In this document: in pieces, positions 1-38,537 of the stretch
Layout of the letters: each line of letters begins with the position of its first letter
Numbering within the stretch: the stretch's first letter is position 1
Assembly (NCBI GenBank): GCA_007695195.1
Contig: REEG01000141.1
Span: forward strand, 1-38,537
Reading direction: 5' to 3'
DNA: 38,537 nt
From: Gemmatimonadales bacterium
GTDB taxonomy: Bacteria; Gemmatimonadota; Gemmatimonadetes; Longimicrobiales; Gaopeijiaceae
Position numbers and translations under genes: made by a program
Notes under the pieces: generated by a model
What the model was told of the DNA's origin: nothing
What the model saw: the letters and a program-made list of their open reading frames with translations, nothing else
Database searches by the model: none

Positions 1-641
1 TAGGCCATGGCCACCCCGTCGCCGGTGGCGATGGAGGGATTGGTGGTGTGTCGGTAGACCTGTCCCGCCCCTCCGCTGGCCAGGAGGGTGACCGGCGCCT
101 TCAGAGTTTCCACGACCCCTCGGCGGGGATCCACCGTCACAAGGCCTCGGCAACGTCCGTCCTCATCCAGCAGCAGATCGCTCACGAAAAGATGCTGCAC
201 CACGCGGATCCGGGGATGGGCGGCCACGGCGTCCAGGAGCGTCCGCTCGATTTCCCGCCCGGTCCGGTCCCCGGCCCGGACGATGCGCCGACGCGAGTGG
301 CCCCCTTCCCGACCCAAGGACAGTTGCCCACCCTCCTCATGGAACCGGGCACCCCACTCCACCAACTCGGCGACGCGTGCAGGTCCCTCACGGACGAGGA
401 TGTCGACCCGGTCCTCATGACACAGGCCGTCCCCGGCGCCAAGGGTGTCGGCCATGTGCAACTCCGGGGTGTCGTCGTCCCCGATCCCTGCCGCGATGCC
501 GCCCCGGGCCCAGTTGGTATTGGACTCGGCCCGGGACTTCTTGGTGACAACGAGGACATGGGCCTCGTCCGCCACCTTCAGGGCGTAGGTGAGTCCGGCG
601 ATCCCCGACCCTACCACCAACACCCCGGCTACGTCCGTCAC
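1..641 (-). CDS. nadB: L-aspartate oxidase NadB (N-terminal 213 residues; 3' end outside window)
   Basis: FAD-dependent L-aspartate oxidase oxidises aspartate to iminoaspartate, the first step of quinolinate and NAD synthesis in the cytoplasm. The visible N-terminus has the FAD-binding Rossmann motif GSGIAGL near residue 9. It then shows the family hallmarks TKKSRAESNTNWARGGIAA, a histidine-containing segment HMADTLGAGDGLCHED, and the HSRRRIVRAGDRTG region, followed by LLASGGAGQVYRHTTNP before the window edge. The GTG start at 641 overlaps the TGA of the upstream hydrolase gene (GTGA), so the two are probably co-transcribed and translationally coupled. Succinate dehydrogenase/fumarate reductase flavoproteins are related, but the SNTNWARGGIAA block is typical of NadB. 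The remaining C-terminal part lies to the left of the window. Confidence 0.93.
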   Translation of the reverse strand, partial: MTDVAGVLVVGSGIAGLTYALKVADEAHVLVVTKKSRAESNTNWARGGIAAGIGDDDTPELHMADTLGAGDGLCHEDRVDILVREGPARVAELVEWGARFHEEGGQLSLGREGGHSRRRIVRAGDRTGREIERTLLDAVAAHPRIRVVQHLFVSDLLLDEDGRCRGLVTVDPRRGVVETLKAPVTLLASGGAGQVYRHTTNPSIATGDGVAMA

Positions 642-2254
642 GAATCCACCCGCTGGAATCGGATGCCGGTGTTCCGGGGCTGATGGGCGGTGAATCCGGT
701 GATTCGCCCACGCGAGTCCCGCTGAAAGCGAATCTCTCCGAAGACCACACTCCGGAAGTGATCCGGGCCCACTGCCCGCAGGAGGTGATGGCCCAGGCGG
801 GCGTGGGTTGCCAGGAGGGCGTCTCCCAGGGGGGTCAGGTTGTAGGTGCTCTCGAGCTCCACGTTTCGGTAGTCTCCCAGGTATTCACTCAGTTCCATGC
901 GGGGGGCGTCCGCCTCCGGTGGATCCGGTGCCGGCCCGGCTCCCGAGGCATTCGCAACCCCCGGCCCGGACGTGGGCATGTTCCCCGGTGTGGTAACTCC
1001 TCCCACCTCGTACGCCACGGATTCCGTGGGCGTCTCGTCGCCCTCAGCCAGGACCAGGGAAAGGACGGACTCCGCCAGAGCATCGGCGTCCAGGTCGCTG
1101 CGGTTCCCGAGGACGCCCACGGCGATCTGCTGCTCCGGCAGCCGCAATAAGGCGCTCCGGTACCCGGCCCACGCCCCTCCGTGCCGCACCAGGCGATGTG
1201 CCTCCCACCCTTCCACCACCTGACCCCAACCGTATCGGGGTGTGACCATCCCAGGCCCCTCCGCTTCGGCCAACCGTTCGGCGGCGGCTCGCAGCTCCAG
1301 TGCCGCCGACTCACCACCATGGAGGAACTCGACCCACCGGAGGAGGTCGCCCGCCGAGGTGAAGAGGGAGCTTGAACCCCAGGCTGACAGGTTGGACGGC
1401 ACTCCACGGACCTCGTCCGGCGTGACCCGATACGACGTCGCCCGGCGGGGGATCACCTCACCGGCTCCCCCGGCGATCCGGGTATCCCGCATCCCGAGAG
1501 GCCCGAAGATCTCCTGTCTCATGAACTCAGGGAAGGCCATCCCGCTCCGCCGACCGATGATCTCGGCCAGGAGCACGTATCCGGTATTGGAATAGGTGGT
1601 CCGGCTTCCGGCGGGAAAGTTGAGGTCGGCCTGTCCGAAGGTGACCCGCAGGATCTGCTCGTGGGTCAGGACATCCTCGAAGCGCCAACCGGCAAGGAGG
1701 AGCAGACCGGGCCAATCCCGGACCCCGGACGTGTGGTGGAGGAGGTGGTGGATCCGCACCGGGGGCTCGTGGGCGGGGAACTCGGGAAGCCACCGACGAA
1801 CCGGGTCGTCCAGCGAGAGGAGTTCTCGCTCCACAAGAAGGGCCAGTCCCAGGGCCGTGAACTGCTTCGCCACCGAAGCCCCGTCGAAAACGGTTTCGAG
1901 CGTGATGGGAAGCCCGTGTTCCATGGACGCCAGACCCCGGGCCTTCACCACATCCCGGTCGCGGGTCGAAACGAAGACCGCCGCGCCCGGCTTGTCCGGT
2001 TCGAACAGATCACCGAGGAGTTGATCCAAGGCTGCTGAGAGGGGCCCTTCCCCTTCATCGGTGGCTTGGGGCGCCTCAACCACCAGCGTGTCCGAAGACA
2101 AACCCCAAGGATCCACCCCATGGCCGGGAAGCGGCGCCGGGGATGGCCCCACCGGTGCCCATGACGCCGCCCAGACCAGCAGCGCCGTGGTCCAACCCAT
2201 TTTGGCCCATCCAGAGTCCCACCGGATGGAGCCAGGTAGCCAGGACTTGTCCAT
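638..2254 (-). CDS. Secreted serine hydrolase, beta-lactamase/class C PBP-like
   Basis: A 538-residue protein of the serine beta-lactamase-like family (PF00144 type), which includes class C beta-lactamases, DD-peptidases and esterases. The three active-site elements are visible: SVAK (Ser127, Lys130), YSN at 221-223 and HGG at 358-360. A hydrophobic stretch at about residues 20-40 suggests an export signal, with a 19-residue leader before it. The ATG at 2254 is chosen because GGGAGG lies 5 nt upstream; a second Met at residue 19 would give a more ordinary signal peptide. A C-terminal domain of about 90 residues (from MELSEYLGDY) resembles the small beta domain often attached to this family. 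Its stop overlaps the nadB start. The substrate cannot be told from sequence, and antibiotic hydrolysis should not be assumed. Confidence 0.9.
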   Translation of the reverse strand: MDKSWLPGSIRWDSGWAKMGWTTALLVWAASWAPVGPSPAPLPGHGVDPWGLSSDTLVVEAPQATDEGEGPLSAALDQLLGDLFEPDKPGAAVFVSTRDRDVVKARGLASMEHGLPITLETVFDGASVAKQFTALGLALLVERELLSLDDPVRRWLPEFPAHEPPVRIHHLLHHTSGVRDWPGLLLLAGWRFEDVLTHEQILRVTFGQADLNFPAGSRTTYSNTGYVLLAEIIGRRSGMAFPEFMRQEIFGPLGMRDTRIAGGAGEVIPRRATSYRVTPDEVRGVPSNLSAWGSSSLFTSAGDLLRWVEFLHGGESAALELRAAAERLAEAEGPGMVTPRYGWGQVVEGWEAHRLVRHGGAWAGYRSALLRLPEQQIAVGVLGNRSDLDADALAESVLSLVLAEGDETPTESVAYEVGGVTTPGNMPTSGPGVANASGAGPAPDPPEADAPRMELSEYLGDYRNVELESTYNLTPLGDALLATHARLGHHLLRAVGPDHFRSVVFGEIRFQRDSRGRITGFTAHQPRNTGIRFQRVDS

Positions 2255-2359
2255 GTCCCTCCCGCCGGAGCCTGATCCCGAATGCGTCCCGGGACCGATT
2301 TGAGCTTCCAGGTATTGTGAGATAAATTGAGAAAAGCAATCCCCCTTCCGGAGTGCGCC

Positions 2360-2761
2360 ATGAGACTCCTTCCGGTTCTCGCCCTGTTCCTCCTCCCTCT
2401 CCTTTCGACGGTCGGTTGCGCTTCCAGCGGCGACGCCGACCGGGACCGCCCCACCGCGGCCCGTAACGCCATCACGCTGGAGATGATCGACGACATCGCC
2501 GCCTCGGTACAGGACGCCTATTCGGTGGTGGATCGGCTGCGACCCCAGTGGCTCCGGTCACGAGGCTCCATGTCCATCCGCAACCCGCAGCCCGTGTACC
2601 CGGTGGTGTACGTGGACGGGCAGCGGTTCGGTGAACTGGACTCCCTCAGGACCCTGGGCGTGCAGTCCCTGAGTAGCCTCCAGTTCATCAGCGCCCCCCA
2701 GGCCACCACCCGCTACGGGACCGGTCACGCCGGTGGGGCGATCCTGGTAGTGACGAGGTAG
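2360..2761 (+). CDS. Small lipoprotein resembling an isolated TonB-receptor plug segment
   Basis: A 133-residue predicted lipoprotein. The N-terminus MRLLPVLALF leads to the lipobox STVGC. The ATG at 2360 is preferred over an in-frame start at 2327 because GGAG sits 6-9 nt upstream and the signal peptide then begins correctly. The C-terminal half contains VVYVDGQRF, then a segment ending in ATTRYGTGHAGGAILVVTR. This follows the order of the last plug-domain strands of SusC-type receptors; the receptor at 8271 has VIYVDGVRV ... ATLYGTQASNGVIQIFTKRG. No barrel is present, so it is not a transporter by itself. It may be a periplasmic or surface accessory factor, or a domesticated plug remnant. 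It converges with the transporter gene at 2839 across a strong hairpin. Confidence 0.8.
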   Translation: MRLLPVLALFLLPLLSTVGCASSGDADRDRPTAARNAITLEMIDDIAASVQDAYSVVDRLRPQWLRSRGSMSIRNPQPVYPVVYVDGQRFGELDSLRTLGVQSLSSLQFISAPQATTRYGTGHAGGAILVVTR

Positions 2762-2790
2762 CGGCTCGGGGAGCAACCGACCCTGCTCGG

Positions 2791-2828
2791 CTTCCCACGG
2801 ACATCGGGCGGGGTCGGCCCGTGGGAAG
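2791..2828. terminator. Perfect 10-bp hairpin between convergent genes
   Basis: CTTCCCACGG and its exact reverse complement CCGTGGGAAG enclose an 18-nt loop. The hairpin lies between the stop of the small lipoprotein (2761) and the stop of the minus-strand transporter (2839), so it could end transcription from both sides. There is no T-tract on either strand, so a classic intrinsic terminator is not certain. A 3'-end stabilising stem is an alternative. Confidence 0.6.
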
Positions 2829-2838
2829 GGGCCCGACG

Positions 2839-5055
2839 TTACGCCAGGGCGCTCTCCTGACCGGAGTCCCGAACGAAGAGGCAGGTGGACTCGGTACGGT
2901 CCACCATCTCCTGGGCGAACTGGAAGCTCAGTTCGGGCGAGAGACCGAAGATGTTCACATCCGCCGAGGGTGCGTCGCCCAGGAATTCCCGAAACGACCG
3001 CGTCCCCACAACGGTGCGACACCTTCCGAGACGCGCCTGATCCACCAGTCGCTCCATGTACTCCCGCGCCGCGTCCTCCTGGTCGGGATCCGACACCACC
3101 GTGATGATCCGGAGTTCGGCCCCCCAGTTCCGACGCAGCAGGAAGGCCGTGAGGATGGCCAGATCCAGATTCCCCAGATCGGCCTCCAGCGACCAGTCCG
3201 GGCTCCGATCCCGGGTCCAGACGTTGACTGTGGTCCGCCGCCCCAACCCCGCCCTGGGGTGCGGGGCGTAGAGCAGGACGCCCAGACCCCGTCGCTCCGC
3301 CTCCCGGATCAACTCGGGATAGGCACGCTCCTGAGCCTCGTTTCGCGGGAGAGTCAGGAAGACCATGTTGGGCCGGAAGAAAGCGCTCTGTAGCGACTGC
3401 ATGGCTACGGTGAGGCCATCGGCAAGCCCGTGGTAGTCGATGATGGTGGCCGAGGCGAAGAGTCCCCGGGCCTGCAGGGCATCCCGCAGCGGGAGGATCT
3501 CGCGGGACAGTTCGTCGTCCGTCCCACTCTCGTTGAGCCCCACCAGGACCAGGGATCCCTTGGGATAGGCCACGCTCTCCAGAATCTCGAAGGACCCTCG
3601 CAGCTCCACCGGATCCTCTACCGGCACCAGGAGGTTCGGCTTCCACGCCCGCTGATTCCCCGGAGGGAAGGTGGCCACCTTCTTGGCCGCCCACTCCGCC
3701 AGGGAGAAGAACAGTCCACTGCGCACATCCTTGAAGGGCGCCTCCAGGTGCCGCCCCGTCAGGTAGAAGTAGGCGCCAATGACCACCCCCACCGCCACCA
3801 GGCTGAACCCGGGGTTCATGATGAACATGGCAAAGATGCACCCCGCTCCACCCAGGAATGGAACGAAGCGGGGTATCCGGAGGGACGGCCGGAAGCTGAT
3901 GAGTCCCAGACTCTGCTCCACAAACACCACCACGTTGATCATGGCGTAGGTGATGAGGAAGAAGAGGGTGATGAGGGGTGCAATGGCATTTAGATCCCGG
4001 AGCATGAGGGCTGCCAGGACGATGCCTCCGGTGATGATGATGGCGTTTCTGGGCTCTCCCCGCCGCGAGCGCCGCTCCAACCACCGACCCCGTGGGAGGA
4101 TGCCGTGGGCCGCCAGCGCCTGGAGGATCCGGGGTGCCCCCACAAACGAGGCGAGCCCCGATGAGAAGGTCGCGCCCAACAGGCCGGCCACCACGGCCGG
4201 CCCCCAGGCGGCCCGCTCCACCATGATGGTGTAGTTGCCCTGGAGTTCCTCAGGCGAGGCGGACCGGGCCAGCCAGTAGGCCAGGAGAAGGTAGATCACC
4301 AGGCTCACCGCAATGGCGGACATGGTGCCCAGGGGAATGCTCCGGCGGGGATCCTTGAGCTCCCCGGACATATTTGCCCCCGCCATGATCCCGGTGGCCG
4401 CCGGAAAGAAGACGGCGAAGACCACCCAGAAGCTGGTCCCAGGGAAGCCATCTTCCGGTGTTCCGGGGAAATCGCCCCAGAGCCCTACATTGGTCACGTC
4501 GTAGATCATGGATCCCTGGGCCGCCGCCACCCCCACCGAGACCAGGGACGCTGCAATGACCGCCAGGATCACATACTGGATCCGAAAGGCCAACCCGGCG
4601 CTGATGAGGGCAATGCCGAAGAGGACGGCGAAGACTGCCAGATCCACCGCCAACGCGGGGTGATGGGGAAAGATCCAGAGCCACCCCTCCCGGAAGCCGA
4701 AGATGTACAGGGCGATGACCAGCGCCTGGGAAAGGTAGAGGGGGATCCCAACGCTCCCCCCCACCTCGAGACCCAGTGACTGGGAGATGATGGAGTAGGC
4801 CCCTCCGGCCCCGATCCGGATGTTGGTGGTGATGGACGAGAGGGCCAGCCCGGTGGTACTGGTGATCCCGAAGGCCAACAGGATGATGAGGAGCCCTCCC
4901 ACGATGCCGGCGTTCCCCACCACCCACCCTTCCCGGAGGTACATGATGACCCCGAGAATGGTCAGGAGCGTGGGGGTGAACACGCCGGCGAAGGCTCCGT
5001 ACCGACGGTGCCCCTCCGGCTCCTCCGGTGGGTAGGTGCGGAGTGGCTCAGTCAT
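2839..5055 (-). CDS. SLC12-like cation-chloride cotransporter / APC-superfamily permease
   Basis: A 738-residue membrane protein of the amino acid-polyamine-organocation superfamily, most like the SLC12 (Na-K-Cl cotransporter) branch. The first membrane segment reads GVFTPTLLTILGVIMYLREG followed by WVVGNAG, matching the arrangement of helix 1 and the following segment of NKCC/KCC proteins. About 12 hydrophobic segments occupy residues 20-430. A soluble C-terminal domain of about 300 residues follows and contains alpha/beta-like repeats (LVPVEDPVELRGSFEILESV; ELRIITVVSDPDQEDAAREYM), in keeping with the cytosolic domain of SLC12 proteins. It probably moves ions or amino acids across the inner membrane; the substrate cannot be assigned. 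No good SD is seen before the ATG. The gene lies 81 nt downstream of the S9 peptidase gene, with a terminator-like hairpin between them. Confidence 0.87.
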   Translation of the reverse strand: MTEPLRTYPPEEPEGHRRYGAFAGVFTPTLLTILGVIMYLREGWVVGNAGIVGGLLIILLAFGITSTTGLALSSITTNIRIGAGGAYSIISQSLGLEVGGSVGIPLYLSQALVIALYIFGFREGWLWIFPHHPALAVDLAVFAVLFGIALISAGLAFRIQYVILAVIAASLVSVGVAAAQGSMIYDVTNVGLWGDFPGTPEDGFPGTSFWVVFAVFFPAATGIMAGANMSGELKDPRRSIPLGTMSAIAVSLVIYLLLAYWLARSASPEELQGNYTIMVERAAWGPAVVAGLLGATFSSGLASFVGAPRILQALAAHGILPRGRWLERRSRRGEPRNAIIITGGIVLAALMLRDLNAIAPLITLFFLITYAMINVVVFVEQSLGLISFRPSLRIPRFVPFLGGAGCIFAMFIMNPGFSLVAVGVVIGAYFYLTGRHLEAPFKDVRSGLFFSLAEWAAKKVATFPPGNQRAWKPNLLVPVEDPVELRGSFEILESVAYPKGSLVLVGLNESGTDDELSREILPLRDALQARGLFASATIIDYHGLADGLTVAMQSLQSAFFRPNMVFLTLPRNEAQERAYPELIREAERRGLGVLLYAPHPRAGLGRRTTVNVWTRDRSPDWSLEADLGNLDLAILTAFLLRRNWGAELRIITVVSDPDQEDAAREYMERLVDQARLGRCRTVVGTRSFREFLGDAPSADVNIFGLSPELSFQFAQEMVDRTESTCLFVRDSGQESALA

Positions 5056-5088
5056 GAATCAAGGGCGGGGGTAAGGGCCTGGATACGC

Positions 5089-5125
5089 GTCGGGCCCGGC
5101 AGCGTCATCCCCCACCGGGCCCGAC
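5089..5125 (-). terminator. Perfect 11-bp GC hairpin after the S9 peptidase gene
   Basis: GTCGGGCCCGG and CCGGGCCCGAC are exact reverse complements separated by a 15-nt loop. The hairpin starts just past the S9 peptidase stop (5137, minus strand) and ends before the transporter ATG (5055). It probably ends the peptidase transcript or partly attenuates read-through. No U-tract follows, so a stabilising stem is also possible. Confidence 0.55.
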
Positions 5126-5136
5126 TCGTTGGTCCG

Positions 5137-7248
5137 TCAGCTTCCGTCCTGTTCCTGGGCGGTGCGGGGCGCCCCTTCACCCCAGCGTTCGAACCAGCTC
5201 CTGAGGTAGAGCTGAGTCCGGATGAAGTTGGTGGGCCTGGAACTGGTCCCGTGCCACTCATCCTGGAAGCGGAGCATGGCCGTGGGTACGCCCAGGACCT
5301 TCAGGGCCTGGTAGTACTCCTCGGTCTGGGCCATGGGCGTCCGCAGATCGTACTCCCCGGTCATGAGCATGGTGGGAGTCGTGACGTTCCCCACGTACAT
5401 GAGGGGTGAGCGTCGCAGGTGCTCCGAGGGATCTTCCCAGGGGTAGTTCTCGAAGTTGTAGTACCAGCTCAACCCATCCGTCGTCCCCACGAAGGAGAGC
5501 CAGTTCACCACCGGACAGTTGGACGACGCTGCGGCGAAGCGGTCGGTGTGCCCCACGACCCAGGCCGTCAGGACCCCTCCCCCTGAACAGCCGTAGACGT
5601 ACATCCGGTCCTCGTCCACCCACCCCCGGTCGATGAGGTAATCGACGCCGGCGATGAGGTCGTAGTAGTCGTTGCCGGGGTAGGCGTTGTTGATCTCATT
5701 GGCGAAGGCGCTCCCGTACCCGGTGCTTCCGCGGGGGTTGGTGTAGAGCACCAGGTACCCGTTGGCGGCGTGCTCCTGCCAGCCGTAGTTGAAGCCCACT
5801 CCGTACATGGCGTGGGGACCGCCATGGATCACCATCATCATGGGGTAGGTCTGGTTCGGGTCGAAGTTCGGCGGCTTCACCACCCACCCGTGGACATCCA
5901 GGCCGTCCGGAGCCTGGTACCAGAGCTCCTCCACCTCTCCCAGCGTCACCCCGTGGAGCAGGTCCCGGTTGATTTCGGTGAGGCGCGCCATCTGCGCCGA
6001 GCGGGCCGGATCGATGAGATAGACATCCCCAGGTTCGTGGAAGGAACTGATGGTGGCGGCGATCCGTCCCGCATCGCTCATGGAACCCGGAGAGATCTGG
6101 TGGACTCCCTCGGTGACGTCCCGCACACCGCCGGTGGCGGAGACGAAGTGGAGGTTCCGATTCCCTTCGGAGTTGGCCGTGAAGTAGAGACCGCTCCCAT
6201 CCGGCGCCCACATCATGGAGCTCACGCCCCGGTCGAAGTCACCGGAGATCACCCGCGGGTTCGACCCGTCCCGGTCCATGAGGTAGATCTTCCGGTTCCG
6301 GTAGGTATCCTGGTGCCAGTCGTCCCCCAGGTAGGCGATGGTTCGGCCGTCGGGAGAGGGAACCGGCCCTGAGTCCGGGCCATGGCGGTCCGTGAGCTGA
6401 CGGATCTCGCCGGTGGTCACAACCACCGAATAGATCTCGGAATGGCGCCACTGCCGCTCGGCATCTTCCACCCGGAGCGAGCTGAAGACCAACTCCTCGC
6501 CGTCGGCCGTCCACTCACCGGACGAGTGATTCCAGTCGCCGTCGGTGAGCTGCCGGACGGCACCACCCTCGGCGGAGATGACAAAGAGGTGGGTGTAGTG
6601 ATCATCCACATACCCCTGCCGATCCCGACGGTACACGCCCCGCTCCACCACCTTCGGACCCGGTGTCCAGCTCGCTCCCGAAGGAGGGGAGGGCATGTCG
6701 ATACGCCAGGAGGTGCGGTGCGGCACCGAACTGGTGAAGGCGATGTGCCGGCCGTCGGGAGACCACCGGAGGCTCGAGGGAGAGCGCTCGAGGCGGGTGA
6801 TCTGGCTCACCGCACCCTCATCGTCCATCCACCGGATGTGGATCTGGCTCCCACCGGGATCGCCGGAGGCCAGGTAGGCGATCCGGGTCCCGTCGGGAGA
6901 CCAGGTGGGTGAGGAGCCCTCGGCCAGGAAGCGCTTGCGCTCTCCATTGGCGTCCATGATCCAGATCTCGGAGGGGCGCCGGTCATTGCGCCGATCGATC
7001 CAGCCGCGGGTGTAGACGACATGGCGGCCGTCCGGGGAGATCTGGGGATTGGAGACGGACTGGAGATCCCAATACATCTCCAGATCCAGGACCCTGGAAT
7101 TGGCCTGCTGGGCGGCCACCGATCCCGACGGCACCAGGAGGGGTAGGGCCAGAAACAGGGCAAGGAACGGGACCGCGGCCCGGCGCGGGGACCAGCGCCC
7201 GGGTCCGGCGTGGGTCCGGACCCGACGCGAACTGAGGGATGACGGCAT
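5137..7248 (-). CDS. Exported S9-family (prolyl oligopeptidase-type) serine peptidase
   Basis: A 703-residue dipeptidyl/acylaminoacyl-peptidase-like enzyme. It has a signal peptide (arginine-rich n-region, hydrophobic core about 27-40, cleavage near SVAAQ). An N-terminal beta-propeller follows, built of repeated WSPDG/SPDGR motifs (residues about 55-420), and then a C-terminal alpha/beta hydrolase. The catalytic triad can be placed at Ser555 in GCSGG, Asp634 in GEYDLRTP and His666 in DEWHG. The oxyanion-side motif VIHGGPH is also present. The ATG at 7248 has AGGAGG 5 nt upstream. It probably cleaves short peptides in the periplasm or outside the cell. Such exported peptidases are common in protein-scavenging bacteria. 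The Cys before the catalytic Ser replaces the more usual aromatic or small residue but should not prevent activity. Confidence 0.94.
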   Translation of the reverse strand: MPSSLSSRRVRTHAGPGRWSPRRAAVPFLALFLALPLLVPSGSVAAQQANSRVLDLEMYWDLQSVSNPQISPDGRHVVYTRGWIDRRNDRRPSEIWIMDANGERKRFLAEGSSPTWSPDGTRIAYLASGDPGGSQIHIRWMDDEGAVSQITRLERSPSSLRWSPDGRHIAFTSSVPHRTSWRIDMPSPPSGASWTPGPKVVERGVYRRDRQGYVDDHYTHLFVISAEGGAVRQLTDGDWNHSSGEWTADGEELVFSSLRVEDAERQWRHSEIYSVVVTTGEIRQLTDRHGPDSGPVPSPDGRTIAYLGDDWHQDTYRNRKIYLMDRDGSNPRVISGDFDRGVSSMMWAPDGSGLYFTANSEGNRNLHFVSATGGVRDVTEGVHQISPGSMSDAGRIAATISSFHEPGDVYLIDPARSAQMARLTEINRDLLHGVTLGEVEELWYQAPDGLDVHGWVVKPPNFDPNQTYPMMMVIHGGPHAMYGVGFNYGWQEHAANGYLVLYTNPRGSTGYGSAFANEINNAYPGNDYYDLIAGVDYLIDRGWVDEDRMYVYGCSGGGVLTAWVVGHTDRFAAASSNCPVVNWLSFVGTTDGLSWYYNFENYPWEDPSEHLRRSPLMYVGNVTTPTMLMTGEYDLRTPMAQTEEYYQALKVLGVPTAMLRFQDEWHGTSSRPTNFIRTQLYLRSWFERWGEGAPRTAQEQDGS

Positions 7249-7652
7249 GGATCCTCCTACGGCGTGGAACAGAAGGGGCGCCTGGCCGACCAGGAACTGA
7301 GCGGTCGTGTATGCTTCTTCGGACAGGCGACGGGTCCGGTCAATGTGGGCTACTCCGGTCGATTCGGCCAGGGATCCGTTCGGCGGGCTGCGGCGGAGGG
7401 CTTTGCTGGCATGAAACGTGTTCCTTTATGACAGGAAGACACTGATCGCCGATTTGGAGAGGTCTTCGAGTCCGGTACTCTCCGACCCCACTTCCTCAGA
7501 CTGAAAAGGGCGATAAGGGAAGATTTTTTCCTTTACCCGGTAAAAAAGTGGCAATTTCCCCACCCCTTCCTGGATCAGAGTCGTCTTCGGAGTCCGGACG
7601 ACCGATTTCGGCCGATGCTCATGTGGCATCCGGGCAGCCCGGGAGGTGTAGG
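7249..7652. other. 404-nt intergenic region between divergent genes
   Basis: No supportable gene. The segment separates the minus-strand S9 peptidase from the plus-strand response regulator and must carry both promoters. It is less GC-rich than its surroundings around 7500-7560. There a short inverted repeat TTTACC-C-GGTAAA lies at 7532-7544, flanked by runs of T and A (TTTTTT on the left, AAAAAA on the right). This could be an operator or a promoter-associated element. I see no convincing -35/-10 pair, tRNA or riboswitch. Confidence 0.5.
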
Positions 7653-8045
7653 GTGGAGGCACCACCGGTGCGGGAGACCACCACAATCCTTCTGGTTGAG
7701 GACGACCCCGACACCCTGAGAGCGGTCGCCCGGCATCTCATACGGATGGGGCATCGCGTGCACACCGCGTCCACCGGGGCCGGCGCCCTGCAGGAAGCCT
7801 TCCGATGCGGGCCCGATCTGACCCTGGCCCTCATCGACATCCGCCTTCCCGATATGGACGGCACCGAGGTCTGGGTTCGATTGAACCGCCAACTCATGGG
7901 GATTCGGGGCCTCTTCATCTCCGGATACGACCCGGGCGAGTTCCCGGACCTCAAGCTCGACCGGAAGGAAATCCTCTTCCTTCCCAAGCCCTTCGAGGCC
8001 TCCCAGCTCGACAAGGCCATCCAGGACCTCCTCGCCTCCCGCTGA
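7653..8045 (+). CDS. Single-domain response regulator (CheY-like receiver)
   Basis: A 130-residue stand-alone receiver domain. The acidic pair is Asp17/Asp18 (VEDDPD), the phosphoacceptor is Asp62 in LIDIRLPDMDG, the switch Ser is Ser90 in LFISGYD and the conserved Lys is Lys112 in LPKPF. There is no output domain, so it probably acts through protein-protein contacts or as a phosphorelay step. The GTG at 7653 is chosen because GGGAGGTG lies 5 nt upstream. The in-frame ATG at 7548 would add 35 low-complexity residues before the domain and lacks support. No histidine kinase gene is in the window, so the partner is unknown. The gene lies 225 nt upstream of the SusC operon, in the same direction. 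Confidence 0.9.
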   Translation: MEAPPVRETTTILLVEDDPDTLRAVARHLIRMGHRVHTASTGAGALQEAFRCGPDLTLALIDIRLPDMDGTEVWVRLNRQLMGIRGLFISGYDPGEFPDLKLDRKEILFLPKPFEASQLDKAIQDLLASR

Positions 8046-8149
8046 GGGCCTCCCTCCCGGGCCACCGCCGGCCCACCTGCTGGACTTCCCCACCACTGTG
8101 TGGGAAACTTTCGTCCACCCCTCCGCTCCCTGGGATTCCTGACGACTGG

Positions 8150-8178
8150 TTGACAGACATCCACGGAACCGATACATG
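8150..8178 (+). promoter_or_regulatory. Candidate promoter of the SusC/D-cytochrome operon
   Basis: A perfect TTGACA at 8150-8155 is followed after 17 nt by TACATG (8173-8178), a weak -10 box. It lies about 90 nt before the SusC-like ATG, which has its own SD (GGAGG). The -35 is convincing and the -10 is poor, so this is only a candidate. The rest of 8046-8270 shows no other element. Confidence 0.35.
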
Positions 8179-8270
8179 AAAGCCACCTGTTAGAATCGAT
8201 GCCATTCCTTGGCCCCGGGCAGTGACTCGGGGGCGTCGATTCTGTTCACCCTCGTAAGGAGGACCCAGGC

Positions 8271-11200
8271 ATGGCTAGCATTGTCCGAACTCGCAGGCGC
8301 CTCAGGCCGCCCCGATCGTTCCTGGCGGCACTGGCGCTCCTGGCGCTCCCGGCCCTGGTGCCGGCAGCCCAGGTGGCGGCCCAGTCCACGGTCACCGGCA
8401 CCGTAACGGAAGCCGGTACTCAGCGTCCCCTGGTCAACGCCCAGGTATCCATCCCCGGCACCACCCTCGGGACCCTGACCAACACCCGCGGCGAATTCAC
8501 CATCACCGGCGCCATCCCCACCGGAGAGGTGACAGTGCGGGCCGAACTCATCGGCTTCCGGGCGGAGCAGCTCACCGCCACCGTCGCCGAGGGCGCCACG
8601 GTGACCCTTGATTTTCGACTGGCGCAGACCGCCCTGGCCCTGGACCAGATCGTGGTCACCGGTGCCGGAGCCGCCACCGAACGGCGGCGACTCGGGAACA
8701 CGGTGGGCACCATCGACCTGGCTGAGCTGGAAACGGCCCCGGTACAGAGCATGTCCGAGATCCTGGGTGGCCGGGAGCCGGGCGTGGTGGGACTCACCTC
8801 GGGCGGAATGGCCGGAGAGGGCTCCCGCATCCGGATTCGCGGCTCCGCCTCCCTCTCCCAGTCCAATGAGCCGGTGATCTACGTGGACGGCGTGCGCGTG
8901 GACAACGCCGGTGGCTTTGGTCCTGGCATCGGGGCCGGCGGCGGCGGCGCACCTTCCCGCCTGGACGATATCAACCCCGAGTCCATCGAGCGCATCGAGA
9001 TCCTGAAGGGCGCCGCAGCGGCGACGCTCTACGGGACCCAGGCCTCCAACGGGGTGATCCAGATCTTCACCAAGCGGGGCCAGAGCGGCGCCGCCCGGTA
9101 CACGGTGAGCATGGACCAGGCCTTCTCCCGGTATCCGCTGGGTCGACTGGCGGATCACGCCGGCTTCGTCACCTCGGTGGAAGGAAGCGGCAGGGATCGA
9201 GGCGTGGTGGGTGTTCGGGACCGGTGGGGCATCGATGTGCAGCCCTACGAGGTGTTCGAGGTGGACATGTTCTCACCCCTCTTCAGCACCGGACACGGGC
9301 AGACCTACTCCGCTTCGGTGACCGGGGGCACGCAGGCCCTCACCTACTTCATCTCCGGACGGTACCACACCGAGGATGGCCCCTACGACGGCAGTTCGTT
9401 CCAGGCGCCCGGTTTCCGGGTGGCCAACGACGAGAACTGGCGGGCGCAGTTCAACGCCAATGTGGAAATCTTCCCCATGGACGACCTGCGGGTCCGATTC
9501 TCCACCAGCTACACCGAGGGCTACCACTCCACCGTCGACAACAACAACAACATCTTCGGGGTGCTTTCCAGCATCATCAACAGCCGCCCGGAGCGGGCCA
9601 CCCAGACCAACCTCTTCGGCTCGCCGGCCTTCGCCACCACCCGGGAGAACTTCCACCGCCTCACCGACCAGGACCTGCAGCGCTTCGGCGGGGCCATGAC
9701 GGCGGGCTACCAGGTGACGCCCACCATCGCCCTGGACGCCACGGTGGGGGTGGACTTCGTGAACCAGCGGGCCACGCGCTTCTTCCCCTTCGGCTGGGGT
9801 GTGGACAGCTTCACCGGCTCAAATATCCTGGGCGCCAGGACCGTCAGCGACCGGAATCACCGAGAGGTGACGCTGGACGTGAAGGGGCGCTGGAACGGTT
9901 CACTCAGTGATCAATGGACGCTGGACATCGTGGCCGGCGGTCAGGGCTTCCTGACCCAGACCAAGGCCCAGGTCGGGAGCGGGAACGAGTTCCCGGGCCC
10001 CGGGCTTGAGGTAGCCGGTGCCGGGGCGCTCCAGTCCGTCACCGAGACCTTCTTCGAGGAGGCCAATGTGGGCCTCCTCGGCGAGGCCCAGTTCGGGTTC
10101 CGGGACTTCGCCTTCTTCACCGTGGGCGGACGCTACGACGAGAACTCTGCCTTCGGTGAGACCGCCGGAGGTGCCTTCTACCCCAAGGCCAGTACCTCCA
10201 TCATCCCCAGCCAGCTCGACGGGTGGGGCGGGGACGTGGTCTCGACGCTCCGCCTCCGGGCCGCTGTGGGCAAGTCCGGGCTCCAGCCCGGTGCCTTCGA
10301 CCAGTTCACCACCTTCTCGCCCCTGGCCTCGGCCCTGGGCTCCGGCGTTGCCCCCTCCAACCTGGGGAATGCGGACCTCCGACCCGAGGTGTCGATGGAG
10401 TGGGAGCTGGGTTCGGAGATCGGCATCTTCCAGGACCGGGCCTCCATCGACTTCACCTACTGGAACCGCACCGTCACCGACGTGCTGGTAGACCGGCAGT
10501 TCGCCACCTCCGGCGGCTTCCGATTCCCGCAGCTCGACAACATCGGGGAACTGAAGGCGTGGGGGCTGGAGATCGGAGCTGACGTGCGTGCGGTGGCCAC
10601 CCCCAACTTCTCGGCCAACGTCTTCGCCAACGGTGCCTTCCTCCGCGAGGAGATCACCGATCTGGGCGGGGCGCCGGCGCTGAAGGTGGGAGGTTCCTAC
10701 AGCCGCTACCGGCAGTTCACCAAGGAGGGTTTCCACCCCGGCGCCTTCTTCGGTCCCATCCTGGACGAGAGCGTGGAGTTCCCGGGTCACCTGGGGAACT
10801 GTCAGCCCCTCTCCCGGGCCGAACTGCGGGAGTGGGCCTCGGTGCCCCGGGATCCGGGCGCGCTGCAGCCCTTCGTGCTGGACTGCGGGACGCCGGAGAT
10901 GCTCCTGAACTACCTGGGCAAGCCGGTGCCGGACTGGCAGGGCTCCTTCGGCACCAACATGACCTTCTACGGGAACTTCACCCTCAACACCCTCTTCGAG
11001 TACCGGGCGCGGAACTTCCACATCCACGATCTGGATGGGGCTTTCCGTCGCCAGCATCCCCTCATCGGTCGGAACATCCGTGCCACCGCCGAGGTGGAGG
11101 CCACCATGCTGAACCCGGCGTCCACGGCGGATGAACGGGTGGAAGCTGCAGAGCGCTGGGTCCGGGAACTCCAGGCCCTCTCGCCCTACGACGGTCTCAA

Positions 11201-11480
11201 TGAGATCCACGAGGCGGACTGGCTCCGTCTCCGGGAGATCAGCCTCACCTACCGCGCGCCCACCGAGTGGGCCGAGCGGGTGGGGGCCTCGAACCTCTCC
11301 ATCACCATGGCCGGTCGAAACCTGGCTCTCTGGACCAAGTTCCCCGGTTCGGATCCGGAGTTGAACTACGCCTCCCGAGGTGACGGAGGCGGGCTTGGCA
11401 ACAACTTCGGCGAGGGGACCGTAGCATGGGGCATCCCCCTCCCCCGGCGAGTTTCCTTCTCGGTCCGGGCAGGCTTCTGA
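8271..11480 (+). CDS. SusC/RagA-type TonB-dependent outer-membrane receptor
   Basis: A 1069-residue outer-membrane protein of the SusC/RagA type. It has a signal peptide ending at about QVAAQ (residue 38) and a carboxypeptidase-regulatory-like beta-sandwich (about 39-125; VTGTVTEAGTQRPLVNAQV start). The plug domain (about 130-270) contains IRIRGSASLSQSNEPVIYVD and ATLYGTQASNGVIQIFTKRG. A long beta-barrel follows and ends in an aromatic C-terminal residue (SFSVRAGF). The ATG at 8271 has GGAGG 9 nt upstream. With the SusD-like lipoprotein that follows, it should form a 'pedal-bin' complex importing an oligomeric or complex substrate with TonB energy. No glycan- or peptide-degrading enzyme sits in the operon, so the substrate is open. 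Confidence 0.95.
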   Translation: MASIVRTRRRLRPPRSFLAALALLALPALVPAAQVAAQSTVTGTVTEAGTQRPLVNAQVSIPGTTLGTLTNTRGEFTITGAIPTGEVTVRAELIGFRAEQLTATVAEGATVTLDFRLAQTALALDQIVVTGAGAATERRRLGNTVGTIDLAELETAPVQSMSEILGGREPGVVGLTSGGMAGEGSRIRIRGSASLSQSNEPVIYVDGVRVDNAGGFGPGIGAGGGGAPSRLDDINPESIERIEILKGAAAATLYGTQASNGVIQIFTKRGQSGAARYTVSMDQAFSRYPLGRLADHAGFVTSVEGSGRDRGVVGVRDRWGIDVQPYEVFEVDMFSPLFSTGHGQTYSASVTGGTQALTYFISGRYHTEDGPYDGSSFQAPGFRVANDENWRAQFNANVEIFPMDDLRVRFSTSYTEGYHSTVDNNNNIFGVLSSIINSRPERATQTNLFGSPAFATTRENFHRLTDQDLQRFGGAMTAGYQVTPTIALDATVGVDFVNQRATRFFPFGWGVDSFTGSNILGARTVSDRNHREVTLDVKGRWNGSLSDQWTLDIVAGGQGFLTQTKAQVGSGNEFPGPGLEVAGAGALQSVTETFFEEANVGLLGEAQFGFRDFAFFTVGGRYDENSAFGETAGGAFYPKASTSIIPSQLDGWGGDVVSTLRLRAAVGKSGLQPGAFDQFTTFSPLASALGSGVAPSNLGNADLRPEVSMEWELGSEIGIFQDRASIDFTYWNRTVTDVLVDRQFATSGGFRFPQLDNIGELKAWGLEIGADVRAVATPNFSANVFANGAFLREEITDLGGAPALKVGGSYSRYRQFTKEGFHPGAFFGPILDESVEFPGHLGNCQPLSRAELREWASVPRDPGALQPFVLDCGTPEMLLNYLGKPVPDWQGSFGTNMTFYGNFTLNTLFEYRARNFHIHDLDGAFRRQHPLIGRNIRATAEVEATMLNPASTADERVEAAERWVRELQALSPYDGLNEIHEADWLRLREISLTYRAPTEWAERVGASNLSITMAGRNLALWTKFPGSDPELNYASRGDGGGLGNNFGEGTVAWGIPLPRRVSFSVRAGF

Positions 11481-11548
11481 TGGCCGGGCATACGAGGTGG
11501 TTCAGACGGCGCAAGCGAAGGGAACCGACACTCATGGGAGGAATGGAC

Positions 11549-12859
11549 ATGTCCATACGACGCAGAACCACGCCCCTGCTGGGCCTTGTCCTGGCCCTGG
11601 GTGTGGCCGGTTGCGACGGGCTTCTGGACGTGGAGAACCCCAATAGCCTGGTGCAGGAAGACCTGGAATCCCCGGCCGCAGCCGGCGCTCTGGCCAATGG
11701 AGCGCTGGCAACCATGAGCCGCGGGTGGGGCTACATGGTGCTTCTCCATGGATCGGCCTCCGACGAGCTCCAGTTCACGGGCTCCAGGAACGCCTGGATC
11801 CAGCTTCAGGAGGGAGGCCTGCGGGATGCATCCAACGAGTTCACTGTTGAGGCCTTCCCGTTCATCAACGAGGGCCGATGGATGGCGGACGAGGCGGTGC
11901 GGCAGCTCACCATCTTCGATGAGGCGGGGCAGCTGGGGAACCGGTCGCTCCTGGCGCGCTCGCACCTGTACTCCGGGATGATGTACACCCAGATCGCCGA
12001 CCTCTGGGAAGACTGGGTCATCTCGGACCGGCGGCAGGAGGCACCGCCCGTGGGCCCCAACAACATGAGCCAGATGTACGATACGGCGATCCAGAATCTG
12101 ACCCGGGCCCTGGAGATCGCCACCTCCGAAGGGAACTCGGCCCTGGCCCAGCAGATCCGGGCCCAGCGGGCGAGGACGTATCATGCCCGGGCCGTGCGGC
12201 AACTCATCACCCCGGCAGGGTCGACTCCGTCGAACCCCCTGGTGAATGACGCCCAGGCTGTGGCCGATGCCCAGGCCGTTCTGGCCCAGGTGGAGTCGAG
12301 CTGGCAGTTCCGGCTGGAGTTCAGCTCGGCCACCATCACCAACCAGTGGGGAGGTTGGGTGAACGAACGGCTCGAACTGCGGCCGTCCGACGCCTACGTG
12401 AACCCCACCGCCGATGACAAGCGGGTGGCGTCGGTGAAGCTGGAGGATCCCATCGACGGCGTGGTGGATCCGTTCCTTGAGGCAACCATCCTGGAAGCGG
12501 CAGGGGCACGGAACTTCAATCCGGTCACGGTGGTGTCGGCGCGGGAGCTTCGGCTGATCCTGGCGGAAGCGGCGCTGGCCACCAGCGATACGGAGGGCTT
12601 CGCCACCCACATCAACGCCATCCGGAGTCAGGACGGTCTCACCGCCTGGGATGGCCAGGTAGATGCCCTGGAGTTGCTCAAGCACACCCGGATGGCCAAT
12701 CTGTACAACACGGGTCGACGGTTGAACGATCACTACCGGTTCGGCACCCAGTCCTTCCTCTGGGTCTCCGATCAGGATGCTGCATCCCGGCCCGGATCGC
12801 TCCTGCCCATCGCGCAGACTGAGCGGACCGCAAATTGCTACATCCTGGGAACGTGCTGA
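11549..12859 (+). CDS. SusD/RagB-like outer-membrane lipoprotein
   Basis: A 436-residue surface lipoprotein, the ligand-binding lid of the SusC-like receptor encoded upstream. The N-terminus MSIRRRTTPLLGLVLALGVA leads to the lipobox Cys of AGC. DGLLDVENPN follows, typical of SusD proteins just after the lipidated Cys. Helical TPR-like segments (for example ALATMSRGWGYMVL, ARSHLYSGMMYTQIADLWED) match the SusD fold, and the C-terminal RELRLILAEAAL segment is typical. The start at 11549 is chosen because GGGAGGA lies 6 nt upstream; ATGs at 11534 and 11543 are less well placed. It begins 68 nt after the receptor stop, in the same operon. Confidence 0.92.
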   Translation: MSIRRRTTPLLGLVLALGVAGCDGLLDVENPNSLVQEDLESPAAAGALANGALATMSRGWGYMVLLHGSASDELQFTGSRNAWIQLQEGGLRDASNEFTVEAFPFINEGRWMADEAVRQLTIFDEAGQLGNRSLLARSHLYSGMMYTQIADLWEDWVISDRRQEAPPVGPNNMSQMYDTAIQNLTRALEIATSEGNSALAQQIRAQRARTYHARAVRQLITPAGSTPSNPLVNDAQAVADAQAVLAQVESSWQFRLEFSSATITNQWGGWVNERLELRPSDAYVNPTADDKRVASVKLEDPIDGVVDPFLEATILEAAGARNFNPVTVVSARELRLILAEAALATSDTEGFATHINAIRSQDGLTAWDGQVDALELLKHTRMANLYNTGRRLNDHYRFGTQSFLWVSDQDAASRPGSLLPIAQTERTANCYILGTC

Positions 12860-13350
12860 ACCTTCGTTTCACACACCTTCGCCGCGCCGGTCCGGGTCCT
12901 TCGGGACTCGGGCCGGCGTTGGCCGTCGGACTTCTGGCCGTCGGACTTGCCGGGTGTTTCTCCTACCAGCCGGTCCTTGACGCCAACCCCGAGCCCGATG
13001 CCGACGTCCGACTCCGACTCGCGGCACCGGCGGCGGTGACCCTCTCAGAGCGCACCGGCCGCTCCATCCGGAGCGTGGAGGGGACCCTTCTGGCGGCAAC
13101 CCCCGACTCCCTCACTGTCGAGGTGCGATGGGGAGCCGTCTACGCCGGGACCCCCTTCGAAGGGCGGAGGGATATTCTGGCCTTCCACCGTTCGGAGGTA
13201 CTGGAGATCGACCGTCGGGAATTCTCCCGCACCCGCACAGGGATCGTGGCCGCAGGTCTCACGGGGGTGGCGCTGCTCATCCTCCGCTCCTTCCTGGGCG
13301 GCGGCGGTGATGCAGGCGGCGTCGGCCCCGGAGACGGCGACCCCCTCTGA
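12853..13350 (+). CDS. Small lipoprotein of unknown function in the SusC/D operon
   Basis: About 165 residues, not recognised as a named family. A signal region ends in the lipobox GLAGC (Cys35). A region of about 95 residues with beta-rich character (VTLSERTGRSIRSVEGTLLA; DSLTVEVRW) follows. Near the C-terminus there is a hydrophobic segment (IVAAGLTGVALLILRSFL) and a glycine-rich tail. The GTG at 12853 overlaps the SusD stop, suggesting translational coupling; a TTG at 12835 in the same frame is an alternative. The haem protein gene begins 2 nt after its stop. The lipid anchor and position suggest an envelope accessory factor, which is inference only. Confidence 0.75.
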   Translation: MLNLRFTHLRRAGPGPSGLGPALAVGLLAVGLAGCFSYQPVLDANPEPDADVRLRLAAPAAVTLSERTGRSIRSVEGTLLAATPDSLTVEVRWGAVYAGTPFEGRRDILAFHRSEVLEIDRREFSRTRTGIVAAGLTGVALLILRSFLGGGGDAGGVGPGDGDPL

Positions 13351-13352
13351 CC

Positions 13353-15476
13353 ATGTGGGCCCGGCGAGGTCTTTTCCCCCTGATTTCCCTCCTCGCCCTC
13401 ACGGCGTGCGGAGACGCCACGCCCCCCGATCCCGATCCATTCCATCATCCGGATCGATTGTTGGGCTCTCTGGATCCGGGGTATGTCGGTGACCAGGGGT
13501 GCCTTCCCTGCCATGCGGATCTGGTGGAACGCCACGGGCGGACGAACCACGGGCAGTCCATCAAGGCGGTGCTCGCAGGAGATCTTCTCGAAGGGGGAGC
13601 ATCCGACTGGATCCCCTCTCCAGCCGATGGCCTGGAGTACCGGGTGGAAGTCTCCTCCGACGGGACACCGGTGCAGAGGGAGCGCCTACGGGGCGCCGAC
13701 GGCACTCTCCTCCACGACTTCCGGGTTCCCATGGATCTGGTGATCGGCTCCGGGAATCAGACGCGGTCCTTCCTGGCAGTCCGGGGAGGCGTCGTTACCC
13801 AGCATCCCCTGACCTGGTACAGCGGACGAGAGCTCTGGGACATGAGCCCCGGGTATGGTGAGGCCAACGACCGCTTCAGCCGCCCCATCATCCTTCAGTG
13901 CCTGGCGTGCCACAGCGATCTGCCGGTCCTGGAGCCTCACACCCAGAACATCTACCAGGATGTCCCCGGGGCCATCTCATGCGAGCGGTGCCACGGTCCG
14001 GGAGCCGAGCACGCCAACGCCCGGCGGCGGGCTCGGGCGCCGGCGGCAGGCGAGCCCGACCCGTGGATCGTGAACCCGGCGCACCTGGACCGTTCCCGGC
14101 AGATGGCCACCTGCCTTCAGTGCCATCTAGCCGGGGTTATCACATATCCCGATGGTGAGGATCCCACCACCTTCCGCCCGGGCATGACCCTTACGGAGAA
14201 TCGTGCCGTCTTCGTCCCCGAGCTACAGCTCGAGGATCCGGACTGGGTGGGCATCGACTCCCATCCCATCCGGCTGGCCCGGAGCGCCTGCTTCGAGGCC
14301 ACGGAGATGACGTGCCTCACCTGCCATGTGTCCCATACCCCCGGGAGCGAACTCCCCTCGGACCACTACGTCCAGCAGTGCCTGACCTGCCACACGGGAG
14401 AGGATCACGCCGGCACCCCCGGCCCCAATCCCCTCTGCTCCCGCCCCGATGCCACCACCCCGGAAGAAGCCCGGTCGGGGGACTGCGTCTCGTGCCACAT
14501 GAGTGCGGGGGGCACCAGCGATGTGCCTCACGTCCGCTTCACCGATCACTGGATCCAGCGCCGACCCGGCCCACCCCTGGACCCCGATGCCGGGCGCCCC
14601 GTCATTGAATCGGACACCCCGCTCCGGATCGTGGAGGTGGGTGCGCTGGGGCTACGGGTCGACCCGGACCTCCACCGCCATCGGTCCCTGGCCGAGACCG
14701 AATCCCTGCGAGCCGACGCCCTCTTCCACTTCTACGAGACCATGCACCGGCACCCGGGCTACCTCCCGGAGGTGGTGGCTGCCGGCGAGCGGGCCGACAC
14801 GGGGGGGAATGCCCTGACCCGGGGCGGAAGACTGGCCCTGGCCAGGGCGCATTTGGAGTCCGGGAACGTGGACCGAGCCCGGGAACTCCTGGAAGAGGCA
14901 ACCGCCCGGACCCCCGACGATCCATGGGGCCACCTCCTCCTGGGGGCTCTCCTGGAAGAGCGCATGGGGGATCCGGCCGGTGCCCTGGTCCACCTGGACG
15001 AGGCGCTGCGCCTTCAGCCCCGCCTCGGCGAGGCCAGGACCAAGCGTGCCGAGGTGCTCTACGCCCTGGGTCGTCGGGGAGAGGCCATCCAGGAGCTCGA
15101 GGGACTCCTGCGGGATGACCCTCTCCACCGACCCCGGAGCTGGTTCAACCTGGGCGTCCTGCAGGCGGAATCCGGAAACATGGCCGGGGCGTTGGAAGCC
15201 TTCCGGTTCGCTGGAGAACTCGACCCCCTCATGGGAGACGCGGCGATACAGGCCGGCTCCCTCCACCTGGCCGCAGGCGATGTTGAGGCGGCGGAGCGCG
15301 CCTTCCTCCGGGCCGTCACCGTGGACGACGAAAATCCGGCGGCCCATGGGAGTCTCGCCCTTCTCCGGCTGGAGCAGGGCCGGATCGCCGAAGCGCGCGC
15401 AGGGCTCCTGCGGGTGCTGGAGCTGGATCCTGGCAATGCTCCCGCCCGGGAACTCCTGGGACAGATCGGAGGGTAG
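13353..15476 (+). CDS. Multihaem c-type cytochrome lipoprotein with C-terminal TPR repeats
   Basis: A 707-residue predicted lipoprotein (lipobox LTAC, Cys19) with seven CxxCH haem-attachment motifs starting at residues 50, 183, 210, 254, 321, 343 and 378. The spacing and the closing VPHVRFTDHW motif recall cytochrome c-554-like multihaem proteins. From about residue 470 to the end there are tetratricopeptide repeats (for example RLALARAHLESGNVDRAREL, WGHLLLGALLEERMGDPAGA, WFNLGVLQAESGNMAGALEA), expected to bind partner proteins. It starts 2 nt after the small lipoprotein stop, so it is very likely co-transcribed with the SusC/SusD pair. Role inferred: envelope electron transfer or a haem-dependent redox reaction, possibly linked to the imported substrate. 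An enzymatic activity cannot be assigned. Confidence 0.92.
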   Translation: MWARRGLFPLISLLALTACGDATPPDPDPFHHPDRLLGSLDPGYVGDQGCLPCHADLVERHGRTNHGQSIKAVLAGDLLEGGASDWIPSPADGLEYRVEVSSDGTPVQRERLRGADGTLLHDFRVPMDLVIGSGNQTRSFLAVRGGVVTQHPLTWYSGRELWDMSPGYGEANDRFSRPIILQCLACHSDLPVLEPHTQNIYQDVPGAISCERCHGPGAEHANARRRARAPAAGEPDPWIVNPAHLDRSRQMATCLQCHLAGVITYPDGEDPTTFRPGMTLTENRAVFVPELQLEDPDWVGIDSHPIRLARSACFEATEMTCLTCHVSHTPGSELPSDHYVQQCLTCHTGEDHAGTPGPNPLCSRPDATTPEEARSGDCVSCHMSAGGTSDVPHVRFTDHWIQRRPGPPLDPDAGRPVIESDTPLRIVEVGALGLRVDPDLHRHRSLAETESLRADALFHFYETMHRHPGYLPEVVAAGERADTGGNALTRGGRLALARAHLESGNVDRARELLEEATARTPDDPWGHLLLGALLEERMGDPAGALVHLDEALRLQPRLGEARTKRAEVLYALGRRGEAIQELEGLLRDDPLHRPRSWFNLGVLQAESGNMAGALEAFRFAGELDPLMGDAAIQAGSLHLAAGDVEAAERAFLRAVTVDDENPAAHGSLALLRLEQGRIAEARAGLLRVLELDPGNAPARELLGQIGG

Positions 15477-15485
15477 GGCGAACCC

Positions 15486-15929
15486 TCACTCCAGGAGAGG
15501 GGCGATGCTAGCCGCCGTAAATCCCCTCCGCTCCATGGACCGCCACCGCCGGGCACGCTCCTTCCGGTCTTGGGGCGCCGGAGTCTCCGGGCCGAACCGG
15601 TCCCGGTACACCTGCTGGGCCACCGCACCCCAGTCCACCTCCGCCTCTTCCAGGACCCGGGCGGCCTGAATCCGACTCACCCCACGTTTGCTCAGCTCGG
15701 CCAGGATCTTCCGGGGCCCGTACCCCCGCTCCATGCGGCTCCGGAGGTGCTCCCGGGCAAAGCGGAGGTCGGACTGAAGCCCCTCGGCGGCCAACTCGTC
15801 CAGGAGCCGCGCCACAGCATCCGGATCGTGCCCCCTGGAGGTGAGCTTCCGGGTCAGTTCACTCCGCGTGTGCTCCCGGCGAACGAGTAGGCGTAGGGCC
15901 CCCTCCCGCAGCTCCGACTCCGCGGTCAT
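15486..15929 (-). CDS. recX: RecX-family regulatory protein
   Basis: A 147-residue RecX protein, which binds RecA filaments and limits their activity in recombination and the SOS response. It is built of three-helix repeats: REGALRLLVRREHTRSELTR, LLDELAAEGLQSDLRFAREH and a third repeat around GYGPRKILAELSKRGVS, as expected for the family, with a somewhat divergent C-terminus. The ATG at 15929 has GGAG about 9 nt upstream; a start 9 codons earlier is possible but lacks an SD. recA is not in the window. The gene converges with the cytochrome gene (9 nt apart) and follows the permease gene in the same direction. Confidence 0.87.
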   Translation of the reverse strand: MTAESELREGALRLLVRREHTRSELTRKLTSRGHDPDAVARLLDELAAEGLQSDLRFAREHLRSRMERGYGPRKILAELSKRGVSRIQAARVLEEAEVDWGAVAQQVYRDRFGPETPAPQDRKERARRWRSMERRGFTAASIAPLLE

Positions 15930-15987
15930 ATCCCCGTCTCCTCGGACACCCGCCACCCATGCTCATACATCCTTCGAATGCCGCCAC

Positions 15988-18342
15988 TCATGCCCCTGCC
16001 TCCTCCGATTTTCGCGATGCCCTGAATCTCCGATAGAAACCCTCCGCCTCCGCCGCGAAGCCGGATAAAGGTGGGTGCGACAGGATCAGGACCGGGCACG
16101 GCGCATCCCGGACCATGCGGGCCAGAAGCCCACCGATCCGACTTCGCCCTCCCCGGGGACGAGTACTTCCCAGGATGAGGAGGTCGAATTCCCCCGCCCG
16201 GCGCACGATTTCGGGGATGGCCTCCACCGACCGGATCACCTCCGCCGTTCCCCGACCCCGGGCCTCATCCTGGACGAAGGTCCGGAGCTCCGACAGCAGC
16301 CGCACCCCGACCTCCCGGGAGGTGTCGGGATCAACGACCCGGATGAAGTGGAGCTCTTCCAGTCCCTTCCTGGCCAGCGTCCCGATGATCCGGGCCCGGA
16401 GGCGGGCGTGGTGGTTCTCTCCGCTCAAGGGGATGAGAACGCGCCGAACCGTGGAGAGGTCGAACTCCGGGGGCGCGTGGAGAAGGGCCACATCACACGG
16501 CAGCTCCTCCAGGAGTCGGTCCAGTGGGTGCCTCCGGTCTCCGGCCTCCTCGAGCCCCTCCCCGGTCTCCGGCACCTGCGCCATTCCCAGAAGGACGCTG
16601 TTCACCTCCTGCTCCCGGGCCAGGCGGGCAATCTCGCCCCATGGCTCCGGCGCCACCGTGAGCACCAGCTCCGTATCCACTCCCTCCCTCCGGGTACGGA
16701 CCAGTGCGTTGCCCAGGGCCGAACTCCCCTCCCGGAGCGCCTCCCGGATCCGGCTCTCCGGAGTGTCCGGATCCGCCACGACTACCTGATGGAGGAGCAC
16801 CCGGCCGGCCACCGGAGGCGCCAGCGCCGCCGCAAGGGAGGCCAGCCCCTCCGCCCGGGCCGGATTGGCCACCGGAACCAGAACCGACTGCTGCTTCCCC
16901 CGCAGTCGCCCCAGCAGCGGATCCCCCCCCGCCAGCGCCGCGTCCAGCGCCTCGGCACGGCTGGACAGGAACCCCATGTACACGAACCCCCCGAGCCCGA
17001 CCCAGACCAGCAGCAGGAGCCCGGCGATGGGGACTGTGACAAGCTGGAACCCCACCAACAGGGTGCACGCCGTGAGCCCCACTGCGGGAACCAGGGGGAA
17101 GAAGGGCGTGGCGAAGGCGCCTTCGATGCGTCCCCTCCCCCTCCGCCGGACCTGCCAGGCGCTCAGGTGGGTGATGCCGAAGGTGATGAGGAATACCAGG
17201 GACGCCGCCGCGCCGGCCGCCGCCAGATCCGGAACCACCAGGATCAGGATTCCTGCCGACACACCCACGAAGACCACAGCGGCAATGGGTGCACCGGTCC
17301 GGGGGTGGAGCCGCTCCAATGCCCGGGGGAGGGTACGGTCGCGGGCCATGGCCATGGCCACCCGGGAGGCCGCCAGGAGGTTGGCCTGGAGCGCCGTGAG
17401 CGTCGAGAGGAGCGCCGCCACGATGACCAACCAGAACCCGAAGCTCCCCAGGTAAGCCGAGGCCGCCTCGGCGAAGTAGGTCTCTGGGAAGGCCTGCGCC
17501 ATCTGTGAGGGGGAATCGAACTCCGGAGCCAGCCCCACGCTCATGACCACCAGGAGGAGGGGGAGGTACACCACAAGGGTGATTCCCAGACTGGCGAACA
17601 TGGCCCGCGGAATGTTGCGCCGGGGTGCCTTGATCTCGCCGGCCACCCCGGCAATCAGCTCGAAGCCCTGGAAGGTGATGAAGGTGAACCCCATGGCCGC
17701 CACAACCCCCATCCACCCTGTCTCCACGAAGGGGGTAAGGGGCGCCAGCGCCTGGGCCGGGCTCTCCCGGATCACCAGAGCGAGCCCGGCAGCGATGAGG
17801 AACCCGAATACCGCCAGCTTCCCCACATTCTCGATCTGGCCGCCGGCCACTGCCCCCCGGGCCAGCCGCAGCCCATACCCCCCGGTGGCCAGGAGCGCCA
17901 GGATCAGGATGATGGCGCGTCCTCCCCCTCCCTCCGCCCCACTCAGCGCCGGCACCAGGGCCCTCAGAGCAGCCAGACCGAACTCCCCGAACCCCTGGGC
18001 GTAGAGGACGGCGGCCACGATGTGGGCGAAACTCATGATCCACCCCACCCCGAAGGCCGCCTGCACCGAGAAGCTTCGGCGGGCGTAGGCGTACTGCCCC
18101 CCGTTCTCCGGGAAGGTGGTGGCCAGCTCTGCGAAGGCCGCCGCCGTGAGCAGGGCGATGACGGCATTCAGGGAGAAGGCCAGGATAGCCGCCGGTCCGG
18201 CCTCCGCCACCGCCACCCCTCCCAGTACGAAGATCCCACCACCGACGATGGCGGCCACACCGATCCCGGTGGCGGCCACGAACCCTAGGGTGCGGGGTCG
18301 GGCGGAGTCGTCGACGGTTCTGGAACTCGGGGCGTCGGTCAC
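15988..18342 (-). CDS. APC-family amino acid permease with two C-terminal universal-stress domains
   Basis: About 784 residues. The N-terminal half is an amino acid permease with about 12 hydrophobic segments. The first contains GIGVAAIVGGGIFVLGGVAV, the unwound glycine-rich helix typical of APC transporters, followed by FPENGGQYAYARR. The C-terminal third has two universal stress protein-like domains: the first from QQSVLVPVANPARA, the second from VRRVLIPLSGENHHARLRAR, ending with LLILGSTRPRGGRSR and DAPCPVLILSHPP. It should import amino acids or a related compound, with nucleotide-linked control by the USP domains. The GTG at 18342 is the only reasonable start before the first helix; no clear SD is seen. 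The open frame continues upstream to 19551, but that extension is antisense to the TSUP gene and low in complexity. Confidence 0.88.
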   Translation of the reverse strand: MTDAPSSRTVDDSARPRTLGFVAATGIGVAAIVGGGIFVLGGVAVAEAGPAAILAFSLNAVIALLTAAAFAELATTFPENGGQYAYARRSFSVQAAFGVGWIMSFAHIVAAVLYAQGFGEFGLAALRALVPALSGAEGGGGRAIILILALLATGGYGLRLARGAVAGGQIENVGKLAVFGFLIAAGLALVIRESPAQALAPLTPFVETGWMGVVAAMGFTFITFQGFELIAGVAGEIKAPRRNIPRAMFASLGITLVVYLPLLLVVMSVGLAPEFDSPSQMAQAFPETYFAEAASAYLGSFGFWLVIVAALLSTLTALQANLLAASRVAMAMARDRTLPRALERLHPRTGAPIAAVVFVGVSAGILILVVPDLAAAGAAASLVFLITFGITHLSAWQVRRRGRGRIEGAFATPFFPLVPAVGLTACTLLVGFQLVTVPIAGLLLLVWVGLGGFVYMGFLSSRAEALDAALAGGDPLLGRLRGKQQSVLVPVANPARAEGLASLAAALAPPVAGRVLLHQVVVADPDTPESRIREALREGSSALGNALVRTRREGVDTELVLTVAPEPWGEIARLAREQEVNSVLLGMAQVPETGEGLEEAGDRRHPLDRLLEELPCDVALLHAPPEFDLSTVRRVLIPLSGENHHARLRARIIGTLARKGLEELHFIRVVDPDTSREVGVRLLSELRTFVQDEARGRGTAEVIRSVEAIPEIVRRAGEFDLLILGSTRPRGGRSRIGGLLARMVRDAPCPVLILSHPPLSGFAAEAEGFYRRFRASRKSEEAGA

Positions 18343-18636
18343 GGTGAATCGGCTCGGAAGTCCATGAGGAAGCGGTCCGGAGGGCGCACCGGGCAGGGCG
18401 TGGAGGGCACCGCGTGGAGCGCACAGGCAGGAAACCTCACACCAGAGGCCAGGGCAGACGAATAGGCGGATCCGCCCGGCGGTTGCCCTCTCCCGCAAGG
18501 AGGGGCAGGATGGTACGGGGTCCCCGACAAGGGCAAGGGCTCCATCGTCCCGACGGCCATGGAGGCCCGGGAAACCACGTTTTTCGAACCCCGGGAGCCC
18601 GGCTATGGTGCCTTCCATATCCCATGAGCCCCACCG
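18343..18636. other. 294-nt divergent intergenic region
   Basis: It separates the minus-strand permease from the plus-strand TSUP gene. It contains a hairpin at 18484-18507 (TGCCC-T-CTCC / GGAGGGGCA, one bulged T, loop CGCAA). Further right are two CCCGGG palindromes flanking a short T-rich stretch. Promoters for both genes are expected here but I cannot place them with confidence. I see no tRNA and no known riboswitch. Confidence 0.45.
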
Positions 18637-19467
18637 TTGACGCTGGAACTCGCCATCCTCCTGGTGGGGATCGCCCTCCTGGGCGGCGTCTGCATCACCA
18701 CCATCGGCCCGGGCGGGATCTTCGTGACCATCGCCCTCCACCAGCTCCTGGCCCCCGGGCCCGGGACCGTGGCGGGAACGGCCAGCGTCACCTTCATCGC
18801 CACCGGACTCATCGGTACCGTGGCATACCTCCGCTCCGGCGAGCTGCGGGGGCCGGGGCCCACCCGCTCCGCTGTGATCCTGAGCCTGACCAGCGTTGCG
18901 GGAGCCCTGGCCGGCTCGGGCCTGAACACCTTCCTGGATTCCGGGAGCTTCGGGGCCATCCTGGGGCTCTTCGTGCTGGCCACCGGGCTCCTCATCCTCT
19001 GGCGGGAGCGGCGGGGACCTCGTCGGCCGGTGACGGTTGCGCCGAACTCCGGGCCCACTGCGGACCTGGTGGCCGGGCCGGCTCTGGACCTTACCTCTCG
19101 CCGGGGAGATGTCTGGATGGCCGTGGTGGGCCTCGCCGTGGGGCTGCCCGCCGGACTCCTGGGTGTGGGCGGACCGGTCCTGGCAGTCCCCCTGCTGGTC
19201 ATGTTGGGGGTGCCCATGCTCCTGGCGGTGGGGTTGGCGCAGGTGCAGTCGGTGCTCATCTCCCTCTTCGCATCGCTGGGCTACGCGGTGCAGGGCGTCA
19301 TCGACTGGAGCCTGGCGCTCCTGGTGGGGATCCCCCTGGTGGTGGGAACGGCGCTGGGGTGGTGGATCGCCCACCGGATCCGGCCGGCTCGCCTGAAGGT
19401 GGGGCTGGCGGTGGTTCTGGTGCTCCTGGGCCTCCACCTGCTCCTGAGCGGACCGCCGGGCGGGTGA
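18637..19467 (+). CDS. TSUP-family (TauE/SafE-like) membrane permease
   Basis: A 276-residue inner-membrane protein of the sulfite exporter TauE/SafE family, which moves sulfite, sulfonates or other small anions. There are two homologous halves, each with a glycine-rich segment: GGVCITTIGPGGIFVTIAL near the N-terminus and GLPAGLLGVGGPVLAVPLLV in the middle. Together they give about 8 membrane segments separated by a hydrophilic loop at about 125-155. The TTG at 18637 is the first usable start after an in-frame stop at 18625; the SD is weak. The substrate is not evident from neighbours. Confidence 0.85.
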   Translation: MTLELAILLVGIALLGGVCITTIGPGGIFVTIALHQLLAPGPGTVAGTASVTFIATGLIGTVAYLRSGELRGPGPTRSAVILSLTSVAGALAGSGLNTFLDSGSFGAILGLFVLATGLLILWRERRGPRRPVTVAPNSGPTADLVAGPALDLTSRRGDVWMAVVGLAVGLPAGLLGVGGPVLAVPLLVMLGVPMLLAVGLAQVQSVLISLFASLGYAVQGVIDWSLALLVGIPLVVGTALGWWIAHRIRPARLKVGLAVVLVLLGLHLLLSGPPGG

Positions 19468-19580
19468 CCGTCTGAAGGGAAGAACCCGGAAGGGTGCGCC
19501 CCGGATTGCGGGAACGGCGGTTCGGGGCGCATGATTGCCCGGGTATTCCACTGCCTCCCCTCGAGAATGGATGCCCAGCC

Positions 19581-21500
19581 GTGCGCCCTGCCCCCCGATT
19601 CTCCGCCACCGATTCCCGAAGAAGCCGCCCCGGTTCCCTGAAGCCCCGTCCCCGCGCCGTCCGATTCCCCTGGCTGACGGTGGTAGCGCTCCTGGCCGCC
19701 TCGCTGGCCTCGGCGGTTCCGCTCCAGGCGCAGGACTACGACTACCGGTACCACACCTACGCGGAGAAGCGGGCCCTCCTGGAGGCGTGGACGGCGGCCC
19801 ACCCCGAACTGGCCCGCCTGGAATCGCTGGGTCCGAGCCAGTCCGGGACCATGGAGATCTGGGCGGTGGAGCTCACCAACCGGGCCACCGGTCCCGCATC
19901 GGAGAAGCCCGCCGCCTTCTTCGACGGAAATCAGCACGATTCGGAGGTCATGGCCGGGGAGGTGGCTCTCCATCTGGTCTGGTGGCTCCTGACCCGGTAC
20001 GGCTCCGATCCGGACGTCACCGAGCTCCTGGACACCCGAGCCGTCTACGTCATTCCCGTGGCCAATCCCGAGGGCGCCGAGTGGCACATCACCGGCGAGG
20101 TGACGTGGAACCCCTGGGAGATCGCGAACCGGGAGCGGCTGTATGGGGAAGGGCGGCGCGGCGCCGATGGCCCGTCCGACATCACCGGCGACGGCAACAT
20201 CCTGCAGATGCGGATCAGGGACCCGGACGGAGACTGGACCCCCCACACCGACGACCCCCGCCTCATGGTCCGCCGCCAGGAGGGCGATGCGGGGCCCTTC
20301 TTCCGGATCGTGCAGGAGGGGCTCGACGACAACGGGGACGGCACGGTGAACTCGGACCCTCCCTTCATGCGCTTCATCACGAACCGGAACTACCCGGCGT
20401 TCTGGTCGTCCCACGACGGCCGCTTCCGGGGCGCCGGCGACTACCCCCTGGACGAGCCCAACTCCCGGATCGTGGTGGATTACATCACGGCCCGGCCCAA
20501 CATCGGCCTCATCGAGTCGTACCACACCACCAGCGGGGTGCACCTCCGCCCCTACGCCGCCCGCCCCGACTCGGACATGCCGCAGCAGGACCTCCAGGAC
20601 TACCAGGCCATCCTGGCCATGGCCTTCCCCATCACCGGACACCCGCAGGCGTCGGTCTACCATCAGTTCACCACCATCCAGCCTGGGCTCGATCCCGACG
20701 AGCAGCCCGGGGCCCGGCGCGGGGTCTTCATCGACTGGGCCTACGCGCACTTCGGCGCCTTCGCCAACACCACCGAGCTCTGGACCATGGAGCCCTTCGT
20801 CAACGAGATCGGGTGGGGTGATACGCCCCGGGACGAACCCCTCTTCGCCATCCCCGGTCGGTACAACCGCCCCGACGTGCAACTCCGGATCCTGGAATGG
20901 CTGGACAGGAACCGGGACGACCCCCGCCTCTCCGGTCAGGGGTTCGTGGACTGGGCCCCCTTCGATCATCCCACGCTGGGGGAAGTGGAGATCGGGGGGT
21001 GGACCCGCTACTGGCTCCGCAACGCCCCTGAGGGCCCCTTCCTCCAGGAATCGGCGGTGAGCGAGGCCCGCTTCGCCGTCCTCCGGGCGCTGAAGCTCCC
21101 GCGCGCCCGGATCCGGGGAGTGGAGGTCACCGAAGCCGGTCCCAACCGGTGGCAGGTCCGGGTGCGCGCCACCAATGAGGGGTGGCTGGACACGTCCATG
21201 CAGCAGGCCCGTATCGCCGGCGTGGTCCGACCGGACCGCCTGCGCATTGAGACCGTGGAAGGAGCCGGGGGACCGGACCTCACCCCGCGGGAGTTCGACT
21301 TCATGCGCGGCACCCGTGGGGGCAGCTTCGAATCGTACTACTACGGCGAATGGACGGTGGAGGGCGACGCCGGCTCAGAGGTGACGCTGATCCTGGACTC
21401 GCAGAGGGGAGGGACCCACCGCCTCCACCTCCCCCTGGAGCCCCGGTCCATGGACCGGCCCGTGGACGATCTGGCCCCGGGAGCGGACGCGGACCGGTGA
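19581..21500 (+). CDS. Exported M14-family zinc carboxypeptidase-like metallopeptidase
   Basis: About 639 residues. A signal peptide hydrophobic core (FPWLTVVALLAASLASAVPL) ends near LQAQ. The peptidase M14 catalytic domain has zinc ligands in HDSE (His119, Glu122) and in ESYHTTSG (His315). The catalytic Glu is probably Glu399 in NTTELW. An insert with DITGDGNILQMRIRDPDGDW separates the ligands. The C-terminal part (from about 490) is probably a beta-sandwich. The GTG at 19581 gives a reasonable signal peptide; a GTG at 19494 in the same frame would add 29 residues. It probably trims peptides in the periplasm or outside. Its stop overlaps the next gene's start (GTGA). Confidence 0.9.
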   Translation: MRPAPRFSATDSRRSRPGSLKPRPRAVRFPWLTVVALLAASLASAVPLQAQDYDYRYHTYAEKRALLEAWTAAHPELARLESLGPSQSGTMEIWAVELTNRATGPASEKPAAFFDGNQHDSEVMAGEVALHLVWWLLTRYGSDPDVTELLDTRAVYVIPVANPEGAEWHITGEVTWNPWEIANRERLYGEGRRGADGPSDITGDGNILQMRIRDPDGDWTPHTDDPRLMVRRQEGDAGPFFRIVQEGLDDNGDGTVNSDPPFMRFITNRNYPAFWSSHDGRFRGAGDYPLDEPNSRIVVDYITARPNIGLIESYHTTSGVHLRPYAARPDSDMPQQDLQDYQAILAMAFPITGHPQASVYHQFTTIQPGLDPDEQPGARRGVFIDWAYAHFGAFANTTELWTMEPFVNEIGWGDTPRDEPLFAIPGRYNRPDVQLRILEWLDRNRDDPRLSGQGFVDWAPFDHPTLGEVEIGGWTRYWLRNAPEGPFLQESAVSEARFAVLRALKLPRARIRGVEVTEAGPNRWQVRVRATNEGWLDTSMQQARIAGVVRPDRLRIETVEGAGGPDLTPREFDFMRGTRGGSFESYYYGEWTVEGDAGSEVTLILDSQRGGTHRLHLPLEPRSMDRPVDDLAPGADADR

Positions 21501-22642
21501 GCTGGCTCCTCTACGGGGCGTACGGGTTCACGGGACGCCTCCTGGCCGAAGAGGCGGTGCGGCGAGGTCATCGCCCCATCCTGGCGGGGCGGGATGGCGA
21601 GCGCCTCCGGGCGCTGGCCCGGACGCTGAACTGCCCCCACCGGGTCTTCCCCCTGGATGACCCCTTCCGCCTGGAGGTGGGACTCCGGCAGGTGCGAGCC
21701 GTCCTCCACGCCGCCGGACCCTTCGTGGAGACCTCGGCCCCCATGCTGGACGCCTGCCTTGCGGTGGGGGCCCACTATATGGACATCACCGGCGAGGTCC
21801 CGGTCTTCGAGGCGGCCTTCGAGCAGGACGCCCGGGCCCGGGACGAAGGCGTCATCGTCATGCCCGGTGTCGGCCTCGATGTGATCCCCACCGACGCCGC
21901 CGCCGCCCTTCTTCAGCGCGCCCTCCCCACGGCCCGTCGGCTGGAGCTTGCCCTCCACTCGCCCGGACGCCCCAGCACCGGCACGCTGGAGACGGTGGTG
22001 GAAGGGGTGCCCGGAGGGCTCCTTGTTCGCCGGAAGGGAGAGCTCCAGGGCGCATGTCCCGGCGACCGGGAGTTCCGTCGGGAGGTGGATTTCGGGCCCG
22101 AGGCGGGCGAGGGCCCCATGGCCGGACGGCTTGGTGGACCCCGCTCGGTGATCCCCGCCACCTGGGGTGATCTGGCCACGGCCTGGCGAACCACCGGGAT
22201 CCCGGACATCACCTGCTACCTCACCGCCCCCCGCCGCCAGGTCCAACTCCTCCCCCTGGCGCTCCCGGTGCTCCGGGGAGTGCTGAAGGTGGGGCCCCTT
22301 CGTCGCCTCGTCCGGCGGCGACTGGCCCGGACCGGCGGCGGCCCCGATGCCGAGACCCGGGCCGGCGGCCGCACCCGGGTCTGGGGTCGGGTGGAAGACG
22401 GCGAAGGGCAGGCGGCGGAGATGGTGCTGGAGCTCCCGGAGGGCTACCGCTTCACCGCCCTGGCCGGGATCCGGGCCCTGGAGGGGGTCCTGGAACTGGC
22501 CGGGGGGTCACGCCGCCGGCCGGTGCCCGCCGGTGTGCTCACCCCGGCCGGAGCGCTGGGCCCCGACTGGGTCCTGGGGCTCCCGGAGGTGGAGGTCCTC
22601 CGGAAGCCCCAGCCCTTCCCCGCCCGGGTAAAGAGGGCGTGA
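21497..22642 (+). CDS. Saccharopine dehydrogenase-like NAD(P)-binding oxidoreductase
   Basis: A 381-residue protein of the saccharopine dehydrogenase NADP-binding superfamily. The Rossmann motif GAYGFTGRLLAE is at the N-terminus (residues 7-18), followed by the second strand with ILAGRDGERL. The family segment VLHAAGPFVETSAPMLDACL and then YMDITGEVPVFE are clearly visible. Members near this branch include putative trans-acting enoyl reductases and plant-type saccharopine dehydrogenase-like oxidoreductases. Lysine metabolism should not be assumed. The GTG at 21497 overlaps the M14 peptidase TGA, so it is translationally coupled to that gene. The functional reason for the pairing is unknown. 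It converges with the beta-propeller lipoprotein gene 22 nt away. Confidence 0.85.
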   Translation: MSWLLYGAYGFTGRLLAEEAVRRGHRPILAGRDGERLRALARTLNCPHRVFPLDDPFRLEVGLRQVRAVLHAAGPFVETSAPMLDACLAVGAHYMDITGEVPVFEAAFEQDARARDEGVIVMPGVGLDVIPTDAAAALLQRALPTARRLELALHSPGRPSTGTLETVVEGVPGGLLVRRKGELQGACPGDREFRREVDFGPEAGEGPMAGRLGGPRSVIPATWGDLATAWRTTGIPDITCYLTAPRRQVQLLPLALPVLRGVLKVGPLRRLVRRRLARTGGGPDAETRAGGRTRVWGRVEDGEGQAAEMVLELPEGYRFTALAGIRALEGVLELAGGSRRRPVPAGVLTPAGALGPDWVLGLPEVEVLRKPQPFPARVKRA

Positions 22643-22664
22643 TCAGTCCGTCAGGAAGTGGTGA

Positions 22665-23807
22665 TCAGAAGGTGGTGATCACCAGATCGGTGGGCCCTTC
22701 CCCGGCGGGGATGGAATCGGTCAGGGCGAACCCACTCCCCTCGTAGATGAAGACCTGCGCCGGAAGCCCCTCGCTGGCACTGCCGAAAAAGAGTTGATAG
22801 AGGCGACCCTCGCCATCGGTGCGGGCTCCGAAGGCTCCACGGCATCCGCCTGCGGCCAGGGGCGCGCAGACCGGGTCGGACGGCGACCGAACGAATGCAC
22901 CGGTCCGGGTATCCCACACCAACGTCCCGAAGAAGAAGCCGGAGATGTAGGCCAACCCCTCCTCATCGATGTGGATGGAGCCGGGACCCACCCCGAACCC
23001 GGGGACCACTTCCACCAGAGCGCCGGCCTGGGGATCGATGACGGCGAGGGATCCGGGATCGCTGAAGTTCTTGGTATTCACCACGTAGACGCGTCCGTCC
23101 GGACCCACGGCGGCTCCGGTGGGGTTGTTCCCACCCGTGCTCACCTCCGCCAGAATCTCCAGCGTGTTCGGATCGAGAATCGTCACCACCCCCTCACCGA
23201 TGGGTGCGAAGTTCTCGTCGAGATTCGACGAGATCACCGCCGCCCGATCTCCGGCCATGACGATTCGGGTGGGACGAGGCGCCACCCGAACCGTCTCGGT
23301 GATGGCGTCGCCACTCTGATCCAATCGGACCCGACCCACATCCCCGGTGCCCAGGTTCGCCAGAAGAACCGTATTGTCATCCACGAACACCGAGCCGGTG
23401 GCGTTCCCTGATTCGAAGAGGAAGAACCGCTCGATCCGCAGGCCTCGGGGGTCGATGAGGGCAGCGGAAGCGGCGTTGCCCAGGGGCACGAAGACCCGGT
23501 CCCCCTCCACCGACAGCCCCGTAGGCGTAACCGAGGCGCTGGCGCCCAGGGCGACGTTGCGCACCTCACTGGGATCTCCGAGCTGGAAGAGCCGAACAGC
23601 GTTTCCGGTGGAGTTGGTGACGATCCCGATGCGGGGATTGTCCGGCGTTCCGTCCAGGAACTCGGGCTCCACCGCAGGTGTGGTGGTGCTGTCCGAACAG
23701 GCCGAAGCCGTGAGAAGCAGGGCGGGAAGAACCGCCGCGACGAGGAGGTGCCCGGCGTGAAGCCGGTTGAACGGACTGCGAAACGAGAGACGAGACCACA
23801 CGTTCAT
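22665..23807 (-). CDS. Beta-propeller lipoprotein, candidate BtuG-like corrinoid-binding protein
   Basis: A 380-residue predicted lipoprotein (signal ends LLTASAC, Cys37). The rest is made of about seven YncE/NHL-like blades with repeated elements such as PTGLSVEGDRVFVPLGN, PTRIVMAGDRAAVISSN, PTGAAVGPDGRVYVVNT and PGSIHIDEEGLAYISGFFFG. The ATG at 23807 has GAGG 5 nt upstream. It follows the BtuB-like receptor by 26 nt and so lies in the same cobalamin-riboswitch unit. In Bacteroides, the surface beta-propeller lipoprotein BtuG caps BtuB and binds corrinoids very tightly. Architecture, position and regulation fit that role here, which I infer. Orthology to BtuG itself is not shown by what I can see, so the gene symbol is left empty. 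Confidence 0.85.
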   Translation of the reverse strand: MNVWSRLSFRSPFNRLHAGHLLVAAVLPALLLTASACSDSTTTPAVEPEFLDGTPDNPRIGIVTNSTGNAVRLFQLGDPSEVRNVALGASASVTPTGLSVEGDRVFVPLGNAASAALIDPRGLRIERFFLFESGNATGSVFVDDNTVLLANLGTGDVGRVRLDQSGDAITETVRVAPRPTRIVMAGDRAAVISSNLDENFAPIGEGVVTILDPNTLEILAEVSTGGNNPTGAAVGPDGRVYVVNTKNFSDPGSLAVIDPQAGALVEVVPGFGVGPGSIHIDEEGLAYISGFFFGTLVWDTRTGAFVRSPSDPVCAPLAAGGCRGAFGARTDGEGRLYQLFFGSASEGLPAQVFIYEGSGFALTDSIPAGEGPTDLVITTF

Positions 23808-23833
23808 GAAACCTCGAAAGCAAAAGGCATGAT

Positions 23834-26182
23834 TCAGGGATCCCGGGAGAGGTGGACGGAGATGGTCCACCAACGACCCGGGAGAGGATAATCGGCCAGG
23901 AAGCTGGCCCGGACGTCCAGCGCGTTCCGGAGTCCCAGATCGGCGCGGGCTTCCCAGCCACGGCCCTCGGGCAGGGGAACGGGGAAGGAGGCTGCCAGAT
24001 CGAGGGTGGTGAAGGGTTCGAGGGCGTTCAACTCCGACCCCGCCACGCTCCGTCGGGGGCCCTGCCGGCGCATGGTGCCCCGAAGATCCAGTCGCTCCCC
24101 CTGCCACCCCGCGGTGACGGAACCTTGCCATTCAGGACGGTAGACCACCTGACCTGAGAAAACGGGCCCGGTGTAGAGGACCTGGGTCCGTTCCAGGGTG
24201 CCCTCCACCCGGAGCCCTGCGGCGGGGATCCGGGTTCCGGTGGTGAAGGACCCACCCCGTCGGCGGACATCGTAGTTACTGGGACTCCAGATGAATCGAT
24301 GATCGGGGAACCAGATGATCATCCCGTCCACGTCGCCCTGGAAGAGAGTCCCCTGGATCTCCGGGCGGAGCGGGCCCAGGGATCCGGCCCAGCCGGCCTC
24401 CAGACTCCACTCGCCCCGGACCCGCTCCGGCCTCAACTCGGGGTTGGGCCGGACCAGAACGCCCTCCTGGAAGAAGAGGTCGGCCAGGGAGGGGGGGGAG
24501 AATCCGTGGGTCCAGCGAAGGCCGACTCTGGCTCCCCCGTTCAGGTACTCCAGACCCAGAGCGGGCGAAACCACCACCGACTCCACCAGATCGTGCACGT
24601 CGCCACGGACCACGGCAGAGGCCCGAAAGAGGCCCGGGATCGGGAACACCGGAAAGGAGGCTCCGGGAAGTTCACCGCTCGTCTCGATCCAGAGGCCCAC
24701 ATCACGCACTCGCTCCAGTGCCCCGTGGTCCAGGGAGGAGGCCCGCACGCGTCGGATCCCTCCGGAGAGCCCAGCCTGGATGGAGAGGGGACCCGACTCC
24801 CTCCAGAGCTCACCCCGCCAGTTCAGATCCCGGATCTCGGTAGTGGACCGGTACGGAGGGCCAAAGGGTGGAGAGGGATCGGAGTGGTGCGCCTCCTGCG
24901 AGTTGGCACCTCCAGACACTCGCCACCCGGCGGCAGTCGTCCCCGCCTCCCACGACCCGGAGACGCCTGCTCGGTCCTCATCGCGACGTCCCGTCAGCGA
25001 CGGCTGCACTACGGTCCCGGGACTCCCACGCCGGAGTCCTTCTCCGTGGAGTCGGATCCGCCCCTGGGAGGATGGACCGCTGCGGGTCAGCGCCAGGTGC
25101 CCCCGCACGGCCCGGGAACGAGCATTGAGGCGTCGGGCCTCACCACCACCCCGGAAATCGGGCACCGGATGAGGGAAATCTCCCCGTACCTCCTCCTGCT
25201 GCACCCGTCCGGAGAGTCGCCACCGCTCCACCCGCCCCAGGGTGTGGGAGGCGGCGAGGGACCCGGTCAGTTCTCCGAAAGCCCCTACAGTAGCCGAGGC
25301 TTCGGCACTGGACGGCCGGCGCGCCCCGGTCTCCACCAGGATCACACCGGCCAGGGCGCCGGCCCCGTAGCGGGCGGAGGCGGCCCCGGTCACGACGATC
25401 ACCCTGTCCACGTCGGACAGGTCGAGGCTCGCCAGATCGGCCTCGCCGGTCAGCCCGGCATTCAATGGCGAGCCGTCCACCAGAACCAGGACCTGATCCC
25501 CTGCCGATCCCCGAATGGACGGGGTTGCAGGTGCACCGGGTCCCCCCCTGCGTACCACCGTGACGCCCGGGACCGTCTCCACCAGATCCGCCACGGTACG
25601 CACCGTTGCGGAGGCGTCTTCAGGTCGGAGCACGATTCCCCCCGCCGACGTCCGCGCTCGTACACCATCCACCTGGAAGCCGGTCAACGCCACAGGGTCG
25701 GGCGTGAGAGTCACGGAGCTGCGACTGGTGAGGCCGTTCGCCGCCGTCACCTCAAAAACCTCATCCCGGTAGCCGATGTGGGTCACGCGAATGCGGTGGG
25801 AACCGGGGGAGAGACCCCGAAGCACAGCTCGTCCGTCCGGTCCGGAGGTGGTGGACAGCGGCGACCCCAGAACTTCCACCTGGACACCGGGAAGGGGAGC
25901 TACCCTGAGGGATTCGGCGGGGGCCGCGAGCCCGTCACTTGTGGTGGGGTCCCAAGGCCAAACGGGTCCATCCACCACCGCCGACACCCGAATCTCGACC
26001 ACAGACTGAAGCTGGGCGGTTCCGGCAGCGGGAAGGAAACCGTTGGCCAGAACCCCCATGAGAACGGGACCGGCCCAACAAACCAGGAACCCCAAGCCGC
26101 CCGGTCGACGGGAAAACGGACCCCGTCTACGGGTAGCTCGGGCCGGAAGGCCCGGAGGCGAATCAGATACAGAGTGAAACAC
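23834..26182 (-). CDS. btuB: BtuB-like TonB-dependent outer-membrane corrinoid receptor
   Basis: About 782 residues. A hydrophobic signal (GFLVCWAGPVLMGVLANGFL) ends near AAGTAQ. A carboxypeptidase-regulatory-like domain follows (VTHIGYRDEVFEV). The plug has ATVRTVADLVETVPGVTVVR, IRGSAGDQVLVLVDG and VVTGAASARYGAGALAGVIL. A 22-strand-type barrel follows. The B12 assignment rests on the riboswitch in its leader and on the neighbouring B12 genes. The start is uncertain. GTG 26182 is preferred because it lies 8 nt after AGAGGA in a hairpin matching that before btuF. ATG 26263 has a strong SD (GGGAGGGG) but would lengthen the signal region by 27 residues. Co-transcribed with the beta-propeller lipoprotein gene. 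Confidence 0.88.
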   Translation of the reverse strand: MFHSVSDSPPGLPARATRRRGPFSRRPGGLGFLVCWAGPVLMGVLANGFLPAAGTAQLQSVVEIRVSAVVDGPVWPWDPTTSDGLAAPAESLRVAPLPGVQVEVLGSPLSTTSGPDGRAVLRGLSPGSHRIRVTHIGYRDEVFEVTAANGLTSRSSVTLTPDPVALTGFQVDGVRARTSAGGIVLRPEDASATVRTVADLVETVPGVTVVRRGGPGAPATPSIRGSAGDQVLVLVDGSPLNAGLTGEADLASLDLSDVDRVIVVTGAASARYGAGALAGVILVETGARRPSSAEASATVGAFGELTGSLAASHTLGRVERWRLSGRVQQEEVRGDFPHPVPDFRGGGEARRLNARSRAVRGHLALTRSGPSSQGRIRLHGEGLRRGSPGTVVQPSLTGRRDEDRAGVSGSWEAGTTAAGWRVSGGANSQEAHHSDPSPPFGPPYRSTTEIRDLNWRGELWRESGPLSIQAGLSGGIRRVRASSLDHGALERVRDVGLWIETSGELPGASFPVFPIPGLFRASAVVRGDVHDLVESVVVSPALGLEYLNGGARVGLRWTHGFSPPSLADLFFQEGVLVRPNPELRPERVRGEWSLEAGWAGSLGPLRPEIQGTLFQGDVDGMIIWFPDHRFIWSPSNYDVRRRGGSFTTGTRIPAAGLRVEGTLERTQVLYTGPVFSGQVVYRPEWQGSVTAGWQGERLDLRGTMRRQGPRRSVAGSELNALEPFTTLDLAASFPVPLPEGRGWEARADLGLRNALDVRASFLADYPLPGRWWTISVHLSRDP

Positions 26183-26185
26183 CGT

Positions 26186-26211
26186 CCCCGTCCTCTTTCC
26201 GAAAGACGGGG
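26186..26211 (-). promoter_or_regulatory. Expression-platform hairpin with embedded SD (btuB leader)
   Basis: CCCCGTC pairs with GACGGGG (7 bp) around an inner TTTCGGAAAGAG. The SD-like AGAGGA (26196-26191) lies in the loop and 3' arm, 8 nt before the GTG at 26182. A hairpin of the same form precedes btuF. Together they suggest B12-dependent hiding of the ribosome site. Confidence 0.6.
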
Positions 26212-26299
26212 AAGAGAACAGGATGCACAGTCTCCCGGCCGGAAGCCGGAAGGGTCCGCGCATGTGCCCATTCCCCTCCCGCGAGGGGTGTATGGAAGA

Positions 26300-26460
26300 G
26301 GGAACCGAGGAGGTCTCCTGGCTCGAGGCAGCACCGTTCGCCTTCCCGGGATGAACTCCCAGTGGCATTCAGAACGGGCATTCCGGAAACGATGAACGTT
26401 TCCGCACCTCTGACAGTGGCGGGGCCGCGCCGGATTCGCACCGGTCTTCCGTGGTCCCCG
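26300..26460 (-). promoter_or_regulatory. Cobalamin riboswitch aptamer upstream of btuB
   Basis: On the minus strand the conserved core is GGTGCGAATCCGGCGCGG followed by CCCCGCCACTGT, then GCCACTGGGA ... CCCGGGAAGGC. The B12 box AGCCAGGAGACC is at 26323-26312. P1 can be drawn between GGGGACC (26459-26453) and GGTTCCC (26306-26300): 7 pairs, one of them G-U. These are the signatures of adenosylcobalamin-type cobalamin riboswitches. Binding of the cofactor should switch off the receptor and beta-propeller genes, probably at translation through the hairpin at 26186-26211. Confidence 0.95.
26407..26452 (-). repeat. 46-nt inverted repeat, copy 1 (riboswitch core)
   Basis: This segment, read on the minus strand, matches 27488-27533 on the plus strand with 44 of 46 identities. 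Both copies are the conserved core of the two cobalamin riboswitches. They flank pduX in opposite orientation. Confidence 0.85.
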
Positions 26461-26482
26461 GGTCCCATCGAACTTGAGATTC

Positions 26483-27463
26483 ATGTCTAAACCGAAACCC
26501 GAAGAGGCGCAAGATGCCTGGGGTGCATCCTGCGGCAGCGGCGGCGAATTCTTCCAGGGCTTCGTCCATGGGCGCTGGCTACAGGTGGCCTGCCCCGTGA
26601 ACCGGTGGAGATGGGCGCGCATTGCCCGCCCTGAGGGGCAACCGGGGACAGACTCAGGCTCCGCTCCCGACCTCCCCCTCAAAGTCAAACGGCTTCATGA
26701 GCGTTTCACGGAAAGGGGGATCCTGCCTGCGCAGGTGGGCCGGACCTGGATCCGGCTGGGTGGCGACGAACTCCTCCCCGGTTCAGGAATGGGAAGCAGC
26801 ACGGCCGACCTGGGGGCTCTCATCGGGGCCGTCCATGCGTGGACACGCAGGGGAGAGATCGACCCCTCTGCTGCTGCGGCCTGGGCTCTCGAGGTGGAAC
26901 CCACCAATGGCACCTTCTATCGGGAACTGACTCTCTTTGATCACCGGAGCGGGAGTTTTGCGGAGCCGTGGGGGGCGGCCCCGGAGCTCGATCTGGTGGC
27001 CGTTACCCAGGGAGCGCTGGACACGGTGGACTTCAATCGCCGGTTGGATCGCCGACTCCGACGCGGGGAACTTACCCGCGATCTTCTGCGCAGGTGGGCC
27101 GAAACCCTGGCCCTCCTGCGACGGGGTCTAGACACCGGTGACCTGGAGGCGGTGGGCCGCGCCTCGACGCAGAGCGCCCGGCTGAGTCGTGCCCTGGCCC
27201 CACGCCCCCTGCTCGAGGAGGTGGAGGCCACCGCTCGGGACGTGGGCGCCCTCGGGGTCCTGGTGGGACACAGCGGGACCGCCACCGGGATCCTCCTGGA
27301 TCCAGCCCGCTCTGCGGCGCCGGAAGGAGTGGCCGAGGGACTCCGGCGGCGGCTGCCCGAAGCCCGGCCCATCCATCTGAGGACGGGAGCCGGTGGCATC
27401 CGGTGGGGCACCGTCCCTCCCTCGACCCCATTGCCCCCACCTCAGAGGGGCCCTATGGTCTGA
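26483..27463 (+). CDS. pduX: L-threonine kinase PduX (GHMP kinase) for cobalamin side chain
   Basis: A 326-residue GHMP-superfamily kinase. PduX phosphorylates free L-threonine to L-threonine O-3-phosphate, the substrate of threonine-phosphate decarboxylase, to make the aminopropanol linker of B12. The N-terminus has CGSGGEFFQGFVHGRW and VACPVN, typical of the PduX group. The GHMP ATP loop is LPGSGMGSSTADL (about 98-110), and the C-terminal GHMP motif is GVLVGHSGTATGILLD. The ATG at 26483 is chosen from the conserved N-terminus; its SD is weak, and a TTG at 26474 is possible. It lies between two riboswitches, with the btuB leader antisense to its upstream region. Its promoter would have to lie in the opposite-strand riboswitch DNA. 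The downstream steps (CobD, CbiB) are in the neighbouring operon. Confidence 0.9.
   Translation: MSKPKPEEAQDAWGASCGSGGEFFQGFVHGRWLQVACPVNRWRWARIARPEGQPGTDSGSAPDLPLKVKRLHERFTERGILPAQVGRTWIRLGGDELLPGSGMGSSTADLGALIGAVHAWTRRGEIDPSAAAAWALEVEPTNGTFYRELTLFDHRSGSFAEPWGAAPELDLVAVTQGALDTVDFNRRLDRRLRRGELTRDLLRRWAETLALLRRGLDTGDLEAVGRASTQSARLSRALAPRPLLEEVEATARDVGALGVLVGHSGTATGILLDPARSAAPEGVAEGLRRRLPEARPIHLRTGAGGIRWGTVPPSTPLPPPQRGPMV
26484..26512 (-). promoter_or_regulatory. Candidate promoter of the btuB unit, inside the 5' end of pduX
   Basis: On the minus strand TTGCGC (26512-26507), a 17-nt spacer and TAGACA (26489-26484) would start RNA near 26477, just before riboswitch stem P1 (26459). Both boxes are imperfect. 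The position agrees with the expected leader start. It overlaps the first codons of pduX. Confidence 0.35.
27431..27459 (+). promoter_or_regulatory. Candidate promoter of the btuF-cobU operon, inside the 3' end of pduX
   Basis: TTGCCC (27431-27436), a 17-nt spacer and TATGGT (27454-27459) match the sigma-70 consensus at 4 of 6 positions in each box. Transcription would start near 27466, directly before riboswitch stem P1 at 27474. Read-through from pduX is an alternative. Confidence 0.5.
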
Positions 27464-27473
27464 GAACGAAATA

Positions 27474-27636
27474 TCGGAAGAGGCCGTACGGAAGACCGGT
27501 GTGAATCCGGCGCGGCCCCGCCACTGTGAGAGGCTCCGGGAGCGATCCCGGATCGATCTGTCCCTTCGTGCCACTGGGCTCCGGCCCGGGAAGGCGGACA
27601 CGATTGCCTCAAGCCAGGAGACGAGGTCTCGTCCGA
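27474..27636 (+). promoter_or_regulatory. Cobalamin riboswitch aptamer upstream of btuF operon
   Basis: The core is GGTGTGAATCCGGCGCGG followed by CCCCGCCACTGT, then GCCACTGGGCTCCGGCCCGG with GGAAGGC. The B12 box AGCCAGGAGACGAGG is at 27612-27626. P1 pairs TCGGAAGAGGCC (27474-27485) with GGTCTCGTCCGA (27625-27636): 10 Watson-Crick pairs, one G-U and one mismatch. It should repress the uptake and assembly operon when adenosylcobalamin is plentiful. Confidence 0.95.
27488..27533 (+). repeat. 46-nt inverted repeat, copy 2 (riboswitch core)
   Basis: The reverse-orientation partner of 26407-26452, differing at two positions (C/T in the GAATCC block and C/G after CACTGT). The two copies enclose about 1.0 kb containing pduX. 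Confidence 0.85.
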
Positions 27637-27720
27637 GCCCCAGCAAATCCTTCGAGGGTCGGGGATGGGGTGTGGGTCAAAGGGCTGCGGCCGATACTCC
27701 GTCCGCTCCCCTGAGCCCGG

Positions 27721-27747
27721 CACCCGTTTCCGGCAGAGGAACGGGTG
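27721..27747 (+). promoter_or_regulatory. Expression-platform hairpin with embedded SD (btuF leader)
   Basis: CACCCGTT pairs with AACGGGTG (8 bp), with two further C-G pairs past a bulged T. AGAGGA at 27735-27740 lies in the loop and 3' arm, 12 nt before the btuF ATG. The arrangement copies that before btuB and fits riboswitch control of translation. Confidence 0.65.
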
Positions 27748-27752
27748 CTCCC

Positions 27753-28850
27753 ATGTCGTCTCCCCATCCCGCCCGCCGGACATCGGTCCGCCAGGCGCCG
27801 TCCGGACGGACGGTGAGCGTTCTTGCGTTGGTCGTCCTGCTTGCCCTGTTCACCACGGGGTGCGGCGAAGCAGAGCTCCGATCCTCGGAAGCGGACCCGG
27901 AGTCGGTGCTCTCATTGGAATCGGCTCCTTCGGGCGCCGAAGGCACCGAACGACCTCCTCCGCCCGATTCCCGTTCTCTCCAGGTCATGGACGACCAGGG
28001 GCAGAACGTCCATCTCGAAGGTCCCGCCCGGCGGGTGGTCTCCATCATCCCGTCCATGACCGAGTTGGTGGTGGCCCTGGATGCCCGGGAGGCGCTGGTG
28101 GCCCGGACCCGCTACGACCGGGATCCCTCCCTGGCCTACCTGCCGTCGCTGGGGGGGACCATCCGTCCGAATCTGGAGGCCATCGCCGACCTTCACCCCG
28201 ACCTGGTCATCGCCTGGAGTGACGAGGAGCACTCCCCCCTCAGCCGACGTCTCAGGGACATGGGGATCCCGGTCTACCACGCCTCGGTGCAGCGGATCGA
28301 AGACATTCACCGGCACGCGCAGCGGTTGGGACACCTCCTGGGCCGGGACGCCGAAGCCACCGGCTTTCTGAGTGACCTGGAGGCTCGTCTCACGGCGGTG
28401 CGTGAAACCCCTCATCCCGGCACCCCACCCACCGTCCTGTACATCGTGTGGCACGATCCACCGCAGACCGCTGGACCGGGGACCTTCCTGGACGAGATCA
28501 TCGAGATCGCCGGCGGAAGAAATGTGTTCCACGACGCCCGAAGCTCATGGCCCCAGATCTCCATGGAAGAGATCGTGAGGCGCGACCCGGATGTGGTGGT
28601 GGCGGCGACACGTCACGACGGTGAACCGGACGACGGAGGATGGCTCCGCCGACCGGGATGGCAGGAACTCACCGCCGTTCAGGGAGGTCGAACCCTGGCC
28701 GTCAACGCAGATCTCTTCAATCGCCCCGGACCCGGGGTAGCCGAAGCCGCCGAGATTCTCCACCAGTACCTGGCAGGAGTCACCGAAGCGAGGGCCGGTG
28801 GTTCCGAGTTGGACGAAGCGAACCGGACCGAGCCAGGGACCGTTCCTTGA
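27753..28850 (+). CDS. btuF: BtuF-like corrinoid-binding lipoprotein of the B12 ABC transporter
   Basis: A 365-residue periplasmic solute-binding lipoprotein (lipobox TTGC, Cys37). After a hydrophilic linker of about 45 residues, the class III binding-protein fold begins. It contains RRVVSIIPSMTELVVALDA, TRYDRDP, PNLEAIADLHPDLVIAW, the long helix region SVQRIEDIHRHAQRLGHLLG and the C-terminal GRTLAVNADLFNRPGPGVAE. These fit BtuF/FecB-like corrinoid or siderophore binders. Riboswitch control and the adjoining permease genes point to corrinoids. It should deliver corrinoid from BtuB to BtuCD. Its ATG follows the RBS hairpin, and its stop overlaps the btuC TTG start. Confidence 0.92.
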   Translation: MSSPHPARRTSVRQAPSGRTVSVLALVVLLALFTTGCGEAELRSSEADPESVLSLESAPSGAEGTERPPPPDSRSLQVMDDQGQNVHLEGPARRVVSIIPSMTELVVALDAREALVARTRYDRDPSLAYLPSLGGTIRPNLEAIADLHPDLVIAWSDEEHSPLSRRLRDMGIPVYHASVQRIEDIHRHAQRLGHLLGRDAEATGFLSDLEARLTAVRETPHPGTPPTVLYIVWHDPPQTAGPGTFLDEIIEIAGGRNVFHDARSSWPQISMEEIVRRDPDVVVAATRHDGEPDDGGWLRRPGWQELTAVQGGRTLAVNADLFNRPGPGVAEAAEILHQYLAGVTEARAGGSELDEANRTEPGTVP

Positions 28851-29842
28851 CCGGCGTGGCACCGCGGCTGGGGACCCTCCTCGTGCTCCTTACCGGGACT
28901 GCCCTGGTGAGTGTCTCCATCGGTGCGGCCCGCATCCCAGTCCTGGAGATCATCCCTGCTCTGCTGGGCCAGATCGAGGGAACGAGTCGCTCGATCCTGG
29001 TCCACCTCCGCCTCCCTCGGGTGGTTCTGGCCATCGGAGTGGGGGGAGCGCTGGCGCTGGCGGGAACCACCTTCCAGGCCCTCCTCCGGAACCCCCTGGC
29101 GGAGCCCTATGTGCTGGGCATCTCCGGTGGGGCCGCCGTGGGTGCGGTGGGAGTCCTGGTGGCCGGGCTCGGCGCCCGCCTCCCCTGGGCCGTGCCACTG
29201 GGTGCCTTCGTGGGAGCGCTTCTGGCCATGTTCCTGGTTCTTCGGGTCGCCCGGGCCGCCGGGGGGAGCCGGTTGGATTCGCGGGTTCTCATCCTGGCAG
29301 GGGTAGTGGTGGGCGCCTTCTTCAATGCCGTTATCCTGCTCCTCCTCTCCATCGCGGACGTGGAGTCCTTCCGCTCGGCCATCTTCTGGATGATGGGTAA
29401 TCTTTCAGGGGCTACCTGGAGCGGAAACGCTCTGCTGGCGCTCTACATCCTCCCCGGCACCGCTCTCCTGCTGGCGTTGGCCCGGCCCTTCGACCTCCTG
29501 GCCCGAGGCGAGGATGTGGCCTTTCACCTCGGTGTGCGGGTGGAACGGACCAAGCTCCTGGCCTACGTCGTGGCTTCCCTGCTGGTGGCGGCAGCGGTGG
29601 CTTTCGCCGGGGTCATCGGCTTTGTGGGGCTTATCGTCCCCCACGCCCTGCGGCTCCTGTGGGGCCCCGGTCACCGGCTACTCCTTCCGGCCTCCTTCCT
29701 GGCGGGCGCCGCCTTCCTCCTCATGGCCGACACGGTGGCACGGGTGGTGATCGCTCCGGCGGAACTGCCGACGGGGGTGATCACCGCTCTGGCCGGCGTC
29801 CCCCTCTTCGTCTTCCTCCTGGTGCGACGAGGGGTGCAGTGA
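28847..29842 (+). CDS. btuC: BtuC-like inner-membrane permease of the B12 ABC transporter
   Basis: A 331-residue FecCD/BtuC-family permease with about 10 membrane helices. Family motifs include LRLPRVVLAIGVGGALALAG with TTFQALLRNPLAEPYVLGIS, the helix segment SFRSAIFWMMGNLSGATW and the C-terminal VGLIVPHALRLLWGPGHR followed by helix 10. It forms the corrinoid channel with BtuD and receives substrate from BtuF. The TTG at 28847 overlaps the btuF TGA (TTGA); a GTG at 28856 would shorten the protein by 3 residues. Its stop overlaps the btuD ATG by one base. Confidence 0.93.
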   Translation: MTGVAPRLGTLLVLLTGTALVSVSIGAARIPVLEIIPALLGQIEGTSRSILVHLRLPRVVLAIGVGGALALAGTTFQALLRNPLAEPYVLGISGGAAVGAVGVLVAGLGARLPWAVPLGAFVGALLAMFLVLRVARAAGGSRLDSRVLILAGVVVGAFFNAVILLLLSIADVESFRSAIFWMMGNLSGATWSGNALLALYILPGTALLLALARPFDLLARGEDVAFHLGVRVERTKLLAYVVASLLVAAAVAFAGVIGFVGLIVPHALRLLWGPGHRLLLPASFLAGAAFLLMADTVARVVIAPAELPTGVITALAGVPLFVFLLVRRGVQ

Positions 29843-30654
29843 TGTCGGGCGCCGGACTGGCGGGGGTGGACCTGTCCTTTCGATACGCGCCGCAGGGGCC
29901 ATGGGCCGTCCGGGACGTGTCCGCCGCCGTGGAGCCGGGCGTCGTCCTGGCCGTACTGGGCCCCAACGGCTCCGGGAAATCGTCACTTCTCCGCCTCCTC
30001 TCCGGCGCGCTTGAGCCGGAGGTGGGAAGGGTCTCCCTGGGTGACGTGCCCCTCTCGCGGATCCCGGACCGTGATCGGGCCCGACGGATCGGCGTCGTGC
30101 CCCAGAGCGAACCCTCGCCCTTCCCCATCTCGGTCCGGGACCTGGTGGCCATGGGGCGATACCCGCACCTGGGGACCTGGCGGGAGCCGGCTCGCCGGGA
30201 CCACGAGGCCATGGAGCGGGCCATGCACCGATGCTCCGTGGAGCACTTCGCAGATCGGGATGTGGGAACGCTCTCCGGCGGGGAGGCCCAACGGGTTCGG
30301 GTGGCACGGGCGCTGGCCCAGGAGCCCGAGATCCTGCTCCTGGATGAGCCGGCGGCAGGATTGGACCTCCGGCACCAGATGGAGCTCCACACCCTTCTGC
30401 GCTCCCTGGCCGGGGAGGGCATGGGGATCCTTCTCATCACCCACGATCTGAACCTGGCATCCCGCTTCGCCCACCGGCTCCTTCTTCTGAACGAGGGTCA
30501 CGCCACAGCGAAGGGAACGCCCGGCGACGTGGTCCGGGACACCCTCCTGGAGGGGGTCTATCAGTGGCCGGTCCGGGTTGTGGAGCACCCGGGACCCGGA
30601 CCCGACGTTCGAGCACCCCAGGCCATCCCTCTGGCCCGGAGAGTCGTGGAATGA
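29842..30654 (+). CDS. btuD: BtuD-like ATP-binding subunit of the B12 ABC transporter
   Basis: A 270-residue ABC ATPase. Walker A is GPNGSGKS (40-47), the Q-loop Gln is in VVPQSE, the signature is LSGGE (144-148), Walker B is ILLLDEP (164-170) and the switch His is in LLITHDLNLA. FPISVRDLVAMGRYPHLG is typical of FecE/BtuD-type iron-complex and B12 importers. It powers BtuC. The start at 29842 shares a base with the btuC stop (TGATG). Its stop overlaps the cobS ATG. Confidence 0.94.
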   Translation: MSGAGLAGVDLSFRYAPQGPWAVRDVSAAVEPGVVLAVLGPNGSGKSSLLRLLSGALEPEVGRVSLGDVPLSRIPDRDRARRIGVVPQSEPSPFPISVRDLVAMGRYPHLGTWREPARRDHEAMERAMHRCSVEHFADRDVGTLSGGEAQRVRVARALAQEPEILLLDEPAAGLDLRHQMELHTLLRSLAGEGMGILLITHDLNLASRFAHRLLLLNEGHATAKGTPGDVVRDTLLEGVYQWPVRVVEHPGPGPDVRAPQAIPLARRVVE

Positions 30655-31436
30655 AGGGGCTCGCCGCCGCCATCCGCTTCCTCACCATCATCCCGGTCCC
30701 GTCCGGTTCAGCAGGACGGTTGACCATGACTCCCTGGTTCCCGGTGGCGGGTGTGGTCGTAGGCCTCCCGGTCCTGGCCACCCTGGCGCTGAGCGGGCTG
30801 ATTCCCCGGTCGGAGGGTGGGGGGATACCGCTTGTGTTCCTGCCGGCGGTGGGAGCCCTTCTGGTGTGGACGGCCATCACCGGGGGACTCCACGAGGATG
30901 GTTGGGCGGACTGCGCCGACGCCGCCCTGGCTCCGGTGGACCAGGATCGACGGCGCGAGATCCTGAAGGATCCCCGGGTCGGGGTCCATGGAGCCACCGC
31001 CCTCATCCTCCTCCTCCTGGTTCGATTCTCGGCGCTGGCCTCTTTCGCGGCTCTGCCCCCGGGGGCGCGGGAGTTGGGCCTGATCCTGGTGCCCCCCATG
31101 GTCGGCCGGACGGCTATGGTGATCTCCCTCCGAGCGGCGGAGCCCCTCACCGCAGGGGGACTTGGCACCGCTCTGGCCGCAGGGGCCCGGCCCGGCCTCG
31201 CCTCCGTCCTCACCCTCGTCATGGTGACCGGCACCGTGATGTGGGTGGGTCCCCACTGGCTCGGTCCCGCTGCGCTGGCGGTGGCGGGAGCGGCATTCGT
31301 TGGACTCGGCATTGCCTTGTTCCTGTCCCGTCGCTTTGGCGGGCTCTCCGGCGATGGCCACGGCGCCACGGGCATCGGCACCGAGACGGCGACGCTGGTG
31401 GGGCTGGCCCTGGCGCTGGGAGGGGCCGCGCCATGA
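30651..31436 (+). CDS. cobS: Adenosylcobinamide-GDP ribazoletransferase CobS
   Basis: A 261-residue membrane enzyme joining adenosylcobinamide-GDP to alpha-ribazole (or its phosphate) to give adenosylcobalamin (or its phosphate). The N-terminus has IRFLTIIPVP, typical of CobS. The acidic catalytic motif GGLHEDGWADCADA is at about 83-96. DPRVGVHGATALILLLLVRF follows, and the late motif GGLSGDGHGATGIGTETATL is near the C-terminus. About six membrane segments are seen. Starts at ATG 30651 overlapping the btuD TGA; its own stop overlaps the cbiB start. Confidence 0.95.
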   Translation: MKGLAAAIRFLTIIPVPSGSAGRLTMTPWFPVAGVVVGLPVLATLALSGLIPRSEGGGIPLVFLPAVGALLVWTAITGGLHEDGWADCADAALAPVDQDRRREILKDPRVGVHGATALILLLLVRFSALASFAALPPGARELGLILVPPMVGRTAMVISLRAAEPLTAGGLGTALAAGARPGLASVLTLVMVTGTVMWVGPHWLGPAALAVAGAAFVGLGIALFLSRRFGGLSGDGHGATGIGTETATLVGLALALGGAAP

Positions 31437-32416
31437 CGTCAAGCGAACACACGGTGGTCTCCCGGAAGGCCGGCCAGGCGGAAGGCCCCTCACAGTCGCC
31501 AAGGGGGTCGGGTCGGGAAGCCGGCTCGAAACGGGGGGTGGCCCTCATGGCCTGTCTGCTGGCGGACCTGGTCCTGGGGGAACCGTCGCCGCACCCCGTC
31601 CGGGGGATCGGGGCTCTCCTGAACGCGGGAAAACGCCGCCGCCGTGCCACCTCTCCCTGGGGAGCCTTCCTGGAGGGCCTCCTGGTGGTGGGAGGCACCG
31701 CAGCGCTGGTGGGGGCAGGTGCGGCCGGCGTCCGCCGTCTGGCGCAGCCGGTTCCGGCGCTGGAGGGCATCCTCCTGAAACCGGCGTTGGCCCTGGGGGC
31801 CCTCCTCGAGGCCGGAGACGCCGTTCATGGCGCACTGGAGGCCGGTGATCTGGACGAGGCCCGGCGACTCACTGCCTGGCACCTGGTGAGTCGAGACACG
31901 GCCCACCTCACCGCTTCCCAGGTGAGCTCAGCCGTGGTGGAGTCGCTCAGTGAGAATCTGGTGGATTCAGTGGTGGCCCCTGCCGGATATTTCCTCCTGG
32001 GAGGGCTCCCGGCGGCCTGGATCTATCGCACCGTGAACACGGCCGACGCCCTCTTCGGCTACCGCTCCGAGGAATTCGAATGGTTCGGGAAGCCCGCCGC
32101 CCGCGCCGATGATCTTCTGAATCTGGCGCCGGCCCGATGGACCGGAGCCGCCATCCTCCTGGCGGCCGGTCGTCCGGACCTCCTCCCCCGCTTGCCTCGA
32201 GAGGCCCGGCGGGCCCAAGGGCCCAACGCAGGCTGGCCCATGGCCGCGGCGGCCCTGGCTCTGGGCGTGCGGCTCGAGAAGCCCGGAAGCTATGTCCTGA
32301 ACGAGCGGGGGCGTCCTGCGAACCCCGGTGATATTCCACGAGCCACCGGTCTCCTCCGGCGTGCCACGGCCGTGGCGCTGGCCGGGCTCGTGACAACGCT
32401 GGGGCATGGTCCATGA
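31433..32416 (+). CDS. cbiB: Adenosylcobinamide-phosphate synthase CbiB
   Basis: A 327-residue membrane protein (CbiB; CobD in Pseudomonas naming) attaching aminopropanol or its phosphate to adenosylcobyric acid. The family start LADLVLGEPSPHPVRGIGAL is preceded by about 40 extra hydrophilic residues. Further hallmarks are VSRDTAHLTASQVSSAVVES followed by LSENLVDSVVAP, and YRTVNTADALFGYRS with FGKPAARADDLLNLAPARWT. The ATG at 31433 overlaps the cobS stop. An internal start nearer LMACLLADLV cannot be excluded. The substrate amine phosphate should come from the next gene product. Confidence 0.94.
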   Translation: MTSSEHTVVSRKAGQAEGPSQSPRGSGREAGSKRGVALMACLLADLVLGEPSPHPVRGIGALLNAGKRRRRATSPWGAFLEGLLVVGGTAALVGAGAAGVRRLAQPVPALEGILLKPALALGALLEAGDAVHGALEAGDLDEARRLTAWHLVSRDTAHLTASQVSSAVVESLSENLVDSVVAPAGYFLLGGLPAAWIYRTVNTADALFGYRSEEFEWFGKPAARADDLLNLAPARWTGAAILLAAGRPDLLPRLPREARRAQGPNAGWPMAAAALALGVRLEKPGSYVLNERGRPANPGDIPRATGLLRRATAVALAGLVTTLGHGP

Positions 32417-33702
32417 CGGACCGCTGGCTCCCACCCGATCCGGCATTCCCAGGCGAGCTCCCTCCCATGGATCCCCATGGCGGGACCCGCCCCGGCGATC
32501 TCCTGCCTGTAGGCGGCGGGGACGGATCTGGCCCCAGGGTGCACCAGGAGCACTCCCGCCACCGCCCCCGGCTCGTGGACCTGAGCTCCAATGTGCTTCC
32601 CTTCCCTCCGGATCCCCAGGTTCTGAGTGCCGTCCGCGCCGCTCCGTTGGAACACTATCCGGACCCCGATGCCGTGGAGGCCCGGAGGGCTTTGGCCCAT
32701 CACTGGGACATCCATGAGGGCCGGATTCTTCTGGCACCGGGCGCGTCGGAACTCATCCACCGCATCGCCCTGGCGTATCTGGCACCGGGCGATTCAGTCC
32801 TCATCGTAGGCTCTACCTTCGGGGAGTACCGTCGGGCGAGCCTTCTCCGGGGTGCGGGTGTCATGGAGGTGGGCCGGGGTCATCCACACCTCCCCAGTGT
32901 CGAAGAGGTGGTGGACTACCTGAGGAAGGGGCAATCCACCGACACGAGCATCCGTCTGGTCTTCCTGTGCACCCCCAACAACCCCACCGGAGACGCCTGG
33001 TCAGAGACGGAGGTGGAAACGCTGGCCGCCTCCCTCCCCTCGCGCGCCCTCCTGGTCCTGGACGAGTCGTATCGCTCCATCTCCTCGGGAGGTCTCGTGC
33101 CCCCCCACGCCCCGGAGAATCCACGGATCCTCCACCTTCGCTCCCTCACCAAGGATCTCTGCCTCCCTGGACTCCGGGTAGCGGTGGCCATCGGCCCTCC
33201 CCCGGTCTTGCAGCTTCTGCACCGGATCGCGCCGCCCTGGCTGGTCTCGACCCCGGCTCAAGCCGCAGTGGTCGCAGCCGTCCGGCCGGCTGTCCGACGG
33301 CGCCTGGGAGATCGGGTGCGCCGCACCTGGGAGGCCCGGGAGCAGATGGCTCGGGCGCTCCGGACCCGAGGGTTCCGGGTGGAATCCTCGGTGGTGAGCT
33401 ACCTCCTGTGGACGCCGTGGCCCCAGGGCAACTCGGGAAATGGGCGCAGCTCCCGGAGGCGAACCGCCTCGGAGACCGGAAACACGACCCCTCCGGATCA
33501 CCCCTCAGCCGCCCACGAGTCCATCACCCGCCCCCACCTCGCCACACAGTGGGTCCAGGAGTTGGAGTCCCGGGACGTTCGGGTCCGGGATGCCTCGTCC
33601 TTCGGGCTCCCGGGTTGGCTCCGGGTCGGGGTGGGGACGCCCCCGGAGAACGAACGCTTCCTGGAGGTGCTGGACCGAATAGCCTCGGAGGGTGGGTGGT
33701 GA
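32413..33702 (+). CDS. cobD: L-threonine-phosphate decarboxylase (CobD of Salmonella naming), PLP enzyme
   Basis: A 429-residue fold-type I PLP enzyme. Salmonella CobD decarboxylates L-threonine O-3-phosphate to (R)-1-amino-2-propanol phosphate. The PLP Lys is Lys247 in RSLTKDLCLPGLR, a sequence closely matching CobD. Other marks are LSSNVLPFPP (about 58), PNNPTG (188-193) and LVLDESY (215-221). There are about 50 extra N-terminal residues, and a hydrophilic insertion at about 335-370 (WPQGNSGNGRSSRRRT start) is longer than expected. Histidinol-phosphate aminotransferase is the nearest alternative, but the operon and the pduX neighbour favour CobD. It starts at ATG 32413 overlapping the cbiB stop. 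Confidence 0.9.
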   Translation: MTDRWLPPDPAFPGELPPMDPHGGTRPGDLLPVGGGDGSGPRVHQEHSRHRPRLVDLSSNVLPFPPDPQVLSAVRAAPLEHYPDPDAVEARRALAHHWDIHEGRILLAPGASELIHRIALAYLAPGDSVLIVGSTFGEYRRASLLRGAGVMEVGRGHPHLPSVEEVVDYLRKGQSTDTSIRLVFLCTPNNPTGDAWSETEVETLAASLPSRALLVLDESYRSISSGGLVPPHAPENPRILHLRSLTKDLCLPGLRVAVAIGPPPVLQLLHRIAPPWLVSTPAQAAVVAAVRPAVRRRLGDRVRRTWEAREQMARALRTRGFRVESSVVSYLLWTPWPQGNSGNGRSSRRRTASETGNTTPPDHPSAAHESITRPHLATQWVQELESRDVRVRDASSFGLPGWLRVGVGTPPENERFLEVLDRIASEGGW

Positions 33703-34256
33703 ACGTCCTCCTCATCCGTCACGGAGCCACCGAACTGAATGAGGCCAGGAGGTTTCAGGGGTGGAGTGACGTACCCCTGACCACCCGGGGTCTGTCACAG
33801 GTGCGGAACCTCATGGAAAGCCTGGAGCCCGTCCCCTCGGCGTCGGTCATCCACGTCAGCGATCTCCGGCGAGCCCGGGAGACGGCGGATGTCCTCTTCC
33901 CGGACCGGGTTCATCGACTCGATGAACGGCTCCGGGAACTCCACTTCGGGTGTTTCGAGGGTCTGACGGCCGAAGAGGGTCAGGCTCGTCACCCGGAGGC
34001 GTGGGCCCGCTGGATGGAAGACGCGGACCGGTACGCGCCCCCTGGAGGCGAGACCCTCGCAGCCTTCCGGACCCGAATCGACGAATGGGTGGACGAGGTG
34101 CTTCCGTCGACGCCGGAGTCCCTGGTGGTTGTAGCCCACGGTGGCACCCTGGGCTACCTCTGCCAGCGCCTCGAAGCCCATGCCCTTTCTCCGCTCCCAC
34201 CCCTCCCCTCCCCCGGTGGGGCGATCCAACTCACCCTGCATCCCAAGGCCCTATGA
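33699..34256 (+). CDS. cobC: Histidine phosphatase, probable alpha-ribazole phosphatase CobC
   Basis: A 185-residue histidine-phosphatase-superfamily enzyme. The catalytic His is in LLIRHGAT at the N-terminus, the second His is in VVAHGGTLGYL, and LRELHFGCFEGLTAEE is a family segment. In the B12 pathway CobC removes phosphate from alpha-ribazole phosphate or adenosylcobalamin phosphate. The fold alone does not show this substrate, which is inferred from the operon. It starts at GTG 33699 overlapping the cobD TGA, and its stop overlaps the cobO ATG. Confidence 0.9.
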   Translation: MNVLLIRHGATELNEARRFQGWSDVPLTTRGLSQVRNLMESLEPVPSASVIHVSDLRRARETADVLFPDRVHRLDERLRELHFGCFEGLTAEEGQARHPEAWARWMEDADRYAPPGGETLAAFRTRIDEWVDEVLPSTPESLVVVAHGGTLGYLCQRLEAHALSPLPPLPSPGGAIQLTLHPKAL

Positions 34257-34891
34257 GCGAACATGACAAGGCGGACCCCCGGGAACCTGTGGATTCCAGC
34301 CCCCGACACCCCAGCGCGCCCCGCCCCAAGCAGCGCACGCCCGGCCCGTATCCCGTACCCCCCAGGGAGCGCCGCACCGGCCTGGTCCTCCTCCACACCG
34401 GGAACGGCAAGGGGAAGACCACAGCGGCGCTGGGCATCCTCCTTCGCGCCGCCGGTCGGGACATGAAGGTGGGGATGCTCCAGTTTCTGAAGACCACCGG
34501 GGTTGATCGAGGCGAACACATAGGAGCCCGTCGCCTGGGGATCGAGATCATCCCCCTGGGTTCGGGATTCACCTGGCTCAGCGAACGCATCGAAGAAGAT
34601 CGGGAGCTGGCCCGCTCCTGCTGGGCTCGGTGCCGGGAGGCGCTGGAATCCGAAGCGTACGACATTCTCATCTTCGATGAGCTCACCTACGCCCTCAGCT
34701 ACGGATGGTTGGACCACGAGGACGTGCTCCCGGTCATTGCCGCTCGCCCCCCCGGCACACATGTGGTCATCACCGGCCGTAACGCCACTCCCGAGCTCGT
34801 GGAATTCGCGGATCTCGTCACGGAGATGCGCGAGGTCAAGCACCCCTACCGCACCCGGGGTATCGGTGCCCAACCGGGACTCGAGCTTTGA
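34253..34891 (+). CDS. cobO: Cob(I)alamin adenosyltransferase (CobA/BtuR/CobO type)
   Basis: A 212-residue corrinoid adenosyltransferase of the BtuR/CobO type. It transfers the adenosyl group of ATP to the cobalt of corrinoids. After about 40 hydrophilic residues, the P-loop GNGKGKTT lies at 50-57. VGMLQFLKTTGVDRGEHIGA, the acid motif LIFDELTYALSYGWL and VVITGRNATPELVEFADLVT follow, as does TEMREVKHPY, all typical of the family. The ATG at 34253 overlaps the cobC stop. The TGA overlaps the cobT TTG. Confidence 0.95.
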   Translation: MSEHDKADPREPVDSSPRHPSAPRPKQRTPGPYPVPPRERRTGLVLLHTGNGKGKTTAALGILLRAAGRDMKVGMLQFLKTTGVDRGEHIGARRLGIEIIPLGSGFTWLSERIEEDRELARSCWARCREALESEAYDILIFDELTYALSYGWLDHEDVLPVIAARPPGTHVVITGRNATPELVEFADLVTEMREVKHPYRTRGIGAQPGLEL

Positions 34892-35967
34892 CCGCGGCAC
34901 AGGCCGTGGGGGCCGAACAGTCCGTGGGGGATCCCGCCCGCATCCGGGCCCATCTGGACAATCTGACCAAGCCACCCGGGAGTCTTGGCCACCTGGAAGA
35001 GTTGGCTCTACGTCTGGGGACACTCCTGGGGGATCCGCCCCCGCCCCTCTCGCCCCGCTGCGTCCTGGTCATGGCCGGCGACCACGGGGTTACCCGCCGT
35101 GGCGTCAGCGCCTACCCCTCCCAGGTAACCCAGCTAATGTGCCGGAACATGGCCGCCGGTGGAGCCGCCATCAACGCTCTGGCCGGGAGTGTGGACGCCC
35201 GGGTCGTGGTGGTGGACCTGGGTGTGGACGCCGGAGAGCCGCTGGGAGAGGGAATCCTCCACCGGCGCATCCGCCGGGGAACCCGGGACCTCTCCCGGGA
35301 GCCGGCCCTCACCGATGACGAGGTGGACCGCGCCCTCGAGGCAGGCGCCCGGGTCCTGGAGGAATTGAGCCCGCGACCCGCCGTTCTGGTCCTGGGAGAG
35401 ATGGGAATCGGGAACACCACCTCAGCCTCGGCGCTGGCCGCGGCGCTCCTCCGATGCCCGGCCGTGGAGATGGTGGGGCCCGGGACTGGGATTCCGCCTG
35501 AAGCGCAGCAGGAGAAGGTACGGGTCGTCGAGGCTGGACTCCGGCGGATCCGGAATGGTGGTGCCGGGCAGGACCACGCTTCGTTGGCCCGGAGGGCTCT
35601 GGCGGAGGTGGGAGGCCTGGAAATCGCGGGGCTGGTGGGCGCAGCGCTGGCGGCCCGCCGCCTCCGGATCCCCGTGGTCCTGGACGGCTTCATCTCCAGC
35701 GTGGCGGGACTGGTGGCCAAACACCTCAACCCCCACCTGGGCCCCTGGCTCTTTGCATCGCACCGTTCAGCCGAGCCGGGGCACGACCGGGTCCTGGACG
35801 GTCTGGGCCTCCGCCCTCTCCTGGACCTGGGGTTCCGGCTGGGCGAGGGGACAGGCGGGGTTCTGGCTCTCCCCATTCTCGAGGGGGCCGGGGCCATCCT
35901 CCGGGAGATGGCCACCTTCGAATCGGCCGGGATCCCGGGTCCAGCCGAGGGGGATTCGGCGCCGTGA
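34888..35967 (+). CDS. cobT: Nicotinate-nucleotide:dimethylbenzimidazole phosphoribosyltransferase CobT
   Basis: A 359-residue CobT. It activates the lower-ligand base to alpha-ribazole phosphate using nicotinate mononucleotide. The hallmark LTKPPGSLGHLEELA is at 26-40. VMAGDHGVTRRGVSAYP follows, then LGEMGIGNTTSASALAAALL (169-188), and the catalytic Glu is Glu320 in RLGEGTGG. The TTG at 34888 overlaps the cobO stop (TTGA). No bluB or other dimethylbenzimidazole-making gene is visible in the window. The base may be made elsewhere or taken from outside. Confidence 0.95.
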   Translation: MTAAQAVGAEQSVGDPARIRAHLDNLTKPPGSLGHLEELALRLGTLLGDPPPPLSPRCVLVMAGDHGVTRRGVSAYPSQVTQLMCRNMAAGGAAINALAGSVDARVVVVDLGVDAGEPLGEGILHRRIRRGTRDLSREPALTDDEVDRALEAGARVLEELSPRPAVLVLGEMGIGNTTSASALAAALLRCPAVEMVGPGTGIPPEAQQEKVRVVEAGLRRIRNGGAGQDHASLARRALAEVGGLEIAGLVGAALAARRLRIPVVLDGFISSVAGLVAKHLNPHLGPWLFASHRSAEPGHDRVLDGLGLRPLLDLGFRLGEGTGGVLALPILEGAGAILREMATFESAGIPGPAEGDSAP

Positions 35968-37511
35968 GCGAGCTGGCTCCGGTGCTCATGGTACAGGGCA
36001 CCACCTCCGGCGCGGGGAAATCCCTCCTCACCGCAGCCCTCTGCCGGATTCTGGCTCGGCGGGGCATCCGGATCGCGCCCTTCAAGGCGCAGAACATGTC
36101 CAACAACGCCGCCGTCACAGTGGAGGGAGGGGAGATCGGACGGGCGCAGGCCCTTCAGGCCAGGGCGGCCGGGGTCCAACCGGAGGTCCGCATGAACCCG
36201 GTGCTCCTGAAGCCGCTGGCCGATACCCGCTCCGAGGTGGTCCTCCTGGGCCGGGGTGCACCGGATGTGAGCCGCCTCCCCTGGCGAAAGCGGCGCCCCC
36301 ACCTCTGGCCCCACGTCACCGAGTCCCTGGACTCACTGCGTCGCGACTATGATCTGGTGGTGGTGGAAGGCGCCGGCAGCCCCGCCGAGATCAACCTCCG
36401 GGACTCGGATATCGTGAACATGGCCGTGGCCAGGCACAGCGGGGCCGCCGTTCTCCTGGTCACCGACATCGACCGGGGAGGAGCCTTCGCCACCCTCTTC
36501 GGAACGTGGGCACTGCTGGAAGAGGAAGACCGGGCCCTCATCAAGGGATTCGTGTTGAACCGGTTCCGCGGGGATCCCGGGCTCCTGGCGCCCGCCCCCC
36601 GGATCCTCGAGGAACGCACCGGTGTCCCCACCGTGGGGATCGTGCCCTGGATGCGCCACCTCCTCCCGGAAGAAGATGGCGGACCACGCCTGGCGACGGC
36701 CCCCCGGCCCGGTGCAGGGTCCAAACGGGTAGGGGCGATCCGCTTTCCACACATCTCCAACGTAGACGACCTGGATCCGCTCCGTGCCGAACCGGACGTC
36801 CAGGTGGTCTGGGTGTCGGAGGTGCGACACCTCTTCGACCTGGACGGCGTGATCCTTCCAGGGTCACGGAATACCCTGGCGGATCTGGCCTGGATGGCCG
36901 AGAGCGGGCTGGGCGCCGGGATCCTGGCCCTTCATCGGTCCCATGTCCCCATCCTGGGACTCTGCGGAGGCTACCAGATGATGGGGAGCCTGGTCAGGGA
37001 TCCCCATGGAGTGGAGGAGGGGGGAGAGCGGCCCGGACTGGGGATTCTCCCTCTGGAAACCACACTGGCTCCGGAGAAGGAAACGGTCCTCACTCGCGCC
37101 CACATCGCCTCGGGGGATCACCCCCTCATGGAGCTCATCGGTCATGAGGTCGAGGGCTATGAGATCCACCATGGCCATACCCGGGTGGTAGCAGACGACC
37201 ACCCCATCGTCGACTCCGGGGACAGGAAGCGGATTCCAGCCCCCCGCCCCCAGGCGGTCCCCTGGCTGGTCCGAGCAGGCAACGAGGCTCTGGGCCACGC
37301 ACAGGGATCGGCCTGGGGGTGCTACCTCCACGGGCTTCTGGAGAATCCCGAGGTGAGGGCAGGATGGCTCAGGGAAGTGGGCGCAACACCCGACGGGTTG
37401 ACCGAGCCCTGGGCCCGCCGCCTGGACCGGGAACTCGATCAGGTCGCCCATCAGGTAGAGGCGGGGCTCGATCTTCCCCGCATCCTGGATTGGGTGGGCT
37501 TCCGTCCATGA
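35964..37511 (+). CDS. cobQ: Cobyric acid synthase CobQ/CbiP
   Basis: A 515-residue glutamine-dependent amidotransferase amidating adenosylcobyrinic acid a,c-diamide at four positions to give cobyric acid. The N-terminal synthetase domain has the P-loop GTTSGAGKS (12-20), then PFKAQNMSNNA and VVEGAGSPAEINLRDSDIVN. The C-terminal type I glutaminase has the nucleophile Cys334 in GLCGGYQMMG and the His in EGYEIHHGHT (about 402). It starts at GTG 35964, overlapping the cobT stop. It is the only gene here that acts before cobyric acid. Confidence 0.95.
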   Translation: MSELAPVLMVQGTTSGAGKSLLTAALCRILARRGIRIAPFKAQNMSNNAAVTVEGGEIGRAQALQARAAGVQPEVRMNPVLLKPLADTRSEVVLLGRGAPDVSRLPWRKRRPHLWPHVTESLDSLRRDYDLVVVEGAGSPAEINLRDSDIVNMAVARHSGAAVLLVTDIDRGGAFATLFGTWALLEEEDRALIKGFVLNRFRGDPGLLAPAPRILEERTGVPTVGIVPWMRHLLPEEDGGPRLATAPRPGAGSKRVGAIRFPHISNVDDLDPLRAEPDVQVVWVSEVRHLFDLDGVILPGSRNTLADLAWMAESGLGAGILALHRSHVPILGLCGGYQMMGSLVRDPHGVEEGGERPGLGILPLETTLAPEKETVLTRAHIASGDHPLMELIGHEVEGYEIHHGHTRVVADDHPIVDSGDRKRIPAPRPQAVPWLVRAGNEALGHAQGSAWGCYLHGLLENPEVRAGWLREVGATPDGLTEPWARRLDRELDQVAHQVEAGLDLPRILDWVGFRP

Positions 37512-38278
37512 TCTCCCAGTTCCCTCCCCTCTCGCCCATCCTTCGCCCGCCCTGGATGACGGTGGAGCTGGGCGGGACCCTGCAGGTGCTGAGCTGGGCC
37601 CTGGTGGGCGGGGGTCTGACCACGGCCCGCCGTCTGGTATGGAGAGAGGTGCGGAATCGCGACCTCCCCACCAGCGTGAACCCCCGGCGTTGGCTGGAAG
37701 AAGCGGTCGCAGTAGAGGGTCTGTCCGACGCCGTGGCGCTGGTCACATCGCATCCCCTGGCCCGACATCGGGTTGCCACCGCCCAGGTCGAAGGGTTCGC
37801 CGTTGATGTGGTGGCAACGGTGGGACTGGGGAACGCCGAGCGGGTGGGTACACGGGTCATGCCCCCCGTAGAACCACCTGCATCGTTCAGTGGCCCCTTC
37901 ATCCGCTCCCCCGCGCCACGGTCTCCGGAAGACGGACCGGGGTTTCACGCCGGAACCATCAACCTGGGCGTTCGGATCCGATGGGGCCTCACCCCCTCGG
38001 CGCTCACAGAGGCCCTCTCCCTTGTGGCCTCGGCTCGAACGGCGGCCATCCTGGACGCCGGGATTCTCTTGAACACCCCCGCCGGCGTTCCACCGTGGGC
38101 TACCGGAACAGGTACCGACTGCATCGTCGTGGCAGCCCCAGCCGGTTCACAGGATTACTGCGGCTTGCACACACCGCTGGGTGAGGCGCTGGGCCGAGCC
38201 GTCTACGAGGCGGTTCACAAGGGAGCCGTCCACTGGAGGGATGGCCAGATCCCGGGAAAGGGAGAGACTCCATCATGA
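37508..38278 (+). CDS. cbiZ: Adenosylcobinamide amidohydrolase CbiZ
   Basis: A 256-residue single-domain CbiZ. It cleaves the aminopropanol amide of adenosylcobinamide, and in some bacteria of pseudocobalamin-type corrinoids, to release cobyric acid for rebuilding. Recognised by ATGTGTDCIVVAAPA and by YCGLHTPLGEALGRAVYEAV near the C-terminus, with TINLGVRI in the middle. ATG 37508 overlaps the cobQ stop, and its stop overlaps the cobU ATG. Its product is the substrate for CbiB in the same operon, so the cell can remodel imported corrinoids. Confidence 0.92.
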   Translation: MISQFPPLSPILRPPWMTVELGGTLQVLSWALVGGGLTTARRLVWREVRNRDLPTSVNPRRWLEEAVAVEGLSDAVALVTSHPLARHRVATAQVEGFAVDVVATVGLGNAERVGTRVMPPVEPPASFSGPFIRSPAPRSPEDGPGFHAGTINLGVRIRWGLTPSALTEALSLVASARTAAILDAGILLNTPAGVPPWATGTGTDCIVVAAPAGSQDYCGLHTPLGEALGRAVYEAVHKGAVHWRDGQIPGKGETPS

Positions 38279-38537
38279 AGATCACCCTCGTTACCGGCGG
38301 AGCACGGTCGGGAAAGAGTCGCTACGCCGAAACTCTCGCCACGGAGTTGGAACCGGAGGGCGGTGGGGTCAGCTACCTGGCCACCGCCCGCTCCCACGAC
38401 TCCGAGATGGAGCGGCGAATCGCCCACCACAGAGCTCGTCGGTCTCAGCGATGGGAGACGGTGGAGGTCTCCGCCGGGATCGAGGACGGGCTTGGTCGGG
38501 CCACCTACCCGGTCGTGATCCTGGACTGCCTCACCCT
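38275..38537 (+). CDS. cobU: Adenosylcobinamide kinase/guanylyltransferase CobU (N-terminal part; cut by window edge)
   Basis: The first 87 residues of CobU (CobP). It phosphorylates adenosylcobinamide and then transfers GMP to give adenosylcobinamide-GDP for CobS. The P-loop GGARSGKS is at 8-15, then YLATARSHDSEMERRIAHHR and VVILDCLT follow as in the family. ATG 38275 overlaps the cbiZ stop and is preceded by GGGAGAG. The rest lies beyond the right edge. Confidence 0.95.
   Translation, partial: MKITLVTGGARSGKSRYAETLATELEPEGGGVSYLATARSHDSEMERRIAHHRARRSQRWETVEVSAGIEDGLGRATYPVVILDCLT

Follow-up and report, generated by a model that had tools for sequence, protein, structure and literature searches.

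A putative BtuB-BtuG-like receptor and lipoprotein pair at cobalamin riboswitch loci of Gemmatimonadota

The window analyzed here is a stretch of 38,537 nucleotides from a Gemmatimonadales genome (contig REEG01000141.1), and its features are collected in Table 1. Read along the minus strand, positions 22665-26477 hold a cobalamin riboswitch, a gene for a TonB-dependent receptor and a gene for a lipoprotein. The riboswitch match covers the whole RF00174 model (E 1.2e-16, model positions 1-189 of 189, cut-off 31.5 bits), and the gap between the two genes, taken from the sequence, is 26 nt (23808-23833). A preliminary description of this DNA had read the same three elements at the same spacing, and the RF00174 match, the Pfam domains and the sequence spacing confirm them. 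The plus strand carries a second cobalamin riboswitch ahead of BtuFCD and a set of late cobamide genes, which that description did not include.

Table 1. Features of the riboswitch loci in the window
Feature	Coordinates	Strand	Basis
BtuG-like seven-bladed beta-propeller lipoprotein	22665..23807	-	AF2, Foldseek, computed charge
BtuB-like TonB-dependent receptor	23834..26263	-	Pfam and NCBIfam, profile versus PDB, AF2 and Foldseek
Cobalamin riboswitch before receptor-lipoprotein transcription unit	26291..26477	-	Rfam RF00174, 74.2 bits
GHMP kinase	26516..27463	+	Pfam GHMP kinase domains
Second cobalamin riboswitch, before BtuFCD and cobamide salvage operon	27490..27622	+	Rfam RF00174, 70.1 bits
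BtuF-, BtuC- and BtuD-like corrinoid ABC transporter (BtuF start approximate)	27816..30654	+	Pfam Peripla_BP_2, FecCD, ABC_tran
Late cobamide assembly/remodelling: CobS, CbiB, CobD, CobC, CobO, CobT, CbiP/CobQ, CbiZ	30648..38278	+	CbiZ by Pfam, rest by eye

The lipoprotein gene, with its ATG at 23807 and a stop ending at 22665, encodes 380 aa. Its mature product of 344 aa (35.4 kDa) has a pI of 4.25 and a net charge of -21, and the lipidation site, Cys37, is kept in 59 of 60 relatives. The AF2 model (mean pLDDT 85, pTM 0.82) is a complete propeller of 28 strands in seven four-stranded blades, in which the C-terminal strand closes blade 1; the preliminary description, from the translation, had anticipated about seven YncE-like blades. 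When we searched the model with Foldseek against 350,542 PDB chains, ranks 1-6 were all BtuG, and BtuG1, BtuG2, BtuG3 or the Bacteroides uniformis BtuG made up 16 of the best 18 matches. The YVTN propeller 1l0q followed at rank 7, trailing the top match by about an order of magnitude, a clear ranking with a small margin.

As a single sequence, the lipoprotein has barely any family match. Against DUF5074 (PF16819), the Pfam family of BtuG, it scored 15 bits, below the cut-off of 27.2, and a DUF5074 search of its own genome returned no matches; the BtuG1 fragment itself passes, at 48.4 bits. A 23-sequence profile of the lipoprotein returned 1l0q first and BtuG1 next (E about 1e-12 to 1e-11). With a 51-sequence profile, BtuG1 aligned in register over about 264 residues at E 1.9e-13, and 1l0q, an archaeal YVTN propeller, scored higher (4e-24). 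For the BtuG1 match, hhalign gave a probability of 95%. BtuG is itself a fast-diverging family, since the BtuG1 fragment finds BtuG2 and BtuG3 merely at about 1e-7 to 1e-10. By formal family membership, with the DUF5074 cut-off missed, the lipoprotein counts as a divergent relative. The Bacteroidota lipoprotein export signal is missing after the Cys (CSDSTTTP), although this phylum may use another signal. At least two acidic residues follow the Cys in 28 of 59 family members, compared to 4 of 25 BtuF proteins (Fisher p 0.007), a mild and loose tendency. Conservation did not differ significantly between the top and bottom loops of the propeller, and neither face was singled out (p 0.10).

The receptor contains Plug (1.6e-20), TonB barrel (1.3e-15) and N-terminal CarboxypepD_reg (1.1e-10) domains, and its top NCBIfam model is TonB-B12, a partial match at 77.6 bits, under the equivalog cut-off of 599.7. 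Its start in Table 1 is the first in-frame ATG past the riboswitch and may be wrong; the stretch resembling a signal peptide is some 50 residues farther along, and the real start is probably inside the tabulated interval. In a Foldseek search of the AF2 model (pLDDT 76) against the PDB, ranks 1-17 were all BtuB, with BtuB1 of the BtuB1G1 complex on top, and by PDB profile as well as by Foldseek the TonB-dependent receptors nearest to it are B12 receptors. The preliminary description had proposed a comparison with Bacteroides BtuB-BtuG, and fold searches of both proteins returned those structures first.

Homologues across the phylum were gathered by lipoprotein similarity alone, with neighbors ignored, so the gene-order counts that follow are not circular. 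The lipoprotein family is present in 124 of 395 Gemmatimonadota genomes (E 1e-10 or better). Among loci from the window's own order with sufficient upstream sequence, the receptor lies directly upstream in all 15, and all 15 have a same-strand cobalamin riboswitch ahead of the receptor or of an inserted btuFCD. Across the phylum, 27 of 32 further loci (three of them from the window's own family) have the riboswitch, and the remaining five adjoin BtuFCD or a BtuB-like receptor. The same pair behind cobalamin riboswitches was what the preliminary description had suggested seeking in related genomes. Four weak partial matches, which served as a control, have no riboswitch, BtuFCD or BtuB-like receptor. 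As relatives have about one cobalamin riboswitch per genome, the association goes beyond chance. Eight of the 32 phylum-wide loci have no detected receptor upstream of the lipoprotein, and seven of these eight have BtuCD or BtuFCD directly upstream, so a fixed receptor-lipoprotein pair is not universal. At one locus (L047), the riboswitch stands 306 nt ahead of the lipoprotein with no receptor between. In one taxonomic family (f4), some loci have no detected receptor beside the lipoprotein, which may therefore serve an unlinked receptor there.

For the reverse test, we took 20 riboswitch loci from genomes without the lipoprotein. A receptor lies downstream of the riboswitch in 18, the lipoprotein family is absent from all 20 even at E 0.01, and a rough scan behind the receptors of lipoprotein-free genomes found no clear lipoprotein gene. 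The BtuB behind the riboswitch in these relatives is different and E. coli-like. In the receptor tree, the gene for the lipoprotein, or lid, accompanies 37 of 37 members of one clade but only 4 of 24 of the other. A profile of the lid-associated clade matched BtuB1 at E 1.7e-42, ahead of E. coli BtuB at 8.8e-32, whereas the profile of the lid-less clade gave its best match to E. coli BtuB (3e-82) and a much weaker one to BtuB1 (1.7e-19). Of all the evidence, this split argues most strongly that the pair, and not just the job, is held in common with Bacteroides, and the receptor sequences favor shared ancestry with BtuBG. The window's receptor is one of 11 in a supported clade, and the lipoproteins of these 11 loci likewise group together in their own tree (100/99); the clade spans four taxonomic families (f1, f3, f5 and f7), with same-genus genomes placed elsewhere in both gene trees. 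Because the same 11 loci group together in both trees across families, receptor and lid appear to have traveled together, and they seem to be inherited as a unit. Their co-inheritance lends indirect support to a putative stable complex of the two.

We consider it probable that the receptor and lipoprotein form a BtuB-BtuG-like machine for corrinoid scavenging at the cell surface. The preliminary description had proposed such a B12 capture pair outside Bacteroides, and the fold, the structural matches of both proteins and the conserved riboswitch loci support it. It had also raised the idea that the propeller was independently recruited. In such a case, a generic YVTN/YncE-type propeller lipoprotein would have come to lie beside a BtuB in Gemmatimonadota and converged on the BtuG design to do the same job. 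This is possible but distinctly the less likely origin. The better profile score of 1l0q than of BtuG1, its near approach to BtuG in Foldseek and the unreached DUF5074 cut-off all point that way. However, shared ancestry of the pair would account both for a receptor of the Bacteroides-like BtuB kind in the window and for E. coli-like receptors in lid-less relatives, and the long in-register match to BtuG1 also argues for it. We therefore do not favor recruitment, even though a generic YVTN propeller outscores BtuG in profiles.

A propeller that faces the periplasm, where it would relay corrinoid between receptor and BtuF or serve as an accessory and not as a surface lid, seems unlikely. E. coli offers a parallel in YncE, a periplasmic propeller whose gene adjoins that of the receptor PqqU/YncD, as an YncE-type propeller gene adjoins the receptor gene here; the missing Bacteroidota-type export signal fits this arrangement as well, as do loci in which the lipoprotein directly follows BtuFCD with no receptor gene between. 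PqqU/YncD differs in taking up PQQ, though, and our lipoprotein is nearer in fold to BtuG than to YncE, which at Foldseek rank 31 stands under all BtuG chains among the matches listed. Co-inheritance of the lipoprotein with one particular receptor kind also speaks against a periplasmic place. We regard it as very improbable that the lipoprotein is an enzyme or a binder of another ligand, such as PQQ or heme, that is merely co-regulated with B12 uptake. Its top NCBIfam match is a PQQ-associated propeller model (34 bits versus a cut-off of 287) and its top single-sequence PDB match is NirF (E 6.5e-5), but its neighbors throughout the phylum are a cobalamin riboswitch, BtuB, BtuFCD and cobamide genes, and at L047 the riboswitch directly precedes the lipoprotein gene. 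A PQQ, heme or NirF-like function was rejected on this gene context.

BtuB-BtuG lids have been described structurally in Bacteroides (PMC10404256). Like Bacteroides thetaiotaomicron BtuB1-BtuG1 (PDB 8blw), BtuB2G2 and BtuB3G3, the window has a cobalamin riboswitch locus with a BtuB-type receptor beside a seven-bladed propeller lipoprotein; systems of the BtuB1-BtuG1 type are the best structural match for both partners and have an acidic propeller in common with it. Unlike them, the window pair belongs to Gemmatimonadota, with about 18% identity and a score under the DUF5074 cut-off; its lipoprotein lacks the Bacteroidota export signal and a BtuH-like extension, and its receptor has the N-terminal CarboxypepD_reg domain. 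E. coli BtuB is likewise a TonB-dependent B12 receptor, of the same kind as those behind the riboswitches of lid-less Gemmatimonadota, but it has no lipoprotein partner, and the receptor in the window falls in the other clade. Bacteroides XusA-XusB (PDB 9gbc, 9hqe) also combines a receptor with a surface lipoprotein of propeller-like fold; it differs in its xenosiderophore ligand, and both of its partners rank lower by structure, at 28. BtuG has been reported as exclusive to Bacteroidetes, with gut competition offered as one possible reason (PMC6143338), and DUF4465, another B12-binding family, was recently shown in several phyla (PMC13398666). We found no mention of BtuG together with Gemmatimonadota in the literature searched, which mostly excluded subscription journals and preprints.

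Judged from its context, the GHMP kinase of the window is probably the PduX-type L-threonine kinase that serves the nucleotide-loop pathway. NCBIfam matches of the BtuF, BtuC and BtuD types are under their cut-offs. In the late cobamide set, CbiZ was identified by Pfam (E 4e-43), and CobS, CbiB, CobD, CobC, CobO, CobT and CbiP/CobQ were named by eye from their translations. Late cobamide genes adjoin the receptor-lipoprotein pair in several relatives too. The genome, which is 96% complete, contains MetH, and two markers of corrin-ring synthesis, CbiC and CobI/CbiL, were not found in it. Given the missing markers and the presence of MetH, it probably lives on scavenged corrinoids, making the host probably a corrinoid scavenger. 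In a published survey, part of Gemmatimonadota had late cobamide genes and btuB, and ring synthesis was not found (PMC10581226).

We propose the following model. Low intracellular cobalamin would allow the riboswitch, as expected from its class, to permit expression of the transcript. Cys37 would anchor the lipoprotein in the outer membrane, presumably exposed at the surface, where the acidic seven-bladed propeller could capture corrinoids while capping its own BtuB-like receptor as a lid. This receptor would then take over the corrinoid and import it with TonB energy, BtuF-BtuCD would transport it through the inner membrane, and its repair or remodelling would fall to the CobS/CbiB/CobD/CobC/CobO/CobT/CbiP/CbiZ set.

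We lean toward the view that the lidded BtuB-BtuG arrangement is not a speciality of Bacteroidota and that a homologous pair is old or has been repeatedly exchanged in Gemmatimonadota, where, from one close relative to the next, lidded (Bacteroides-like) and lid-less (E. coli-like) B12 receptors would stand in for one another behind the same riboswitch. These relatives constitute a natural experiment, and such divergent lids could help to tell corrinoid-binding residues from receptor-binding residues. If true, a phylum-wide counterpart of the lid in the mostly uncultured Gemmatimonadota would make lid-assisted vitamin capture a wider answer to B12 scarcity.

Between the genes for the BtuB-like receptor and its propeller lipoprotein (P0001) we observed an eight-codon ORF whose terminal ATGA overlaps the lipoprotein start, an arrangement that possibly reflects translational coupling. 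At the other end of the pair, the minus-strand riboswitch has its 5' end almost against the start of the plus-strand GHMP kinase gene; the riboswitch transcript must therefore be driven by a promoter within or across the kinase gene start. A second cobalamin riboswitch, oppositely oriented, precedes BtuFCD and an operon for late cobamide assembly and remodelling that includes CbiZ, so that two B12 switches for uptake and repair fall within one short region.

Coordinates of features in the window and in variant loci of Gemmatimonadota relatives
Feature	Locus	Position	Orientation
P0001 residues 314-322	window	22842-22868	
Eight-codon ORF	window	23804-23830	(-)
Riboswitch 5' end/GHMP kinase start	window	26474-26540	
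Cobalamin riboswitch, BtuFCD and cobamide operon	window	27490-38278	opposite to first riboswitch
Two tandem propeller lipoproteins (behind one receptor)	L021	2066-4311	
Two tandem propeller lipoproteins (behind one receptor)	L022	8832-11077	
Riboswitch, lipoprotein	L047	7538-8993	

Most members of the lipoprotein family share a cysteine pair at alignment positions 344 and 371, which is absent from P0001; this protein and its closest relatives carry a different pair, C314 and C322.

Gene order varies among relatives. In L021 and in L022 a single receptor is followed by two propeller lipoproteins in tandem, of which one is of the window's type and the other divergent. The L047 lipoprotein gene directly follows a cobalamin riboswitch with no intervening receptor. 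At seven loci of family f4 (L063, L065, L070, L071, L076, L078 and L080), the lipoprotein immediately follows BtuCD or BtuFCD, and no receptor gene was detected in the interval; its partner receptor must be located elsewhere or be too divergent for detection.

Comparison of riboswitch loci from lipoprotein-less genomes (L097-L115) with lipoprotein-associated loci revealed two kinds of BtuB behind Gemmatimonadota cobalamin riboswitches: an E. coli-like BtuB without the lipoprotein lid and a Bacteroides-like BtuB with it. Both kinds occur even inside a single family.
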